A stretch of 64,000 nt of DNA from Steroidobacter gossypii (GTDB taxonomy: Bacteria; Pseudomonadota; Gammaproteobacteria; Steroidobacterales; Steroidobacteraceae): assembly GCF_016801985.1 (NCBI RefSeq), contig NZ_JAEVLS010000001.1, positions 1,488,001 to 1,552,000 on the forward strand, written 5' to 3'. The notes beneath the pieces are model-generated. The model was not told the DNA's origin. It ran no database searches and saw only the letters and a program-made list of their open reading frames with translations. The position numbers and the translations under genes are program-made. Shown in pieces: positions 1-64,000 of the stretch. How positions within the stretch are numbered: the stretch's first letter is position 1; every line of letters begins with the position of its first letter.

Positions 1-91
1 TTCTTTTCGCCGGGCCGGCGTAAGCGCGATGACGGTGCATGAACTGTGCGCCTGTGCACCATCTTCGCCGCGTTCCCGGCGTGAATCAGGC

Positions 92-121
92 TTGAATTAT
101 TACGGCCTGCCTCTCTATGAT
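92..121 (+). promoter_or_regulatory. Predicted sigma-70 promoter of the TonB receptor gene
   Basis: A -35-like TTGAAT (92-97) and a -10-like TATGAT (116-121) are separated by 18 bp. The -10 hexamer is the left half of the operator at 113-131, so a protein bound there would block RNA polymerase. Seen by eye only; no transcription start is known. Confidence 0.5.
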
Positions 122-131
122 CGTCATACAT
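113..131. promoter_or_regulatory. Operator copy 1 of the catabolic regulon
   Basis: A 19-bp imperfect palindrome CTCTATGATcGTCATACAT. Each half matches 7 of 9 positions of the consensus TTGTATGAT-n-ATCATACAA built from the five copies in this window. A direct repeat of TCATACA follows at 131-137. It overlaps the predicted -10 box of the receptor gene, which suits a repressor site. Confidence 0.55.
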
Positions 132-274
132 CATACAAAAATACCATCGTATTATCGGTTCGAATGGTGGTATGCAAGTTGCATTGCCCAGGTTGCCTGG
201 GACGCAGTATCGGAAGTTGACGCGTGTGGGGATCGTGATGCCGCAAGGGATCACTTAACTTTTGAGGAGCTTGC

Positions 275-2545
275 ATGAGATTCAGCACTACCCGGTCGGT
301 TGGCGGGTTCGCCCTGCGGATGAGCCAGGCCGTGGCGCTGGCAGCGGCCGCGACGGTGCCGGCCGTCAATGCGCAGGAGCCGGTCGTGGAGGAGATCGTC
401 GTTACCGCCACCAAGCGCGAAACGACCATGAAGGACACCCCGGCCGCCATCGCGGCGGTGAGCGGCGATGCGATTCGCGAAAGCCAGGCGTTCTCGTTGG
501 AGAGCTTCACGCGCTTGGATCCGTCCATCCAGGTCAACAACCGCGGCGTGGGTGACAACCAGATCATCGTCCGCGGCATCTCCTCGTCCGGCAAGCCCAC
601 CGTGGGCCTGTATTTCGACGAAGCCGTGATCACCGGCCTCGGTCTCGACGGCGGCAGCGACAATCAGCCCAACATTCAACTGCACGACATGGAGCGCGTC
701 GAAGTGCTCAAGGGTCCGCAGGGCACGCTGTTCGGCGCGGGCTCGATGAGCGGCACGGTGCGCTTCATCACCAACAAACCAGATCTGTCACGGAGCTCGT
801 TTGGGTTCAGCGGCTCGGCCGCCAGCGTCAAGGACGGCAACGAGCTGTATCAAGGCGAGTTCATGGCCAACGTGCCGCTGATCCAGGACAAACTGGGCGC
901 GCGCGCGGTGGTGTGGGGCGATTCCGGCGGCGGTTACATCGACCAGACCAGCTCGGCCGGCTACGCCGAGAACGTGAACGATCACAGCATCTGGGGCGGC
1001 CGGCTGATCCTGGCCTCGCAAGTGACCGATGCGCTCAAGGTCACGGCCACCGGTTTGTATCAGGAGAGCGAGGCCGACGGCTCGCAATATTTCGAGTTCG
1101 GCCAGCCCGATTATCAGAATATTTCTCCCACGCTCGAGCCGTTCGAGGACGAGACCCGGCTGTTCAGCCTGGTGGCGGATTACACCACCGGCTTCGGTGT
1201 GTTCACCGCGACCACCTCGTACATGGATCGCGAGCTGTACTTCTCTCGTGACAGCACGCCGACCGCGCGCTTCTTCGGCGTGCCGTTCGATCTCGCGTAT
1301 CACCAGGGCCAGGAGATATCCAACTGGTCCTCGGAAGTGCGTTTCGCCTCGACTTTCGATGGGCCGCTGCAGTTCGTGGCGGGTGCGTTCTATGCGGAGC
1401 TCGAAGCCGATAGTCAGAATGCCGCGCTGCTGGTGTTCGACGATAGCGGTGTCGCTACCTGCCGCTTTCACAACGACTGCGTCGCCAACGGCTTCGCCTC
1501 CACCGACATCAATTCGGCGCTCGTCGAGACCAACATCGATCAGCTCGCGCTGTTCTCCGAAGTCGAGTACAAGTTCTCGGAAAAGTGGACGGGCACGCTC
1601 GGCGTTCGCTACTACGACGCAGACATCTTCGAAGGCAAGATCGAGACGCAGGAGCTGGCTCGGCCGCCGCAGGCGGAGCCACGAGTGCTGCTGGCTGAAA
1701 CGGTCAGCGAGGACGAAATCAGCTACAACTTCGCATTGTCGTATGCGGCCACCGACGATACGACCTTCTACGCGCGTATCGCTTCGGGCTTCCGTCCTGG
1801 CGGCGTGAACGATTGGCGCTCGGCCGCCGCGCGCGGCGTGTCCGTACCGGCGAAGTACGATTCGGACACGCTGTGGAACTACGAGTTGGGCGTGAAGAGC
1901 TACATGTTCGATCGCGCGCTGTACACCGAATTGTCGGTGTATCGCATCGACTGGTCGGATCAGCAGATCTCATTGCAGGATCCGAACGCCATCTTTGCGT
2001 ACATCGGCAACGCGGGTAAGAGCTTCGTCAACGGTGTGGAGCTGCAGATCAATGCGCAGCCCACGGACACGCTCACTCTGAGCATCGGCGCGACGTACAC
2101 CGATTCTCGTCTGTCCGAAGACATGCCCGTGCCGCCGATTCCGCCGCCGACGGAACAGGACCCGAATCCGACACAACCGCCATACGGCTTCGAAGGCGAC
2201 CGCATTCCGTATAGCCCGAAGTGGGCATTCGCAGGCTCGGCGCAGTACGAGATTCCTTTCTCGTCCGACGTGACCGGCTATGCGAGCACCAACTTCAACT
2301 ACCGCAGCGTCTCGTACACCGCGTTCAACCGCTCGTTCGGCGCGACCAACTATCAGGAGCTGGACAACTACTTCCTGATGGGCGTGCGCTTCGGCGTGCG
2401 TTACGGCGCATGGGACACCAGCGTCTTCGTCGAGAACGTCACCGACGAAGTGCCGGATCTCGGCTTGCGCGTGACGGGTGACGGTTATCGCGTGTACACC
2501 GCACGGCCCATGACCGCAGGTGTGCGAGTCTCGACTCGTTTCTAA
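275..2545 (+). CDS. TonB-dependent outer-membrane receptor
   Basis: The 756-residue protein begins with a Sec-type signal peptide ending near VNAQ (about residue 33), followed by a TonB-box-like segment EEIVVTATKR. A plug domain follows (about 50-170, with the typical VEVLKGPQGTLFGAGSMSGT). The rest is a beta-barrel with alternating aromatic residues that ends in the terminal Phe of outer-membrane barrels (GVRVSTRF). Such receptors import substrates across the outer membrane using TonB/ExbBD energy. Its position beside an aromatic degradation locus, and the shared operator upstream, suggest uptake of the locus substrate rather than iron; this is inference. The start is fixed by GAGGAG five bases upstream. 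The plug domain shows no siderophore-specific feature I can recognise. Confidence 0.92.
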   Translation: MRFSTTRSVGGFALRMSQAVALAAAATVPAVNAQEPVVEEIVVTATKRETTMKDTPAAIAAVSGDAIRESQAFSLESFTRLDPSIQVNNRGVGDNQIIVRGISSSGKPTVGLYFDEAVITGLGLDGGSDNQPNIQLHDMERVEVLKGPQGTLFGAGSMSGTVRFITNKPDLSRSSFGFSGSAASVKDGNELYQGEFMANVPLIQDKLGARAVVWGDSGGGYIDQTSSAGYAENVNDHSIWGGRLILASQVTDALKVTATGLYQESEADGSQYFEFGQPDYQNISPTLEPFEDETRLFSLVADYTTGFGVFTATTSYMDRELYFSRDSTPTARFFGVPFDLAYHQGQEISNWSSEVRFASTFDGPLQFVAGAFYAELEADSQNAALLVFDDSGVATCRFHNDCVANGFASTDINSALVETNIDQLALFSEVEYKFSEKWTGTLGVRYYDADIFEGKIETQELARPPQAEPRVLLAETVSEDEISYNFALSYAATDDTTFYARIASGFRPGGVNDWRSAAARGVSVPAKYDSDTLWNYELGVKSYMFDRALYTELSVYRIDWSDQQISLQDPNAIFAYIGNAGKSFVNGVELQINAQPTDTLTLSIGATYTDSRLSEDMPVPPIPPPTEQDPNPTQPPYGFEGDRIPYSPKWAFAGSAQYEIPFSSDVTGYASTNFNYRSVSYTAFNRSFGATNYQELDNYFLMGVRFGVRYGAWDTSVFVENVTDEVPDLGLRVTGDGYRVYTARPMTAGVRVSTRF

Positions 2546-2561
2546 TCCGACGGGAAAATGC

Positions 2562-2590
2562 GGCGGCCACTCCCACGAGGGGTGGCCGCC
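2562..2590 (+). terminator. Probable transcription terminator hairpin after the TonB receptor gene
   Basis: A perfect 9-bp stem GGCGGCCAC (2562-2570) / GTGGCCGCC (2582-2590) with an 11-nt loop lies 17 bases after the receptor stop codon. The sequence after it (GTTCGTTTAT) is only moderately T-rich, so termination may be partial. The hairpin also argues against any MFS start upstream of 2591. Confidence 0.55.
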
Positions 2591-2677
2591 GTTCGTTTAT
2601 CTATTGCCAGCCGCGTTACAACCGATGAACGTGGCGCTGTGGCGATCCAGCATCGGGCCGTGCCTGCGTCTTCGTGC

Positions 2678-3931
2678 ATGACTGAGCAGAAAATCTTCTT
2701 GCGAGGCTGGCTGACCGTGGTGGTATGCCTGCTGGGCATTTCTACCGGGCCGGCAGCCTTCGGGCTGGCGTCGTTGTTTCTGCTGGGCGGGCCGCTCGGC
2801 GAGGAATTTGGCTGGAGCCGCACGGCCATCAGCACTGCCGTGTCGGTGATGATGCTGTGTACGGCCTTTTCCCTGCCGTTCATGGGCCGGCTGGTGGATC
2901 GCTTCGGCGTGAAGAAGGTGCTGGTGCCGTCCATCGTGGTGTTCGGCCTGTGTTTCCTGGCGGCGTCGATGATTTCAAATTACTGGCAGTTCATCGCGCT
3001 GTATGTGGCGATGGGCACGATCGCCGTGGGGACCAACAGCGTGCCTTACATGCGAGTGTTGACGGCGTGGTTCGACCGTCGGCGCGGATTGGCGATCGGT
3101 ATTGCCGGCAGCGGCACAGGCCTGGGCTTCGGTTACGTGCCGCTCGTCACCGAACAGTTGGTTTCACACTTCGGCTGGCGGGGCGGTTACTTCGGGCTCG
3201 GTTTGATCATGCTGTTGTTCACGCTGCCGATGGTCGTGTTTCTGTTGCATGAGAGGCCGCAGACGGTCGGCTTGCACCCGGATGGAGCAGCGTCCGACGA
3301 GGCCGCCGCGCATCCAGCCGCGACTGGCGATTCGCTGAATCAAGCCATGCAGCGACGTGACTTCTGGAGCTTGATCGTGATCTTCGCCGGGCTCGCGTTC
3401 GTGCTGTACGGCTTGATCCCGCACATGGTGCCGATGCTCCAGGATCGCGGCGTGCCGGTGAATCAGGCGTCGTGGCTGGCGTCGGCATTCGGCTGGGCCG
3501 CGTTCGGCGGGCGTCTGCTGATTGGATTTCTGGTCGATCGCTACGACGCGCGACGCATCGCCTTCGTATTCTTTTCCTTGTCGGCTATAGGCCTGGGGCT
3601 ATTGTCGGTGCCGATGCCGATCTGGGCGTTCACGGTCGCGGCGATCATGCTGGGCCTGAGCCTGGGCGCGGAAGTCGACATGCTGGCGTATCTGACGAGC
3701 CGGTACTTCGGCCTGGCGAATTTCGCCCAGATCTTCGGCGTGATGTTCTCGGCTGTGATGGTGGCCATGAGCCTGAGCCCGCTGGCGTTCGGCGCCGTGT
3801 ACGACTACACCGGCTCATATAAATCCATTCTGGGTCTGGGCGTGCCGCTGTGCCTGCTCGCAATCGTGTTGGTGCTGATGCTGCGGCCGTACGGCGAACG
3901 CGCTCGCGGCGGACCGATCTCGGTGACTTGA
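2678..3931 (+). CDS. MFS transporter, monocarboxylate/oxalate-formate type
   Basis: The 417-residue protein (from the ATG at 2678) has about 12 hydrophobic helices. The loop-2 signature GRLVDRFGVKKVL and the N-terminal LGEEFGWSRTAISTAVSV segment are typical of the monocarboxylate/oxalate-formate branch of the major facilitator superfamily. A long hydrophilic central loop (about residues 195-225) separates two six-helix halves. The reading frame is open upstream to 2558, but that extension would run through the terminator hairpin and has no membrane character. It is likely an inner-membrane symporter for an aromatic or carboxylic acid, paired with the TonB receptor just upstream. No clear Shine-Dalgarno sequence is visible, so the exact start is uncertain. 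Confidence 0.85.
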   Translation: MTEQKIFLRGWLTVVVCLLGISTGPAAFGLASLFLLGGPLGEEFGWSRTAISTAVSVMMLCTAFSLPFMGRLVDRFGVKKVLVPSIVVFGLCFLAASMISNYWQFIALYVAMGTIAVGTNSVPYMRVLTAWFDRRRGLAIGIAGSGTGLGFGYVPLVTEQLVSHFGWRGGYFGLGLIMLLFTLPMVVFLLHERPQTVGLHPDGAASDEAAAHPAATGDSLNQAMQRRDFWSLIVIFAGLAFVLYGLIPHMVPMLQDRGVPVNQASWLASAFGWAAFGGRLLIGFLVDRYDARRIAFVFFSLSAIGLGLLSVPMPIWAFTVAAIMLGLSLGAEVDMLAYLTSRYFGLANFAQIFGVMFSAVMVAMSLSPLAFGAVYDYTGSYKSILGLGVPLCLLAIVLVLMLRPYGERARGGPISVT

Positions 3932-3948
3932 GCTCGACACAAAAAAGA

Positions 3949-3969
3949 GGCCCGGGGTTCGCCCGGGCC
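3949..3969. terminator. Bidirectional intrinsic terminator
   Basis: An 8-bp GC-rich stem GGCCCGGG (3949-3956) / CCCGGGCC (3962-3969) with loop GTTCG lies between the convergent MFS and TauD-family genes. A run of six A at 3941-3946 becomes a U-run for leftward transcripts, so it is a strong terminator for the aldehyde dehydrogenase-aldolase-dioxygenase operon. It may also stop the MFS transcript. Confidence 0.8.
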
Positions 3970-3998
3970 AGCCTCAAGCAAACATTTGATTTCGGGCG

Positions 3999-4850
3999 TT
4001 ACGCCGATTCTTTCGGACCGCCCTTGTCGGCGATCTGCACGCGGAAGCCCGAGCGCAGCTGCGGGTAGTAATCCCAGATCGCCAGGTGCTGCGTGCAGCG
4101 GTTGTCCCAGAACGCTACCGAATGCGGCTCCCAGCGGAAGCGCACCTGGAAGTACGCATTCTCGCAATGATGGAACAGAAACTGCAGGATCGCGGCGCTC
4201 TCCGCCTCCGGCACTTCGTTGATGCGCGCAGTGAAACCTTTGTTCACGAACAGGACCTTGCGGCCCGTCACCGGATGAGTGCGAATCACGGGATGCACGG
4301 CTACGGGGAACTTGCCGTCCGGGTTGAAGCGACCGAACGCGAGCTTGCCGTCGTGAGTCGCGGTGAGGCCTTCGAGATAAGCCTTCATGCGATCCGAAAG
4401 CGCATCGTAGGCGGCGTACATGCTGGCAAAGACTGTGTCGCCGCCCATGGTCGGCAGCGTGTGCAAATACAGGATGCTGCCCATCGGCGGAATCGTGGCG
4501 CAGGACATGTCGGTGTGCCATTCCTCGCCCGCGACGTGCTTGGAATTCGCGTCCGCCTGCAGCTTGCGAACTTCCGGATGATCCGGCAGCCCCTGCAGTG
4601 CGTGGATCTGCAACTCGCCGAAATACTGGCCGACGCGCTTCAACGACGGCGGATCGAGCTGCTGGTCGCGGAAGAAAATCACCTGATGATCGGCCAGCGC
4701 CTGGTTCAGGTCTGCGATCTGTTGAGCGGTGAGCGGCTGCGACAGATCGATGCCCGAAAGCACGGCGCCGATGGTCGGCGTGAGCCGGTCGGCCCTCAAG
4801 GTCTGATAACTCTGGCTGGGCGGGACGGCGGGCTTCGGATTGGCGGCCAT
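3999..4850 (-). CDS. TauD/TfdA-family Fe(II)/2-oxoglutarate-dependent dioxygenase
   Basis: The best start is the ATG giving MAANPKPAV (an ATG 18 bases further upstream at 4868 would add six residues). Numbered from the longer form (289 residues), the Fe ligands HxD are H118/D120 (EEWHTDMS) and the distal His is H261 (TQHLAIWDYY). R272 and R276 follow at the spacing of the 2-oxoglutarate-binding arginines in TauD. The family hydroxylates sulfonates, phenoxyacetates and related acids, using 2-oxoglutarate and releasing succinate. It lies 27-45 bases after the aldolase gene and is probably the last gene of that operon. It may prepare an ether, sulfonate or N-substituted substrate; no residue seen by eye decides the substrate. 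Confidence 0.88.
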   Translation of the reverse strand: MAANPKPAVPPSQSYQTLRADRLTPTIGAVLSGIDLSQPLTAQQIADLNQALADHQVIFFRDQQLDPPSLKRVGQYFGELQIHALQGLPDHPEVRKLQADANSKHVAGEEWHTDMSCATIPPMGSILYLHTLPTMGGDTVFASMYAAYDALSDRMKAYLEGLTATHDGKLAFGRFNPDGKFPVAVHPVIRTHPVTGRKVLFVNKGFTARINEVPEAESAAILQFLFHHCENAYFQVRFRWEPHSVAFWDNRCTQHLAIWDYYPQLRSGFRVQIADKGGPKESA

Positions 4851-4895
4851 AGGCATCTCGGACTTCAAAAGAACTGAATTGATCTACGACTCGAG

Positions 4896-5960
4896 TTACG
4901 ACGCTAGTTTGTTGGCGCGGATGGCAGTGTCTTCGACGGCGGCGTCACGGGCTCGCACCAGATCGAGCGCGACGTCGGTGATCATGTCCTCCTGACCGCC
5001 GACCATGCGACGGCGGCCGAGCTCGACCAGGATCGTGCGCGTGTCGAGCCCATACATGGCCGCGGCTTTTTCCGCATGGCGCAGGAACGAGGAATAAACG
5101 CCGGCATAGCCGAGCGTCAATGTTTCCCGGTCGACGCGCACCGGTCGATCCTGCAACGGTCGAACCAGATCTTCGGCCGCGTCCATCAGCTTGAACAGAT
5201 CGCAGCCATGCTGCCATCCGTAAACATCGGCAGCGGCAATAAAGACTTCCAAGGGCGCGTTCCCGGCGCCTGCGCCCATGCCGGCGAGGCTCGCGTCGAC
5301 ACGGATCGCGCCGTTCTTCACGGCCAGAATGGAGTTAGCGACGCCCAGGCTGAGATTGTGATGTGCGTGGATGCCGCGCTCTGTCTCAGGCTTCAACACG
5401 CGATCGTATGCCTGGAAGCGCGCGGCGGTGTCATCCATCGTCATCGCGCCGCCTGAGTCGGTGACATACACACAGTGCGCACCGTAGCTTTCCATCAGCT
5501 TGGCCTGCGCGGCGAGCTGCTCGGGCGGAATCATGTGGCTCATCATCAAGAAGCCGGAGACGTCCATGCCGAGCTTGCGTGCGTATTCGATGTGCTGCTG
5601 AGAAACATCCGCTTCGGTGCAGTGAGTGGCGATGCGCACGGAACGGACGCCCAGATCGAACGCGTGTCGCAGATCGTGCACGGTACCGATGCCGGGCAGG
5701 AGCAGGGTCGTGAGCCTGGCGTGTTGAATCACGCTGGCCACGGCTTCGATCCATTCCCAGTCGGTGTGCTTGCCGAAACCGTAGTTGAACGACGATCCGG
5801 CGAGGCCGTCGCCGTGTGCGACTTCGATCGCGTCGACGCGCGCTTCGTCCAGCGCTTTGGCAATCGCTTTGACGTGATCGATGCCGTACTGATGACGGAT
5901 GGCATGCATGCCATCGCGCAATGTCACATCTTGAATGTACAGTTTGCTAGTCGGGCTCAT
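4896..5960 (-). CDS. mhpE: 4-hydroxy-2-oxovalerate aldolase
   Basis: The 354-residue DmpG/BphI/MhpE-type class II pyruvate aldolase opens with [15 protein letters not shown], which carries the metal-binding Asp and catalytic Arg. HxH metal ligands lie in GIHAHHNLS and the C-terminal communication domain is complete. It cleaves 4-hydroxy-2-oxovalerate to pyruvate and acetaldehyde at the end of meta-cleavage pathways, channelling acetaldehyde to the partner dehydrogenase encoded just upstream. Its ATG overlaps the dehydrogenase stop codon (ATGA), so the two are translationally coupled. The car-locus equivalent would be carE. Confidence 0.95.
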
Positions 5961-6907
5961 GCAGCGATCTCCGCAGGGAGATTGAGCGCCACGCGCTCGG
6001 CGGTGCGCAGCGCGGCGGAGGTCATGATATCGAGATTCCCTGCGTAGGCCGGCAGATAGTGAGCCGCGCCCTCGACTTCGAGGAACACGCTGACTTTGAG
6101 ACCGACGAAGGCGGCGTCCACGTCTTTGAACGGCAGCTTGACGCCGGGGCCGACGCGTTCGAACTGCACGCGTTGTTTCAAGCGATAGCCGGGAACGTAG
6201 CTCTGGACTTCGGCGACCATCTTCTGCACCTCGGCTTCGATGGCGCTCTCATCGGCGAGTGGCGTCAGGCAATACACGGTGTCGCGCATGACCAGCGGAG
6301 GCTCGGCGGGGTTCAACACGATAATGGCCTTACCGTGCCGCGCCCCGCCTACCTGTTCGATGGCTCGTGCCGTGGTCTCAGTGAACTCGTCAATGTTTGC
6401 TCGGGTACCCGGGCCGGCGGAACGGCTGGCGATCGACGCGACGATCTCCGCGTACAACACCGGCGTGACTTTACCGACCGCTGCGACGACGGGAATCGTC
6501 GCCTGCCCGCCGCAGGTCACCATGTTCAGATTGGGCGCGCCCAGATGTTGCTCGCCGTTGACCGGCGGAATCACGAAAGGACCGATGGCGGCGGGCGTCA
6601 GATCGATGAGTGTCTTGCCATGCGCACGGAGCACGCTGTCGTGATGTTTGTGCGCGCCGGCGGAAGTGGCGTCGAACACGATGCGCACGTCCTGAAATTC
6701 CGGCATGGCCAGGAAACCGTCGATGCCTGCCGAGGTGGTCGCAACACCCAATCGCTGGGCGCGCGCCAGGCCTTCCGATTGCGGATCCACGCCGACCATC
6801 GCCGCCATGTGTAGCGTGCGACTGGTGCGCAGGACCTTGATCATCAGGTCCGTGCCGATATTGCCGGAGCCGATGATCGCTACTGGGACGCGCTCTGTAC
6901 TCGCCAT
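5957..6907 (-). CDS. mhpF: Acetaldehyde dehydrogenase (acylating)
   Basis: The 316-residue DmpF/BphJ/MhpF family protein has an N-terminal Rossmann motif [10 protein letters not shown] (about 11-20) and the catalytic-cysteine segment [12 protein letters not shown]. It converts acetaldehyde, NAD+ and CoA to acetyl-CoA and forms a channelling complex with the aldolase encoded downstream. It is the first gene of the leftward operon, whose promoter region contains operator copy 2. The next rightward gene starts about 90 bp away, divergently. Confidence 0.95.
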
Positions 6908-6937
6908 GCCGGGTGTCCGGGTGAAGGAAGGCCATTA

Positions 6938-6956
6938 AGGTAGTATGATCATACAA
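6938..6956. promoter_or_regulatory. Operator copy 2, divergent promoter region
   Basis: The right half ATCATACAA (6948-6956) is a perfect consensus half. The overlapping GTATGATCATAC (6943-6954) is a perfect 12-bp palindrome. TATGAT -10-like hexamers occur on both strands here, so one site could control both the acetaldehyde dehydrogenase operon (left) and the aspartate dehydrogenase-like gene (right). Confidence 0.65.
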
Positions 6957-6996
6957 TATTATCAAATACGACTTGGTGGTCGGGCGGAGGCGGCGG

Positions 6997-7794
6997 ATGC
7001 GACCTAATGTTCAGCTCGGGATGATCGGCTTCGGCGCCATCGGGCGCGAGATCATGACGACGCTTTCCAGGCTCGGCGAGACCGGGACCATGAAAGCAGT
7101 GCTGGTCCGGCCCGGGCGCGAAGCGCCTGGCGCCGTTCACGAGCTGCCGGCCCTGATCGCCGCTCGTCCGCAGGTCGTCTTGGAATGCGCGGGGCATTCG
7201 GCGGTGAAGCAATTTGCCGGGCCCCTGCTGCGTGCGGGCATCGATGTGATCATCTCGTCTGTCGGGGTGCTGGCCGACGACGAGGTCAGGCGAGAGCTGC
7301 TGGATGCGGAACAAGGTGGCGGGCGGGCCTTGCTGCCGGCCGGGGCGATCGCTGGCCTGGACGGGTTGTTGGCCGCGCGGCTGGCCGGCCTGGAGGAGGT
7401 GACCTACACCTCTTTCAAGCCGCCGCATGCCTGGCGAGGCACGGCGGCCGAGCAGGTGCTGGATCTAAACCATTCCGAGGCCGAGCGCGAATTCTTTGCC
7501 GGTTCGGCGCGGGAGGCGGCGCTGGCCTATCCCAAGAACGTCAACGTGGGCGTGGCCATCGCTCTGGTCGGCTTGGGAATGGACGCGACGCACGTGCGTT
7601 TGGTGTCGTCACGGAACGTCACCGATCCGCTCGGCCGTATCGAAGCGAGCGGCGCGTTCGGGAATTTCCGTTTCGATATTTTCGCGCGCGCGGCCGCGGA
7701 TAATCCGAAAACTTCGGCGCTGACAGCGTACAGTATCCTGCAATGTGCCCGCCTCGGCGGCGCCTTGCCCATTGCCGGGCTATGCAGCCAGTGA
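6997..7794 (+). CDS. L-aspartate dehydrogenase-like NAD(P)-dependent oxidoreductase
   Basis: The 265-residue protein starts at the ATG at 6997, chosen because GGAGG sits at 6986-6990, six bases upstream; an upstream TTG at 6973 has no such support. It has an N-terminal Rossmann fold (MIGFGAIGREI) and the DUF108/aspartate dehydrogenase C-terminal domain, with SFKPPHAWRGT, NVNVGVAIAL and a closing NPKTSALTAYSIL. The known reaction is reversible NAD(P)-linked deamination of aspartate to oxaloacetate or iminoaspartate. In a catabolic regulon it more likely handles an amino acid or imine product of the pathway than NAD synthesis (no nadA or nadC nearby). It precedes the GntR gene by 110 bp and may be co-transcribed with it. 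Confidence 0.85.
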   Translation: MRPNVQLGMIGFGAIGREIMTTLSRLGETGTMKAVLVRPGREAPGAVHELPALIAARPQVVLECAGHSAVKQFAGPLLRAGIDVIISSVGVLADDEVRRELLDAEQGGGRALLPAGAIAGLDGLLAARLAGLEEVTYTSFKPPHAWRGTAAEQVLDLNHSEAEREFFAGSAREAALAYPKNVNVGVAIALVGLGMDATHVRLVSSRNVTDPLGRIEASGAFGNFRFDIFARAAADNPKTSALTAYSILQCARLGGALPIAGLCSQ

Positions 7795-7904
7795 CGCCAG
7801 CATTCCCAGCATTTTTTTGCCGCCGGGTCCGCTCGCGCGCGGTGTTTCTTTTCGCGCCGCGCAGCTGGCGTAAAATCAGCGGCCAGCAAGCTTGAGGAAA
7901 GGCC

Positions 7905-8642
7905 TTGGAATACCAGGATCTAAGAATCGTTGAAAATCCGACGCTGGTGCGCGAGCACGCGCTGGACAAACTTCGCAACGCCATCAGTCGCGGCTTGTAT
8001 CCGCCCGGCATGAGGCTGGTCGAGCGCGAGCTGTGCGAGGCGCTGGGTGTCAGCCGTACGTCGGTGCGCGAGGCGTTGCGTCAGCTGCAGGCCGAGAATC
8101 TCATCGAGGTCGGCAAGCGGCGCAATATCACAGTCGCGGTGGTCTCGGCGAAGGACGCCGAAGACATCTATCTCATGCGCGAGATGCTCGAGACGCTGGC
8201 GATCAAGCGTTTCGTGGCGCTGGCGGATGACAATGCCATCAAGAAGCTGGTGCGCATTCACAAGGACCTGCGCAAGGTGCTCAACAAGGGCGACGTGCGC
8301 GAGCTGGCCATCATGGCCGGCGAGTTCTACGAGACCATTCTCAATGGCTCCGGCAGCAAGGTGATTGCCGACATGGCGCGGCAGCTGCTGACGCGCGTGA
8401 ACTATCTGCGCATGCGGGCGATGGCGGAGCCGCATCGGCTCGAGGATGGCATGCATGAGTGGGATCGGTTGATCGAGGCCATCGTCGAGCGCAATCCCAC
8501 GGCTGCGGCGAAGGCCATGGGTGAGCATCTTGCCAATGCTCGGCGGGCGATTGTCGCCAAGCTTCAGCAGGAGGAAGAGGCTGCCGCTTCTGCTGCTGCC
8601 GTTCCCGAACGCGCTGCCGCGGCGACTCGCCGCTCCGGCTAA
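7905..8642 (+). CDS. GntR-family transcriptional regulator, FCD subfamily
   Basis: The 245-residue protein starts at a TTG (7905) preceded by GAGGA at 7894-7898. The N-terminal winged helix-turn-helix (about 12-80) shows the GntR pattern LYPPGMRLVERELCEALGVS then RTSVREALRQLQAENLI. The helical FCD effector domain (about 90-225) has the usual metal/ligand positions, including a late HEWDRLIEAI and GEHLANARRA. The tail is an Ala/Glu-rich extension. FCD regulators usually repress catabolic operons and release DNA on binding an acid or pathway intermediate. It is the only transcription factor in the aromatic locus, so it is the best candidate reader of the five palindromes; this link is inference. 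Confidence 0.93.
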   Translation: MEYQDLRIVENPTLVREHALDKLRNAISRGLYPPGMRLVERELCEALGVSRTSVREALRQLQAENLIEVGKRRNITVAVVSAKDAEDIYLMREMLETLAIKRFVALADDNAIKKLVRIHKDLRKVLNKGDVRELAIMAGEFYETILNGSGSKVIADMARQLLTRVNYLRMRAMAEPHRLEDGMHEWDRLIEAIVERNPTAAAKAMGEHLANARRAIVAKLQQEEEAAASAAAVPERAAAATRRSG

Positions 8643-8671
8643 AGAGGGCCTCGGTGGCTTGCAGCGCCAAG

Positions 8672-8806
8672 GCGGGATATTCCTCCCCGGCACCGCTGCA
8701 CCCGCCGCGCCTGCGCTGTCGCGCGGCGCGTTGCTTGTACATCCGTGTAGCGCTAATGGGCCGACATCCCTGTCGGTCCCATTTGCCGGGGAGGAGATAC
8801 CCCGCC
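8672..8806. repeat. Long imperfect inverted repeat with inner hairpin
   Basis: The left arm begins GGCGGGATATTCCTCC (8672-8691). The right arm begins CCGGGGAGGAGATACC (8786-8806) and is its reverse complement except for one inserted base and two mismatches. The enclosed ~95 nt contains CCGACA-tccc-TGTCGG (8761-8776). It may be a degenerate small repeat element or a folded RNA. Confidence 0.5.
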
Positions 8807-8940
8807 CTGCCGCTGCCGACACCGCCGCTGCGTATTCACGCGCGCCCCGGACGGTGCGATACCGTCGCGACGGATTGAGGCTTTCCCAACGCTGGCGATA
8901 CAGCAGCGGCGATGCCGCTGGTCCTGGATCAGGCGACGAA

Positions 8941-8962
8941 GCACGTTTCCGCGGAAACGTGC
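8941..8962. repeat. 22-bp perfect palindrome
   Basis: GCACGTTTCCG (8941-8951) is followed directly by its exact reverse complement CGGAAACGTGC (8952-8962). With no loop it suits a dimeric protein binding site better than a terminator. It is 140 bp upstream of the flavoprotein hydroxylase start and about 75 bp upstream of operator copy 3. Confidence 0.55.
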
Positions 8963-9035
8963 GGGCGGCGGCCGCAAACTCTGGCCTCCGCCTCTTCGGC
9001 CCGCAAACTCCGAGGACACGGTGCGAGACGTATGA

Positions 9036-9054
9036 TTCTATGTTTGTCATACAA
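9036..9054. promoter_or_regulatory. Operator copy 3, upstream of the hydroxylase operon
   Basis: TTCTATGTTtGTCATACAA: the left half matches 7 of 9 and the right half 8 of 9 consensus positions. A -10-like TATGAT (9031-9036) abuts it. The ATG of the flavoprotein hydroxylase lies 48 bases downstream. Confidence 0.6.
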
Positions 9055-9101
9055 AGTCCGCTTGGCTACACTCGGGGCCAACATCAGCGGAAGCTTGATT
9101 C

Positions 9102-10334
9102 ATGGCCAAAGAGCGGGGCGGAGAGCGGGTCATCATTGTCGGTGCGGGGCCCATCGGCGCCATCCTGGCGTATGCGCTCAGGCAGCGAGATATCCCGGTT
9201 CTGCTGATCGAGGCGCTGCCGGCGCCGGAGATTGATTGCCGCGCGGCCTCGTGTCATCCGCCGACCGTGGCGATGCTCGACGAGTTGGGCTTGCTCGAGG
9301 ACGGTCTCGATCAAGGGCTTGTCTCCCCAGTATTCAACTATCTCGACCGCGTCACCGGCGAACTGATCGGCCGCTTTGACATCGGCGCCATGCGCGACCG
9401 GCCGGCGCATCCGTATGTACTGCAGTGGGAGCAGTACAAAATCGTGGGCACCGTCCTGAAGCGCCTGGAGAACGACCCCGACGCCGAGATCCGCATGTCG
9501 ACCCGCGTCATCGCGATCTCCCAGGACGCAAACAAAGTCGAAGTGACAGTGACACTGCCCGACGGCAGCAGCGACGTCTTCTCCGGCAGATATCTCGTCG
9601 GCTGCGACGGCGGCCGAAGCACCGTTCGCAAGCTCGCGGACATCGAGTTCGAAGGCTTCACCTGGCCGGAGCGCTTCCTGAAGATCGATACGCGCTTCGA
9701 CTTCTTCGGGCTGCGCCCCGAGCTCACCAATCGCAATTACTTCTCCGACCCCGACGAGTGGCTCAACTTGTTCAAAGCGCGCGGCGCGAGCGGAGAAGGC
9801 ATGTGGCGCGCCGTGAGCCCGACGCTGCCGGAACAAACCGACGAAGAGCTGCTAGCCCCAGACGCCGTGGAAGCGCGATTGCAGAAGTTCTGCCCGAAGC
9901 AAGGCCGATATGAAATCGCCACCATCGCGCTCTACAAAGTCCATCAGCGAGTCGCCGCGACATTCAACAGAGGTCGCGTACTGCTCGCCGGCGATTCGGC
10001 GCATGTGAACAATCCGGTCGGCGGCATGGGCATGAACGGCGGCATTCACGACGCCATGAATCTGGCCGACAAGTTGCAACAAATCTGGTTCGGACGCGCC
10101 GATGCGCAGCCGCTGCTCGATCGCTACACGCGCCAGCGTCGCAAGGCGCAGGTCGACTACGTGCAGGCGCAGAGCATTCAGAACAAGCAAACACTCGGCG
10201 AAAAGGATCCCGCCGAGCGCAAGCGCAAGCTGGACAGCATCCGCCGCCAGTCCGCCGAGCCCGAATTGCACGATGCCTTTATTCGCCGCGCCTGTCTGAT
10301 CGACAGTCTGCGCGACGCCAACGCTACTCTTTGA
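9102..10334 (+). CDS. FAD-dependent aromatic hydroxylase (MhpA/PheA-like, class A)
   Basis: The 410-residue protein has the three class A flavoprotein monooxygenase signatures: the dinucleotide motif VIIVGAGPIGAILAYAL near the N-terminus, the DG motif YLVGCDGGRSTVRK (about 168-181), and the GD motif RVLLAGDSAHVNNPVGGMGM (about 290-310). It lacks the C-terminal thioredoxin-like domain of MhpA and phenol hydroxylases (those run to 550-600 residues). It likely hydroxylates an aromatic or heteroaromatic ring with NAD(P)H and O2. It is the first gene of a three-gene operon with a cupin and a GGT-family protein, under operator copy 3. Substrate not predictable from sequence. Confidence 0.9.
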   Translation: MAKERGGERVIIVGAGPIGAILAYALRQRDIPVLLIEALPAPEIDCRAASCHPPTVAMLDELGLLEDGLDQGLVSPVFNYLDRVTGELIGRFDIGAMRDRPAHPYVLQWEQYKIVGTVLKRLENDPDAEIRMSTRVIAISQDANKVEVTVTLPDGSSDVFSGRYLVGCDGGRSTVRKLADIEFEGFTWPERFLKIDTRFDFFGLRPELTNRNYFSDPDEWLNLFKARGASGEGMWRAVSPTLPEQTDEELLAPDAVEARLQKFCPKQGRYEIATIALYKVHQRVAATFNRGRVLLAGDSAHVNNPVGGMGMNGGIHDAMNLADKLQQIWFGRADAQPLLDRYTRQRRKAQVDYVQAQSIQNKQTLGEKDPAERKRKLDSIRRQSAEPELHDAFIRRACLIDSLRDANATL

Positions 10335-10345
10335 AGGACCGCGCC

Positions 10346-10876
10346 ATGGCCATCGCACGCCATCCTCGTCCGCCCGAACTGGTCGGAGTTCCGCTGGAGC
10401 AGATCATGGAGCGCTACGTCGCGCGCTTCGCCGATCGAGTGCCGGACTGGAATGCGTTTTCGGATGCAAACATTGAAGGCTATCGACGCGCGCAACATCG
10501 TTTCGTCGGCGCTGGCGCGTCCGGCAAGCACGACGACAGCAAGGTGGTGCCCGCGGGCAATTTCACTTTGTCCATCATGTTGGTGCCACCAGGGCAGGGC
10601 AATGCGCCGCATACCCACGAAGTCGAGGAAGTATTTTTCGTCCTTCAGGGTCGCTGCGTAGTGTTCATCGAAGACGAGGACGGTCGGCGCGTCAGCAAAG
10701 AGCTGCAGCCGTGGGAAATGATCTCCTGTCCGCCCGGCGTCATCCATGGCTATGTGAATGAAACCGACGAGCCGGTGTATCTGCAGGTGGTGTTGGGTCG
10801 CGGGCGGCCCGAGACCGCGGGCTTCGTCGATCAGGCGCTATTCGAGAATCGCGACGCGCATTTGACGCGCAAGTGA
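10346..10876 (+). CDS. Single-domain cupin protein with intact metal site
   Basis: The 176-residue protein starts at the ATG at 10346, with AAGGA at 10334-10338 overlapping the upstream stop. Both cupin motifs are complete: HTHEVEE gives H89, H91 and E95, and PPGVIHGYVN gives H134, with N138 closing the motif. Four metal ligands are therefore present, so it could be an enzyme (dioxygenase, isomerase or hydrolase) and not only a sensor. It sits between the flavoprotein hydroxylase and the GGT-family gene, with a tgATG overlap to the latter, so the three act together. A role in ring opening or further processing of the hydroxylated product is possible but inferred. Confidence 0.85.
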   Translation: MAIARHPRPPELVGVPLEQIMERYVARFADRVPDWNAFSDANIEGYRRAQHRFVGAGASGKHDDSKVVPAGNFTLSIMLVPPGQGNAPHTHEVEEVFFVLQGRCVVFIEDEDGRRVSKELQPWEMISCPPGVIHGYVNETDEPVYLQVVLGRGRPETAGFVDQALFENRDAHLTRK

Positions 10877-12666
10877 TGTTCACGACACGGCCGGAAATCC
10901 GCGGCACGTTCGGCGTCGTTGCCTCGACGCATTGGATTGCCTCCGGCGTTGGCATGTCGATGCTCGAGCGAGGGGGCAATGCCTTCGATGCGGCGGTGGC
11001 CATTGGCTTCGTGCTGCAAATCGTCGAGCCGCATCTGTGCGGGCCCGCGGGCGAAGTGCCGATCATTTTCAGATCGGCTCGCGATGACAAACCCACCGTG
11101 TTGTGCGGCCAGGGAGTGGCGCCCGCCGCAGCGACCATCGAGCGCATGCGCTCAATGAATCTCCAAATGGTGCCCGGATCGGGGTTGATCGCGGCCGTCG
11201 TGCCAGGATCGTTCGACGCTTGGATGACGTTATTGCGCGATCACGGGAGCATGCGGCTCTCCGATGTACTGGAGCCTGCGATCCATTACGCAGAGGCCGG
11301 GCACCCATTGTTGCCCGGAGTGTCCCGCGCGCTGGCGGATGTTGCCGATGCATTCCGAAAGGAATGGCCGACGTCCGCACCGGTCTGGCTGCCGAACAAC
11401 GAGGTGCCCGCGCCGAATCAGTTGTTTCGCAATCCGATGCTGGCTGCGACGTGGCGACGGATTCTCGACGCAGCCGGCGATGGTACGCGCGAACAACAAA
11501 TCGAGCGCGCTCGAGCGGCTTGGTCGAGCGGTTTCGTCGCTGAGGCGATCGATCGTTTTTGTCGCACGCAGGAGTTGATGGATGCGAGCGGTCAGCGCCA
11601 CAAAGGTTTGCTGACCGGCGATGACATGGCGCGCTGGCAGGCGACATATGAGCCGCCACAGACATTCCGCTATGGCGAATGGACCTTCAGCAAGACCGGC
11701 CCGTGGGGGCAGGGGCCGGTGTTGTTGCAAGCACTCTCGCTCCTTGCCGGCTTCGATCTCGAGAAGATGCCAGCGAGCGAGCCGGAGTTTGTGCACGTGG
11801 TGTTGGAGGCGCTCAAGCTCGCGTTTGCCGATCGCGAGGCGTACTACGGCGATCCAGATTTCACGCGTGTGCCACTCGATATCTTGTTGAGCCAAAGCTA
11901 CGCGGCGGAGCGTCGCAAGCTGATCGGCGACCGAGCCTCGCTCGAGTTGCGGCCGGGTGTGGTGCCTGGGTTCGAAGCTCAGATCGAGAAGTGCTTGAGC
12001 ACGGTGCGTATCGCTACGAACGAGAGCGCCGGGCTCGGCATTGGTGAGCCTACGATGATGCATCTGAAGCCCACGTTGAAGCCGGGCGACACCGTGCACT
12101 TCGATGTCATCGATCGCTTTGGCAACATGGTTTCGGCCACGCCATCCGGCGGCTGGCCACAATCTTCGCCGACCATTCCCGAGTTGGGGTTTGCGCTGAA
12201 TACGCGCGCGCAGATGTTTTGGTTGGAGCCCGGCTTGCCGGGCAGCCTCGCGCCGGGGAAGCGCCCTCGCACGACGCTGACACCCACATTGGCGGTGCGC
12301 GACGACGGGATGTCACTCATTTGTGGCACGCCCGGCGGCGATCAGCAGGATCAGTGGCAGCTCATCCTGCTGCTTCGGTACATTCATCACGGGCTGGGGT
12401 TGCAGCAGGCGATCGATGCGCCTTTGTTTCATAGCGTGCACTTCCCGGCGTCGTTCTATCCCCGCGAAGCTTTGCTCGGGACAGCTGTGTTTGAAGAGAG
12501 CTGCGGGGAGAAGGTAATCGCCGAGCTACGTCGCCGCGGTCACAAAGTGAAGATCGCGCCAGAATGGTCTGCCGGCAGGCTCACTGCCGCCGCCCGAGGC
12601 CCCGATGGAATTCTGCACGCCGCCGCCACACCACGTCTGATGCAAGCCTACGCCTTAGGCCGCTAG
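10876..12666 (+). CDS. Gamma-glutamyltransferase/acylase-family Ntn hydrolase
   Basis: The 596-residue protein starts at an ATG sharing a base with the cupin stop codon (a GTG at 10873 is the alternative). The fold pattern of the GGT family is clear: MLERGGNAFDAAVAIGFVLQ near residues 30-48, then VPGSFDAWMTLL and a late PLFHSVHFP region. The autoprocessing/nucleophile Thr is T406 in GDTVHFDVIDRFGNMVS. Classical GGTs have TTH here; this protein has TVH, so the second Thr is lost. No signal peptide is visible, unlike secreted GGTs, which implies a cytoplasmic enzyme. It may cleave an amide or gamma-glutamyl conjugate made in the pathway, or act as a cephalosporin-acylase-like amidase. The 3' end merges into tandem repeats. 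Confidence 0.85.
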   Translation: MFTTRPEIRGTFGVVASTHWIASGVGMSMLERGGNAFDAAVAIGFVLQIVEPHLCGPAGEVPIIFRSARDDKPTVLCGQGVAPAAATIERMRSMNLQMVPGSGLIAAVVPGSFDAWMTLLRDHGSMRLSDVLEPAIHYAEAGHPLLPGVSRALADVADAFRKEWPTSAPVWLPNNEVPAPNQLFRNPMLAATWRRILDAAGDGTREQQIERARAAWSSGFVAEAIDRFCRTQELMDASGQRHKGLLTGDDMARWQATYEPPQTFRYGEWTFSKTGPWGQGPVLLQALSLLAGFDLEKMPASEPEFVHVVLEALKLAFADREAYYGDPDFTRVPLDILLSQSYAAERRKLIGDRASLELRPGVVPGFEAQIEKCLSTVRIATNESAGLGIGEPTMMHLKPTLKPGDTVHFDVIDRFGNMVSATPSGGWPQSSPTIPELGFALNTRAQMFWLEPGLPGSLAPGKRPRTTLTPTLAVRDDGMSLICGTPGGDQQDQWQLILLLRYIHHGLGLQQAIDAPLFHSVHFPASFYPREALLGTAVFEESCGEKVIAELRRRGHKVKIAPEWSAGRLTAAARGPDGILHAAATPRLMQAYALGR

Positions 12667-12820
12667 ACAACTTGGCCGCGGCCCAACGCCGCCACACCAG
12701 TTGAGCAAGCCTACGCCTTAAGCCACGAGCCGACCCGGTTACGGTCGCACGCCGCCACACCACCTCGTTGCAAGCCTCGCCTTCTGCCGCGGGCGGCCCG
12801 GCTACGGCTCCACGCCGCAG
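12621..12820. repeat. Tandem repeat array, ~63-66 bp period, three units plus a partial fourth
   Basis: Units begin with CGCCGCCACAC at 12621, 12687 and 12750, and a partial CGCCGCAG at 12813 (steps of 66, 63 and 63 bp). Each contains a GCAAGCCT(A)CGCCTT core. The first unit forms the last 15 codons of the GGT-family gene and the others are non-coding. It fills most of the 218-bp gap between the convergent GGT-family and ferredoxin genes, so it could serve as a terminator region or be a product of local duplication. Confidence 0.7.
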
Positions 12821-12884
12821 TCTCTTTGCCGGCGCAACAACTTTGAAGAATCATTCGCGGCGGCGTTATGAGTCGCGCTGCCTC

Positions 12885-13205
12885 TCACTTCAGCAGCAAA
12901 TAAACTTTGCCGTCAGCAACTTCGATCGGCCAGGTGCGCAGCGCCTGCTTGCACGGCAGGCTCTTCGCCTTACCCGAGCAAACATCGAAGCTGCCACCGT
13001 GCAGCGGACAGAACACGATGTTCCCTTGCAGCCGCCCTTCGGACAGCGATGCGATCGCATGGGTGCACTCGTCATCGACCGCATACAGCTTGCCGTCGAC
13101 ATTGCACACCAGAATGGGGTCGAGTCCCTCGGGCTGGATTTTCAGCATGCCGCCGGGCGCAACGTCACCCGCCTCACACAAAAGGCGTCGATCGACAAGA
13201 GTCAT
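12885..13205 (-). CDS. Rieske [2Fe-2S] ferredoxin of an aromatic dioxygenase system
   Basis: It is a soluble 106-residue Rieske ferredoxin from the internal ATG giving MTLVDRRLL (an upstream ATG at 13226 adds seven residues). The cluster ligands, numbered on the longer form, are C54 and H56 (ECTHA) and C73 and H76 (CPLHGGSF). Its size and HGGSFDVCSGKA pattern match BphF/CarAc-type electron carriers, which pass electrons from reductase to the terminal Rieske oxygenase encoded at 15.2 kb. It has its own operator-bearing promoter between itself and the reductase gene, so it is not simply co-transcribed with the reductase. Confidence 0.93.
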   Translation of the reverse strand: MTLVDRRLLCEAGDVAPGGMLKIQPEGLDPILVCNVDGKLYAVDDECTHAIASLSEGRLQGNIVFCPLHGGSFDVCSGKAKSLPCKQALRTWPIEVADGKVYLLLK

Positions 13206-13251
13206 GGCGGCTCGTTCGCAGCTCACTGCAGCACCCTACAACCGGGAATGG

Positions 13252-13285
13252 TTGTAGTATTGTCATACAAAGTCTGCGCAGTCAA
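13252..13285 (-). promoter_or_regulatory. Operator copy 4 and predicted promoter of the ferredoxin gene
   Basis: TTGTAGTATtGTCATACAA (13252-13270) is a 19-bp palindromic operator; its right half matches 8 of 9 positions. On the minus strand a -35 TTGACT (13280-13285) and a -10 AATACT (13256-13261) are 18 bp apart. The operator therefore covers the -10 box and part of the spacer. Confidence 0.65.
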
Positions 13286-13306
13286 CCCGACCTGGCCGGG
13301 AACCGC

Positions 13307-14305
13307 TTAGCCTCCGGGCTGGAACCGCTCAGCGCGAATCGCTCCGGCCGGAACTCCGTGCGCGCTCAGTGTTTTGCGCGCGGCGTCGACCATCGGGGGA
13401 GGGCCGCAAAGGTAGCAGACAGTGTCGGATTCAAAGTCGGTGGGATCTAGAAGCGAAACGGCAGTGCCGCTGCGTAGAGCGCCTTCTGCACCCTCCATAA
13501 CGGCGATGCGCACTTCCAACTCAGGCATGGACGCGGCCAGGGCCGCCAGCTCTTCCACGTAGAACAAATCCTGCCGCCTAGTGCAGCCGAAACACAAAAG
13601 CGCCGACGCCCCGCGACCGCGCAGCGAACGAATCATCGACAACACAGGCGCGAGCCCAGTGCCGCCGGCAACGAATACGTGACGGTGCGCGCGATCATCG
13701 AGCCCGAAGGAACCGAGCGGCGCCTGTAGTCGAACACGATCGCCGACTTTCGCAGTGTCCTGCACCCAACGTGACATTTTCCCGTCCGGCACCAGCCGGA
13801 TCATCAACTCGATCAGCGGCAGTTCTGCAGCTGTACTCGCAATGGAGTAAGCGCGCGCCTCGCCCACGCCGGGCGCCGCCAAGCGCACGTACTGGCCGCT
13901 CTGAAAAGTGAGCCCCTCAGCACGATCCAGCTTCAACGTAAGTAACGCCACTGACGGCGCGGCCAGCCGCAAGTTGAAGATCACTCCCGAATGCTTGGCG
14001 GGCAGGGAAGGCGCCGCGTTCAGGGGATACGGCATCTCGAACGTCGCATCTGAGCTCAACCTGGTAAGGCACGCGGGCCGCAAACCCTCCGCCAGCTCGT
14101 CCGCATTCACCGGGACTTTGCCCGTCGAATCGACGACCGTCGTTCCGTCCACGCACTGGACCACGCAGCTGCCACAGCTCCCGGTGCAGCAGTCATAACG
14201 CAGCGGCGCATCCACGGCGAGCGCGCCCTCCAACACGGTTTGCCCGGCTTCGACGGGGACCGACAACTCCGCGCCGTCCTGAAAAATCAATCGCGCCCGA
14301 TGCAT
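13307..14305 (-). CDS. Ferredoxin-NAD(P) reductase component (2Fe-2S/FAD)
   Basis: The 332-residue protein starts at the ATG giving MHRARLIFQD. It has an N-terminal plant-type 2Fe-2S domain with cysteines in DCCTGSCGSC and RPACL. The FAD domain has the RxYS motif (ARAYSIAS) and the NAD domain has FVAGGTGLAPVLSMI. This order (2Fe-2S, FAD, NAD) is that of BenC/CarAd-type reductases, which feed electrons from NADH to a Rieske ferredoxin or oxygenase. It is transcribed leftward from the region with operator copy 5, divergent from the hydratase-oxygenase operon it serves. An upstream in-frame start would run through the operator and is unlikely. Confidence 0.92.
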   Translation of the reverse strand: MHRARLIFQDGAELSVPVEAGQTVLEGALAVDAPLRYDCCTGSCGSCVVQCVDGTTVVDSTGKVPVNADELAEGLRPACLTRLSSDATFEMPYPLNAAPSLPAKHSGVIFNLRLAAPSVALLTLKLDRAEGLTFQSGQYVRLAAPGVGEARAYSIASTAAELPLIELMIRLVPDGKMSRWVQDTAKVGDRVRLQAPLGSFGLDDRAHRHVFVAGGTGLAPVLSMIRSLRGRGASALLCFGCTRRQDLFYVEELAALAASMPELEVRIAVMEGAEGALRSGTAVSLLDPTDFESDTVCYLCGPPPMVDAARKTLSAHGVPAGAIRAERFQPGG

Positions 14306-14341
14306 TAAGTAACCGCCGCGCTTCCGGCCGACATGGCCGTG

Positions 14342-14360
14342 TTGCATGATTATCATACAA
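14342..14360. promoter_or_regulatory. Operator copy 5, near-perfect palindrome in divergent promoter
   Basis: TTGCATGATtATCATACAA has only one mismatched pair in 19 bp and is the best copy in the window. Rightward, TTGCAT (14342-14347) and TATAAC (14364-14369) form a -35/-10-like pair with 16-bp spacing. Leftward, TATGAT hexamers overlap the same site. It can control both the reductase gene and the oxygenase operon. Confidence 0.7.
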
Positions 14361-14394
14361 TCATATAACGTTGCTGCAGCAAGAGGGCGAACCA

Positions 14395-15171
14395 ATGGAT
14401 TCGAGAGTCGGCGAAACCGCGCAGGCTTTGCTGGATGCGTACAGCGGCGCGCTGCTGCCTCCGATCCGCAGTCGATTCGATGCGGGCGACACGCGCGCAG
14501 CCTATGCCGTTCAGCAGGCGCAGGTGTCGCACTGGATCGAGCAAGGCCGCCGGCCCGTAGGTCGCAAGATCGGCCTCACCTCGCCGGCGGTTCAGAAGCA
14601 GCTCGGCGTGTCCGAGCCGGACTTCGGTCAACTGTTCGCCGACATGGTGTACGGCACGGGCGAGACGATTCCCGTAACCCGCCTGCAGCAGCCGCGCGTG
14701 GAAGCTGAGATCGTTCTGATCTTGTCGCGTGACCTGGATATGGCGCACGCCACCGTGGCGGATGTCATCGCGTCCGTGGGTTGCGTGTTGCCCGCGCTCG
14801 AAGTCGTCGGCAGTCGCATCGCCGATTGGAAGATCGACATCGTCGACACCATCGCCGACAACGCGTCATCGGGCGTGCTCGTGCTCGGCGGGCCGGCGCG
14901 ACGCCTGGAAGGTCTGGACCTGGTGAACTGCGCGATGACGATGACATTGAACGGCAAGACCGTGTCGAGCGGTTTCGGCCGTGATTGTTTGGGTGGTCCG
15001 CTCAACGCAGCCGTGTGGCTCGCACGCCGCTCGCGTGAATTGGGCCGGCCGTTGAAACAAGGCGAGCTGGTGATGACGGGCGCGCTCGGGCCGATGGTGT
15101 CGATCCAGGCGGGCGACGTCGTGCACGCGACCATCGAGGGCATCGGCCAGGTTGGCGTGCAGTTTGCTTGA
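14395..15171 (+). CDS. 2-hydroxypenta-2,4-dienoate hydratase
   Basis: The 258-residue MhpD/XylJ/BphH-family protein starts at the ATG at 14395 (GAGGG lies eight bases upstream; an earlier TTG at 14371 abuts the operator and is less likely). Family features include GRKIGLTSPAVQKQLGV, the metal-site region PRVEAEIVLIL, and the C-terminal GALGPMVSIQAGDVVHA. It adds water to 2-hydroxypenta-2,4-dienoate, giving 4-hydroxy-2-oxovalerate for the aldolase. It is the first gene of the rightward operon that also carries the oxygenase, C-C hydrolase and extradiol dioxygenase; the car equivalent would be carD. Confidence 0.94.
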   Translation: MDSRVGETAQALLDAYSGALLPPIRSRFDAGDTRAAYAVQQAQVSHWIEQGRRPVGRKIGLTSPAVQKQLGVSEPDFGQLFADMVYGTGETIPVTRLQQPRVEAEIVLILSRDLDMAHATVADVIASVGCVLPALEVVGSRIADWKIDIVDTIADNASSGVLVLGGPARRLEGLDLVNCAMTMTLNGKTVSSGFGRDCLGGPLNAAVWLARRSRELGRPLKQGELVMTGALGPMVSIQAGDVVHATIEGIGQVGVQFA

Positions 15172-15211
15172 TTGGAATCGCAGCAGTTTTCGTTCGAGGA
15201 TGCAGTAGATC

Positions 15212-16384
15212 ATGAGTGATGACGCGCAAACCCCGGAAGGCGTCCGCCCCGAAGTTGCCGCAGCGGTGGGCGACTGGCGCGCCTACGTGGAAGCCAAGAT
15301 AGGCTTCCGCAATCACTGGTATCCGGTGCGCTTTTCCAACGAGCTGGTGGAAGGCCAGCTCATCACCGTGCAGGTGCTTGGCGAGAAGCTGCTGTTGAAG
15401 CGCATCGATGGCAAGGTGTATGCGATCCGCGATCGTTGTCTGCATCGTGGCGTGCCGCTGTCGCGCAAGCCCGATTGCTACACCAAGGACACGATCACCT
15501 GCTGGTATCACGGCTACACCTATCGTTTCCAAACGGGCGAGCTGGTGAACATTCTCGCCGTGCCCGACAGCCGTCTCATCGGCCGTCGCAAGATTCAGAG
15601 CTTCCCGGTACAGGAAGCCAAAGGCCTGATCTTCGTCTTCATCGGCGATCTCGACCCGGTGCCGCCGCTCAATCAGGACGTGCCGCCCGGGTTCCTCGAT
15701 GACGACGTCATGATTCTCGGCAAGCATCGCGTCGTGAACTCGAACTGGCGGCTGGGTGCGGAGAACGGCTTCGACGCGCTCCACATCTTTATTCACAAAG
15801 ACACCACGCTGCGTCACTTCCGCACGTTCAACTTCCCCATCGGCCACACGCCGCTGCCCGGCGCGGTGAAAACCGTTGAAGACGCCGACGGTCCGAAAGG
15901 TGTCATCGACGACTTCGCTCAACACAAGCCGATCTGGGATGGCGAGATCGATGGTCGCGTGGTGGTGCGAGGTCCGCGTTCCCAGCAGGTGCAGGGCACC
16001 TCCGCGTCGGTTGGCACGTCGATCTGGTTGCCGGGAGTGTTGAAAGTCGAATCGTTCCCGATGCCGGGGCTGACTCAGTTCGAGTGGTATGTGCCGCTCG
16101 ACGCCAAGACTCATCTGTACGTGCAAACCATCGGTCAGCAGGTGCAGACCGACGAGGAGCGCACCGAGTTCGCCAACAACTTCGAATCCATCTACAAGCC
16201 GCACGGTCTGGACGGCTTCAATGCCGACGACATCTGGGCACGCGAAGTCACCGAGCCGTTCTATGCCGACGACTATGGCTGGGTGGATGAAATGTTGTGC
16301 GAGCCCGATACCACGATTCTCGCCTGGCGCAAGCTGGCGAGCCGCGCCAATCGCGGCATTCAGACTCCCCAGGATCTGCGCTGA
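15212..16384 (+). CDS. Rieske non-heme iron oxygenase, carbazole 1,9a-dioxygenase (CarAa)-like
   Basis: In this 390-residue terminal oxygenase the Rieske ligands are C76/H78 (RCLHRG) and C97/H100 (TCWYHGYTY). The catalytic-iron histidines are H191 and H195, in ENGFDALHIFIHKD, with the bridging Asp of that motif. Many blocks agree with my memory of CarAa from carbazole degraders: ITCWYH..TYR, VQEAKG, FLDDD..ILGK, SNWRL..ENGFD, IWLPGVLKVE.FP, QFEWYVP.D..TH, FNADDIWARE, AWRKLAS...GIQT. It is a single-subunit (alpha-only) oxygenase with no beta-subunit gene nearby, as expected for this class. It likely does angular or lateral dihydroxylation of a fused heteroaromatic; the exact substrate is inferred, not shown. 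Confidence 0.92.
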   Translation: MSDDAQTPEGVRPEVAAAVGDWRAYVEAKIGFRNHWYPVRFSNELVEGQLITVQVLGEKLLLKRIDGKVYAIRDRCLHRGVPLSRKPDCYTKDTITCWYHGYTYRFQTGELVNILAVPDSRLIGRRKIQSFPVQEAKGLIFVFIGDLDPVPPLNQDVPPGFLDDDVMILGKHRVVNSNWRLGAENGFDALHIFIHKDTTLRHFRTFNFPIGHTPLPGAVKTVEDADGPKGVIDDFAQHKPIWDGEIDGRVVVRGPRSQQVQGTSASVGTSIWLPGVLKVESFPMPGLTQFEWYVPLDAKTHLYVQTIGQQVQTDEERTEFANNFESIYKPHGLDGFNADDIWAREVTEPFYADDYGWVDEMLCEPDTTILAWRKLASRANRGIQTPQDLR

Positions 16385-16403
16385 TCGAGCCCCCCATCGG
16401 ACC

Positions 16404-17240
16404 ATGAGCAGAATGACCGAATTCACTTCGCGCTTCGTCGATACCAACGGCATCCGAACTCACTACCTGGAAGCCGGCAGCGGCCCGACGTTGCTGCTCA
16501 TGCACGGTGGTGGCGCTGGCGCCGACGCTTATGGCAACTGGCGTGAATGCATCCCGATCTTGGCCAGAAAATTTCGGGTCATCGCGCCGGACATGGTCGG
16601 TTTCGGACGCAGCGACAAACCCTCTCCGGACAGCTACACCTACGATCAGCCGGGGCGCAATCGTCAGCTGGTGTCTTTGCTCCAGGCGCTCGACATCGAC
16701 AAAGCATTTCTGGTCGGCAATTCCATGGGCGGGGCGACTTGCATCGGTGCGACCCTGCAATGTCCCGAGCGCGTGGCGCGGTTGGTATTGATGGGCAGCG
16801 CCGGTCTGCCCATCCCGGAAAAACCATCACCGCAGTTGCTCCACAACTTGAACTACGATTTCACGGTGGACGGCATGCGTCGTGTGATCGCAGGTCTCAC
16901 GTCGCCGAGTTACACGCCGCCGGAAGAGCTGGTGCAGTATCGTTACAACCTGACTCATGAGCCGGGCGCCAAGGCGGCGCTCGCCGCCGTGAACGCGGAA
17001 ACGCGCAAAGGCACGTTGAATTATCCGGAAGACGAGCTGCGCAAAATCAAACAACCCGTGCTGGTCGTCAACGGCAAGCAGGACGGCGTGTCGACGCTGG
17101 CGCGCGCCTATCGATTCCTGGAGCTGTTCGAGAACAGCTGGGGTTACATCGTGCCTCACTGCGGTCACTGGGCCATGATCGAACGCACTGCGGATTTCTG
17201 TGGCGCCGTCGAACGCTTCCTGACCCAGCCGGTGAACTGA
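16404..17240 (+). CDS. Meta-cleavage-product (C-C bond) hydrolase, alpha/beta fold
   Basis: This 278-residue alpha/beta hydrolase starts at ATG 16404, 20 bases after the oxygenase stop. The catalytic triad is visible: the nucleophile Ser in VGNSMGGAT, Asp in NGKQDGVS and His in PHCGHWAMIE. The N-terminal HGGGAGADAYGNW oxyanion segment and RNRQLV lid region resemble BphD/CarC/MhpC. It hydrolyses the 2-hydroxy-6-oxo-hexadienoate ring-cleavage product to a carboxylic acid plus 2-hydroxypenta-2,4-dienoate. It lies between the oxygenase and extradiol dioxygenase genes, completing an upper pathway in one operon. Confidence 0.93.
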   Translation: MSRMTEFTSRFVDTNGIRTHYLEAGSGPTLLLMHGGGAGADAYGNWRECIPILARKFRVIAPDMVGFGRSDKPSPDSYTYDQPGRNRQLVSLLQALDIDKAFLVGNSMGGATCIGATLQCPERVARLVLMGSAGLPIPEKPSPQLLHNLNYDFTVDGMRRVIAGLTSPSYTPPEELVQYRYNLTHEPGAKAALAAVNAETRKGTLNYPEDELRKIKQPVLVVNGKQDGVSTLARAYRFLELFENSWGYIVPHCGHWAMIERTADFCGAVERFLTQPVN

Positions 17241-17241
17241 C

Positions 17242-17508
17242 GTGGCAACCGCGCCGCAGGGTGTGCATGAGCTCATCGAGCATTTGATCGAGACGCCCGG
17301 CGATCGCGGCTTGATTCGGACCTCGCCGGACGTGTTGTTCGAGCGCTTCGGCATCTCTGCCGACGTGCGCGAAGTGCTGCGAACCGGCGGGCGCGATGAC
17401 CTGGCACGCCTCGGGATTCATCCCAACCTGGTGATCAAATGGCTGATCTGGTCGGGCCGGCCGACCATGCCGTTCTTCCCCATCGACTATTACTTCGCGA
17501 GGCGCTGA
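17242..17508 (+). CDS. Extradiol dioxygenase small (LigA-like) subunit
   Basis: The 88-residue, largely helical protein starts at GTG 17242, one base after the hydrolase stop codon. Features such as RGLIRTSPDVLFERFGI, LARLGIHPNLVIKW and a closing FFPIDYYFARR fit the LigA/CarBa small subunit of class III extradiol dioxygenases. It packs against the catalytic LigB-type subunit encoded two bases downstream and shapes its active site. The length (about 90) matches CarBa, not the longer LigA of protocatechuate 4,5-dioxygenase. Confidence 0.87.
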   Translation: MATAPQGVHELIEHLIETPGDRGLIRTSPDVLFERFGISADVREVLRTGGRDDLARLGIHPNLVIKWLIWSGRPTMPFFPIDYYFARR

Positions 17509-17510
17509 CC

Positions 17511-18323
17511 ATGGGCAAGATCGTGGGCGCCTTCGCCATGTCGCACGTGCTGGGCTCGCCATTTGGATTGGAAGAGCAGGCCGAGCGCGTGTTCGTCGGC
17601 ATGAAGGAATTGGGTCAGCAGCTGTGCCAGACGCATCCGACCTTGCTGGTGATCATCACCAGCGATCATTTGAACAACTTCCGTCTCGATCAGCCCATGC
17701 CGTTCGCCATCGGTACGGCCGACAGTTATACGCCCTATGGCGACATGGGTTTGCCGACCGAGCCCATTCGCGGTGACGCGGCGTTCTCGACTGGCTTCGC
17801 GATGTTTGCTGTCAATCACGGCTTCGAGTTGGCCAAGCCGCCGCGCTTGCGGCCGGATCATGGCGTGATGATTCCACTCGGCATGGTGGATCCGAAACGC
17901 GAGTTGCCGGTGGTGCCGCTGTATGTGAATACGGTTTACACGCCCGCGCCGACGCCGCAAGAGAGCTGGCGTCTCGGCGAGTTGTTGCGCGCGTATGTCG
18001 CCGAGCACTGCAAGTCCGAAGAACGAGTCGCCTTGCTGGCCGGCGGTGGATTGTCACATTGGCTGGGTGTGCCGGAGGAAGGTCAGGTCAACGAAGCCTG
18101 GGATCGCTGGTTCATGGACATGCTGGCCTCGGGTCAGGGGGCTGGATTGTCCAAGCTCACCAATGAGCAGATCCTCGCGGATGCTGGCAATGGCGGCTTG
18201 GAAGTAAACTCCTGGATCGCCCTGGCGGGCGCCATTGCGGGCGCGCCCGGCGAATGTTTGTTTTACGAGGCGATTCCAGCGTGGGCGAGTGGCATGGCGG
18301 GCATGGCGTTTCGGGTGCAGTGA
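17511..18323 (+). CDS. Extradiol dioxygenase catalytic (LigB-like) subunit
   Basis: The 270-residue class III (LigB) extradiol ring-cleavage dioxygenase starts at ATG 17511, directly after the small-subunit gene. Probable Fe(II) ligands are H12 (AMSHVLGSP), H53 (SDHLNNF) and E231 (GGLEVNSW). The probable catalytic base is H117 (RPDHGVMIPL), and LLAGGGLSHWLG is also typical. It meta-cleaves a catecholic product of the Rieske oxygenase. A LigAB-type rather than BphC-type enzyme paired with a CarAa-like oxygenase is characteristic of carbazole (car) loci, where the substrate is 2'-aminobiphenyl-2,3-diol. Last clear enzyme gene of the operon. Confidence 0.93.
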   Translation: MGKIVGAFAMSHVLGSPFGLEEQAERVFVGMKELGQQLCQTHPTLLVIITSDHLNNFRLDQPMPFAIGTADSYTPYGDMGLPTEPIRGDAAFSTGFAMFAVNHGFELAKPPRLRPDHGVMIPLGMVDPKRELPVVPLYVNTVYTPAPTPQESWRLGELLRAYVAEHCKSEERVALLAGGGLSHWLGVPEEGQVNEAWDRWFMDMLASGQGAGLSKLTNEQILADAGNGGLEVNSWIALAGAIAGAPGECLFYEAIPAWASGMAGMAFRVQ

Positions 18324-18450
18324 AGGCGCACAACGCCGCCACAATGTTTTCAAAAAATTTCTTCTCAAGAACAACATCCGTTCGCGCACGACCGGCACTT
18401 TTTAGGATGCAAGACACACCCTCCACCTGCCTTTCGTTCAAAAAGCGAGG

Positions 18451-18469
18451 TCGCGCCGTCATGGCGCGA
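18451..18469 (+). promoter_or_regulatory. Hairpin just before the TSUP gene
   Basis: TCGCGCC (18451-18457) / GGCGCGA (18463-18469) with a 5-nt loop lies 11 bases before the ATG at 18481, next to a weak Shine-Dalgarno-like AGGTAAG. It may weaken read-through or translation of the transporter from the upstream operon. Confidence 0.35.
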
Positions 18470-18480
18470 GCAGGTAAGCA

Positions 18481-19248
18481 ATGACGTCCTTCGACTTGTT
18501 GATCGCCGCGCTGGCGGCGGTCGGCGCTGGCGCCATCAATGCGCTGGCGGGCGGCGGCACGTTGATCAGCTTTCCGGTGCTGGTGGCGCTCGGGGTGCCG
18601 CCGGTGGCGGCCAATATCACCAATGCGGTGGCGCTGTGCCCAGGCTACTTCGGCGCGACCATCGCGCAATTGCCCAATCTCAAGGGACAACGGCGCCAGC
18701 TGCTGTTGCTGGTGCCGGTCGCCGTGCTGGGCGGTCTCGCCGGCGGCATGATCCTCGTGCACACCGGCGAGCGGACCTTCACCGCGCTGGTGCCGTGGAT
18801 GATTCTGGCGGCAGCGCTGCTGCTCGCCATCCAAGAGCCGGTGAAGAAGTTCGTCGTCAAACGCCTGTCGAATCCCGAACACAAGCATCACACCATGGCG
18901 CTGTCGGCCCTGCCCATCGCCGCTGCGGCAATCTATGGCGGCTTTTTCAGCGCGGGCATGAGTGTGCTGCTGCTCGCAGTGCTCGGTCTGACGCTCGATG
19001 ATTCGCTCACCCGCCTGAACGCGCTCAAGCAAGTGCTGGCGTTCAGCGTCAACATCGCGGCGGCGGTGTTCTTCCTGTTCTCGGATCAGGTGGTCTGGAT
19101 CGCCGCGGCAGTCATGGCCGTCGGTGCGCTGATCGGCGGCGCCCTGGGTGGCAAGCTGGCGGGCAAACTGCCGCCGGCGGTGCTGCGCTGGGTGGTCGTT
19201 GTCGCAGGCGTCGCGATTGCCATCGCTTACTGGGTGAAATCCGCGTAA
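18481..19248 (+). CDS. TSUP (TauE/SafE)-family membrane permease
   Basis: The 255-residue protein has about eight hydrophobic helices and the duplicated family pattern: GAGAINALAGGGTLISFPVL near the N-terminus and AAAIYGGFFSAGMSVLLLAV in the second half. TSUP proteins move sulfite, sulfonates, sulfoacetate or other small organic anions across the inner membrane. It follows the extradiol dioxygenase gene in the same direction after 157 bp, so it may or may not belong to the catabolic operon. No operator copy is found in front of it. Confidence 0.88.
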   Translation: MTSFDLLIAALAAVGAGAINALAGGGTLISFPVLVALGVPPVAANITNAVALCPGYFGATIAQLPNLKGQRRQLLLLVPVAVLGGLAGGMILVHTGERTFTALVPWMILAAALLLAIQEPVKKFVVKRLSNPEHKHHTMALSALPIAAAAIYGGFFSAGMSVLLLAVLGLTLDDSLTRLNALKQVLAFSVNIAAAVFFLFSDQVVWIAAAVMAVGALIGGALGGKLAGKLPPAVLRWVVVVAGVAIAIAYWVKSA

Positions 19249-19298
19249 TCATCCCCACACTCGCGGCAGGCCGCCCTCGGAAGGGGGCGGGTGTCATT

Positions 19299-19349
19299 GG
19301 ACTGCCAAGCTCCTTAAACTCGGCAGTCCGCTGTCCCGCATCGGGACAG
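19299..19349 (+). promoter_or_regulatory. Two tandem hairpins in front of the oligopeptidase gene
   Basis: Hairpin 1 is GGACTGCC (19299-19306) / GGCAGTCC (19322-19329), loop 15 nt. Hairpin 2 is CTGTCCCG (19331-19338) / CGGGACAG (19342-19349), loop CAT. Both stems are perfect 8-mers. They end 28 bases before the start codon at 19378 and lack T-runs, so they could be a terminator pair for the TSUP gene or a leader structure of the peptidase mRNA. Confidence 0.5.
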
Positions 19350-19377
19350 GTCCCAGCCTGTTGGATCCGGGGTCCCT

Positions 19378-21411
19378 ATGACTGCTGCCCATGTGACTGC
19401 TGCTCACGACCATCGGCAAGATCTGCCGGTATTTTCTTCGATCAAGCCCGCCGAGGTGGAGGGCAAGCTGCGCGCCTTGCTCGACAGCCACCGGGCGGAG
19501 CTGGAGCGCTTGCTGACCACCGAGACGCCCACTTGGGATTCGGTCATCGTGCCGCTGGAAGAAATGCACCACCGGCTGTCACGGACCTGGTCCCCAGTCG
19601 GGCACATGAACGGCGTGGTGAACACCGACGAGCTGCGCGCTGCCTATAACGCTTGCTTGCCGTTACTTACGGCCTGGAACACCGACCTCGCGCAGGACGA
19701 GCGTCTGTATCGTGCTTACGAAACCGTGCTGAAGAACGAAGGCGCGCGACTCACTCCGGGACAACGCAAGCTGCTAGAGAATGGGCTGCGCGATTTCCGC
19801 CTCGCCGGCGTGGCGTTGCCAGCGGACAAGAAGCAGCGATACAAGGAGCTGGTCGAACAGCTGGCCACCCTGCAATCGAAGTTCGACGAGAACGTGCTGG
19901 ACGCCACCAATGCGTGGTCACGACACGTCACGGATCAGAAAGAGCTCGAAGGATTGCCTGCTCCCATCGTCGAGCGCGCTCGCGCCGCCGCCGAAGCGAA
20001 ACAGCTGAGCGGCTGGCTGTTCCCGTTGGACGCGCCGAACTATCAGGCCGTGATGATGCACGCCGCGCACGAGCCGCTGCGTCGTGACTTCTATCATGGC
20101 TGGACCACTCGTGCCTCGGATCAAGATGGCAACGAGGGCAAATGGGACAACACCGCGCTGATGGATCGAATCCTCGGGGTCCGTCACGAGATCGCCAACA
20201 TCGTGGGGTTCCCGAACTACGCCGAATATTCCCTCGCCACCAAGATGGCGTCGTCCGTGCCCGAAGTTCGCAGCTTCCTGGAACAGCTCGCCGACAAGAG
20301 CCGTCCGGTGGCGCAGCAGGAGTTCGACGAGCTGACCAGGTTCGCGGGCCACGAGCTGCAGGCCTGGGACGTCGCCTACTACTCCGAGAAGCTCAAACGC
20401 GAGCGCTTCGATCTGTCCGAAGAAGCGCTGCGGCCCTACTTCCCGCTCCCGCGGGTGTTGTCCGGGATGTTCTCGGTCGCCGAACAGCTGTACGGCGTGA
20501 CGATTGCCGAGCGCACTGGCGTGGACCTTTATCATCCAGACGTTCGTTTCTACGACATACTCGATGCCGACGGTTCGCGTCGCGGCAGCTTCTACGTCGA
20601 TTTGTATGCTCGCGCCAAGAAGCGCGGCGGCGCGTGGATGGATGAATGTGTCGGCCGCAAGCAATTGGCGGGCGCCACTTCGCTGCCGGTCGCCTACCTG
20701 GTCTGCAATTTCATGCCGCCGGTGGGCTCGCAGCCCTCGTTGCTGACGCACTACGAAGTCGTGACCATGTTCCATGAGTTCGGCCATGGCCTGCATCACA
20801 TGCTGACGCGGGTCGACTACCCGAGCATCGCGGGTATCAATGGAGTCGCTTGGGATGCGGTGGAGTTGCCGAGCCAGTTCATGGAGAACTTCGCCTGGCG
20901 TGCCGAAGTGATTCCGATGATCTCCGCGCACGTCGAAACTGGCGAGCCATTGCCGGAAGCGGAGCTGAATCGGTTGCTGGGCACCCGCACGTTCCAGGCT
21001 GGCATGCAGAATGTGCGTCAGCTCGAGTTCGCGCTGTTCGACCTGCGTATTCACAGCGAATTCGTGCCGGGCGCGCCGAGCAAAGTCTCGCAGACACTGA
21101 ATGAAGTGCGTGAGCAAGTGGCGGTCGTGAAGCCGCCGGCGTTCAATCGTTTCGCGCACAGCTTCCAGCACATCTTTTCAGGCGGGTACGCGGCCGGGTA
21201 CTACAGCTACAAGTGGGCGGAAGTGCTTGCGGCCGATGCATTCAGCGCCTTCGAGGAAGGCGGCATCTTCAACCGCTCGGTCTCGTCCAAGTTCCTGTCG
21301 TCGATTCTGGAGCAGGGCGGCAGCCGGGATGCGATGGAGGCGTTCGTGGAGTTTCGTGGGCGCAAGCCGACCATCGAGCCGTTGCTGAAGCAGTTGGGGC
21401 TCGCTGCCTGA
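19378..21411 (+). CDS. prlC: Oligopeptidase A (M3 family zinc metallopeptidase)
   Basis: The 677-residue cytosolic M3A peptidase has zinc motif HEFGH at about 466-470 (MFHEFGHGLHHML), with the third-ligand region GVAWDAVELPSQFMENFAW just downstream, as in thimet-type enzymes. Its length matches E. coli PrlC (680). It degrades short peptides, including cleaved signal peptides. The first ~12 residues (MTAAHVTAAHDH) form an unusual short duplication and the Shine-Dalgarno is poor, so a later start is possible. Confidence 0.95.
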   Translation: MTAAHVTAAHDHRQDLPVFSSIKPAEVEGKLRALLDSHRAELERLLTTETPTWDSVIVPLEEMHHRLSRTWSPVGHMNGVVNTDELRAAYNACLPLLTAWNTDLAQDERLYRAYETVLKNEGARLTPGQRKLLENGLRDFRLAGVALPADKKQRYKELVEQLATLQSKFDENVLDATNAWSRHVTDQKELEGLPAPIVERARAAAEAKQLSGWLFPLDAPNYQAVMMHAAHEPLRRDFYHGWTTRASDQDGNEGKWDNTALMDRILGVRHEIANIVGFPNYAEYSLATKMASSVPEVRSFLEQLADKSRPVAQQEFDELTRFAGHELQAWDVAYYSEKLKRERFDLSEEALRPYFPLPRVLSGMFSVAEQLYGVTIAERTGVDLYHPDVRFYDILDADGSRRGSFYVDLYARAKKRGGAWMDECVGRKQLAGATSLPVAYLVCNFMPPVGSQPSLLTHYEVVTMFHEFGHGLHHMLTRVDYPSIAGINGVAWDAVELPSQFMENFAWRAEVIPMISAHVETGEPLPEAELNRLLGTRTFQAGMQNVRQLEFALFDLRIHSEFVPGAPSKVSQTLNEVREQVAVVKPPAFNRFAHSFQHIFSGGYAAGYYSYKWAEVLAADAFSAFEEGGIFNRSVSSKFLSSILEQGGSRDAMEAFVEFRGRKPTIEPLLKQLGLAA

Positions 21412-21447
21412 CGCCGCCGTTGTTTCATTTTTCTTCCTGAGGAACAT

Positions 21448-21468
21448 GCGGCGCGTTCAGCGCGCCGC
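21448..21468 (+). terminator. GC hairpin between peptidase and carbonic anhydrase genes
   Basis: GCGGCGCG (21448-21455) / CGCGCCGC (21461-21468), loop TTCAG, lies 36 bases after the peptidase stop and nine bases before the next GTG start. No U-run follows. It may be a weak terminator or a cap on translation of the following gene. Confidence 0.4.
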
Positions 21469-21476
21469 GGTGAGTC

Positions 21477-22004
21477 GTGAGTATCGAAACCTATAAAGGC
21501 GTTGCGCCGACGTTGGGCGCGAGAGTGTTCGTCCATCCGTCGGCGGTGGTCATCGGCAAGGTGACGATCGGTGACGACTCGTCAGTGTGGCCGACAGCGG
21601 TCGTTCGCGGCGACGTGCATTCGATTCAGATCGGCGCGCGGACCAGTATTCAGGATGGCTCGGTGCTGCATGTCACGCACGATGGTCCGTATGCGCCGGG
21701 TGGCCGTGCTTTGATCGTCGGCTCCGACGTGACGGTGGGTCATCGAGTCACATTGCATGCGTGCACCATCGGCAACAGGTGCTTGATCGGCATGGGCGCG
21801 ATCCTGCTCGACAACGTGGTGATAGAGGACCTGGTGATGATCGGCGCCGGCAGCCTGGTCCCGCCGAACAAGGTGCTCAAGAGTGGCGGTTTATATGTTG
21901 GCAGTCCCGCCCGCCGCGTGCGCGAGCTGACCTCGAAAGAGATCGAATTCCTGACCTATTCGGCCGCGCACTACGTCAAGGTGAAAGACGAGTATCTGAA
22001 GTGA
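21477..22004 (+). CDS. Gamma-carbonic anhydrase family protein (YrdA-like hexapeptide repeat)
   Basis: The 175-residue left-handed beta-helix protein is built from hexapeptide repeats (VVIGKVTIGDDSSVWPTAVVRGDV onward). Metal-binding histidines lie in VLHVTHDG and in VGHRVTLHACTIG. The family includes YrdA/PaaY and gamma-carbonic anhydrases; bacterial members bind zinc and some act as thioesterases or hydrate CO2. The start is a GTG at 21477 with a weak ribosome binding site. Confidence 0.9.
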   Translation: MSIETYKGVAPTLGARVFVHPSAVVIGKVTIGDDSSVWPTAVVRGDVHSIQIGARTSIQDGSVLHVTHDGPYAPGGRALIVGSDVTVGHRVTLHACTIGNRCLIGMGAILLDNVVIEDLVMIGAGSLVPPNKVLKSGGLYVGSPARRVRELTSKEIEFLTYSAAHYVKVKDEYLK

Positions 22005-22080
22005 CTGCTGGCGCCGCAGCTATGCGACGCCACTGCGGAAGCGGCGTTGATGATCTATCTGATCAGCAGCGTCAGGCACA

Positions 22081-22911
22081 TCAAGCCTGCGCCTTGATGG
22101 CTTCGAGCACGGGCTTGGTATCCGGCTTCACGCCGCGCCAGAGCTGAAAGGCTTCGGCGGCCTGCTCGACCAGCATGCCCCAACCGGTCTCGGCGCGGCC
22201 GGCGCCTATGGTCTTGGACCAGCGAGTGAAGGCAGTGTCGCCTTTACCGTAAGCCATGTCGTAACAAAGCGTGGCGGGGCCGATAGCGCCGCGAGGAATG
22301 GGCGGGATGTCGTCCTGGAGGCTGGCGGAGGTTGCATTCAGGACCAGGTCGAACGTGCCGTCGCTGATTTCTTCAAACGCGCAGCCGCGCACTGTGCCGA
22401 GCAGCTCGAACTCTTCAGCCAACTCGATAGCGCGGCCTTTGTGACGATTCGCGATCTCGATGCACTCCGGTGCGGCTTGCAGCAGCGGGCCTAATACGCC
22501 GCGAGCGGCGCCGCCTGCACCAAGTAACAAAATGCGCGTGCCTGCGATGTCGAATCCGAGATTGCGGGTGAGATCGGTCACGAGCCCGGCGCCATCGGTG
22601 TTGTCGCCGAGCAAACCATCGCTTCTCCATGCCAGCGTGTTCACCGCACGCGCAATCTCCGCGCGCGGTGTGCGATAGCGAGTGACGATGTTCGCGGCCT
22701 GCTTGTGAGGCACGGTGATGTTCAAACCTTTGCCACCCGTGGCGAAGAACGCGCCAACGTCCCGTTCGAAATTCTCCGGCGTGACCGCGAGGCGCGTGTA
22801 GCTCATGGCCTGGCCGGTCTGCTTGGCAAACAGCCCGTGAATGAAGGGCGACCAGCTGTGCTGGACCGGGTAGCCCACCACTGCGTAGCGATCGACGCTG
22901 ATGTCGTTCAT
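22081..22911 (-). CDS. aroE: Shikimate 5-dehydrogenase
   Basis: The 276-residue protein starts at the ATG giving MNDISVDRYAVVGYPV. The shikimate-binding HSWSPFIH and catalytic Lys in LNITVPHKQ are present, as are the NADP motif LLGAGGAARGVLGPLL and the C-terminal GWGMLVEQAAEAF. It reduces 3-dehydroshikimate to shikimate with NADPH in chorismate synthesis. It follows hemB by four bases in the same operon, so the two share a transcript. Confidence 0.95.
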   Translation of the reverse strand: MNDISVDRYAVVGYPVQHSWSPFIHGLFAKQTGQAMSYTRLAVTPENFERDVGAFFATGGKGLNITVPHKQAANIVTRYRTPRAEIARAVNTLAWRSDGLLGDNTDGAGLVTDLTRNLGFDIAGTRILLLGAGGAARGVLGPLLQAAPECIEIANRHKGRAIELAEEFELLGTVRGCAFEEISDGTFDLVLNATSASLQDDIPPIPRGAIGPATLCYDMAYGKGDTAFTRWSKTIGAGRAETGWGMLVEQAAEAFQLWRGVKPDTKPVLEAIKAQA

Positions 22912-22915
22912 GGGA

Positions 22916-24602
<1,687 letters not shown>

Positions 24603-24606
24603 TCGT

Positions 24607-25452
24607 TCATTCCGGAACGAGCCAGCAGATATTCACTCCGCCGGCGCCATCCTCGGCCAGGGCGGCGTGCGCTTCACGCAATGCGGGCGCGATCTCTTCA
24701 TCGAACTGCCACGGTGGATTCGCGATGATCAGGCCCGAACCGTTCAGCCCGAGTGGCGAATCGGCGGGCCGTACGTTGAGCTCCACCAGCAGCAATTTAC
24801 GCAGACCGGAGTTTTGCAGCGACAGGTGCAAGCGCTGCGTTTCGCGGCCCAGCTTGATCGGATACCACAGCGCGAATGTTCCGTTCGGCCAGCGGCTCAG
24901 GCCGAACAGCAGCGCCCGTTCGACCTGAGTGAATTCATTCTCCGATTCATAAGGTGGGTCGATCAGCACGAGCCCGCGATTCTCGCGCGGCGGCAGATAG
25001 GTTTTGAGAGCCGCGTAGCCATCGCCGCACACGACGGACACGCCTCGTCGGCCACGCATGGCTTGATCCAGCGCCTGCGCTTCCGCGATCTGCTTCTCCA
25101 CGAACACGACTCGATCGCCAGTCCGCAGCTCGCGCGCCGCAAGCACCGGCGAGCCGGGATAACGTTGCGTGGTGATCGCCGAAATTTCTTCCGGGGAACT
25201 TACTGCATCCAGATAGCGCCGAAGATCAGGACTGGCGCGGTTGATGCGCAGTACGCGTCCCACGCCGTCCTGCCATTCCCTGCCACGTAATGCATCGTGG
25301 GACAACAGGTCGTACCAGCCGCGTCCGGCATGAGTGTCCAGATAGAACAACGGCTTGGGCTTGCGCTTGAGTCGTTCGAGCAGGGCCAGCAGCACGATGT
25401 GCTTGTGGACATCGGCGAAGTTGCCGGCATGGAACGCGTGGCGATAATTCAC
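24607..25452 (-). CDS. rlmJ: 23S rRNA (adenine2030-N6)-methyltransferase
   Basis: The 281-residue protein begins MNYRHAFHAGNFADVHKH, the signature N-terminus of RlmJ. It has an SAM-binding LDTHAGRGWYDL and the amino-methyltransferase motif IDPPYE. It methylates N6 of A2030 in 23S rRNA. It is divergently transcribed from the lipoprotein gene, with start codons only 26 bases apart. Confidence 0.95.
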   Translation of the reverse strand: MNYRHAFHAGNFADVHKHIVLLALLERLKRKPKPLFYLDTHAGRGWYDLLSHDALRGREWQDGVGRVLRINRASPDLRRYLDAVSSPEEISAITTQRYPGSPVLAARELRTGDRVVFVEKQIAEAQALDQAMRGRRGVSVVCGDGYAALKTYLPPRENRGLVLIDPPYESENEFTQVERALLFGLSRWPNGTFALWYPIKLGRETQRLHLSLQNSGLRKLLLVELNVRPADSPLGLNGSGLIIANPPWQFDEEIAPALREAHAALAEDGAGGVNICWLVPE

Positions 25453-25478
25453 GGCAGAACTTTAACGGGAGACGACCG

Positions 25479-26006
25479 ATGATCGTACTGAATTCTCCAG
25501 CGCGGGGCTGCTCGTTCCGTGGCGTATCCGCACTGGCGATGCTGGCGTTGGCCAGTGGGCTCGGGGCATGCGCCAGCGGCTCTGGCGCCACGGAGCCTGC
25601 ATCAGTCGATGAGAGGAGGGCAGTCGTGGACCAGGCAGCTAAACAGAATCCACCACAACGCGCACCGAGCACCGATGCCGCGCCCACTCAAGGCAGCGGT
25701 GAAGTGCCACCGCAGATCATCGCGATCTTTCAGGACGATCTCGCGCGCCGTGCGCTGGTGAAACCGGAGACCATCACGGTTGCGAGCGCGACCGAGCAGC
25801 AATGGTCGGATGGCGCGATGGGGTGTCCGCAACCGGGGCAGATGTATACCCAGATGATCGTGCCCGGCTATCGCGTGGTGCTGCAGGCTGCGGGCGACAA
25901 ATACAGTTATCACTCCGACCGTCGCGGCAACTTCGTGGTGTGCTCCAACGGCCTGGCGTTTCGGCCGGTGAAAGAACAGGACAAGGAACCGCGGCCAGTC
26001 AAATAA
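25479..26006 (+). CDS. Putative lipoprotein with conserved WSDG-GCPQPG domain
   Basis: The 175-residue protein has an N-terminal hydrophobic segment and lipobox-like LGAC (Cys at about 31), so it is probably an outer-membrane or periplasmic lipoprotein. A Pro/Ala/Gln-rich linker (about 40-75) leads to a compact domain with ITVASATEQQWSDG, MGCPQPGQMYTQMIVPGYRV, YSYHSD and a second Cys in FVVCSNG. I recognise this pattern from uncharacterised bacterial proteins but know no function. The two domain cysteines could pair. Good Shine-Dalgarno GGGAG upstream. Confidence 0.75.
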   Translation: MIVLNSPARGCSFRGVSALAMLALASGLGACASGSGATEPASVDERRAVVDQAAKQNPPQRAPSTDAAPTQGSGEVPPQIIAIFQDDLARRALVKPETITVASATEQQWSDGAMGCPQPGQMYTQMIVPGYRVVLQAAGDKYSYHSDRRGNFVVCSNGLAFRPVKEQDKEPRPVK

Positions 26007-26023
26007 CCCGCCACCAACGAAAA

Positions 26024-26051
26024 GGGCCTCGGACGTTGCCGCCCGAGGCCC
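26024..26051. terminator. Bidirectional terminator between lipoprotein and subtilase genes
   Basis: A 9-bp stem GGGCCTCGG (26024-26032) / CCGAGGCCC (26043-26051) with a 10-nt loop lies between two convergent genes. It is preceded by AAAA on the left, giving a short U-run for the leftward (subtilase) transcript. Confidence 0.7.
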
Positions 26052-26075
26052 AGCATCAACTGAACACCACTCGAA

Positions 26076-29000
26076 TCAGAACGTGATGTCACCGCCCGGC
26101 GGGGCGACAAGCAGCACTTCGGTGCTCTGCGTAGCGCCACCGCAGTTGCCCGCGGACACGCAACGATCGCCGTCGGTCTGGATCATGACGCCAAGCTCCT
26201 TGGTCGTGCCTGGGATCTGACCGAAGTCACGCACCGTGACATCGCCGCTCGCCCCAGCCGGCAGATCGCCAGCCGGCGCGGCGAAGTAACGTTCGCCGAA
26301 CGGCACGATGGTGAGACCTTCGATAGCGTCGCCGGGACCGCCGAAGTAGAAGTCATCGGCGTACACGGAGACATCGATCAGGCGGCGCGCATCGACATCG
26401 GCCGAGGTCAGGCCGAACTGCTCCAGGCAGGCGTTCAGCACCGTCGTGGCGGAGTTGGTCGGATGCTCGACGAACCAGAACGCTTCGGCGTCACCCGTGG
26501 CGAGATTCACCGACCACGCCAGCTGCCGACCGTCGCTGAGATCGTTCAGCGACACGTCGCGATTGAGCAGCCAGTAGTCGTCTTGACCGTCGCGATCGAT
26601 GTCCAGCGCGATGCGATGATCGACCGCGACCGGCAGCGTCTCACGCTCCCACATGTTCACCGCGAACGACCACAGATAACCGGAGGTGCAAACTTCCGCC
26701 GGCACTGGGAACGTCGTGACACCTACCGCACGCAGGTCTGGGGTCGGCTCTTCTTCGCCACGTCCGCCTTCCGGGAGGTTCGGGCTGGTCGCCAGCAGCG
26801 AATATGTATTCAGCTGCGCAGCGCCGACGCCGCGGTTCTTCAGGCTGATGGTGCCCACGCCGCCGCTGCCGTTCTTCCAGTTCGGCCCGCTCGCGAGCAC
26901 GGTGTTGGCAACTTTACGCGGCAACACGTGCCAGGGCAGCGAGAATCTTTCCGACGAGCCTTGTTTCTCGAACACCAGGTAGCCGTCATACTCCTGCAAT
27001 GTCAGCGGCACCGGATTCGGACCATCCGGACCCGCGTTCATCAGGTTGTTACGCAGCCTGTCGCCGCTGATCGCCATCGTCACATCGAAGGTGCGATCGC
27101 CTTTCGCCGGCACTGTCACGGTTTCCGCGGTATAGATCTTCACCGCGCCATTCGCGACGTCGTTGGCGTAGCGATGAACCACTCGAACCTTGAAGGTCGC
27201 CGCCTTCTTGTCGCGATTGAAGACGCGCACGCGACGTTTCAGCACCGCGTCCCGTTCCACATCGACGAAGCCGAAGCTGACGCCGCCGCTGCGAGTGCCT
27301 GTTTTCACGAGGTCGAAGCCGTAGGCGCCGGCTGTCGCCCTGGCTGCGCGATCGACGCGAACTTCACCACCACCGATGCGAGAGATCGGCGCGAGCGAAT
27401 CCGGAATCACGCTGGAAGCACTAGCCGGCTGCTCGATGCCGGTCTCGGCGTTGTTGATCAGCAGTTGTTTCAGGCGCTGCGGGGCGATCGACGGATACAA
27501 CTCTTTCAACAATGCCGCCGCGCCCGACACCATGGGCGCCGCGCCCGACGTGCCGCCGAAGGCATCCGATTGATTGCCCGTGCCGGACATCGCCGATACC
27601 GACGCACCCGGCGCGCCGATTTCAGGCTTGATGCGGTGGTCTTCGAACATCGGACCGCGCGAAGACGTCGACACCACCGAGCTGATCAGCGGGAACACGT
27701 TGTCGGGATCGAACCGGACGGTCGCGCCGCTGCGGATCGCATTGGCGTCGGCGAGGCTGATCATGTAACCCGGGATGGTGATCGGCGGTCCGTCCTGATA
27801 CGCGCCGTCGAAGGGCGCCGTGCCGTCCACCATGCCGATCACGCCGATCAGTGCGCCGCCGGCCTGGATGTTACGAATCTTGTCGGCGAACGCGCACGTG
27901 CCGCGATTCACCAACGCGATCACTCCAGTGAGCGAGCCCGCCGGAAATGGCGTGCAGCCCAGAGCATTCGACGGCGTGAACACGACCGGAGCCGTCACCG
28001 CTTCGGTCAGTTCCGGCGACCACGACTGATGAATCGCGCCACGCTCCGCCGGAGTGACTGCCGGAGAAACAATCGTCATCAGGTCGACCACCGCCGAAGG
28101 CACTGCGGTCTGTGCGACGGACAAAGCAGTGACAGCGGCTGCAGGCGAACCGGTAACGAAAGGTTTATCGGAACCGTTGCCCGCGGAGGCAACGGTGAAC
28201 GCGCCGAGCTTGGTGGCTCGATCGACCGCGGCGGACAGATCGTCATCGAACGGCTGGCCATAATTGGCGCCGAGCGACATGTTGATGATGTCGGCGCGAT
28301 CGGAGGGATCGCCGTCCTGGTTCGGATCGACGGCCCATTCGAAGCCCATCATCAGTGCCTGGCCGCTGCACGCCGAAGTGGGTACGGCGCAGGCCTTGAT
28401 GGCATACAGCTTCACATCCGGCGCGACGCCGTCCTTGCCGGCGATGATGTCGGCAACGTGCGTGCCGTGGCCACCGAAGGTGCTTTGATCGGGCGCGGCG
28501 ATCGGATCCGGGTCCGGCGCGAGCGGCGGACTGTCATCGCCGCCCGTCCACGCTTCACCGACGAAGTCGAAACCGCCGATGACCTTGGCAGTGGGGAACA
28601 AGCCGTCGGTCGTTGTGTTGCGCGGGTCGGTCGCAGATGTACCCCAAGCAGCTGCGTAAGCAGCCGCAGTGCCTTCACCGCCCAACGACGCGTGTGTGTA
28701 GTCGATGCCGCTGTCGATCACAGCAACGCGCACGCCCTTGCCGGTAAGCCCCAGACCTTGCAGCGTTTCAGCGCCGATGTAAGGAACGGTCTCGGTGAGA
28801 TTGCGCTTGTAGTTGCCGGTCGGAGCGACGCGCGTGACGGCGCGATCGTTGTGGAGTGCGGCCACTTCGTCGGCGTCGAGCTCCAGGAACACAGTGTTGG
28901 CAACCAACTGCACCGCGCCGAGCACGGTGGCGCTCGGCGCCGACTGCGCGAGCCGACCGATGAATGCGGTTTGCTCGATCTGCACATCGGCTTTGGATGT

Positions 29001-29261
29001 TCCCTTGCCGTCGCCCACCGCGGCGGTGTTCAGCGAGACAGCCACTTGCACTCGATTGGGCAGCCCGGAGTTGCGCAGCAGTCGAGAGACGTCGTCGAGC
29101 TGAGCGCGTGCCGGCGCTGGCATGCGTGTCTCCAAACGTTTGGAGCTTGCCGCCGCAGCACGCTGAGCGGCGCTGGCGTCGGCGGCCACGACCGTCAGCA
29201 CGGCAGTGGCGACGAGCGACAATGGACCCACTGCCGCCCTCCTGCGAATGTTTCTTAGCAT
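26076..29261 (-). CDS. Large secreted subtilisin-like (S8) serine protease with PA domain
   Basis: The 1061-residue protein starts at the ATG giving MLRNIRRRAAVGPL. A signal peptide ends near ADASAAQ (about 32) and an I9-like propeptide region runs to about 150. The S8 triad is D183 (VIDSGIDYTH), H265 (GGHGTHVAD) and S572 (GGTSGAAPMVSG). The stretch between His and Ser holds a protease-associated insert (about 395-520, VNRGTCAFADKIRN), as in plant-cucumisin-like and lactocepin-like proteases. The C-terminal ~450 residues are beta-rich, with aspartate-rich segments (LDIDRDGQDDYW). It is probably exported for extracellular proteolysis. Confidence 0.93.
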   Translation of the reverse strand: MLRNIRRRAAVGPLSLVATAVLTVVAADASAAQRAAAASSKRLETRMPAPARAQLDDVSRLLRNSGLPNRVQVAVSLNTAAVGDGKGTSKADVQIEQTAFIGRLAQSAPSATVLGAVQLVANTVFLELDADEVAALHNDRAVTRVAPTGNYKRNLTETVPYIGAETLQGLGLTGKGVRVAVIDSGIDYTHASLGGEGTAAAYAAAWGTSATDPRNTTTDGLFPTAKVIGGFDFVGEAWTGGDDSPPLAPDPDPIAAPDQSTFGGHGTHVADIIAGKDGVAPDVKLYAIKACAVPTSACSGQALMMGFEWAVDPNQDGDPSDRADIINMSLGANYGQPFDDDLSAAVDRATKLGAFTVASAGNGSDKPFVTGSPAAAVTALSVAQTAVPSAVVDLMTIVSPAVTPAERGAIHQSWSPELTEAVTAPVVFTPSNALGCTPFPAGSLTGVIALVNRGTCAFADKIRNIQAGGALIGVIGMVDGTAPFDGAYQDGPPITIPGYMISLADANAIRSGATVRFDPDNVFPLISSVVSTSSRGPMFEDHRIKPEIGAPGASVSAMSGTGNQSDAFGGTSGAAPMVSGAAALLKELYPSIAPQRLKQLLINNAETGIEQPASASSVIPDSLAPISRIGGGEVRVDRAARATAGAYGFDLVKTGTRSGGVSFGFVDVERDAVLKRRVRVFNRDKKAATFKVRVVHRYANDVANGAVKIYTAETVTVPAKGDRTFDVTMAISGDRLRNNLMNAGPDGPNPVPLTLQEYDGYLVFEKQGSSERFSLPWHVLPRKVANTVLASGPNWKNGSGGVGTISLKNRGVGAAQLNTYSLLATSPNLPEGGRGEEEPTPDLRAVGVTTFPVPAEVCTSGYLWSFAVNMWERETLPVAVDHRIALDIDRDGQDDYWLLNRDVSLNDLSDGRQLAWSVNLATGDAEAFWFVEHPTNSATTVLNACLEQFGLTSADVDARRLIDVSVYADDFYFGGPGDAIEGLTIVPFGERYFAAPAGDLPAGASGDVTVRDFGQIPGTTKELGVMIQTDGDRCVSAGNCGGATQSTEVLLVAPPGGDITF

Positions 29262-29579
29262 AGTGATCCCCTTGGTCTTGACTATCGTCGCTGGTGACGA
29301 TTGAAGAGCAGAGAAATAGAAACGATCGCACGCGCGCACGCCCCATCGAGGCGCGACAGCAGTTGCAGGTCCGTGGCCAGACGGTGTTACGTCGCATGCG
29401 CAATCGCTGCGACGACGCTACTCCTGCGGCGCGTCTAATTCAATTGTGCAATTCGTGCCAGCGACGGCTGCGCGTCGCTCGTTACTGACGAAAGTTAGTC
29501 TGTATACAGGTGAAAGTGTCAATGACATCGACACCCTCACAGCAGGCGCAATTTTTGTTTTGTTTGCGAAAGATATTTT
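29262..29579. other. AT-richer intergenic region upstream of the subtilase
   Basis: No gene is seen in these 318 bases. An inverted repeat ATCGTC (29284-29289) / GACGAT (29296-29301) lies in the leader just before the subtilase start. A perfect -35 TTGACA on the minus strand (29517-29522) could belong to the subtilase promoter, but its -10 partner is weak. The nested repeat GTGTC/GACAC (29516-29520, 29530-29534) covers that box and could be an operator. A T-rich tract follows at 29550-29580. Confidence 0.5.
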
Positions 29580-30515
29580 CTATCGCAGCTCGCGCAGCCA
29601 GTCGCGCGGTCGCAGGAAGTCTGAATAGAGCCGCGCTTCGGCGGAGCCGGATTCCGGCGTCCAGTTGTACTCCCAGCGCACCAGCGGCGGCAGCGACATG
29701 AGAATGGACTCGGTTCGCCCGCCGGATTGCAGGCCGAACGAAGTGCCGCGGTCATACACCAGATTGAATTCCACGTAGCGTCCGCGCCGATACAGTTGGA
29801 ACTGTCGCTCGCGTTCGCCGTAGGGATGATCTTTGCGGCGTGTGACGATCGGCAGGTAGGCTTCCAGGAAATGATCGCCGACGCTGCGCTGATAAGCGAA
29901 GCAGCGTTCGAAGCCCCAGTCGTTCAAGTCGTCGAAGAACAGACCGCCGACGCCGCGGGTCTCGTTGCGATGTTTGAGAAAGAAATATCGATCGCACCAG
30001 TCTTTGTGCCGGGAATAAACATCATCGCCGAAGGGCTTGCATGCCTGCTGCGCGACTCGATGCCAATGCAGCACATCTTCGTCGAATGGATAGTAGGGCG
30101 TGAGATCGAAACCTCCGCCGAACCACCAGGCGCCGGGCGCGCCGTGCTTGGGAGTGGCGGAGAAGAAGCGCACGTTGGCGTGCGTGGTGGGGATGTACGG
30201 ATTGCTGGGATGAATGACCAGCGACACGCCGGTCGCCATCCAGTCGGCATCGGCGAGCTCGGGTCGTTGCGCCGTCGCGCTCGGAGGCAGGCGCGTGCCC
30301 ATCACATGTGAGAAGTTGACGCCGGCCTGCTCGAACACCGCGCCATTGCGCAGCACGCGACTTTCGCCGCCACCGCCTTCGGCTCGCTCCCAGCGATCGC
30401 GAATGAACTGCGCGCCGCCGTCCGCCTGCTCGAGCGCCGAGCAGATGCGATCCTGCAGTCCACGCAGGTAGGCGAGCACGGCATCGGCGTCGACGGCCAT
30501 CAGATCATTCTCCAT
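29580..30515 (-). CDS. hemF: Oxygen-dependent coproporphyrinogen III oxidase
   Basis: The 311-residue HemF has family blocks [50 protein letters not shown] and the near-C-terminal [29 protein letters not shown]. It carries out the aerobic decarboxylation of coproporphyrinogen III to protoporphyrinogen IX. Length is normal (about 300). With hemB in the same window, two heme-pathway genes are present but not in one operon. Confidence 0.97.
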
Positions 30516-30580
30516 TGAGTGAGCGCGGCCATGATGCGGCCAGGGAACGGCTCAGGGAAGCCTGTCACGGCAGCGCCACC

Positions 30581-30601
30581 GCTCGGCCTTGTCGGCCGAG
30601 C
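30581..30601 (-). terminator. Hairpin downstream of topA
   Basis: GCTCGGCC (30581-30588) / GGCCGAGC (30594-30601), loop TTGTC, lies 22 bases beyond the topA stop on the leftward transcript. No U-run follows, so it may act with Rho or only stabilise the 3' end. Confidence 0.45.
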
Positions 30602-30622
30602 AGGGTGCGTTGCTGCTATGGG

Positions 30623-33205
30623 TTACTTCGATTTGGCGGGCGACTTGCTCGCGCTCTTCGCCGCCGTCTTCTTCGCTGCAGTCTTGGCGGCGGCCCGCGG
30701 CGCGGCTGATTTGGCAGGCGACTTGGACGCATTCGCGCCGTCTGCCTTGCTGGCTGAAGCAGGAGCCTTGGCGGTCTTGGCCGGTGTGGTCTTGCTCTTC
30801 GCCGCAGCCTTCAAGGGCTTTTCGGCCGGTGCGGCCGCGGTTGGTGCATCGGCCTTGGCGGCGGTCTTCTTGGCGAACCGACCGAAACGGCCTTTGCCTC
30901 GTTCCGGCGCGGCAGCGAGCAGCTCGCGGCATTCGTCCAAGGTCAGCGTCTTCGGATCCCGCTCCTTGGGGATCTTCGCGTTCTTCACCTTGTCGGTGAT
31001 GTACGGGCCGAAGCGGCCGTTCAGCACCTGAATGCCGGCGTCTTCGAAGTTCAGGATGGTGCGATTGGCGTCGGCCTCTTCCTTGGCCTTGATCAGCTCC
31101 AGCGCACGCGGCAGCTCGATGGTGTACGGATCGTCGTCCTTGATGGACACGAACTTCTTCGCGCCATATTGAATGTAGGGCCCGAAGCGACCGATGGCGA
31201 CGCGGATCGAATGGCCGTCCGCGGTCTGACCGATAGTTCTCGGCAGCGTGAACAATTCCAGCGCCTCGGCCAGCGTGATGGTGTCCATGCGCTGCGTCGC
31301 CTTGAGGCTGGCGAACTTGGGCTTTTCCTCGTCGTCCTTGGTGCCCATCTGCACGAACGGACCATACTTGCCGTAGCGGACCGAGATCGGCTTGCCGGTG
31401 ACCGGATCGTTGCCCAGCTCGCGCGCTTCCGACACGTCCTCACGCGTGACCGTCTCGTCGACCACGTCGACGCGCTCTTTGAATTCGCTCCAGAAGCGCT
31501 CCAGCACCGGCACCCAGGCTTCGCGGCCGTCGGCGATCTCGTCGAGGTCGTCCTCCATCTTGGCGGTGAACCCGTACTCGACGTAGTGATGGAAATTGCG
31601 CGTCAGGAACTTGTTGACGATCTTGCCCAGATCGGTAGGCACGAAGCGGCGATTGACCAGCTCCGTATATTTTTTGTTGACCAAGGTCGAGATGATGCTG
31701 GCATAGGTCGAAGGCCGGCCGATGCCGTGCTCTTCGAGTGCCTTCACCAGGCTCGCTTCGGAGAAGCGGGGCGGCGGTTCGGTGAAGTGCTGTTCGCCAC
31801 GCAGGGCGACCAGCGCCACTTCGTCGCCGACTTCCATGGCGGGCAGGATGCGATCGTTGTCGTCGTCGACCGTATCGTCCTGACCTTCCTTATAAACGGC
31901 GATGTAGCCCGGCTTCACCAGCGTGGAGCCATTGGCTCGCAACACTGCAGTCGAGCCTTCGCGCTTGGCGCTCGTTCCAGGCACCAGGTCGACGGCCACG
32001 GTGTCGTACACCGCCGCTTCCATCTGGCTCGCGACCGCGCGCTTCCAGATCAGGCTGTAGAGCTTGAACTGATCGTTGTCGATCTTGCCGGCGAGACGCT
32101 CGGGCGTGACCGCCGCTGAAGTCGGACGAATGGCTTCGTGCGCTTCCTGCGCGTTCTTCGACTTCGTTTTATAGGTGCGCGGCGACTCGGGCAGCGCATC
32201 GGCGCCGTACATGCTGCCGATCACCTGCCGAATCTCGGCGACGGCTTCGTTCGCCAGGTTCAGCGAGTCGGTACGCATATAAGTAATGAGACCGACCGCG
32301 CCTTCGCCGAAGTCCACGCCTTCATACAACTGCTGCGCCAGGCGCATGGTGCGCTGAGCGCCGAAGCCGAGCTTGCGAGCGGCTTCCTGTTGCAGGGTGG
32401 AGGTGGTGAACGGCGGCGACGGATTGCGCCGGCGCTGCTTCTTGTCGATGTTGGCGACGCTGAGCCTGCCCTTGGCGGCGTTCTCGATGGCGGTGCGCAC
32501 ATCGGTCGCCTGGCCTTCGGTGGTCACCGTGAACTGTTCGACCTTCTCGCCGCGATACTCGATCAGCCGCGCCGGGAATGTTTGTTTCGACTTTTCGGCG
32601 TCGGCATCGATGGTCCAGTACTCGCGCGGCTTGAAGGCGAGGATCTCTTCCTCGCGCTCGCAGATCATGCGCAACGCCGGGCTCTGCACGCGGCCCGCCG
32701 AGGCGCCCGGCAAACCGGCTTTTTTCCAGAGCAGCGGCGAGATGTTGAAGCCGACCAGATAGTCGAGCGCGCGGCGCGCCTGCTGCGCGTTCACCAGATC
32801 CTGCGAAATGTCGCGCGGCTGGCCGATCGCTTCCCTGATGGCGTTCTTGGTGATCTCGTAGAACACCACGCGATGCACGTCCTTGCCGTCGAGCACGCCT
32901 TGTTCCTTGAGCAGCTCGGTGAGATGCCAGGAAATGGCTTCGCCCTCGCGGTCAGGGTCGGTCGCCAGATACAGCGCGTCGGATTTTTTCAGCGCCTTGG
33001 CGATCGCCTGCACGTGCTTTTCGTTCTTCTCCAGGATCTGATAGCGCATCGCGAATTTGCGCTTCGGATCGACCGCGCCTTCCTTGGGCACCAGATCGCG
33101 CACGTGGCCATACGACGCCAGCACCTCGAAATTTTTTCCGAGGTACTTCTTGATGGTCTTCGCCTTTGCAGGCGATTCCACGATGACTAGATTCTTCTGC
33201 TCCAT
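30623..33205 (-). CDS. topA: DNA topoisomerase I
   Basis: The 860-residue type IA topoisomerase has a Toprim domain at the N-terminus with the acidic TDPDREGEAISWH motif (about 82-94). Active-site Tyr309 lies in GLITYMRTDS. The C-terminal part has Topo_C repeats (RYGKYGPFVQMG, AIGRFGPYIQYG, NGRFGPYIT) but no tetracysteine zinc ribbons, unlike E. coli TopA. It ends in a ~65-residue Lys/Ala/Ser/Pro histone-H1-like tail that probably binds DNA. The ATG is directly preceded by a T-run and hairpin (33216-33232), leaving no ordinary Shine-Dalgarno sequence. Confidence 0.97.
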   Translation of the reverse strand: MEQKNLVIVESPAKAKTIKKYLGKNFEVLASYGHVRDLVPKEGAVDPKRKFAMRYQILEKNEKHVQAIAKALKKSDALYLATDPDREGEAISWHLTELLKEQGVLDGKDVHRVVFYEITKNAIREAIGQPRDISQDLVNAQQARRALDYLVGFNISPLLWKKAGLPGASAGRVQSPALRMICEREEEILAFKPREYWTIDADAEKSKQTFPARLIEYRGEKVEQFTVTTEGQATDVRTAIENAAKGRLSVANIDKKQRRRNPSPPFTTSTLQQEAARKLGFGAQRTMRLAQQLYEGVDFGEGAVGLITYMRTDSLNLANEAVAEIRQVIGSMYGADALPESPRTYKTKSKNAQEAHEAIRPTSAAVTPERLAGKIDNDQFKLYSLIWKRAVASQMEAAVYDTVAVDLVPGTSAKREGSTAVLRANGSTLVKPGYIAVYKEGQDDTVDDDNDRILPAMEVGDEVALVALRGEQHFTEPPPRFSEASLVKALEEHGIGRPSTYASIISTLVNKKYTELVNRRFVPTDLGKIVNKFLTRNFHHYVEYGFTAKMEDDLDEIADGREAWVPVLERFWSEFKERVDVVDETVTREDVSEARELGNDPVTGKPISVRYGKYGPFVQMGTKDDEEKPKFASLKATQRMDTITLAEALELFTLPRTIGQTADGHSIRVAIGRFGPYIQYGAKKFVSIKDDDPYTIELPRALELIKAKEEADANRTILNFEDAGIQVLNGRFGPYITDKVKNAKIPKERDPKTLTLDECRELLAAAPERGKGRFGRFAKKTAAKADAPTAAAPAEKPLKAAAKSKTTPAKTAKAPASASKADGANASKSPAKSAAPRAAAKTAAKKTAAKSASKSPAKSK

Positions 33206-33232
33206 AAAAAAAGAAACCGCGGTGGCCGCGGT
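33206..33232 (-). terminator. Intrinsic terminator of the smg operon abutting the topA start
   Basis: A perfect 7-bp stem ACCGCGG (33216-33222) / CCGCGGT (33226-33232) with loop TGG is followed on the minus strand by TTTCTTTTTTT, which runs straight into the topA ATG at 33203-33205. It should end the LysM-dprA-smg transcript. It occupies exactly the place of the topA ribosome binding site. Confidence 0.75.
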
Positions 33233-33267
33233 GCTGCTGAAGGCTGCGTTGTCTTGGCCCGCGCTCT

Positions 33268-33747
33268 TCAGTGCACCACTTGCAGACGGTTATCGAATAC
33301 CAAGTCCTCCATCCGCAGGTAAGCGCTCTGTTGGCCCGGCTGGCTGAACAGCACCATGAGCACCACCCACTTCACCTGTTCAATGTCGATCTGTTGCACA
33401 TCGAGCGCCAGCAGGCGGTCGATGACCAATTCGCGCTGCGCCGGGCTGATGATGCCGATGTTCTCCAGGTACAGGATGTACCCGCGGCAGTCGGTGTCGA
33501 GCCGCGCCTGTTCGTGCGCGTCGAAAATACGAATCGCTCGCGATCCGGGAATGCCGCCCGCACGGTTGGGATCGGCAGACAGCTGCTCGAGCCATTCCAG
33601 CGCGCGGCCAACTTCTCGTTCGGAAAAACCGGCTCGTTCCAGTTCGTCCCGGAGTGTGTCGCGGTCGGGTTCGGGGGCGCAGTCCAGATCGGCGTCGAAG
33701 TAATTCTCGAAGAGATAGATCAGGATATCGAGAACGCTTTCCTTCAT
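33268..33747 (-). CDS. smg: Smg protein (DUF494 family)
   Basis: The 159-residue protein has the family start MKESVLDILIYLFENYF and the central RIFDAHEQARLDTDCRGYILYLE. Smg is conserved next to dprA and topA in gamma- and betaproteobacteria; its function is not established. Its ATG overlaps the dprA stop codon (ATGA), so the two are translationally coupled. Confidence 0.93.
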   Translation of the reverse strand: MKESVLDILIYLFENYFDADLDCAPEPDRDTLRDELERAGFSEREVGRALEWLEQLSADPNRAGGIPGSRAIRIFDAHEQARLDTDCRGYILYLENIGIISPAQRELVIDRLLALDVQQIDIEQVKWVVLMVLFSQPGQQSAYLRMEDLVFDNRLQVVH

Positions 33748-34781
33748 TTCGCTGCCTTAGTGTCGACAGGGCCCGCGCGCCGCACATAAAGCCCGCCAGG
33801 GCAGGCGTCGATGCGCGCCTCCAGTTCGAGGATCAGCAGCATGGACGCTACCTCGTCGGCCTTGAGTCCGGTGCGTGCGATCAAAACGTCGACACTGGTC
33901 GGCTCGAAGCCGAGCGCATCTAACAGGATTTCATACCCTTTGTCCAATGCCGGGGATAAAAGTGCTGTGCTTTCAGCGGTTTTCACACCGCTTCTGCCCG
34001 GGTCGCGGATTTGCTCGCCGAACAGCCCGGTCAACGCGCGCAGCTCCTCGAATATATCGTCGGCGGTCTCCACCAGCTTGGCGCCCTGCCGAATCAGCCG
34101 GTGACATCCGCGCGCCAGTGCGTTGTGGATGGAGCCCGGGATGGCGAAGACTTCGCGGCCCTGCTCGGTGGCCAGTCGGGCGGTGATCAACGAGCCGCTC
34201 TGCAATGCCGCCTCCACCACCAGTGTGCCCAGTGACAGTCCACTGATTATGCGATTGCGCCGAGGGAAATGACTTCGACCCGCCGGCGTGCCCAGAGGAA
34301 ATTCGCTGACCAGCGCGCCGCTGGATGCAATTCGCTCCGCTAACCCTGCATTGGCGCGCGGGTAGGCAATATCAAGGCCTGTGCCGCACACGGCGATGGT
34401 GCGGCCATCAACCGCCAGAGCGGCAAGATGCGCGGCTGCGTCGATGCCGATGGCCAGGCCGCTGGTGATCACGAATCCAGATCGCGCCAGATGCGCAGCG
34501 AATTCGCGTGCGTTGTCGAGCCCGGTGTGAGTGGGATTACGCGAGCCGACGATGGCCAGCTGCGGCAGACTCAACAGGTCGGGGTCGCCGCGCACTAACA
34601 ATCCAGGCGGCGGATCGGGCAACTGGGCAAGCAGCGCGGGATAGCGGGGCGAGCCGGATGGAATGAAGTGATGCATCGGCCGCTCGAGCCAGCGGCGATG
34701 TCGTGCGATCAGTGCGTCGAGCGACTCCGCGTCACAGCCGGGGAGTCGCGCCTTGCTCAGCCAGGTTTCGAGCTCGTCCAT
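33744..34781 (-). CDS. dprA: DNA processing protein A
   Basis: In this 345-residue protein the Rossmann-like DprA core is evident: AIVGSRNPTHTGLDNAREFA, SGLAIGIDAAAH, VCGTGLDIAYP, SEFPLGTPAGRSHFPRRNRIISGLS and GSLITARLATEQGREVFAIPGS. A C-terminal winged-helix (DML1/DprA-WH) domain follows (about 275-335). It loads RecA on incoming single-stranded DNA in natural transformation. The N-terminal SAM-like segment is short. It is flanked by smg and a LysM protein, the usual gammaproteobacterial order. Confidence 0.95.
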   Translation of the reverse strand: MDELETWLSKARLPGCDAESLDALIARHRRWLERPMHHFIPSGSPRYPALLAQLPDPPPGLLVRGDPDLLSLPQLAIVGSRNPTHTGLDNAREFAAHLARSGFVITSGLAIGIDAAAHLAALAVDGRTIAVCGTGLDIAYPRANAGLAERIASSGALVSEFPLGTPAGRSHFPRRNRIISGLSLGTLVVEAALQSGSLITARLATEQGREVFAIPGSIHNALARGCHRLIRQGAKLVETADDIFEELRALTGLFGEQIRDPGRSGVKTAESTALLSPALDKGYEILLDALGFEPTSVDVLIARTGLKADEVASMLLILELEARIDACPGGLYVRRAGPVDTKAAK

Positions 34782-34814
34782 GAGCTCGTCAACATAGGCG
34801 CAATCGAAACGCGC

Positions 34815-35975
34815 TCAGGGGTTTTTAGCGCGGTCTCCCTGACGGATTTCGTGCGTGGTTTCCATCACCAGCGCGTAGCTCAGGTTGTCGAAGGCTTTGA
34901 ACACCATGATCACGCCGGCACGCTCGTCGGGCAGCTGCACCTGCTTGCCGAAGTTCGAGCTGCGGCTGGTGCGACGCGCTGCGAGACCACCTTCAGCGAA
35001 GGTGTCGCGCACCACGGCGCCGCGCTGATACGCGGCGAGGATGTGTCCGGGTTCGAGGCCGTCGTTGCTGCCTTTGTTGAGCGCGACGACCTGGTACTGA
35101 CCCATCACGGTGTGGCTGCGCACCGCGATGATGCTTGCGTCGATCTCGTCGGCAGGCGCGTGCGGCACGAAGTCCACATTTACATCCACCGACTCCGGGA
35201 ACAGCTTGTCGCCTTGCAGGACTTCGCGCGCCGAATCCGTCATCAGGAGCTTGGCGGGATCGCCTTCGGTGGCCACCGGACCGGAGCCGACGTAGATGCC
35301 CGAGTAGCCGAGCAGCTTGTTGTTGTCCGGATCGCGCAGCTCCTCCTCGATGTGCACGACGCTGTAGCGAGTCTCGGCCGCCGCCTCGCCGATGCCACGC
35401 GCATACACTTCATTGCCGATCGCGCCGATCATGTGCGAGTCGCGCATCGCGACTACGTACGGGGCGCTCTTGACCTGCTCCTTGGTCAGCAAGGTCGGCC
35501 GGCCCATGAAGCTGGCGACGATGTCATAAGGAATCGCGGTGACTGCCTGGCTCAGCGGCTGACGCCGCACTTCGGGCGACAGGCGCTTGCCGCCGCGGCC
35601 GCCTTCGACGTTCTCGCCGCCGCGCTGAGCCACGGTCAGGCGGGGCTGGCCGTCCACATACACCAGCTTCAGCACGTCGCCCGGGTAGATCAGGTGCGGA
35701 TTGGCGATCTGCGGGTTCACGTACCAGATTTCGGGCCAGTACCACGGCTCGCGCAGGAACACCTTGGAGATGTCCCAAAGCGTGTCGCCGGTCTTGACCA
35801 CGTATTGATCGGGAGCGTCGGCGGACAACGGAATGTTGCTGCCGGAGCCGACGGTTTGAGCCGGTCCTTCCTGGGCAAGGATGCTCGGGGGCGCCAGCAC
35901 GCCCGCGGTGACGGTCAGGCCAGCGACCAGGCTGAGCAAAATCGCCGGACGAAGTGCCAGATTCGCAGTTTTCAT
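34815..35975 (-). CDS. LysM peptidoglycan-binding domain protein, periplasmic
   Basis: The 386-residue protein starts at the ATG giving MKTANLALRPAILL, with a signal peptide ending near SILAQEG (about 33). A single LysM domain (about 55-105) reads QYVVKTGDTLWDISKVF ... NPHLIYPGDVLKL. The remaining ~280 residues form a conserved region without a domain name known to me. Homologs are encoded between dprA and def in many gammaproteobacteria. It probably binds the cell wall. It is the first gene of the operon with dprA and smg. Confidence 0.9.
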   Translation of the reverse strand: MKTANLALRPAILLSLVAGLTVTAGVLAPPSILAQEGPAQTVGSGSNIPLSADAPDQYVVKTGDTLWDISKVFLREPWYWPEIWYVNPQIANPHLIYPGDVLKLVYVDGQPRLTVAQRGGENVEGGRGGKRLSPEVRRQPLSQAVTAIPYDIVASFMGRPTLLTKEQVKSAPYVVAMRDSHMIGAIGNEVYARGIGEAAAETRYSVVHIEEELRDPDNNKLLGYSGIYVGSGPVATEGDPAKLLMTDSAREVLQGDKLFPESVDVNVDFVPHAPADEIDASIIAVRSHTVMGQYQVVALNKGSNDGLEPGHILAAYQRGAVVRDTFAEGGLAARRTSRSSNFGKQVQLPDERAGVIMVFKAFDNLSYALVMETTHEIRQGDRAKNP

Positions 35976-36271
35976 GCGCTCAACGAGCTCCCATTTGTAT
36001 CCCTGCCGGGCGGGTCCTGGCGTCGCGTAAGCCTCTGAGCGTACGCACAAAAACCCACTCCGTGCCGACATTAAGTTCAACCGTGGCGGAACTTTAGCAG
36101 CAACATTGCAACGAGTGCAGAAATGGGCCTCCAGCCCGAGACGTGGTTCTCATTCCTGCTCCCGGAGCGCCGCCGCCATTCATCTATGGCCGACATAGGC
36201 ACGAAACACTTGTTTCTGGCCAAATCGGCTGCAGACTAGGCGTCAGTCTCCACCTTCTGACGTTTTCGAAC

Positions 36272-36808
36272 ATGGCACTACTTCCGATTCTCGAATTCCC
36301 AGACCCGCGCCTGCGCACCAAGGCCCAGCCCGTGGAACAGGTGGATGCGGGGCTGCGGAAACTCATCGACGACATGTTCGAGACCATGTACGCCGCGCCC
36401 GGCATTGGCCTCGCGGCCACCCAGGTGAACGTTCATAAACGGGTGCTGGTCATCGACATCAGCGAAAAGCGCAATGAGCGCCTGGCGCTGATCAATCCGG
36501 AGATCGTCAGCCATAGCGGCATGGAGGAGACCGAGGAGGGCTGCCTGTCGGTCCCCGGCATCTACGAGAAGGTCAAACGCGCCGACCAGATCCGGGTGCG
36601 GGCGCTGGACCGCGATGGCAAGCAGATCGAGTTCGATGCCGATGGGCTGCTGGCGGTGTGCATTCAGCACGAGATGGATCACCTGGAAGGCAAGCTGTTC
36701 GTCGACTATCTCTCCGACCTGAAGCGGACGCGGATCCGCAAGAAGCTCGAGAAGGAGCGGAAAGAGAAGGCGGATGCGGCGGCTCGGGCCCGGTCCAGAG
36801 CGCTCTAA
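36272..36808 (+). CDS. def: Peptide deformylase
   Basis: In the 178-residue protein all three deformylase motifs are intact: [18 protein letters not shown] (Cys metal ligand) and [12 protein letters not shown] (HExxH). It removes the formyl group from nascent peptides, using Fe2+ or Zn2+. The ATG at 36272 gives the standard [15 protein letters not shown] start; the frame is open upstream to 36143 but that part is unrelated. The ~300-bp gap to the divergent LysM gene (35976-36271) shows no other gene and must hold both promoters. Confidence 0.97.
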
Positions 36809-36826
36809 GAATCTGCATCGAGATCG

Positions 36827-36848
36827 CGCCCGCGCCGATGCGCGGGCG
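36827..36848 (+). terminator. Strong GC hairpin after def
   Basis: A perfect 9-bp stem CGCCCGCGC (36827-36835) / GCGCGGGCG (36840-36848) with loop CGAT lies 18 bases after the def stop. No T-run follows. It could slow or partly stop transcription before fmt, which has a TACAAT -10-like box at about 36949-36954. Confidence 0.5.
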
Positions 36849-37026
36849 GTCGCAGAGTCTCCGTCCCGGAGGTAGCCCGTTGGCTCCCTGATCGTTCGGG
36901 GGCTTGCTCTCCCGTCTCCCTCCCTGGAAAACCTCCGTCTCCAGGCGCGTACAATCAGCGGCCGGTGCGCAAGTCGAAGACCAACTAGAATGCGCGCCAC
37001 AGTCGAGTAAGTGAACCGAGCTTTCG

Positions 37027-37968
37027 ATGTCCCCGCCGTTGTCTCTTGTTTTCGCCGGCACGCCGGAGTTCTCCGTGCCTGCGCTCGAAGCGCTGGTCGC
37101 GTCGCGCCACCGCGTGCTCGCGGTTTATACGCAGCCGGACCGGCCGGCGGGGCGAGGGCAGCAGGTGACGATGAGTGCGGTGAAGCAATGCGCGCTCCGG
37201 CATCAGTTGCCGGTGGAGCAACCGCAGACGCTGAAAGATCCGGCCGCTGTCGAACGGCTCGCGCAGTATTCGGCCGATTTGATGATCGTGGTCGCGTATG
37301 GACTGCTGTTGCCGAAGACCGTGCTCGACACACCGCGCTATGGCTGCGTGAACATTCATGCGTCGTTGCTGCCGAGATGGCGTGGCGCTGCGCCGATTCA
37401 GCGTGCGATCCAGGCGGGCGATCAAGAGAGTGGCGTGACCATCATGCAAATGGACGTCGGTCTGGACACAGGTCCGATGTTGCTCGAGCGAGTGACGCCC
37501 ATCGCTCCGCGCGAGACCGCAGAAACGTTGCACGATCGTCTGGCGACATTGGGCGCCGATGCTGTGGTGGAAGCGATTGAAGCGATCGCAACTGGCGAGG
37601 CCAAGCCGCGCGAGCAGCCAAAGGAGGGCGCTACCTATGCAGCCAAGATTCGTAAGGAAGAAGCGTTGATCGATTGGTCCAGGCCGGCCATCGAAATCGA
37701 TCGACAGGTGCGTGCATTCAATCCATGGCCGATCGCGGAGACGCGCTGGAACGGTCAGCAATTGCGCGTGTGGGAAGCGACGCCCGCCGATAAGAAAACG
37801 TCGGCGACGCCAGGCACCGTTATCGCAACGAGCGGCGCAGGAATCGAAGTTGCAACTGGCGATGGAACGTTGCAACTCACTCGTGTGCAAGCCGCGGGTC
37901 GCAAGGCCATGGCGGCGGCGGATTTCCTCAAAGCGCATCGCCCCGAGGGCGCGGTTCTTGGCTCGTGA
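37027..37968 (+). CDS. fmt: Methionyl-tRNA formyltransferase
   Basis: The 313-residue protein has FAGTPEFSVPALEALV at the N-terminus and the catalytic N-10-formyl-THF transferase motif GCVNIHASLLPRWRGAAPIQRAI (Asn, His and later Asp in QMDVGLDTGPML). The C-terminal OB-like domain binds tRNA. It formylates Met-tRNAfMet for initiation. It overlaps rsmB by GTGA, and def lies upstream; def-fmt-rsmB is a conserved order. Confidence 0.97.
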   Translation: MSPPLSLVFAGTPEFSVPALEALVASRHRVLAVYTQPDRPAGRGQQVTMSAVKQCALRHQLPVEQPQTLKDPAAVERLAQYSADLMIVVAYGLLLPKTVLDTPRYGCVNIHASLLPRWRGAAPIQRAIQAGDQESGVTIMQMDVGLDTGPMLLERVTPIAPRETAETLHDRLATLGADAVVEAIEAIATGEAKPREQPKEGATYAAKIRKEEALIDWSRPAIEIDRQVRAFNPWPIAETRWNGQQLRVWEATPADKKTSATPGTVIATSGAGIEVATGDGTLQLTRVQAAGRKAMAAADFLKAHRPEGAVLGS

Positions 37969-39314
37969 GCGCGTCAGCTGCAGTCAGAGCGAAGGCCGCG
38001 AGAATCGTCGCGGATGTCGCCGAGCACGGCCGCTCGTTGGATGCCGTGCTGAGCCACGAGAGCTCGGCGACTAAACAAGAACGCGGGCTGTTGCGCTCAC
38101 TGAGCTACGACAGCATTCGCTGGTATGTGCGGCTCGACGCGTTGCTCAGCCGTCTGCTGAGTCGTCCCAATCAAACGCTCGATCCGGAGATCCGGGCGCT
38201 CGCCATCGTCGGCTTGTGCCAATTGATATACACGGATATTCCCGAGCATGCGGCGGTCGCTGAAACAGTCGCTGCTACCCGACTCTTGAAACAACCGCGC
38301 GCGTCGGGATTCGTCAATGCCGTTTTGCGCCGCTGTCAGCGCGAGCATGCCAGGCTGTTGCCGGAGATCGATCGCGATCTCGCCGTGCGCACGGCGCATC
38401 CGCGCTGGCTGGTGGAGAAGTTGCGGAAGGATTGGGGCGAGCGCGCCAACGACATCCTGGACGCCAATAACCAACGCCCGCCGTTTTGGATACGCGTGAA
38501 TCGGCTGCGCGTCACGCCTGCGAATTATCGTGAGCAACTGCAGGCCAGTCAGATCGGCGTGGCCGCCAGCATGTTCGAGGACACGGCGTTATTGCTGGAC
38601 CGTGCCATGGATGTCGGTGAGTTGCCAGGCTTCAACGAGGGCCTGGTGTCGGTGCAGGACGCAGCCGCGCAGCTCGCCGGGCATATGCTCGATCCGCAGC
38701 GAGGCGAGCGCATCCTCGATGCGTGTGCCGCGCCGGGCGGCAAGACTGGCCATCTGCTGGAGCTCCAGCCCGAGCCGGGCGTGCTGACTGCGGTGGATGT
38801 TTCTCCCGAGCGGCTGACCCGCGTCACGCAGAACTTGCAGCGGTTGCAGATGTCTGCGCAGGTGCTTGCCGGCGACGCGGCCGCGCCCGCCGGCTGGTGG
38901 GACGGCAAAACATTCAACCGCATTCTGTTGGATGTGCCGTGCTCGGCGACCGGTGTGATCCGCCGTCACCCGGACATCAAGCTACTGCGTAGGGGCGATG
39001 ACATCGCGGCGCTGGCTGCGCGCCAGTCGCAGCTGTTGCGGACCTCGTGGTCGCTGTTGCAGCCGGGTGGCCGACTGCTTTATGCGAGTTGCTCCGCCTT
39101 ACAAACGGAGACCACCGCTGTGATCGAGGATTTTCTGCGCACCGAACCGAGCGCGCGCGACGTGACCGAGCAAAGGCTGCAAGATCTGCCAGCCTCGGAG
39201 GCGCTCGGTCAGGCGCATGTGGGAACGGCTTCGGGCGTTCATGGCTTAAGAATCGCGGCGGGCTCCGCCGGCATGGATGGTTTTTATTATGCTCTGCTCG
39301 AGAAGCCGTGCTGA
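37965..39314 (+). CDS. rsmB: 16S rRNA (cytosine967-C5)-methyltransferase
   Basis: The 449-residue protein has an N-terminal NusB-like RNA-binding domain (about 1-135) and a C-terminal SAM methyltransferase domain. The SAM motif is DACAAPGGKTGHLLEL, with catalytic cysteines in LDVPCSATGVIRRHPD and YASCSAL. The GTG start overlaps the fmt stop. A GTGCTG/CAGCAC hairpin (39308-39313, 39324-39329) spans its stop codon. Confidence 0.96.
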   Translation: MSASAAVRAKAARIVADVAEHGRSLDAVLSHESSATKQERGLLRSLSYDSIRWYVRLDALLSRLLSRPNQTLDPEIRALAIVGLCQLIYTDIPEHAAVAETVAATRLLKQPRASGFVNAVLRRCQREHARLLPEIDRDLAVRTAHPRWLVEKLRKDWGERANDILDANNQRPPFWIRVNRLRVTPANYREQLQASQIGVAASMFEDTALLLDRAMDVGELPGFNEGLVSVQDAAAQLAGHMLDPQRGERILDACAAPGGKTGHLLELQPEPGVLTAVDVSPERLTRVTQNLQRLQMSAQVLAGDAAAPAGWWDGKTFNRILLDVPCSATGVIRRHPDIKLLRRGDDIAALAARQSQLLRTSWSLLQPGGRLLYASCSALQTETTAVIEDFLRTEPSARDVTEQRLQDLPASEALGQAHVGTASGVHGLRIAAGSAGMDGFYYALLEKPC

Positions 39315-39393
39315 AGCATGGCCCAGCACCTGGCCTGAGCCAAACATGACCCCAATCGCATCACCCTCTCGCAATCCCGGTTAAGGACGCTTC

Positions 39394-40005
39394 GTGGCGG
39401 TAAGCCCAACCTGTCGCGACGTGCTTGGCCTCCGCCGCAGGCCGCTCCGCCTCATGGCGCTGCTGCTGCTCGGCTGCATGCTGGCGGCGACCGGCGCGTT
39501 CGCCCAGGCGCCGCCGGCGCGCTTCGAAGTGCGTTCCGCCTATGTGGAGCCGGCCGAGGGCGTCTACGAGCTGAACGCCACGCTCAACTTCGACCTGCAG
39601 GAGGGGGCGCGGGCGGCGATCCGTGAAGGCGTGCCGCTCAGCCTGCACCTGGAAATCGTCGTGAAGCGTCAGCGCAGCTACTGGCTGGACGAAACCGTCG
39701 CAACCCTGGATCAGTACTACGAGCTGGCGTACCGTGCGCTGAGCGAGCGCTATCTGGTGCGCAATTTGAATAGCGGCGAACAAGCGTCCTATGCGACGCT
39801 GGACGCCGCGCTCGACGCGCTACGCGTGATCAGCCGCCTGCCCATCCTGGACCAGGCGCTGGTGTCGCCCAAGCGGCGGCACGAGATCAGCGTGCGTGGC
39901 AATCTCGATGTGCGCACGATGCCGGATGCCTTGCGCTTCGTGCTGTTCTGGTCGGATGACTGGCGGCAGCGCAGCGAGTGGTACACATGGTCGCCGCAAC
40001 TCTGA
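39394..40005 (+). CDS. DUF4390 family exported protein
   Basis: The 203-residue protein starts at a GTG with AAGGA upstream. It has a hydrophobic signal segment (about 19-37, LMALLLLGCMLAATGAFAQ), then a beta-rich domain (VYELNATLNFDL, LHLEIVVKRQR, YELAYRALSERYLVRNL, FVLFWSDDWRQRSEW). DUF4390 proteins are found in front of ntrY/ntrX-type two-component genes in gamma- and betaproteobacteria, and this one overlaps the kinase gene. Function unknown; a periplasmic partner or sensor for the kinase is a reasonable guess. Confidence 0.88.
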   Translation: MAVSPTCRDVLGLRRRPLRLMALLLLGCMLAATGAFAQAPPARFEVRSAYVEPAEGVYELNATLNFDLQEGARAAIREGVPLSLHLEIVVKRQRSYWLDETVATLDQYYELAYRALSERYLVRNLNSGEQASYATLDAALDALRVISRLPILDQALVSPKRRHEISVRGNLDVRTMPDALRFVLFWSDDWRQRSEWYTWSPQL

Positions 40006-42215
40006 AACGCACGCTGGTCTCGATCCTGGTGCTCATCGGATCGGGGCTGTGGGTGGCTGCGCTACTCATCATGGCGCAGACGGTTCAGCAATCGGCGCAC
40101 TTCAGCGATCTGCATCCCTTCATCGTCGGCGTCAACGTCGCGGGCCTGCTGGTCCTGCTGATCTTGATTGGCGGCCGGCTCGCGCAGCTGGTGCGCGACT
40201 GGCGCAAACGAGTGGTCGGCTCGCGGCTCGAAGCGCGCATGGTGTGGATGTCGGCGACGCTCGCCATGGCGCCGCTGTTGCTGGTGTTCTATTTCTCCGT
40301 CGTGTTCTTGAACCGCGGTATCGACAGCTGGTTCCACGTCGAGATCCGGCAGGGCCTCGAAGACGCCTTGAAACTGTCGCGCGCGGCGCTCGATCTGCGC
40401 ATGCGCGAGTATCTGGAGCGGACTCGTTCGGTCGCTGCCCAAATCGCTCCCGTGCGCGCCGGCGCGTTCCAGGTGCTCGATGAGTTGCGGCGGGAGAACG
40501 AGGCAGTGGAGTTGACGCTGCTGGCTTCGAACAGCCGCATTCTCGCCACCAGCTCGGATCGGCTGGGCGAGATCGTGCCCGCACCGCTCAGCGACGAGAT
40601 GACCATGCAGGTCCGACAAGGGCGCGATTACGTCGCGCTCGATCCCGCCGCGGGCGGCGGCTATCTGGTGCGCACGGCGGTGCGTGTGCCGCAGGTGTTG
40701 CCCGGTGACGAACTGCGGGTGTTGCAGGCGATATATCCGATCGAGCGGCGGCTCGGCGAGCTGGCCGATACGGTCGAGTCTTCCTATCAGCGCTATGGCG
40801 AAAAGGCGCGCCTGCGCGAGCCGCTGAAGACCAGCTTCACGCTGACGCTGACGTTGGTGTTGCTGCTGTCGTTGTTCGGCGCGCTGTACGGCGCCTTCTG
40901 GGCCGCGCGACGGCTGGTGCGTCCCATTCAAGATCTGGTCGCGGGCACGCGCGCGGTAGCCAAGGGCGATTTCGATCTGCGCTTGCCGCTGACCTCCCAC
41001 GACGAGATGGGCATCCTGGTCCATTCGTTCAACGACATGACCAAGCGGCTGGCGCGCTCTCGCGAAGAGACGCGCCGCGTGCAGCAGGCCGTGGAGGCCG
41101 AGCGCGCCAATCTGGCGGTGATCCTGGCGCGACTGTCCACGGGCGTGATTTCGTTGGAAGCCGATCAGACCATCCGCACGGCCAACCAGGCGGCCTGCTC
41201 CATTCTCGGGGTGGACGTCGACGTGATCGGCAAGCCACTGTCCCAGACCGGCAGTGACAGTGTGCTGTTCGAGCAGTTCCAGTCCACCTGCAGCGCGCAT
41301 CTGGCCGCGGGCATGAGCGAGTGGCGCGAGCAGCTGGTTCTACAGGGCGAATCGACCCGTCGCATCCTGATGTGCGCCTGTACCACGCTCTCCGGCGAAG
41401 ATCAGACCCCCAGTGGTTATGTCATCGTGTTCGACGACATTACCGCCTTGCTGCAGGCCCAGCGCGACGCGGCGTGGGGCGAGGTGGCGCGCCGTCTGGC
41501 GCACGAAATCAAGAACCCGCTGACGCCAATCCAGCTGTCCGCGGAGCGGCTGCGCCGTAAGCTGCTGGGGCACATCGACGAGACGCAGGGGCAGGTGCTG
41601 GACCGCGCCACCCACACCATCGTCCAGCAGGTCGAGGCCATGAAGGAGATGGTCAACGCCTTCAGCGAATACGCGCGCGCGCCGGAGATGGATGTGTCAC
41701 GCTTCGACCTGAACCAGCTGATTGGCGAAGTGGCGGAGCTGTATCGCGCGCCGGGCCGGCCGGGCGTGAGCCTGCAGTTGCAAGCGGGCCTGCCCGAGAT
41801 CCAGGCCGACCGTGGCCGCATGCGGCAGATCATCCATAATCTGCTGGCCAACGCCTGGGAAGCGCTCGAGGGGGTGGCGAACCCTTCAGTGCGCGTGGAC
41901 ACGCGGCTGATGGACAAGGGCAGTCGCGGGGTCGCGGGCCGGGCGGTGGAGATCGTGGTCGAGGACAATGGCCCGGGCTTCCGACCCGACGTGATCGGCC
42001 AGGTGTTCGACCCTTATGTAACGACCAAACCGAAGGGTACGGGACTGGGGCTCGCGATCGTGAAAAAGATAGTCGAAGAGCACGGCGGCGCCATAGATGC
42101 AGATAATGTACGCACAGGAGGTGCGCGGGTGTTTATCGAGTTGCCGTTGACTGCGGTCCGCGGCGGCGGTCCGATTCGCGAACGGCGCACCGGACCGAGG
42201 AGGGAGCGGGCATGA
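39987..42215 (+). CDS. ntrY: NtrY-like membrane sensor histidine kinase
   Basis: The 742-residue protein has several N-terminal transmembrane helices (about 10-110) and a periplasmic/sensor region. A further helix (about residues 285-305), a HAMP domain (ARRLVRPIQDLVAGTRAVAKG) and a PAS-like domain (about 365-490) follow. The HisKA phospho-acceptor is H506 (ARRLAHEIKNPLTPIQLSAE). The HATPase domain has N-box HNLLANAWEAL, VEDNGPGF and GTGLGLAIVKKI. The ATG at 39987 is inside the DUF4390 gene (a GTG at 39978 is an alternative). It phosphorylates the NtrX-like regulator encoded four bases into its own end. Confidence 0.93.
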   Translation: MVAATLKRTLVSILVLIGSGLWVAALLIMAQTVQQSAHFSDLHPFIVGVNVAGLLVLLILIGGRLAQLVRDWRKRVVGSRLEARMVWMSATLAMAPLLLVFYFSVVFLNRGIDSWFHVEIRQGLEDALKLSRAALDLRMREYLERTRSVAAQIAPVRAGAFQVLDELRRENEAVELTLLASNSRILATSSDRLGEIVPAPLSDEMTMQVRQGRDYVALDPAAGGGYLVRTAVRVPQVLPGDELRVLQAIYPIERRLGELADTVESSYQRYGEKARLREPLKTSFTLTLTLVLLLSLFGALYGAFWAARRLVRPIQDLVAGTRAVAKGDFDLRLPLTSHDEMGILVHSFNDMTKRLARSREETRRVQQAVEAERANLAVILARLSTGVISLEADQTIRTANQAACSILGVDVDVIGKPLSQTGSDSVLFEQFQSTCSAHLAAGMSEWREQLVLQGESTRRILMCACTTLSGEDQTPSGYVIVFDDITALLQAQRDAAWGEVARRLAHEIKNPLTPIQLSAERLRRKLLGHIDETQGQVLDRATHTIVQQVEAMKEMVNAFSEYARAPEMDVSRFDLNQLIGEVAELYRAPGRPGVSLQLQAGLPEIQADRGRMRQIIHNLLANAWEALEGVANPSVRVDTRLMDKGSRGVAGRAVEIVVEDNGPGFRPDVIGQVFDPYVTTKPKGTGLGLAIVKKIVEEHGGAIDADNVRTGGARVFIELPLTAVRGGGPIRERRTGPRRERA

Positions 42216-43573
42216 GTGCAGCGCGCATACTAGTCGTCGATGACGAAAGCGAGATCCGCGGGCTTCTGAAAGAGATCCTGGCGGACGAAGGTTACGAGGT
42301 GGACGTCGCCGCGGACGCCGCTGAGGCGCGTGCCGCTCGTGCGGCCCACGATCCCGATCTGGTCCTGCTCGATATATGGATGCCCGATACGGACGGCATC
42401 ACGCTGCTGCGTGAGTGGGTGCAGCCCAATGGCAGCTCGTGTCCTGTGGTCATGATGTCCGGTCACGGCACGGTCGAGACTGCGGTCGAAGCGACACGGC
42501 TCGGCGCGTTCGATTTCGTTGAGAAGCCGCTGTCGCTGGCGAAGCTGTTGCGCACTGTCGAGCGCGCGCTGGATTCCGGACGAAACAAGCGGCAGAGCGC
42601 GCGATCGCTGGTTCCGCCGCTGATCGCGCCGGTCGGCAAGAGCCGCGCGATGGCAGCGCTGCGTGAGCAGGTTCAGCAGGTCGCTCCGCACGAGACGCCG
42701 GTGCTCATCATTGGTGAGCCTGGCAGCGGGCGCGAAGCTTTCGCTCGCTATATTCATTCCCTGAGCCCGCGTGCTGCGGGCCCGTTCGTGCAACTCGTCG
42801 CGACTGGCGTCAGTGACGAAGGCGCGGCGGCCGCGCTACACGGCACGGAAGATTCGAACGGCGTTCACGCCGGTGTGTTCGAGCAGGCGGCCGGTGGTGT
42901 CTTGTTCATCAACGGCGTCGAGGATCTGCCGCCGAAGGCACAAGGCCTGTTGGTTGCCGCGCTCGAGACGCGCACCTTCACGCGCGTTGGCGGCGCGACT
43001 CCGGTGAATACAAACGTTCGGATCATCGGGTCGGCCACGTCTCGTTTTTTGAATGCCGAAGGCACGGGGGTGCGGCTCGAGCTGCTCTCACGGCTGAACG
43101 TCATTACTTTGAACGTGCCTCCGCTGCGTGACTATGCGCAGGACGTGCCGGATTTGTTACGTCACTATGTCGATCGTCTGGTCGACGAACAGCATCTGCC
43201 GTTCCGCCGCTTTGGCGTCGCGGCCCAGAACCGGCTGCGCAACTATCCCTGGCCGGGAAATGTTCGCGAGCTGCGCAACCTGGTTCAGCGGTTGTTGATC
43301 CTGGGCGGCGAAGAAGAGATCCGGCTCGACGAGATCGAGCGCGAGCTCGCGGCCCATGCGCCTACCACTGAACCTTTGGTGAAACAGGACTTGCTCGCCC
43401 TGCCGCTTCGCGAGGCTCGCGAACATTTCGAGCGGGCTTATTTGCAGCAGCAGCTGATCCTGTGCAACGGCAAGGTCGGCCAGCTGGCCAAGCGCGTCGG
43501 CATGGAGCGCACTCACCTGTACCGCAAGCTTCGCTCCCTCGGCGTCGACTTTCGCCAGCTCGCCGAAGACTGA
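42212..43573 (+). CDS. ntrX: NtrX-like response regulator with degenerate AAA+ domain
   Basis: The 453-residue protein has a receiver domain with phospho-acceptor D54 (LVLLDIWMPDTDG) and K105, a sigma-54-activator-like AAA+ region (about 140-370), and a Fis-type helix-turn-helix C-terminus (GKVGQLAKRVGMERTHLYRKL). The AAA+ core has lost key residues. Walker A is GEPGSGRE (Arg174 for the catalytic Lys), Walker B is LFINGVEDL (Asn-Gly for Asp-Glu), and no GAFTGA loop exists where HGTEDSNGVHAGVFEQ stands. It therefore probably binds DNA without activating sigma-54 by ATP hydrolysis. The ATG overlaps the ntrY stop (ATGA). Confidence 0.92.
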   Translation: MSAARILVVDDESEIRGLLKEILADEGYEVDVAADAAEARAARAAHDPDLVLLDIWMPDTDGITLLREWVQPNGSSCPVVMMSGHGTVETAVEATRLGAFDFVEKPLSLAKLLRTVERALDSGRNKRQSARSLVPPLIAPVGKSRAMAALREQVQQVAPHETPVLIIGEPGSGREAFARYIHSLSPRAAGPFVQLVATGVSDEGAAAALHGTEDSNGVHAGVFEQAAGGVLFINGVEDLPPKAQGLLVAALETRTFTRVGGATPVNTNVRIIGSATSRFLNAEGTGVRLELLSRLNVITLNVPPLRDYAQDVPDLLRHYVDRLVDEQHLPFRRFGVAAQNRLRNYPWPGNVRELRNLVQRLLILGGEEEIRLDEIERELAAHAPTTEPLVKQDLLALPLREAREHFERAYLQQQLILCNGKVGQLAKRVGMERTHLYRKLRSLGVDFRQLAED

Positions 43574-44090
43574 GCGGCCTTGCCGCTCGCTACCGCTCGC
43601 GGCCGGCCCGGAAGGTTTTGTTTTGGTTCCCCCGCTAACGCGGGGGAGCCCGAACGACTCGCTCGCGCTGTCGCCGCTCCGAGCTAAAGCGGGCGTCCTC
43701 ACTTACTGCGGATCTACCAACGCTGGGTCCCTTCCTGTCTCTTGCTCTTGCAAGCGGCGAAAATCGACTCAGCCCTTTTTCTGGCGAACGGCGAAAACCG
43801 ACTCAGCTCTTTTGCTGGCGAAGCGGCGAAACTCAGCTCTTGCTCTGGCGAAGCGGCGGGAATTCGCTCGGCACGAGCCTTCGCGCATGTGGCGCGGCAC
43901 GGCGCGCATCGCGTCTTCGCTCACCGACGCGACATATGGAACGAATTCCTCTCTCTAGCGGGGAGTTTCAGCTCGGTCGCCTTTCCCGCGAGGCGGGTGA
44001 TTTCGACTCGGCTTCTCTTCCCCGCGAAGCGGGGAGAAATAAACAAATCATTCTTGGCCGGCCGCGAGCGATAGCGAAGCGGCAAGGCCG
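43574..44090. repeat. 0.5-kb non-coding element bounded by 33/34-nt inverted repeats
   Basis: The left arm (43576-43608, starting GGCCTTGCCGCTCGCTACC) and right arm (44056-44089, ending GCGAAGCGGCAAGGCC) are reverse complements except for one gap and one mismatch. Inside are hairpins CCCCCGC-taac-GCGGGGG (43629-43646) and CCCCGC-gaa-GCGGGG (44020-44034). Three to four imperfect direct repeats of about 30-33 nt built on GGCGAA...GACTCAGCTCTTTTGCT lie at 43754-43860. The arms sit immediately beyond the ntrX and SPOR stop codons. Frames through it are repeat-derived and not believable genes. Confidence 0.7.
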
Positions 44091-44672
44091 TCACTCGCCG
44101 ACGCGAATGACCAGCGCGTCGATCTGGGCCTGGCGCAACTTGCTGCGCGTGTCTTCGAGTCTTTGCAGGTTGGTGATGGGCCCGATGCGAACGCGGTGCC
44201 AGGTGTCCTTGTCGATGGTCACTTTCTGGATCTTGGATTCGACGCCCTGCATGGCAATCAGCGCGCGCACGCGGTCAGCGTCCTTGTGATTCCGGAACGA
44301 CCCCGCCTGCAGAATATAAGCGCCGGGCTTCTGCACCGGCCCAGCGACCACCGCGGGAGCCGACCCGCTGCGTGAATCCTGTTCGGGAATGACCACTTCG
44401 TACTTCGGCAGCATTTCGTAGAAGTCGAACTGCTGCGTCTCCGCTTCCTTCTGTGACGCGGGCCGCGGTTTGCTATCCGGTTCGGCCTCGTCGCGAATCA
44501 TCGGCGCGGTGGTCTGTTGAGCGGCCAGGCGCGCCTCGGTGCGCCGGTCGAACAGATAGACGCCCAGCGCGACCGCCAGCCCCAGCGCCAGGCCGCAGAC
44601 GAAGCCGGCTGTGCCAGACAAGCCGGACGAACCGCCGGAACGGCGTTTGGAATGTTTGTAGTCCTTGGCCAT
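44091..44672 (-). CDS. SPOR-domain membrane protein
   Basis: The 193-residue protein starts at the ATG giving MAKDYKHSKRRSGG. A basic cytoplasmic N-terminus precedes one transmembrane helix (about 22-42, FVCGLALGLAVALGVYLF). A linker and a C-terminal SPOR domain (about 118-190, YILQAGSFRNHKDADRVRAL ... WHRVRIGPITNLQRLE) follow. SPOR domains bind denuded septal peptidoglycan; FtsN-like proteins of this layout are commonly encoded beside argS and priA. The argS stop is about 118 bp away on the upstream side. Confidence 0.92.
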   Translation of the reverse strand: MAKDYKHSKRRSGGSSGLSGTAGFVCGLALGLAVALGVYLFDRRTEARLAAQQTTAPMIRDEAEPDSKPRPASQKEAETQQFDFYEMLPKYEVVIPEQDSRSGSAPAVVAGPVQKPGAYILQAGSFRNHKDADRVRALIAMQGVESKIQKVTIDKDTWHRVRIGPITNLQRLEDTRSKLRQAQIDALVIRVGE

Positions 44673-44723
44673 GAAGGAAAAATCAGCAATCGATCCGCAG
44701 GAAACCAAGCTCAGGTGGCAGCG

Positions 44724-44772
44724 GGTGCTGCGCGTCCATGCGCCCCCGGCATTCGGGCATCCTGCCCATCAC
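44724..44772. repeat. REP-like interspersed palindrome, copy 1
   Basis: It contains CCGGCATTCGGGCATCC (44746-44762) and the hairpin GGGCA-tcc-TGCCC (44755-44767), preceded by GGTGCTGCGC. The same 17-nt core occurs at 48867-48883, and a shorter form at 56835-56849, always between genes. Confidence 0.65.
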
Positions 44773-44789
44773 AAGTTTGCGCGCCTGCG

Positions 44790-46508
44790 TCATTCCTCGC
44801 CAGCGGTTGCCGCCTTTTTCGATTCCATCTTCTCGGGCGCGGACACGCCCAGCAGTTTCAGGCCGTTTTCCAGCACCTGGCGCGTGGCCGCGACCAGGTT
44901 CAAGCGGGCGTTGCGCAGCTTCACGTCGTCGATGATGAACTTGTGCGCGTTGTAATAAGTGTGGAAATCGCCGGCCAGCTCACGCAGATAGTGCGCGAGC
45001 TGATGCGGCTCGAGATCGTGCGTGGCGTTCTCGAGCAGCTCGGGATAGTAGGTGAGGCGGCGGATCAGTGCCTTCTCGTGCGGCTCGCTCAGCAGCTGCA
45101 CATGTGCCTCACCCACTTCGCGCTCGTGAGTGATTCCTTTCTCCTGCAGCTGACGGAACACGCTGCACACTCGCGCGTGCGCGTACTGCACGTAATAAAC
45201 CGGGTTCTCTTCGCTCTGCGCCAGCGCGAGATCGATGTCGAAAACGAACTCCGAATCGGCCTTACGCGACACCAGGAAGAAACGAAACGCATCGCGCCCC
45301 ACCCAATCCACCAGGTCACGCACCGTCACATACGACCCGGCGCGCTTGGAAATCTTCACTTCCTCGCCGCCGCGCATGACGCGCACCATCTTGTGGAGCA
45401 CGTAGTCCGGATAGCCCTTGGGAATCCCGATGTTCAGCGCCTGCAGACCTGCGCGCACACGTGCGATGGTGCCGTGATGATCTGTGCCCTGCACGTTGAT
45501 GGCGCGGAAGAAACCACGCTGCCACTTGGTGACGTGATATGCGACATCCGGCACGAAGTACGTGTAAGTGCCATCCGATTTACGCATGACACGATCTTTG
45601 TCGTCACCGAATTCCGTGGTCTTGAGCCACAGCGCGCCATCCTTCTCATAGGTATGGCCGCTCGCAATGAGCCCCTGCACCGTCGATTCGACCTTGCCGT
45701 CGCTATACAGACTGGACTCGAGATAGTAGGTATCGAAGCGCACTCCGAACTTCTGCAAGTCCGTGTCCTGCTCGTGTCGCAAGCAGGTGACGGCGAAGCG
45801 CCGGATTGCATCGAGATCGTCGACTTTGCCGCTCGCGCGAATCGGCTCGCCATCGAAGGCGTGAACCGTTTTGCGCGCGAGAAAGTCGTCGGCGATGTCC
45901 TGGATGTACTCGCCGTTGTAAGCAGCCTCGGGCCAGCCGGGATCGCCCGGCTTCAGCCCGCGCGCGCGAGCCTGCACGGACAGCGCCAGGTTTTGAATCT
46001 GCACGCCGGCATCGTTGTAGTAGAACTCACGGCTCACGGGATGGCCTTGCGACTGCAGCAGCGCTGCGAGCGCATCGCCGAGCGCGGCTTGCCGGCCATG
46101 GCCGACGTGCAACGGACCGGTTGGATTTGCGGAAACGAATTCCACGACCACGCTCTGACCGGCGCCGCGCTTGTTGTAACCGTAAGCCACGCCCAGATCG
46201 AAAATGCGCGACAGCTCCTGCTGATACGCCTGCGGCGACAGATGGAAATTGATGAAGCCGGGCCCGGCGATCTCGATCTTGTCGACCAGCTCGCTCGCCG
46301 GAATGCAATCGACGATAGCCTGGGCCAGTTGCCGCGGGTTCTTGCGCGCGGGCTTCGCCAGCTGCAACGCGATGTTGGTGGCGAAATCGCCGTGAGCGGC
46401 GTCGCGCGTACGCTCCACATCCACCGTCGGATGCAGGTCCGCGGGGACAATGTCGGCCGGTAAACAGGCCAATGCGGCCTGCACGAGGCGTTCGATCTGG
46501 TACTTCAC
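44790..46508 (-). CDS. argS: Arginyl-tRNA synthetase
   Basis: The 572-residue class I synthetase has HIGH-type motif [17 protein letters not shown], the KMSK-like [12 protein letters not shown], and the C-terminal DALR anticodon-binding domain ending near [19 protein letters not shown]. The start is a GTG at 46508. It charges tRNA-Arg. It lies directly downstream of priA in the same direction. Confidence 0.97.
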
Positions 46509-46544
46509 AAAGAGCTGGGGAAAAGTGAGTTCGGGACAGTGTAC

Positions 46545-48746
46545 TCAACTCAACTCGGCCGCATCCACATCGATCGACCACCGGACCTTTCTGGCCTCGG
46601 GCAGCATGGCCACGGCCGTCAGCCAGCCGCTCATGAATCGTTGCAACGGCGAGTGAGTAGGGGCATGGAGCAGCAGCTGAGCGCGGAACCGGCCGGCGCG
46701 GCGCTCCATGGGCGAAGGCGCCGGGCCGAGCAACCTTACGCCGCGCACCGGATAGTCATCGGCGAGGGCACGGGCCGAATGCAGGAATTGCAGCGGAGCT
46801 TGCTGATCCGTGGCTTCCGCGCGTAGCAGCGCAATGCGCGCGAATGGCGGCCAGTGGCTTTGTTCACGTTCTGTCAACGCGCCGTCGGCAAAGGCCGCGT
46901 AGCCGCCTGTGAGCAGCAATGTAAGTAACGGATGATCCGGATATTCCGTCTGGATCAGCACTTCGCCGGGCCGTTCGGCGCGCCCGGCGCGCCCGGCCAC
47001 TTGCACGATGGTCTGTGCGAGGCGCTCCGGCGCGCGGAAATCCGTGCTGAACAGGCCCTGATCCGCATTCAGCACCACGACCAGCGTGACCTTCGGGAAG
47101 TCGTGGCCCTTGGTCAGCATCTGCGTGCCGACCAGAATGCGGATCTCGCCGCGATTTACGCGCTCCAGCGTCGCTTCCAGTTCGCCCTTGCGGCGCATGC
47201 TGTCGCGGTCGATGCGCGCGAGCGGAGCGCCGGTAAACAGGTTTTCCAGGGTTTCTTCGATGCGCTCGGTGCCCTGGCCGACCGGCTTCACATCGGCGAA
47301 ACAGTTCGGGCAGCCGGCGATCAAAGGCTCCTGCGAGCCGCAGTGATGACAGATGAGATCACGGCCTCGCGCGTGCACGGTCAAGTGCGCGTCACACCGG
47401 CGGCAATGCGCGGACCAGCCACAGTTCGGGCAGAACAATACCGGCGCGTAGCCGCGGCGGTTGATGAACAGCATCACCTGTCCGCCTTCATCCAAGTGAC
47501 GGCGGATTGCCATCACCGTGGGCGTGGCGATTCCCTGGGTCGCCGCGTTCTTGCGCAGGTCGACCAGGAACAGTTTGGGCGGTTTCGCGCTGCCAGCGCG
47601 CTCCGGCAGTCGGGACATTGTTTCCGGCTGTTTGCGAGCGCGGGCCAATGTTTCCAAGGAAGGCGTGGCGGAGCCGAGCACCACCGGAATGCCGAGCCGC
47701 TGTGCGCGAACCAACGCGAGGTCGCGCGCGGAATAACGGAAGCCATCTTGCTGCTTGAACGAGGGATCGTGCTCTTCGTCGATGATGATCAGGCCGGGTT
47801 GCGGCAGGGGACTGAAAACCGCGGAGCGAGTACCGATGACGATGCGGGCTGTGCCTTCGCGTGCATCCCGCCACGCGGCCATGCGCTCGGTGTCGTTCAA
47901 ACCTGAGTGCAGGACTGCAAGTGGCGCGTCGAAGCGTCCACGGAAGCGCGCGATCAACTGCGGCGTCAGCGAGATCTCCGGCACGAGCACCAGTGCCTGA
48001 TGCCCGCGCGCGAGCACCGCTGCAATGGCGTGCAGATACACCTCGGTCTTGCCGCTGCCCGTCACTCCGTAGAGCAGATGCGAGGCGAATGAGCCAAGCG
48101 TGTTCGTGATTCTCTCGACAGCGGCGGCTTGCGCTTCATTGAGCGGCGGGCCCGCGCGAACGATGGATACCGGCCCCGTCTCGGGCGCTTCGCGTGCAAA
48201 TTGCTCGACGAAGCCGCGCGTTTCGAGGTTGCGGAGCGCTGAGAGCGGGCTCTCGGTGGCGCTGAGGATTTCAGATGCCGGCGCCTGCGCGTGGTTCAAC
48301 AGGTACTCGGCGATCGCGCGCAGGCGCACGGAACGCGCCGGCAGCGTCGCGAGCGCTTGCTCACGGCCTTGATCCGTCAGCCGCCAGAGAATGGTTTCCT
48401 GCCGCAACGGCGCGCCGTTCCTCAAGTGAACCGGCATCGCCGAGCTCAACACTTCGCCGACCGGATGGCGGTAGTACTCGGCGGCCCAAGTCAACAATGC
48501 GAGCAGTTCGGCGCTGAAGGTTGGCTCATCGTCGATGACTTCGAAGGCTGCGCGCAATTTCTCCGAGGGGACTTCAGTGTCATCGCGGCCTTCGACGACA
48601 ACGCCGACGACGCGCCGCCGGCCGAACGGCACCCACACGCGATAGCCCGGCCCCGCGGCAGTACCGGCGGGCGCCCGATAGTCGAACACCTGCCGCAATG
48701 GCGTGTCGATGGCGACCGCCAGATATGGCGTTCGCTCTATGCACAA
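46545..48746 (-). CDS. priA: Primosomal protein N' (replication restart helicase)
   Basis: The 733-residue protein from the TTG giving MCIERTPYLAVAID aligns well with the PriA N-terminus; no ATG is available, and a longer TTG start at 48827 would add 27 unrelated residues. Helicase motifs are Walker A GVTGSGKTEVYL and DEEH box IIDEEHDPSFKQ. The zinc-binding cysteines lie in CPNCGWSAHCRRCD, CHHCGS and CPNC. It restarts stalled replication forks. It lies directly upstream of argS in the same direction. Confidence 0.96.
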   Translation of the reverse strand: MCIERTPYLAVAIDTPLRQVFDYRAPAGTAAGPGYRVWVPFGRRRVVGVVVEGRDDTEVPSEKLRAAFEVIDDEPTFSAELLALLTWAAEYYRHPVGEVLSSAMPVHLRNGAPLRQETILWRLTDQGREQALATLPARSVRLRAIAEYLLNHAQAPASEILSATESPLSALRNLETRGFVEQFAREAPETGPVSIVRAGPPLNEAQAAAVERITNTLGSFASHLLYGVTGSGKTEVYLHAIAAVLARGHQALVLVPEISLTPQLIARFRGRFDAPLAVLHSGLNDTERMAAWRDAREGTARIVIGTRSAVFSPLPQPGLIIIDEEHDPSFKQQDGFRYSARDLALVRAQRLGIPVVLGSATPSLETLARARKQPETMSRLPERAGSAKPPKLFLVDLRKNAATQGIATPTVMAIRRHLDEGGQVMLFINRRGYAPVLFCPNCGWSAHCRRCDAHLTVHARGRDLICHHCGSQEPLIAGCPNCFADVKPVGQGTERIEETLENLFTGAPLARIDRDSMRRKGELEATLERVNRGEIRILVGTQMLTKGHDFPKVTLVVVLNADQGLFSTDFRAPERLAQTIVQVAGRAGRAERPGEVLIQTEYPDHPLLTLLLTGGYAAFADGALTEREQSHWPPFARIALLRAEATDQQAPLQFLHSARALADDYPVRGVRLLGPAPSPMERRAGRFRAQLLLHAPTHSPLQRFMSGWLTAVAMLPEARKVRWSIDVDAAELS

Positions 48747-48841
48747 AACCTGTGGAAAAGTCTGTGCATTGTTTGGGGTGAAACCACTCAAGTGCTCAAT
48801 CCACGGACCGGTTTGCCGTTTGATCAATTTTTAGACGCAGT

Positions 48842-48893
48842 TGCCGTGCTGCGCATCCTTAGCGCCCCGGCATTCGGGCATCCCGCCCAGCAC
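48842..48893. repeat. REP-like interspersed palindrome, copy 2
   Basis: Core CCGGCATTCGGGCATCC (48867-48883), flanked by GTGCTG (48846-48851) and its complement CAGCAC (48888-48893), so the whole ~50 nt can fold into one hairpin. It lies between the divergent priA and sigma factor genes. Confidence 0.65.
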
Positions 48894-48966
48894 GCGTCAA
48901 CCTGCAGACGTGTGCCGCGTTCTTGAAGGCATCACTCTGGCTCAACACAGCAGGTTCCTGGAACGC

Positions 48967-49602
48967 ATGCGGCCCTCTGCTACTCTCCGCGCAGCCTCAA
49001 CCCCGGCCTGGGCGCTGCTCAACCTCGGGCAGGGCGAAGTCCCGGCGACGGAGGAACAATCTCTGGATCAGGTGCGCACGCTGGACCGATTTCTCGTCAG
49101 CGTCGAGAAGCGTGCGTTTCGCATCGCCCGGATTGCCGTACGCCACGACGACGATGCGCTGGATATCGTACAGGACGCGATGCTGCAGCTGGCGCGCCAC
49201 TATGCCCAGCGCCCTGCCGACGAGTGGCGACCGCTGTTCTACCGCATTCTGCAAAACCGGATCCGCGACTGTCAGCGTCGCCGTCTGGTTCGCACCCGGC
49301 TGTTGAGCTGGCTGCCCGGCTGGAAGGCCGACGGGGATGAAGCCGCGGATCCGTTCGAAGCGGTGCCCGACGGTCGGCCGCTGCCGCCGGATCTGCTCGC
49401 GACTGACCAAGCGATGGTCAAGCTCGAGCGTGCGCTGGCCGAATTGCCCCGCAGGCAACAGCAAGCATTCATGTTGCGCATTTTCGAGGGCATGGATGTC
49501 GCGCAAACCGCCGCGGCCATGGGCTGTAGCGAGGGAAGCGTCAAAACTCACTATTCTCGCGCCGTGCACGCTTTGCGCGAGCAGTTGGGGACTGCATGGT
49601 GA
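48967..49602 (+). CDS. RNA polymerase sigma-70 family factor (ECF-like)
   Basis: The 211-residue protein from ATG 48967 has sigma region 2 (RIAVRHDDDALDIVQDAMLQLARHY) and a region 4 helix-turn-helix (LAELPRRQQQAFMLRIFEGMDVAQTAAAMGCSEGSVKTHYSRAV). The N-terminal ~30 residues are poorly conserved and a later start is possible. It is followed, with overlap, by a DUF3619 membrane protein and then a DUF3106 protein, a gene trio seen in related bacteria. The DUF3619 protein occupies the usual anti-sigma position. Targets unknown. Confidence 0.9.
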   Translation: MRPSATLRAASTPAWALLNLGQGEVPATEEQSLDQVRTLDRFLVSVEKRAFRIARIAVRHDDDALDIVQDAMLQLARHYAQRPADEWRPLFYRILQNRIRDCQRRRLVRTRLLSWLPGWKADGDEAADPFEAVPDGRPLPPDLLATDQAMVKLERALAELPRRQQQAFMLRIFEGMDVAQTAAAMGCSEGSVKTHYSRAVHALREQLGTAW

Positions 49603-49964
49603 ACACTCCCGATCCTTTCGAGGAGCGCAGCCGCGCGCTGTTCGAAGCCAGCGTCGAGCGCCTCGACGCGCGCACCCGTTCGCGGCTCAACCAGGCGCGG
49701 CAACGCGCACTCGATGAGCTGAAGAATGGGGCGTCGCGCCGCTACTGGTTGGGCTTGCCGTTGGGCGGCTTGGCTGCGGCCGCGCTCATTGCTGCGGTGA
49801 TGTTTCGAGGCGGTGGCGAGCCTGCTGTTCCAGAAGCGGCCACTTTGCCGCTGGATGATTTCGATATCGTCGCCGATGCCGACAGTTTCGAGATGCTCCG
49901 CGACGTGGAGTTCTACGCTTGGCTGGCCGAGGCCAACGTGCAATCGGGCGACAACAGCGGCTGA
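49596..49964 (+). CDS. DUF3619 family membrane protein, possible anti-sigma partner
   Basis: The 122-residue protein has an N-terminal helical region FEERSRALFEASVERLDARTRSRLNQARQRAL, typical of DUF3619. One transmembrane helix (about 51-68, LGLPLGGLAAAALIAAVMF) and an acidic periplasmic tail follow. The start overlaps the sigma factor stop by seven bases. Position, topology (cytoplasmic N-terminus, single helix) and coupling suggest it tethers the sigma factor to the membrane. That is inference; no zinc-binding anti-sigma motif is present. Confidence 0.82.
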   Translation: MVNTPDPFEERSRALFEASVERLDARTRSRLNQARQRALDELKNGASRRYWLGLPLGGLAAAALIAAVMFRGGGEPAVPEAATLPLDDFDIVADADSFEMLRDVEFYAWLAEANVQSGDNSG

Positions 49965-49967
49965 TCC

Positions 49968-50447
49968 ATGCGCAGGGCTTTGTTCACGGCAATTCTGATG
50001 GTGGCGGGCGCGCTGGTCGTAGGCGTGACACCCGCTGCTCGAGCGGCTCAGCCCGAGAACGCGGGAGTGAGCTGGCAGGAGTTATCCCGCGAGCAGCAGA
50101 AGCTGCTCGCCACGTTCGAATCCCGCTGGGCCGAGCTGCCGCTGGCTCGACAGCAATCTCTCGCCAGGGGTGCGCAGCGCTGGCTGGACATGCCGCCCGA
50201 ACAGCGTCAACAGGTCCGAGAGCACTTCCAGCGCTGGCTGGCGCTGGATCTAAAACAGCGGCGCGAGATGCGCCGAGCCTTCAACCAGTTCAAGCAGCTG
50301 CCGGCGCAGGAGCAGGAGCGGATCCGCGAGAACTATCGCCGCTTCCAGGGGCTGCCAGCGGAAGAGCGCAAGCAGTTGCGCGAGCAGTTCAGGCAGCTCA
50401 CGCCCGAGCAGCGTCAGCAACTGCGGGACCGCTTGCGCTCGCAATGA
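49968..50447 (+). CDS. DUF3106 family periplasmic protein
   Basis: The 159-residue protein has a signal peptide (about 1-26, ending ARAAQ). Helical repeats rich in Gln/Arg follow: LSREQQKLLATFESRW, MPPEQRQQVREHFQRW, LPAQEQERIRENYRRF and LTPEQRQQLRDRL. This pattern is typical of DUF3106 and recalls CpxP/Spy-like helical hairpins. It is probably co-transcribed with the sigma/DUF3619 pair. Its 3' end overlaps the convergent phosphopantetheinyl transferase gene by 50 bases. Confidence 0.85.
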   Translation: MRRALFTAILMVAGALVVGVTPAARAAQPENAGVSWQELSREQQKLLATFESRWAELPLARQQSLARGAQRWLDMPPEQRQQVREHFQRWLALDLKQRREMRRAFNQFKQLPAQEQERIRENYRRFQGLPAEERKQLREQFRQLTPEQRQQLRDRLRSQ

Positions 50448-51117
50448 GTGGCCAATCGGCGCGCTGCTTGGGTGGCCACTCCCACTGCTGAAGCCGCGCG
50501 GGACTGGATCCTCCGATCCAGGCTGCGGAGAGGAAGATGCCCGGCCGAGGCTGAAACACGGCCGCGCCCCATGTCGCGGTCGTAGGCACGCGGCCGTCCC
50601 ATTTCCCGGCGTCATGCCAGAACACACACTGCTGAAGCGCGTCGACCAGGTCCAGGCCCAGTGCTTTGGCGAACGCTTCCTTCAGGGTCCAGAGCGTGTA
50701 GAACAGCGGTGATCTGGCCTCCGCGGACGCGGCTTCCATCAACTCAATCTCGCGTTCGGTGAACCCGAAGCGAGCGAGTCGAAGCACGTCGCGCGGCCTA
50801 TCTAGTTCGAGATCGACGCCCACTCGCCAGTCCGTTGGCCCGAGCAGCAGCGCCGCGTGTTCGGTGCTGTGGCTATGGCTGAAGGCCGCTGTTCCCGCAT
50901 CGACATACGCAAGCAAGGCCCGGCTGACCTCGAAGTCCGCCCGCCGATGCGCGCTGTGCTGAACGCTGGACCGCAACTGGTCCTCGGCTGACAGCTTCGC
51001 CCGGTCGAAATGCGCACGCGCGGCCGACAGCGCCAGCCACAGATTCAATTCCGTGTCCGCGGAGCCGCTCTCCAGGCCGGTGCGCGCGCCAGTTGTCGCT
51101 TGTGGGTTGCCGTGCAT
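50398..51117 (-). CDS. 4'-phosphopantetheinyl transferase superfamily protein
   Basis: The 239-residue Sfp/Gsp-type protein has the Mg-binding motif VGVDLELDRPRDVLRLARFGFTERE (about 98-122) and the second motif FYTLWTLKEAFAKALG with the catalytic Glu-Ala-Lys pattern. It transfers phosphopantetheine from CoA to carrier-protein serines. Here it most likely activates the two acyl carrier proteins of the adjacent pigment locus (52.1 and 59.5 kb). It is divergent from the acyltransferase gene, with start codons 26 bases apart, so at least one promoter must lie inside a coding region. Confidence 0.9.
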   Translation of the reverse strand: MHGNPQATTGARTGLESGSADTELNLWLALSAARAHFDRAKLSAEDQLRSSVQHSAHRRADFEVSRALLAYVDAGTAAFSHSHSTEHAALLLGPTDWRVGVDLELDRPRDVLRLARFGFTEREIELMEAASAEARSPLFYTLWTLKEAFAKALGLDLVDALQQCVFWHDAGKWDGRVPTTATWGAAVFQPRPGIFLSAAWIGGSSPARLQQWEWPPKQRADWPLIASASGPAVADAARA

Positions 51118-51143
51118 GACAGGGACATCATAATTCGCCCCCC

Positions 51144-51965
51144 ATGAATGCCGAACCGCACCTCGCTGACGCTACCAACGACCGCCCCGAGCGGCGCGAC
51201 TGGTGGTATTGGCGGCTGTTCATGACCGGGTTCAGCTTTTTCCTGTTCGGTTTGGGCGCGTTGGTGGTGGGCACGGTGTTGCTGCCCATCGTGAAGCTCA
51301 TCCCCGCGGAACGGGATGTGAAGCGCAGACGCGCGCGCGTCGTGATGAGCGCGGCGCTCCGCCTGTTCATTGGCGTCATGCACCGAGGCCGAGCGCTGAC
51401 GTACGAGTTCCATGGCCAAGAGCGCCTCGGTCAGCCTGGCCAGATGATTGTCGCGAATCATCCGACCTTGATCGATGTGGTGTTTCTGCTGGCATTCGTG
51501 CCCGGAGCCGGTTGCGTGGTCAAGCAGGGCCTGTGGCGCAACCCATTGACGCGCTGGGCCGTGACCTTGGTGGAATTCATTCCCAACGATCAGACCGCCA
51601 GCATGATCGAAGGCGCGACGGCCGCCCTGAGCGAGCGGCAGACCCTGATTTTCTTCCCCGAAGGCACGCGCACGCGGCCCAACCAGCCCATGGTGTTTCA
51701 TCGCGGAGCGGCCAACATTTCGCTGCGAGCCGCGGCGTCGGTTACCCCGGTGTACATCCGCTGCCAGCCGACCACGCTCACCAAGGCCGAGCCGTGGTAC
51801 CGGATTCCGGCTCGACGTCCGCACTTCAGCCTGATTGTTGGCGAGGACCTGGACTTAAGTCCCTACCGGAACGCGCCGTTACCGTTAGCATCACGGTCCT
51901 TGAACGAGGCCATGCATCGGCATTTTCAGCAGGAATTGGCCCGGCCCCGGGCCGGTCGGGCGTAA
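51144..51965 (+). CDS. Lysophospholipid-type 1-acyl-glycerol-3-phosphate acyltransferase
   Basis: The 273-residue membrane-anchored PlsC-family protein has N-terminal hydrophobic segments (about 24-52), the HX4D catalytic motif ANHPTLIDVVF, and the substrate motif FFPEGTRT. In aryl-polyene and xanthomonadin loci such enzymes attach the polyene acyl chain to a lipid headgroup in the outer membrane. It is the first gene of the rightward pigment operon. Confidence 0.9.
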   Translation: MNAEPHLADATNDRPERRDWWYWRLFMTGFSFFLFGLGALVVGTVLLPIVKLIPAERDVKRRRARVVMSAALRLFIGVMHRGRALTYEFHGQERLGQPGQMIVANHPTLIDVVFLLAFVPGAGCVVKQGLWRNPLTRWAVTLVEFIPNDQTASMIEGATAALSERQTLIFFPEGTRTRPNQPMVFHRGAANISLRAAASVTPVYIRCQPTTLTKAEPWYRIPARRPHFSLIVGEDLDLSPYRNAPLPLASRSLNEAMHRHFQQELARPRAGRA

Positions 51966-52089
51966 CAGGGACCCACAGCCCACGCGGCTGTACGCTGTGT
52001 GCTCCTCGAATTAAACTGCGCGCCGAGTTCGCGGACTCGATGCAGCGCGCGCAGACGTGCTAACTCCCGATTCTCCAACAGAGCAGTTC

Positions 52090-52338
52090 ATGCAGTCGCA
52101 AGATCAAATCCTCGAACGCATCCGCGGGACGCTGGTCGAGCTGTTCGAGATCGAGCCGGCGCGAATCACGCCGGAAGCGCGCCTGTATGAGGACCTCGAG
52201 ATCGACAGCATCGACGTTGTCGACCTGATGGACGAAGTGCAGAAGCACACCGGCCGCAAGGTCACGCCCCAGGACTTCCGTTCCGTGCGCACCGTGGGCG
52301 ATCTGGCGTCAGTGGTGCAACGGCTGATGAATGCGTGA
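52090..52338 (+). CDS. Acyl carrier protein (first)
   Basis: The 82-residue protein has phosphopantetheine-attachment Ser40 in EDLEIDSIDVVDLMDEV. It is acidic and helical, and starts at ATG 52090 (an upstream in-frame ATG at 52057 adds eleven residues). The GTG of the glycosyltransferase gene overlaps its stop codon. It is distinct from the housekeeping AcpP (DSLDTVEL) and close to the ACPs of aryl-polyene loci. Confidence 0.93.
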   Translation: MQSQDQILERIRGTLVELFEIEPARITPEARLYEDLEIDSIDVVDLMDEVQKHTGRKVTPQDFRSVRTVGDLASVVQRLMNA

Positions 52339-53150
52339 GCGTGGCAGCTGAAATCGCGCCCATGTTCCCAGCCAAGTTTTCGGTCTGCGTGGTCATTCCG
52401 GTTTATAACCACGAGCATGCCATCGGCACCGTGGTGAGCAGCCTGCGTGCGCAGGGGTTGCCGGTGATCCTCGTCGATGACGGCTGCAGCCCGGCCTGCG
52501 CGCAGGAATTGGATCGCCTGAGCGTGCTGCCCGACGTGACAATGTTCCGTCATGACGCCAATCGCGGCAAAGGCGCGGCGGTGATCACGGGTTTTCGCGC
52601 GGCCGCCAAGCTTGGCTTCACTCACGCGATCCAGGTCGATGCCGATGGTCAGCACACGCTCACCGACGCGCGCCGCTTCGTCGAAGCCGCGCGCGAGCAG
52701 CCCGATGCGGTCATCTGCGGTCGACCGGTGTTCGACGCCAGCATCCCCAAAGCGCGCTACTACGGTCGCTATCTCACCCACGGCATGGTGTGGCTGCAGA
52801 CGCTGTCGTTCGACATCATCGATTCGATGTGCGGCTTCCGCCTGTATCCGCTCGCGGCCACGCTCGATCTGATCGATCATCAGCACATCGGCGAGCGCAT
52901 GGACTTCGATTCCGAAATCCTGGTGCGGATGCACTGGCGCCAGATTCCGATGCGCTGGCTGGACACGCGCGTGTCCTATCCGATCGACGGCGTCTCGCAC
53001 TTCCGCATGTTCCTGGACAACGTGCGCATGACCACGCTGCACATCAGGCTGACCTGCGGCATGTTGATTCGCCTGCCGGTGCTGCTGTGGCGGAAGTTCG
53101 CGCGGACCAAGCCTGCCCGGCAGGTGCGCGAGCGCGATGCGAACGCCTGA
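52335..53150 (+). CDS. Glycosyltransferase family 2
   Basis: The 271-residue GT-A fold protein has FSVCVVIPVYNHEHAIGTVV near the N-terminus, VILVDDG, and the metal-binding DADGQH (Asp-x-Asp equivalent). No transmembrane helix is obvious. It resembles the polyprenyl-phosphate-sugar type of GT2. Within the pigment locus it probably glycosylates the polar end of the lipid product. It starts at a GTG overlapping the ACP stop (GTGA). Confidence 0.9.
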   Translation: MSVAAEIAPMFPAKFSVCVVIPVYNHEHAIGTVVSSLRAQGLPVILVDDGCSPACAQELDRLSVLPDVTMFRHDANRGKGAAVITGFRAAAKLGFTHAIQVDADGQHTLTDARRFVEAAREQPDAVICGRPVFDASIPKARYYGRYLTHGMVWLQTLSFDIIDSMCGFRLYPLAATLDLIDHQHIGERMDFDSEILVRMHWRQIPMRWLDTRVSYPIDGVSHFRMFLDNVRMTTLHIRLTCGMLIRLPVLLWRKFARTKPARQVRERDANA

Positions 53151-53186
53151 CGCGCCGGCGGCCCGATTCGAAGTGCCCTGACTGCC

Positions 53187-53639
53187 ATGCGAAAGGAAGG
53201 CGCGATCAGCGCGAGCATCGACGTGACAGTGGCCTTCCATGACATCGACATCATCGGCGTCATGTGGCACGGGCATTATTTGAAATATTTCGAAAGCGCC
53301 CGCTGGGCGCTGATGGACCATCTCGACTTCGGCTACGACGCCATGGCGGCCTCCGGCTATGCATGGCCCATCGTGGAAATGCACGTGAAGTATCTGCACG
53401 CGGCGCGCATGGGAGATCGCCTCAGCGTGCGCGCATCTCTGGTCGAATGGCACAACCGAGTCGTGATGAATTATTTGATCACCCGCATCGCCGATAGCGA
53501 ACGTCTGGCGCGTGCCCAGAGTGTGCAGGCAGCGGTGGACGCGAAGACCCACGCGCTGCAATTCGTAACTCCGCAACCGCTGTTGGAGCGCGTGGAACGG
53601 GCATTGCGGGCGCGAGCGACGGATCATCGTGAGGAATGA
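53187..53639 (+). CDS. Hotdog-fold thioesterase (4HBT type)
   Basis: The 150-residue protein has the 4-hydroxybenzoyl-CoA thioesterase/YbgC signature: VAFHDIDIIGVMWHGHYLKYFESARWALMDHL, with Asp near residue 16 as catalytic candidate. It hydrolyses acyl-ACP or acyl-CoA thioesters. In this locus it may release or edit the aryl-polyene chain. It is coupled to the next gene by ATGA. Confidence 0.88.
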   Translation: MRKEGAISASIDVTVAFHDIDIIGVMWHGHYLKYFESARWALMDHLDFGYDAMAASGYAWPIVEMHVKYLHAARMGDRLSVRASLVEWHNRVVMNYLITRIADSERLARAQSVQAAVDAKTHALQFVTPQPLLERVERALRARATDHREE

Positions 53640-54865
53640 CCTTGGAACAGCGTGATGTCATCGTGATCGGCGCGGGCCCCTCGGGCGCGATCGCCTCGGC
53701 ATTGTTGAACAAGCAGGACTGGAACGTGCTAGTGCTGGAAGGCCAGCGCTTTCCGCGCTTCTCCATTGGCGAGAGTTTGCTGGCGCATTGTCTCGACTTC
53801 GTCGACGAAGCGGGCATGCTGCCGGCGGTGGAGCGCGCCGACTTTCAATTCAAAAACGGGGCGGCATTCGTGCGCGGCGACGAATACGGCGATTTCGACT
53901 TCGGGGACAAGTTCACGCCCGGCCGCAATTCGACGTATCAGGTGCAGCGCGCCGCGTTCGACAAGGTGCTGGCGGACGAGGCGCAGAAACAAGGCGTCGA
54001 GATTCGATATGAAACTCGCGTGACCGCCGTGGACAACAGTGGCGACATGCCGCGCGTACGCGCCGTCGACCCCACGGGCGCGGAGTACGAGGTGCAGGGC
54101 AAGTTCCTGCTGGACGCCAGCGGCTTCGGCCGCGTGCTGCCCAAGCTGCTCAATCTGGAAATGCCCTCGAACTTCCCGGTGCGCAACGCGGTGTTCACGC
54201 ACGTGGCGGATGGCGCCGCGCCCGGTTCGTTCGATCGCAACAAGATCCAGGTCATCGTTCATCCACAGCATCGCGACGTATGGTTCTGGCTGATTCCGTT
54301 TGCCAATGGCCGCTGCTCCCTGGGCTGCGTGGCCCGCAAGGAATTTTTCGAGAACTATCCGGCGCCGCTGGATGAGCGTCTCAAAAAGCTGGCGAGCGAG
54401 GAGCCGTTCCTGACGCGGGTTCTGGCGAACGCTACCTGGGATACGCCCGCGCGCGAGTTGTCGGGCTACGCCGCAAACGTGAGGTCGATGCACGGCAAGG
54501 GGTTTGCGCTGCTCGGAAACGCCGCGGAATTCCTCGACCCGGTGTTCTCCTCAGGTGTGACGATTGCGATGCGCTCGGCCAGTATGGCAGCGGGCTTGCT
54601 GAATCGTCAGCTGCGCGGTGAAACGGTCGACTGGACCGGCGACTTCGAAATCCCGCTGCGCAAAGGCGTGGACACGTTCCGAGCCTATGTGAAAGCGTGG
54701 TACGACGGGCGCTTCCAGGACATCATGTTCGCGAAGAACCAGCCGGCCGGCATCCGCTCCATGATCTGCGCCATTCTCGCGGGTTACGCCTGGGACGAAA
54801 GCAATCCCTTCGTCGCTGAACCCGAGCGCCGCCTCGACATGGTTGCTAAGCTCTGCGCGGCATGA
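53636..54865 (+). CDS. FAD-dependent halogenase-like oxidoreductase (409 aa)
   Basis: The FAD motif VIVIGAGPSGAIASALL is followed by FSIGESLLAHCLDF. The halogenase-type motif WxWxIP is present as W216-F-W-L-I-P221, and a Lys at 73 (FQFKNGAAF) sits where flavin-dependent halogenases carry their catalytic lysine. It resembles the CndH/PltA-like branch more than tryptophan 7-halogenases. In a pigment locus it could halogenate the aryl ring, as in brominated xanthomonadins, or act as a polyene desaturase/hydroxylase. ATG overlaps the thioesterase stop; overlaps the reductase gene downstream. Confidence 0.85.
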   Translation: MTLEQRDVIVIGAGPSGAIASALLNKQDWNVLVLEGQRFPRFSIGESLLAHCLDFVDEAGMLPAVERADFQFKNGAAFVRGDEYGDFDFGDKFTPGRNSTYQVQRAAFDKVLADEAQKQGVEIRYETRVTAVDNSGDMPRVRAVDPTGAEYEVQGKFLLDASGFGRVLPKLLNLEMPSNFPVRNAVFTHVADGAAPGSFDRNKIQVIVHPQHRDVWFWLIPFANGRCSLGCVARKEFFENYPAPLDERLKKLASEEPFLTRVLANATWDTPARELSGYAANVRSMHGKGFALLGNAAEFLDPVFSSGVTIAMRSASMAAGLLNRQLRGETVDWTGDFEIPLRKGVDTFRAYVKAWYDGRFQDIMFAKNQPAGIRSMICAILAGYAWDESNPFVAEPERRLDMVAKLCAA

Positions 54866-55590
54866 GCGACACCATTCTGGTTACTGGTTCGAGCCGCGGC
54901 ATCGGTCGCGCCATCGCGTTGCGTGCCGCGAGCGATGGCTTCGACGTTGTCGTGCATTGCCGGTCACGGCGTGACGAAGCTGAAGCGGTGGTCGCCCAGA
55001 TCAATGCCCTCGGCCGACAGGCCCGCATCCTGCAGTTCGATGTTTCCGACCGCGCTGCCTGCTCGCAAGCGCTCGCTGCCGACGTGAGCGCGCATGGCGC
55101 TTACTATGGCGTTGTTTGCAACGCTGGCATTCACTCCGACGCGGCGTTCCCGGCGATGACGGAAGATCAGTGGGACGGGGTGATTCGCACCAATCTCGAC
55201 GCCTTCTACAACGTGCTGCAGCCTTTGATCATGCCGCTGGTGCGTCGGCGTGCGCCGGGCCGCATTGTCACGCTCGCCTCCGTCTCCGGGCTGATCGGCA
55301 ATCGCGGCCAGGTGAATTACAGCGCGGCCAAGGCCGGCATCATCGGCGCCACCAAAGCGCTGGCCGTGGAGCTCGCCAAGCGACAGATCACCGTCAATTG
55401 CGTGGCGCCAGGGTTGATAAGCACCGATATGGTGGACGAGAACGTGCCGATGGAGGAAATCCTCAAGGCCATCCCCGCGCAGCGCGCCGGCACCGCCGAG
55501 GAAGTGGCCGCTGCGGTCTCGTTTCTTCTGTCGCGCGATGCTTCCTACATCACTCGTCAGGTCCTCGCGGTGAATGGAGGACTGTGCTGA
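54862..55590 (+). CDS. 3-oxoacyl-ACP reductase (FabG-like SDR)
   Basis: The 242-residue classical short-chain dehydrogenase has the NADP motif TGSSRGIGRAIAL, NAGIHSD, catalytic Ser in LASVSGLIG and the YSAAK Tyr/Lys pair, ending in QVLAVNGGLC. It reduces the beta-keto group during polyene chain extension. It overlaps genes on both sides (ATGA and tgATG), firmly inside the operon. Confidence 0.93.
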   Translation: MSDTILVTGSSRGIGRAIALRAASDGFDVVVHCRSRRDEAEAVVAQINALGRQARILQFDVSDRAACSQALAADVSAHGAYYGVVCNAGIHSDAAFPAMTEDQWDGVIRTNLDAFYNVLQPLIMPLVRRRAPGRIVTLASVSGLIGNRGQVNYSAAKAGIIGATKALAVELAKRQITVNCVAPGLISTDMVDENVPMEEILKAIPAQRAGTAEEVAAAVSFLLSRDASYITRQVLAVNGGLC

Positions 55591-56813
55591 TGCGTCGTGT
55601 CGTGGTCACTGGCATGGGTGGCGTGTGTGGGCTCGGCGCGAGCTGGCCGGAAGTGCTCGCCGGTTTGCGCGCGCGCCGGAATGCGATTCGCACCATGCAC
55701 GAGTGGGATCGCTACACCGACATGAACACGCGGCTCGCCGGGCCGATCGAATTCACGCCACCTTCGCATTGGACTCGCAAACAATTGCGGAGCATGGGCC
55801 GCGTGTCGCAGCTGGCGGTGCGCGCTGCCGAGCTGGCGATCGAGGACGCGGGTTTGACCGGCGATCCGGTCATCGCCAGCGGTGCGACGGGAGTTGCTTC
55901 GGGCTCCTCGACGGGCAGCACGCCCGACATCAAGGACTTCGCCAACATGGTGATCAACAACGACGCCAGCGGGCTGAACGCGAATTCGTATGTGCGCATG
56001 ATGCCGCACACCACCGCGGCCAACATCGGCATTTTCTTTGGCGCCAAGGGCCGGATCATTCCCACCTCGAGCGCCTGCACTTCGAGCAGCCAGGGGATCG
56101 GCTACGCCTACGAAGCCATCAAGTTCGGGCGTCAGGATGTGATGATCGCCGGCGGCGCGGAGGAACTGTGCCCCACCGAGGCGATGGCCTTCGATACGTT
56201 GTACGCCACCAGTCGGCGCAACGATCGGCCGCACACGACGCCGCGGCCGTACGATCGCGATCGCGACGGACTGGTAGTCGGCGAGGGCGCGGGCATTTTG
56301 ATTCTCGAAGAGCTGGAACATGCACAGCGACGCGGCGCGCGTATCCACGCCGAGCTGGTCGGGTTCGGCAGCAACTCCGACGGCGTGCATGTCACCAAGC
56401 CCGAAGAGGCCACGATGCGTGTGGTGATGGAACTGGCGCTGAAAGACGCCGGGATCTCTCCCGAGGTCATTGGCTACGTCAACGGTCACGGCACCGCCAC
56501 CGAGCACGGCGATATCGCCGAGACGCGGGCCACCTCGTCGCTATTCGGATCGCGCATGCCGCTCAGCTCGCAGAAGAGTTATCTCGGCCATACGCTCGGC
56601 GCGTGTGGCGCGCTGGAAGCCTGGTTCAGCATCGAAATGATGAAGGCGGGCTGGTTCGCGCCGACCTTGAATCTCGACAACATCGATCCTCGGTGCGGCG
56701 ATCTCGATTACATCACCGGCGAAGGCCGCGCGCTGCACACCGATTTCGTGATGAATAACAACTTCGCCTTCGGCGGCGTGAACACGTCGATGGTGTTCAA
56801 GCGCTTCGAATGA
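55590..56813 (+). CDS. Beta-ketoacyl-ACP synthase II-type ketosynthase
   Basis: The 407-residue protein has the full condensing triad: C163 (SSACTSSSQG), H300 (NGHGTATEHGD) and H334 (LGHTLGACG). It extends the chain by malonyl-ACP condensation. The start ATG overlaps the FabG stop. It differs in sequence from the second ketosynthase at 60.3 kb, suggesting separate roles (initiation versus elongation, or partnering the chain-length factor). Confidence 0.94.
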   Translation: MRRVVVTGMGGVCGLGASWPEVLAGLRARRNAIRTMHEWDRYTDMNTRLAGPIEFTPPSHWTRKQLRSMGRVSQLAVRAAELAIEDAGLTGDPVIASGATGVASGSSTGSTPDIKDFANMVINNDASGLNANSYVRMMPHTTAANIGIFFGAKGRIIPTSSACTSSSQGIGYAYEAIKFGRQDVMIAGGAEELCPTEAMAFDTLYATSRRNDRPHTTPRPYDRDRDGLVVGEGAGILILEELEHAQRRGARIHAELVGFGSNSDGVHVTKPEEATMRVVMELALKDAGISPEVIGYVNGHGTATEHGDIAETRATSSLFGSRMPLSSQKSYLGHTLGACGALEAWFSIEMMKAGWFAPTLNLDNIDPRCGDLDYITGEGRALHTDFVMNNNFAFGGVNTSMVFKRFE

Positions 56814-56827
56814 GTTTCGTTATGAAA

Positions 56828-56857
56828 CAGCGACTCGGGCATCCTGCCCTCGCGCTG
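56828..56857. repeat. REP-like interspersed palindrome, copy 3
   Basis: TCGGGCATCCTGCCC (56835-56849) forms the same hairpin core as copies 1 and 2. CAGCG/CGCTG flanks (56828-56832, 56853-56857) extend the stem. It lies in the 169-bp gap between the ketosynthase and ligase genes, which has no other feature. Confidence 0.55.
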
Positions 56858-56982
56858 TGGCGCAGACGGGAAAAGGCGCGACTTTTCCCCCTGCGCTCGC
56901 CGCCTGTGGCGGCATCCTTGTGTCTGGGGCGGCACTTGTCGAGTTCCATGGTTCGAGGTCGGCCGGGGCCGATTGAAACGTT

Positions 56983-58305
56983 GTGAGCAGTTCCGAGGCA
57001 GCAACGCTGCCGTTGTTCGTCTCCGCCGATCCACAGCGGCCCATCGCATGGCGCCGTGGCGCGCCAGTGTTGCTCGCCGAATTCCGAAGTCACGTCGCCT
57101 CGGTTGTCGCTCAGCTGCCTGAACGGGCCGCGGCGATGATCAATCTTTGTGACGATCGTTATCGCTTCCTGGTCGCCTACGCTGCTGCGCTGAGCGTGGG
57201 GCACACGGTGCTCTTGCCTTCGTCGCGCGCCGAACAAGTCGTGGCCGATGTCGAGACGGCGAATGCCGGCAGCTATCGCATCGACGATGCCGCCATCGAC
57301 GCCGCGCTGGAGCAAACATCTACGGCCGCCATCAACACGCGCATTGCCGCCGATATGACTGCGATGGTGGGTTACACCTCCGGCAGCACCGGCCAACCCA
57401 AAAGATTTCCCAAGCTCTGGCGCACCGTCCAGGGCAGCAACGAACGCAACGCCGCTTCCATACGAGCCGGCATTGCCGACAAGAACGCTGCTGTGTGGCT
57501 GCTGGCCACGGTTCCGCCGCAGCACATGTATGGAATGGAAATGAGCGTGCTGTTGCCGTTGATCGGCGACATGGCTGTGCATGCCGGTCGGCCGTTGTTT
57601 CCTGCCGATATCGCGGCGGCCCTGGCAGAGCTGCCACGCCCGCGCGTGCTGGTCAGTACGCCGGTCCATCTGCGGGCCATCGTCGCATCGGAGCAGGAAT
57701 TCCCGCAGGTCGATGTCATCGTCAGCGCTACCGCGCCGCTGGATCAGCCGCTGGCTGCCGCGGTCACGGCCAAGCTCGGCGGCGAAATGGTGGAAATGTT
57801 TGGATCCACCGAAACGTGCGTGTTCGCCAGCCGACTCACCGCTCGAGAAGATCAATGGCAGTTGTATGAAGGCGTGCGACTCGAGCCGCGCAGCGAGGGC
57901 ACCCTCGTGCACGCGCCATGGTTCGTCGAGCCCGTGCTGTTACAGGATGTGGTCGAGTTGCTTCCTGGCCAGCGCTTCGTGGTGCGCGGTCGCAGCTCGG
58001 ACATGATCGAGGTGGCGGGCAAACGCGCGTCCCTGTCCGATATCACTAGAAGGCTGCTTGCGATCGAAGGAGTGCGGGAGGCGGCGGTGTTTCAACCGGA
58101 GCCCGACGCTGTCGGCGCGATCCGGCGGGTCGCCGCATTGGTGGTGGCGCCGAATCTCACGTCGCGTGAAGTCTTGGATCAGCTGGCGGCAGGCGTGGAC
58201 AGCGCGTTTCTACCGCGCCCTTTGCTGATCGTCGATCAGTTGCCTCGTAACGAGGTCGGCAAACTGCCGCGCGAGAATCTCCTGCGCGCCCTGCGACGCG
58301 AGTGA
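56983..58305 (+). CDS. AMP-forming acyl/aryl-acid ligase
   Basis: The 440-residue ANL-superfamily protein has P-loop VGYTSGSTGQPKRFPK, FGSTET-type MVEMFGSTET and the hinge VRGRSSDMIEVAGKRAS, with a C-terminal catalytic Lys in RNEVGKLPRENLL. It is shorter than typical acyl-CoA ligases (500-550). In xanthomonadin-type loci such a ligase activates 3- or 4-hydroxybenzoate and loads it on ACP as the starter; the chorismatase gene downstream would provide that acid. It starts at a GTG. Confidence 0.9.
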   Translation: MSSSEAATLPLFVSADPQRPIAWRRGAPVLLAEFRSHVASVVAQLPERAAAMINLCDDRYRFLVAYAAALSVGHTVLLPSSRAEQVVADVETANAGSYRIDDAAIDAALEQTSTAAINTRIAADMTAMVGYTSGSTGQPKRFPKLWRTVQGSNERNAASIRAGIADKNAAVWLLATVPPQHMYGMEMSVLLPLIGDMAVHAGRPLFPADIAAALAELPRPRVLVSTPVHLRAIVASEQEFPQVDVIVSATAPLDQPLAAAVTAKLGGEMVEMFGSTETCVFASRLTAREDQWQLYEGVRLEPRSEGTLVHAPWFVEPVLLQDVVELLPGQRFVVRGRSSDMIEVAGKRASLSDITRRLLAIEGVREAAVFQPEPDAVGAIRRVAALVVAPNLTSREVLDQLAAGVDSAFLPRPLLIVDQLPRNEVGKLPRENLLRALRRE

Positions 58306-58338
58306 AGCGCTGGCCGCCAGGGAAACCCTTCAGGCCAC

Positions 58339-59361
58339 TCAGGCTTCCAGCACCGCCTCGATTTCCAACAACAGCTCGCGCCGGCAGATATCGGCCGCGA
58401 CGAAAATGATGTCGCCGGTGGGATAGAGCTCGCGCAAGCGCGCGGCGATCGCGTCCGTCATTGCGGGATCCCGCACATACACCTTCAGCAAATCCTTGCT
58501 GTCGGCCGTCCGGCTACGGCTGATATGCGGTGCGAACGAGCTCAGGTTGCGTACTGTTTCCTCCAGCTGAGCCATGACGTCGTCGTGATGCTGGGAAACA
58601 TGGCCGACGATGCTGGCGGTGCCCGAGATCAGCAAACAATCGTCCGGCGCGATCAGCGCCCTCGCAAAGGTCGGGCTCACCGGCCCGTGGATGCGGGGAT
58701 AGTGATAGGCGCTGACTTGTCGAGGATTCTCCAGAGCCCGGCCTGGCACTTTGCTCGCCAGCCAGAACACCTGCAGGATATGGTCGGAGCGCTGACGACC
58801 CACTGCCGTGGCGGAGGGATAACCCTGCGGAACCTCACCCAGACCGCGCCCCCGACCGACGCAAAACTGGCGGTAGCGCTCCATGTCGCCAGCGCCTTCG
58901 TTGATTGCGTCCATGTAATTCCACATGCGCAGCAGGTGGGCAAAGCCCGACTGTTGCTGGAAACGTCGGACCGCGGCGTACGCGTGCTCGGCTGTCAGCA
59001 GGATCCCACCGTGCTCGCGCTCATCCAGTTCGATGACTGCAAACAGGTAGTGCTCATCGTGCGCATAACGGACCTGCGTCGGCACGCTGGCGCCATCGGA
59101 CCATCGACCAGTGTGGACCGCTCCGGTCGCAAACCATAATTCCGCCAAGGCGGGCGCGGGGCCGTGCAGCGGGTCCAGTCCTACGTCTATGGTCAGTATC
59201 GGGGCCCCGGTAGTCACCGGTCCCGGATTCGAGCCGAAGCGAATCGCCGCCAGCACCGGCCCGGTCAGCGGAGCATGGCCGGAAACGCCGTGAAGCTGGT
59301 AGGCAACGCGGAGCGCGGCGGGAAGGGGCTGGGCTGGCTGCTCGCCGGAACTGCTGCGCAT
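58339..59361 (-). CDS. Chorismatase, 3-hydroxybenzoate-forming type (XanB2/Hyg5/FkbO-like)
   Basis: The 340-residue RidA-like-fold chorismatase shows the family blocks FAHLLRMWNYMDAIN, LGEVPQGYPSATAVG, QVFWLASKVPGRALENPRQVSAYHYP, SPTFARA and SGTASIVGH. Family members convert chorismate to 3-hydroxybenzoate (and in XanB2 also 4-hydroxybenzoate), or to dihydroxycyclohexadienoate. Next to an aryl-acid ligase this means starter-unit supply for the polyene. Transcribed opposite to the main operons; a 144-bp divergent promoter region separates it from the second ACP gene. Confidence 0.9.
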   Translation of the reverse strand: MRSSSGEQPAQPLPAALRVAYQLHGVSGHAPLTGPVLAAIRFGSNPGPVTTGAPILTIDVGLDPLHGPAPALAELWFATGAVHTGRWSDGASVPTQVRYAHDEHYLFAVIELDEREHGGILLTAEHAYAAVRRFQQQSGFAHLLRMWNYMDAINEGAGDMERYRQFCVGRGRGLGEVPQGYPSATAVGRQRSDHILQVFWLASKVPGRALENPRQVSAYHYPRIHGPVSPTFARALIAPDDCLLISGTASIVGHVSQHHDDVMAQLEETVRNLSSFAPHISRSRTADSKDLLKVYVRDPAMTDAIAARLRELYPTGDIIFVAADICRRELLLEIEAVLEA

Positions 59362-59505
59362 CACTGAATCGAATGACTTTGTAGGTTGAATAGAGAAAAC
59401 GTGCGCGCCGTTCGAAGGCCGCGCGGGCCGGATGATACACTTCGCGCCCCGCGGTTCACCGCTCCAGCGCTCAATTCAGCCTTAAGTACAGGGCCTGTTC
59501 CGTTC

Positions 59506-59805
59506 ATGTCAGCAACTCAATCATCACAGCATCCCGTTGCTCAGTCGCCGGCCGAGCTCGAGCTGGCCGAACTGATCGTCAACGCGCTCAACCTGGAAGG
59601 CGTGGCGCCGGCGGAGATCGATCCGGAAGCGCCGTTGTTCAAGACCGGGCTGGGACTCGACTCCATCGACGCCCTGGAGCTGGCGCTGGAAATCTCCAAG
59701 CGCTACGGTTTCCAGCTGCGCTCGGACGATGAGAACAATGTCCGCATTTTCAGCTCGCTGCGCTCGCTGGCCGCGCACATCCAGACGCATCGGGTCACTG
59801 GCTGA
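59506..59805 (+). CDS. Acyl carrier protein (second)
   Basis: The 99-residue protein has phosphopantetheine Ser53 in GLGLDSIDALELALEI. An N-terminal extension of about 15 residues precedes the ACP fold. It starts at ATG 59506. It begins the second rightward segment of the pigment locus. Two ACPs per locus are usual in aryl-polyene systems. Confidence 0.93.
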   Translation: MSATQSSQHPVAQSPAELELAELIVNALNLEGVAPAEIDPEAPLFKTGLGLDSIDALELALEISKRYGFQLRSDDENNVRIFSSLRSLAAHIQTHRVTG

Positions 59806-59892
59806 GGCGCCTCGCCGGCGCGTGGCCTGCTGACCTTGCTCCGGCCGGCGGCCCATTGGATTGATCACACAACCTAAAAAGGGAGTCTCGTC

Positions 59893-60306
59893 ATGATTCG
59901 TTCTCAGCGTGCTCGATGGTGGTCCGGTCTGTTGCTGCTGCCGGTGCTCGCGCTTTTGATGGGCGCGCGCCAGGTGCCGCTGGTGGATCCGGAACCGATT
60001 GCCGTCCCGGCCGGCCTCACCGAGGCCAAAGTCAGCAAGGCCATCAAGGCGGCGCTGGTGGGCCGCACCTGGGTGGTTACCGAGGACCAGCCCGGCAAGA
60101 TCACCGCCACGCTCAACCTGCGCACCCACATGGCCAAGATCGAAATTCCTTACGACACCTCCAAGGTGGCGGTCCGCTACCTCGATTCCAGCGAGCTGAT
60201 GTACGCCGAGAAAAAGGGCGTCAAGGTCATTCACCGCAATTATCTGAGCTGGATCCAGAACCTGGTGACCGACATCAACCGCAATCTGCTGCTGGCGGGC
60301 GAATAG
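59893..60306 (+). CDS. Exported protein of unknown function in pigment locus
   Basis: The 137-residue protein has a signal peptide or N-terminal anchor (about 10-25, WWSGLLLLPVLALLMGA). A small alpha/beta domain follows: SKAIKAALVGRTWVVTEDQPGKITATLNLRTHMAKIEIPYD ... KVAVRYLDSSELMY. I recognise no named domain. GGGAG precedes the ATG. Its place between ACP and ketosynthase genes suggests a periplasmic or outer-membrane role in pigment transport or placement. Confidence 0.75.
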   Translation: MIRSQRARWWSGLLLLPVLALLMGARQVPLVDPEPIAVPAGLTEAKVSKAIKAALVGRTWVVTEDQPGKITATLNLRTHMAKIEIPYDTSKVAVRYLDSSELMYAEKKGVKVIHRNYLSWIQNLVTDINRNLLLAGE

Positions 60307-60325
60307 CCCGTCATCGAATCCGGCG

Positions 60326-61510
60326 ATGCCATCCCGACCACTGAGAATTACTGCTTACACACTGTGCTCCGCGGTCGGGGAAGGACGTGCGGCGACGCTC
60401 GCGGCGCTTCGCGAGCGTCGCAGCGGCCTCACCCAGAACGACTTCGGCTCCTCGCCCATCCCGACCTGGATCGGGCGCGTGGCCGGGCTGGAACAACAGG
60501 CGCTGCCAACCGAGCTCGCCGATTGGGATTGTCGAAACAACCGTCTCGCCTGGCGCGGGCTGGTGGCGGATGGTTTCATCGAAGCTGCGCGCGAAGCGCG
60601 CAATCGTTACGGAGCTGGGCGCGTCGCTGTCGTGGTCGGCACGTCGACCTCCAGCATCGGCGCCAGCGAAGAAGCGTACGCACGGCTCGATGCCGACGGG
60701 CGCTATCCCGTGGATCTGCGCCGGCCCATCATTCATACCCCGCACTCCCTGGGTGATTTCGTTCAACACGCGCTCGGCCTGACGGGCGTCAGCGTGACCG
60801 TGGCGACGGCGTGCTCGTCGAGCGCCAAAGTATTCGCTCAGGCGGAACGTTTGATTCGCACCGGCATCGCGGACGCTGCCATCGTGGGCGGTGTGGATAC
60901 CTTGTGTGGCAGTGTTCTGTTCGGCTTCAACTCGCTCGAGCTGGTGTCGCCGGAGCCTTGTCGTCCCTTCGATGTCCAGCGTCGTGGCATCAATCTAGGC
61001 GAGGCGGCCGGTTTTGCCTTGCTGGAGAAACAAGCGCCGAGCGGGGCGTGGCTGCTGGGCTACGGCGAATCCAACGATGCTCACCACATGTCGACGCCGC
61101 ATCCCGAAGGCCTGGGGGCACGGCTGGCGCTCAGCGATGCTTTGCAGCGCGCCGAGCTGCAGCCGAGCGACATCGACTACATCAATCTGCACGGCACCGC
61201 GAGCCAGAAGAACGACGAGGTGGAAGCCAAGCTCGTGGCCGATCTGTTTCCGGCAACGACCTGCGCCAGCTCGACCAAAGGTTGGACGGGCCATACGCTC
61301 GGCGCGGCCGGCATCGTGGAGGCGGCCATCAGCCTGCTCGCGCTCGAGCATCAGCTGTTGCCGGGCACGTTGAACTTGAATATTCCCGATCTCGCCTGCG
61401 GTCCGCAGATCCGGCGCGACAACCTACAACGTGAGGCGAGCCATGCGTTGAGCTTCTCGTTCGGCTTCGGCGGCAGCAATTGCGTGCTGGTGTTCGGGAG
61501 AGATCGATGA
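60326..61510 (+). CDS. Beta-ketoacyl-ACP synthase (second ketosynthase)
   Basis: The 394-residue protein carries C163 (VATACSSSAKVF), H289 (INLHGTASQKND) and H323 (GWTGHTLGAAG). It resembles the KS of aryl-polyene and flexirubin loci more than FabF. It is coupled by ATGA to the gene for a catalytically inactive partner, so the pair may form a KS-chain-length-factor heterodimer. Confidence 0.93.
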   Translation: MPSRPLRITAYTLCSAVGEGRAATLAALRERRSGLTQNDFGSSPIPTWIGRVAGLEQQALPTELADWDCRNNRLAWRGLVADGFIEAAREARNRYGAGRVAVVVGTSTSSIGASEEAYARLDADGRYPVDLRRPIIHTPHSLGDFVQHALGLTGVSVTVATACSSSAKVFAQAERLIRTGIADAAIVGGVDTLCGSVLFGFNSLELVSPEPCRPFDVQRRGINLGEAAGFALLEKQAPSGAWLLGYGESNDAHHMSTPHPEGLGARLALSDALQRAELQPSDIDYINLHGTASQKNDEVEAKLVADLFPATTCASSTKGWTGHTLGAAGIVEAAISLLALEHQLLPGTLNLNIPDLACGPQIRRDNLQREASHALSFSFGFGGSNCVLVFGRDR

Positions 61511-62301
61511 CATTGCAGGTCGCGATCGAAGGCGTCGCCTTCTGGGCCTCACGACTGCCGGGTTGGGACCTGGCGCGCGCCGTCATCCGCGGCGAACAGG
61601 CGCCGCCGGAAGCGGCCAGCGCTCGACCAGCACCGACGTTACTGGCTCCGACCGAGCGCCGCCGTGCCCCCGATACAGTGGCTGTAGCGCTCGAAGTGGC
61701 AGGTCGCGCCTGCGAGGCGGCGGGGCGCAAGCCTTCGGACCTGCCCTCGGTGTTCGCCTCGACTCACGGCGATCTCGCGATTAGCGATTACATGTGCTCG
61801 ACCCTGGCGGCCACGCCTGCGTTGATTTCGCCGATCAAGTTTCACAACTCGGTCCACAATGCCGCGGCGGGCTACTGGAGTATCGGCACGGGCAGTCTCG
61901 CGCCGTACACCGCGATCAGCGCCTACGAGTACACGTTCGGTGCGGGGTTGATCGAAGCGGCGACTCAAGCGGCGTGTGAAGAGCGACCGGTGTTGTACGT
62001 CGCGTTCGACATCGAAGCTAAAGGCGCGCTCGCGAGTATGGCGCCGAGTCGCGGCCTGCTGGGTGCGGCTTTGGTGCTCGCGCCTGCCAGCGCCGCTCAG
62101 AAACAACGCAGCTTGATTCTTACCACCGAGTCTGTGGCCGAGTCTCGTCCGACAGCGCCGCGCTCAGCGGCTGCTCCACTGGTCGCAGACAATGCGTTGG
62201 CGCCCTGTTTGCCGTTCTTCGAAATCCTCGCCATGTCACAGCCTCGGACCTTGTGTCTGGCGTTGAGTAAACAAATGGCGTTGAACGTCCAAGTAAACTG
62301 A
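61507..62301 (+). CDS. Chain-length-factor-like truncated ketoacyl synthase
   Basis: The 264-residue protein matches the N-terminal ketoacyl-synthase-like family (Ketoacyl-synt_2). It has the block SPIKFHNSVHNAAAGYWSIGTGS and FASTHGDLA, but no active-site Cys and no second condensing half. Such proteins pair with a full KS in aryl-polyene loci and limit chain length. The ATG overlaps the upstream KS stop. Confidence 0.88.
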   Translation: MTLQVAIEGVAFWASRLPGWDLARAVIRGEQAPPEAASARPAPTLLAPTERRRAPDTVAVALEVAGRACEAAGRKPSDLPSVFASTHGDLAISDYMCSTLAATPALISPIKFHNSVHNAAAGYWSIGTGSLAPYTAISAYEYTFGAGLIEAATQAACEERPVLYVAFDIEAKGALASMAPSRGLLGAALVLAPASAAQKQRSLILTTESVAESRPTAPRSAAAPLVADNALAPCLPFFEILAMSQPRTLCLALSKQMALNVQVN

Positions 62302-62322
62302 TCGATTCACGCAGCGAAGCAC

Positions 62323-63942
62323 ATGAGTACACCGAGCGAAGGCGCTGCTGTCGACGTTGTGATCCTGGGCGGCGGGCTGGCAGGGCTGACGCTCGCGATT
62401 CAACTTCGCCGGCAGCTTCCCACCTTGTCGGTACGGATCATCGAGCGCCGCCGGCATCCGGTGCCGCCGGCCGCGCACAAGGTGGGCGAGTCGTCGGTTG
62501 AAATCGGTGCGCATTACTTCGACACCGTACTGGGTCTGAAGGAACATCTGACTGCTCACCAGCTGAAGAAATTCGGCTTCCGCTTTTTCTTTTCCGAAGG
62601 TCGCGAAGACCTGGACCAGGTCACCGAGCTGGGCGCGAGTCGCTATCTGTCCACGCCGAGTTATCAGCTGGATCGCGGCATATTCGAGAACTATCTGGGC
62701 GAGCATGTGCGCGAGCTCGGCGTCGAATTCATCGACGGCGCGGTGGTGCGCAGTTTCGACATGGGTTCACAAACCTCCGCACATTGCGTGCGTTATGAAC
62801 TCGACGGCGTGCAGCATGAAGTGCGTTCGCGCTGGTTGATCGATGCCTCCGGCCGCGCGGGCTTGATCAAGCGCAAGCTGGGCTTGCAGCAGGACAATGC
62901 TCACAACGCCAACGCCGTGTGGTTTCGCATCGGCGCCAGGATCGACGTGGACGAGTGGTCCTCGGATTCGTCCTGGCTCGGGCGCTGCGATCCGCCGTAT
63001 CGCTGGCTATCCACCAATCATCTGTGCGGCGCAGGCTACTGGGCCTGGTTGATTCCGCTCTCGTCGGGCTCGCATTCGGTAGGCATCGTCTGCGACGCCG
63101 TCGCGCATCCGCTGGAGACCATGAACACCTTCGAGAAAGCCCTCGAATGGTTTCGCGTGCATCAACCCCGACTGGCGCGCGAGTTGCAGGATAAACAGCA
63201 CCTGCTGCAGGATTTTTGTTTCCTGCGCAATTTCTCCTACGGCTGCAAGCAGGTGTTCTCTGGCGATCGCTGGGCGTTGACCGGCGAGGCTGGCGTGTTT
63301 CTCGATCCGTTCTACTCGCCGGGCAGCGACTTCATCGGCATCAGCAACACCTACATCACCGATCTGATCGCGCGCGATCTCAAAGGCGAGTTGATCAACG
63401 GGCGCGCGCATGTGTATCAGCAGCTGTATTTCTCGTTTTACGAGAGCACGCTGTCGCTGTACACCGATCAGTACGCGATGTTCGGCGATCCCGAGGTGAT
63501 GCCGGTCAAAGTGATCTGGGACTACACCTACTATTGGGGCGTGCTGTGCCAGTTGTTCTTCCAGGGCCGATTGACGGATATGAACAGCCTGAGCCGGCTC
63601 TCGGACCAGTTGAATCACTCGCGCGACTTGAACCTGGTCATGCAGAAGTTCATGCGCGAGTGGTCGCGGCTCAGCGGCCGTCGCAACGATGCGGTGTTGC
63701 TCGATCAGGCGTCACTGCCGTGGTTCGCCGAGCTGAATCGCGGCCTGCGGGATGAGCTCGACGATGAGGCGTTCCGCGCCCGAATGATCGAGTACACGGC
63801 GCTGCTGGACTCGCTTGCGATGGAGATCATCGAGCGCGCTTGCTCCGAGCATCCGTCGCTCGACAGCAGTGATGTTCGCAAGCTGTTGAGCCCGGAATCT
63901 GGGACGGCGCCGGAGTCGTTGCTGTTTACCCGGGCAGCTTGA
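62323..63942 (+). CDS. FAD-dependent halogenase-like oxidoreductase (539 aa)
   Basis: Dinucleotide motif VVILGGGLAGLTLAIQL is followed by KVGESSVEIGAHYF. WxWxIP is present as W240-A-W-L-I-P245. Lysines K82/K83 (LKKFGFRFFF) sit in the region of the halogenase catalytic Lys. A C-terminal ~180-residue helical domain follows the FAD fold. Homologs are found in xanthomonadin/aryl-polyene loci, where halogenation of the aryl ring or polyene is one proposed role. It is the second such flavoprotein here; the two are only distantly alike. Its 3' end overlaps the partial gene on the opposite strand by 17 bases. Confidence 0.85.
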   Translation: MSTPSEGAAVDVVILGGGLAGLTLAIQLRRQLPTLSVRIIERRRHPVPPAAHKVGESSVEIGAHYFDTVLGLKEHLTAHQLKKFGFRFFFSEGREDLDQVTELGASRYLSTPSYQLDRGIFENYLGEHVRELGVEFIDGAVVRSFDMGSQTSAHCVRYELDGVQHEVRSRWLIDASGRAGLIKRKLGLQQDNAHNANAVWFRIGARIDVDEWSSDSSWLGRCDPPYRWLSTNHLCGAGYWAWLIPLSSGSHSVGIVCDAVAHPLETMNTFEKALEWFRVHQPRLARELQDKQHLLQDFCFLRNFSYGCKQVFSGDRWALTGEAGVFLDPFYSPGSDFIGISNTYITDLIARDLKGELINGRAHVYQQLYFSFYESTLSLYTDQYAMFGDPEVMPVKVIWDYTYYWGVLCQLFFQGRLTDMNSLSRLSDQLNHSRDLNLVMQKFMREWSRLSGRRNDAVLLDQASLPWFAELNRGLRDELDDEAFRARMIEYTALLDSLAMEIIERACSEHPSLDSSDVRKLLSPESGTAPESLLFTRAA

Positions 63943-64000
63943 GCAGCACGGCGGCTCGGCCTTCCGCCACCACTTCATCGCCGTGAGTGACTTTGAAGCT
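63926..64000 (-). CDS. Partial gene at right edge, possible hotdog thioesterase C-terminus
   Basis: On the minus strand the frame from 64000 reads SFKVTHGDEVVAEGRAAVLL followed by KLPG and a TAA stop at 63926-63928. The pattern (charged turn GDE, then VAEGRA beta strand) is typical of the last strands of YbgC/4HBT-type thioesterases. Only 24 residues are visible, so this is tentative. It is convergent with the halogenase-like gene. Confidence 0.4.
   Translation of the reverse strand, partial: SFKVTHGDEVVAEGRAAVLLKLPG

Follow-up and report, generated by a model that had tools for sequence, protein, structure and literature searches.

A CarAa-type gene cluster in Steroidobacter gossypii as a candidate pathway for a polar nitrogen heteroaromatic

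What does a cluster of car-like genes degrade in a bacterium of the Steroidobacter group? A first-pass annotation of a 64-kb stretch of the Steroidobacter gossypii genome (the window) had placed a carbazole-dioxygenase-like system outside the usual genera at 13307-18323, and suggested an undescribed heteroaromatic as its substrate. The genes named there were all found, but as part of a far larger system, a catabolic gene set of ~18 kb (275-18323) in which the car-like core occupies 12885-18323. Much of the set recurs in at least nine further bacterial genera. The explanation that we favor, and that as a whole we consider somewhat better than even, is that this aerobic catabolic gene set forms a CarAa-type angular-dioxygenase and meta-cleavage system whose substrate would be a benzo-fused N-heteroaromatic with a carboxylate or similar anion, and not carbazole.

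The terminal Rieske oxygenase (15212-16384, plus strand, 390 amino acids; PF11723 E = 2.5e-77, PF00355 E = 7.5e-19) is the single PF11723 match of the genome in a profile search, and orthologues with 94-95% identity occur in 4 of 13 other genomes of the genus searched. It is 52.6%, 54.4%, and 50.3% identical to CarAa of Pseudomonas resinovorans CA10 (pCAR1), Novosphingobium KA1 (pCAR3), and Acinetobacter IC001, respectively; its best PDB matches are CarAa (E = 2e-133). As in the car systems of CA10, KA1, and the homologous Acinetobacter pIC001B, it is an alpha-only PF11723 enzyme, and none of the genes identified in the cluster encodes a beta subunit. No match to the VanA_C domain (PF19112) was found in the genome, and the four matching phage records each cover at most 80% of the oxygenase.

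The partners of the oxygenase resemble those of CA10, which also has a Rieske ferredoxin and a plant-type reductase. Both are encoded divergently on the minus strand, as first annotated, but the ferredoxin gene (12885-13226; PF00355) lies just outside the interval originally delimited. The ferredoxin is 44% identical to CA10 CarAc and 40% to Acinetobacter CarAc, with no match to KA1 CarAc. The reductase (13307-14308, start uncertain; Pfam Fer2, FAD_binding_6, NAD_binding_1), compared over 13307-14323, is 27% identical to CA10 CarAd and 24% to the Acinetobacter reductase.

A two-subunit LigAB-type extradiol dioxygenase and a CarC-type hydrolase are likewise shared with all three car systems. 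The subunits have exactly the sizes first given: a CarBa-like small subunit of 88 residues (17242-17508, plus strand) and a CarBb-like catalytic LigB subunit of 270 residues (17511-18323, plus strand; PF02900 E = 1.7e-38). The small subunit is 34% identical to KA1 CarBa (E = 5e-12) and 29% to CA10 CarBa (E = 4e-8); it matched neither IC001 CarBa at E = 1e-3 nor any Pfam or NCBIfam model at E = 0.001. The large subunit is 36-43% identical to CarBb of CA10, KA1, and IC001, and the alignment shows conserved His/His/Glu positions, which we take to be metal ligands, and a further His, presumably catalytic. The meta-cleavage product hydrolase (16413-17240, plus strand) is 44-47% identical to CarC; its best PDB match, 1j1i (E = 2e-71), is a meta-cleavage compound hydrolase, and the Ser/Asp/His positions, presumably with the roles they have in CarC-type enzymes, are conserved in the alignment.

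The branch that consumes 2-hydroxypenta-2,4-dienoate is complete, as in CA10. The hydratase of the MhpD/CarD type (14395-15171, plus strand), already recognized at first pass, scores 349.8 bits against NF008461 (cut-off 350) and is 43% identical to CarD. The 4-hydroxy-2-oxovalerate aldolase of the CarE/DmpG type (4896-5960, minus strand) is 75% identical to pCAR1 CarE over 287 amino acids, and the acylating acetaldehyde dehydrogenase of the CarF/DmpF type (5957-6907, minus strand) is 66% identical to pCAR1 CarF over 286 amino acids. These two genes, together with the co-conserved accessory genes described below, had been missed by the first-pass annotation. The order oxygenase-hydrolase-small subunit-large subunit (Aa-C-Ba-Bb) is real and, with the divergent ferredoxin and reductase, sets the window apart from the car systems (Aa-Ba-Bb-C in pCAR1), but it also occurs outside the window clade, e.g., in loci L031 and L034, and may resemble that of a Nocardioides car locus, as suggested at first pass. 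Scanning 12600-18600 gave 2 promoter-like and 8 terminator-like sites, versus 1.2 and 5.0 in shuffled sequences; no Rfam family reached its gathering score in the window.

In a phylogeny that included CarAa and 2-oxo-1,2-dihydroquinoline 8-monooxygenase (OxoO), as proposed at first pass, the window oxygenase stood apart from both. The tree held 75 rows (Rieske matches of 150 bits or more that reached at least 85% coverage, duplicates L001-L006, L016, and L086 omitted); the window oxygenase and its relatives formed a clade of 15 rows (support 100/96), while CA10 and KA1 CarAa fell elsewhere, in an 11-row carbazole clade. Uniting the two was rejected (AU p = 0.00042, for groups picked after inspection of the tree). 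Support for the link between the window clade and a neighbor clade is 94/86, short of the level that the program stars, and two rows on long branches separate the clades. The window clade spans alpha-, beta-, and gammaproteobacteria, and gammaproteobacterial car loci exist (pCAR1 and, by homology, Acinetobacter pIC001B); the host is indeed gammaproteobacterial, but the claim of unusual genera is therefore less special than it appeared.

Lid and pocket residues differ between the clades as well. Residue counts covered 64 of the 75 rows (all but L007, L083, L015, L042_5295, L044_13255, L057, two of L067, L069, and two of L070). At the position of CA10 Phe204, His is present in 15/15 window-clade and 19/19 neighbor-clade rows, but in 0/11 carbazole-clade rows and 0/19 other rows; at the position of Ile262, presumably a pocket residue, all 15 window-clade rows have Thr. 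Thus, neither of these hydrophobic lid and pocket residues is kept in the window clade, to which Arg201, His202, and Arg204 (window numbering) are specific. The changes fall on few branches, so the row counts are not independent. Residues 202-214 of CarAa move over the pocket entrance upon carbazole binding, and a proton relay including Glu284, Tyr296, and Arg337 is named, in the accessible part of PMC3423008. The equivalents of the latter two in the window, Y303 and R344, are invariant with CA10, KA1, and IC001, and His183, His187, Glu284, and Asp333 are invariant across the 64 rows; His183, His187, and Asp333 are presumably the ligands of the active-site iron.

Could unusual hosts nonetheless be degrading carbazole itself (or dibenzofuran) with these genes, carbazole yielding 2-hydroxypentadienoate and anthranilate, the latter consumed by an unrecognized route? 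Homology extends to CarAa, CarBa, CarBb, CarC, CarAc, CarAd, CarD, CarE, and CarF, and the iron-site residues and Glu284 are conserved. Moreover, PDB entry 3gcf, which we take to be the oxygenase of Nocardioides IC177, scores 365.6 bits against the window oxygenase compared with 448 for the best CarAa entries; carbazole activity thus tolerates greater divergence than that seen here. The IC177 oxygenase is not a row of the tree. In the light of PMC10992316, the sequence leaves room for carbazole turnover. The separate clade and the polar and basic residues at the lid and pocket argue against carbazole as the substrate, as does the genome (97.6% complete), in which no anthranilate dioxygenase scored above cut-off (TIGR03228, best 73.2 bits versus 671.9); its sole PF00848 protein is nearest to a glycine-betaine monooxygenase model, far below the cut-offs of that model and of AndAc. 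Adding the accessory genes for aspartate dehydrogenase, TauD, FAD monooxygenase, cupin, and the gamma-glutamyltransferase-like protein, for which all 11 carbazole-clade loci were without a match, we regard a carbazole pathway as distinctly unlikely; a substrate other than carbazole, as first suggested, is probable.

Those accessory genes, which the window cluster has in addition to a car-type set, are the most telling about the substrate. Upstream of the core lie a TonB-dependent receptor, probably for outer-membrane substrate uptake (275-2545, plus strand), and an MFS transporter (2558-3931, plus strand), their listed NCBIfam matches (TonB and MFS models, respectively) being below cut-off; a TauD-type 2-oxoglutarate-dependent dioxygenase (3999-4868, minus strand; NF007104 274.8 bits, below the cut-off of 313; PDB TauD E = 1e-63); an aspartate dehydrogenase (AspDH) family protein (6973-7794, plus strand; PF01958 and PF03447; NF009828 241.7 bits, cut-off 177); and a GntR/FCD regulator (7905-8642, plus strand; PF00392 and PF07729). 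They are followed, all on the plus strand, by an FAD-dependent aromatic monooxygenase (9102-10334; PF01494), nearest among solved structures to PnpA (E = 3e-56) and HspB (E = 2e-46); a cupin (10331-10876; PF07883); and a gamma-glutamyltransferase (GGT)-family Ntn hydrolase (10873-12666; TIGR00066 245.5 bits, below the cut-off of 357.85; PDB 6j3a E = 4e-192). The cupin reading frame overlaps both neighbors by 4 bp, and in an alignment with relatives its His/His/Glu/His metal site is intact by eye. The cupin is rare (at E = 1e-20, found in 1 of 369 genomes of the class sample, the window's own); its predicted model, from 8 close sequences, has a mean pLDDT of 38.5.

The TauD, AspDH, FAD monooxygenase, cupin, and GGT-like genes and the transporters accompany the oxygenase, with varying completeness, in 14 related loci. 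Locus counts exclude the window, L081, L007, L015, and L016, and ORF calls in some loci are rough. Orthologues were found in the clade genomes searched for TauD (9/9, 74-94% identity), AspDH (7/7, 56-88%), and the FAD monooxygenase (7/8, 68-80%). Among loci of at least 16 kb (which dropped 1/14 window-clade, 0/19 neighbor-clade, 2/11 carbazole-clade, and 13/23 other loci), AspDH matched within 10/13 window-clade and 13/19 neighbor-clade loci, and within 0/9 carbazole-clade and 0/10 other loci; the TonB receptor (39-61%) and the MFS transporter each matched in 4/13 window-clade loci. The receptor is also present, at 86-87%, in two other genomes of the genus. The pathway is not wholly fixed, since in Pusillimonas a search for the FAD monooxygenase at E = 1e-60 found none, and locus L030 of that genus matches neither the reductase and hydratase nor the cupin and GGT of the window; L030 has another type of reductase. 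Near some alphaproteobacterial copies, though not universally, a tannase family protein, an SBF-like transporter, a luciferase-like monooxygenase, and an asparaginase are encoded.

Two unrelated pathways might simply adjoin here, a car-like core and an AspDH-FAD monooxygenase-cupin-GGT block (perhaps with TauD), linked by chance or by shared regulation. The two blocks do change order and orientation between genera, the 21-kb loci L023 and L025 do not include AspDH, the FAD monooxygenase, or TauD, and in the plasmid collection the relatives of the FAD monooxygenase, cupin, and AspDH belong to other catabolic clusters. Nevertheless, three proteobacterial classes retain TauD, AspDH, and the FAD monooxygenase with 56-94% identity, and AspDH is near the oxygenase in the neighbor clade too, which makes two unrelated pathways unlikely in our judgment.

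Alternatively, the oxygenase could act like OxoO, by monooxygenation or lateral dioxygenation, with ring cleavage following another hydroxylation. OxoO is a full-length Rieske relative (E = 1e-96), but it scores 327 bits compared with 448 for the best CarAa, and its representative L015 (802.9 bits to OxoO) is a long-branch row well removed from the window clade, with Ile at the Phe204 position (alignment read by eye) and no extradiol match in its 10-kb Cupriavidus locus. No cis-diol dehydrogenase is present among the identified cluster genes, which are the scope of that search, while CarBaBb- and CarC-like genes are linked to the oxygenase in 14/14 window-clade loci, as in angular pathways. 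An OxoO-like reaction is accordingly improbable.

On the favored explanation, a polar substrate would enter via the TonB receptor and transporters, and the three-component oxygenase would attack the nitrogen-bearing carbon of the benzo ring and its neighbor (angular dioxygenation). The unstable hemiaminal would open unaided to a 2,3-dihydroxyphenyl compound, so that a cis-diol dehydrogenase would be unneeded. The CarBaBb-like enzyme would then cleave this ring in meta fashion, and the CarC-like hydrolase would release 2-hydroxypenta-2,4-dienoate, to be converted to pyruvate and acetyl-CoA by the hydratase, aldolase, and acetaldehyde dehydrogenase. The other half would be a nitrogen-containing acid, probably not anthranilate, that AspDH with the TauD, FAD monooxygenase, cupin, and GGT-like proteins may process, before or after benzo-ring opening. 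The anionic nature of the substrate and the order of reactions are, like the angular chemistry and the second product, what we infer from the gene set.

Candidate substrates are of the beta-carboline, kynurenate, and indole-carboxylate types. Indole-2-carboxylate would yield aminofumarate/iminosuccinate directly, a good fit for AspDH by our reasoning that leaves the FAD monooxygenase, cupin, and GGT unexplained. Kynurenate we do not single out as the best substrate: its expected C-C hydrolysis product, a C5 amino-oxo acid, would fit AspDH only loosely and leave the same three genes unexplained, and it stays one candidate. Beta-carbolines would, we reason, suit two-part degradation; a fixed-phrase literature search for them found nothing.

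Clusters of the neighbor clade (Pandoraea, Paraburkholderia, Caballeronia, Variovorax, Sphingomonas mali, and others) share with the window a CarAa-like oxygenase with His at position 204, a CarBb-like protein (15/19 loci), and a CarC-like protein (17/19) besides AspDH. They differ in having a second Rieske oxygenase (14/19) and a second LigB enzyme (12/19; LigXa type in the one scanned), and in showing no TauD, FAD monooxygenase, cupin, or GGT matches. The one AspDH scanned from each clade fits a different subfamily model, which suggests that AspDH was recruited twice. It is tempting, if tentative, to see here an undescribed pathway with parallel versions in two related oxygenase clades, which would mineralize a widespread natural carboxylated N-heteroaromatic of one of the candidate types through Rieske-type angular opening of the N-ring, the amino skeleton of the second half being collected by an independently recruited AspDH. 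Lumichrome (riboflavin) catabolism in Nocardioides simplex offers a likeness, with Rieske opening of an N-heteroaromatic to a catechol, extradiol cleavage, and a cupin enzyme, but its Rieske enzyme is built from alpha and beta subunits, and its gene set and products are different (accessible text of PMC12746152). The gene set is not described in the accessible portions of PMC10992316, PMC2848856, PMC11354673, PMC3423008, and PMC12746152 or elsewhere in the literature searched; this is weak evidence, since most subscription papers fall outside the search.

Homology-based surveys would label such loci carbazole genes. If our explanation is correct, His at the Phe204 position and a linked AspDH would be markers that separate them from true carbazole degraders, and the cluster would provide genes with which to test a pathway without description in the literature searched. 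Carbazole dioxygenases would then form a hydrophobic lineage within a broader family whose substrates are polar N-heteroaromatics, and this would hint at the origin of the car pathways that degrade pollutants.

The first-pass annotation described the system at 13307–18323, and Pfam, PDB and pairwise comparisons recovered all the genes it had named, with the sizes and order it had given. The system is, however, larger than it stated, and one named gene, for the CarAc-like Rieske ferredoxin (12885–13226), falls outside that interval. The oxygenase (15212–16384, plus strand, 390 amino acids) contains the PF11723 domain of homotrimeric carbazole-type oxygenases, matches CarAa structures in the PDB (E = 2e-133), and shares 52.6% identity with CarAa of Pseudomonas resinovorans CA10, 54.4% with that of Novosphingobium KA1, and 50.3% with that of Acinetobacter IC001. 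Best identities were 34% and 43% for the two extradiol subunits (to CarBa and CarBb), 47% for the hydrolase (to CarC), 44% for the Rieske ferredoxin (to CarAc), and 27% for the plant-type reductase (to CarAd). The window also encodes a 4-hydroxy-2-oxovalerate aldolase and an acylating acetaldehyde dehydrogenase (75% and 66% identical to their pCAR1 counterparts). With the MhpD-type hydratase, these enzymes complete the pentadienoate branch, which in established meta-pathway chemistry converts 2-hydroxypenta-2,4-dienoate to pyruvate and acetyl-CoA. Between or beside the car-like and lower-pathway genes lie genes for a TonB receptor, an MFS transporter, a TauD-type oxygenase, an aspartate dehydrogenase family protein (AspDH), a GntR regulator, an FAD monooxygenase (nearest to PnpA and HspB), a cupin whose metal site is intact, and a gamma-glutamyltransferase-like protein (GGT); the FAD monooxygenase, cupin, and GGT genes overlap by 4 bp each. 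The first nucleotides of the window (1–254, minus strand) are the tail of a 627-amino-acid open frame entering from upstream (L082:13371–15254), which has no NCBIfam match at E 1e-10.

In a phylogeny with CarAa and OxoO (2-oxo-1,2-dihydroquinoline 8-monooxygenase), the window oxygenase fell in a clade of its own. Among 75 oxygenase rows, it belongs to a 15-row clade (support 100/96), and CA10, KA1, and IC001 to a separate 11-row clade (99/93); OxoO, represented by L015 (802.9 bits to OxoO), is distant. Forcing the window and CA10/KA1 clades together was rejected (AU p = 0.00042, groups picked after the tree was seen). A 36-row group (94/86, under the starred level) unites the window clade, 19 neighbour rows (Pandoraea, Paraburkholderia, Caballeronia, Variovorax, Sphingomonas mali, and others), and two long-branch rows. 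For the carbazole oxygenase 3gcf (Nocardioides IC177), which is not among the 75 rows, the match to the window protein reaches 365.6 bits, below the 448 bits of the best CarAa entries; hence distance alone is too little to dismiss carbazole as the substrate. In Sphingomonas mali, a single contig (NZ_BCYX01000002.1) encodes two distinct CarAa-family oxygenases, separated by about 35 kb (L034 and L045). Another CarAa-like gene (L046) lies on a contig assigned to a Klebsiella pneumoniae MAG, perhaps through misbinning.

The system is not unique to this organism. One scan of genome contigs with a four-sequence alignment as the query yielded 65 loci, 14 of which (L017–L030) encode oxygenases 76–95% identical. 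Four are from the Steroidobacter group, and one each from Brevundimonas, Niveispirillum, Phenylobacterium, Croceicoccus, Sphingomonas, an uncultured Caulobacteraceae, Novosphingobium, Caulobacter, Pacificimonas, and Pusillimonas. The oxygenase is found at 94% identity or more in 5 of 14 same-genus genomes, the window's own included. In the 13 of these 14 loci that span at least 16 kb, the hydrolase and both extradiol subunits were always matched, followed by the reductase (12), hydratase, FAD monooxygenase, GGT, and AspDH (10 each), ferredoxin and cupin (9 each), acetaldehyde dehydrogenase (8), aldolase (6), and TauD (5). Locus ends account for part of the shortfall, since whole-genome searches recovered orthologues of TauD in 9/9 genomes (74–94% identity), AspDH in 7/7 (56–88%), and the FAD monooxygenase in 7/8 (68–80%); the latter was not found in the Pusillimonas genome at E 1e-60. 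When 21 window genes were compared, those 3' of 18323 (a TauE-like permease, an M3 peptidase, and two more) were matched in no locus of the clade outside the four from the Steroidobacter group, and we therefore set the end of the system at 18323.

Residues were counted over 64 rows (CA10 numbering unless stated). His183, His187, Asp333, and Glu284 are invariant (64/64). At Phe204, all window-clade (15/15) and neighbour-clade (19/19) rows have His and all 11 carbazole-clade rows have Phe; the 19 others have Phe (13), Leu (5), or Ser (1). The Ile262 position is Thr in 15/15 window-clade rows, Ala (17) or His (2) in the neighbour clade, and Ile in 11/11 carbazole-clade rows and 18/19 elsewhere. 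Arg201, His202, and Arg204 (window numbering) are fixed in 15/15 window-clade rows. In one structural report, Leu202–Thr214 is one of two segments that shift towards the pocket entrance upon carbazole binding (PMC3423008). From sequence, we interpret the lid and pocket changes as fitting the enzyme to a polar and probably anionic substrate.

With carbazole as the substrate, the CarC-like hydrolase step would leave anthranilate. No anthranilate dioxygenase scored above the cut-off in the window genome (7.1 Mb, 32 contigs, 97.6% complete): the best TIGR03228 score was 73.2 bits against a cut-off of 671.9, and the sole PF00848 protein is nearest to the glycine-betaine monooxygenase model.

Among loci of at least 16 kb, AspDH was matched within the locus in 10/13 of the window clade and 13/19 of the neighbour clade, but in 0/9 carbazole-clade and 0/10 other loci (neighbour clade versus the latter two, Fisher p = 1e-5, related loci not being independent). 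The best AspDH models differ (PRK13303.1-3 for the window protein, PRK13302 for the single Pandoraea protein scanned), which suggests separate recruitment in the two clades. A second Rieske oxygenase occurs in 14/19 neighbour loci (window 0/13, carbazole 1/9, other 4/10), and a second LigB enzyme in 12/19 neighbour loci and in none of the other groups. In their place, the window clade has the FAD monooxygenase, cupin, and GGT. In both clades, a second oxidative module seems to handle the leftover of the CarC-like hydrolase step. The Pandoraea locus L053 (3783–20155) encodes CarAa-like and LigXa-like Rieske oxygenases, two LigB enzymes, AspDH, and a GhrA-like dehydrogenase scoring under its model's cut-off; in L036, an amino acid permease gene lies near the oxygenase gene.

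Relatives of the cupin (34–36%) and AspDH also co-occur in other plasmid clusters, whose Rieske oxygenase and extradiol enzyme are different ones, so cupin and AspDH may constitute a separate module. Plasmid records from Caballeronia (two), Klebsiella, and Novosphingobium (L087:9382–21232, L088:5287–18002, L089:9454–21275, L090:3799–16196) hold another conserved catabolic cluster, composed of a Rieske oxygenase, an SDR, a VOC enzyme, a cupin, an alpha/beta hydrolase, a ThDP enzyme, an aspartate dehydrogenase, an aldehyde dehydrogenase, and IclR. Their cupin is akin to that of the window, but Arg replaces the last metal His in the three sequences that were aligned. Within the plasmid collection, the FAD monooxygenase has its nearest relatives (46–48%) in Mariluticola and Agrobacterium vitis (L091:8651–17634 and L092:8478–14998), where they neighbour an "amino acid synthesis family protein," an amidohydrolase, and a DUF4286 protein, possibly a separate pathway.

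The genes identified in this cluster include no cis-diol dehydrogenase. Such a gene set fits an oxygenase that attacks a ring carbon carrying a nitrogen leaving group, whereupon the catechol would form spontaneously, as for carbazole. Extradiol cleavage, C–C hydrolysis, and the hydratase-aldolase-dehydrogenase branch would follow. By established car and bph chemistry, the pentadienoate branch implies an attacked ring that bears no, or hardly any, further substituents. The remaining half, a nitrogen-containing acid, would be passed to the AspDH-containing module. On chemistry alone, beta-carbolines, kynurenate, and indole carboxylates are candidate substrate types. The original observation thus holds, and its interpretation is borne out in part: judged from its sequences, this car-like system probably acts on a new substrate.
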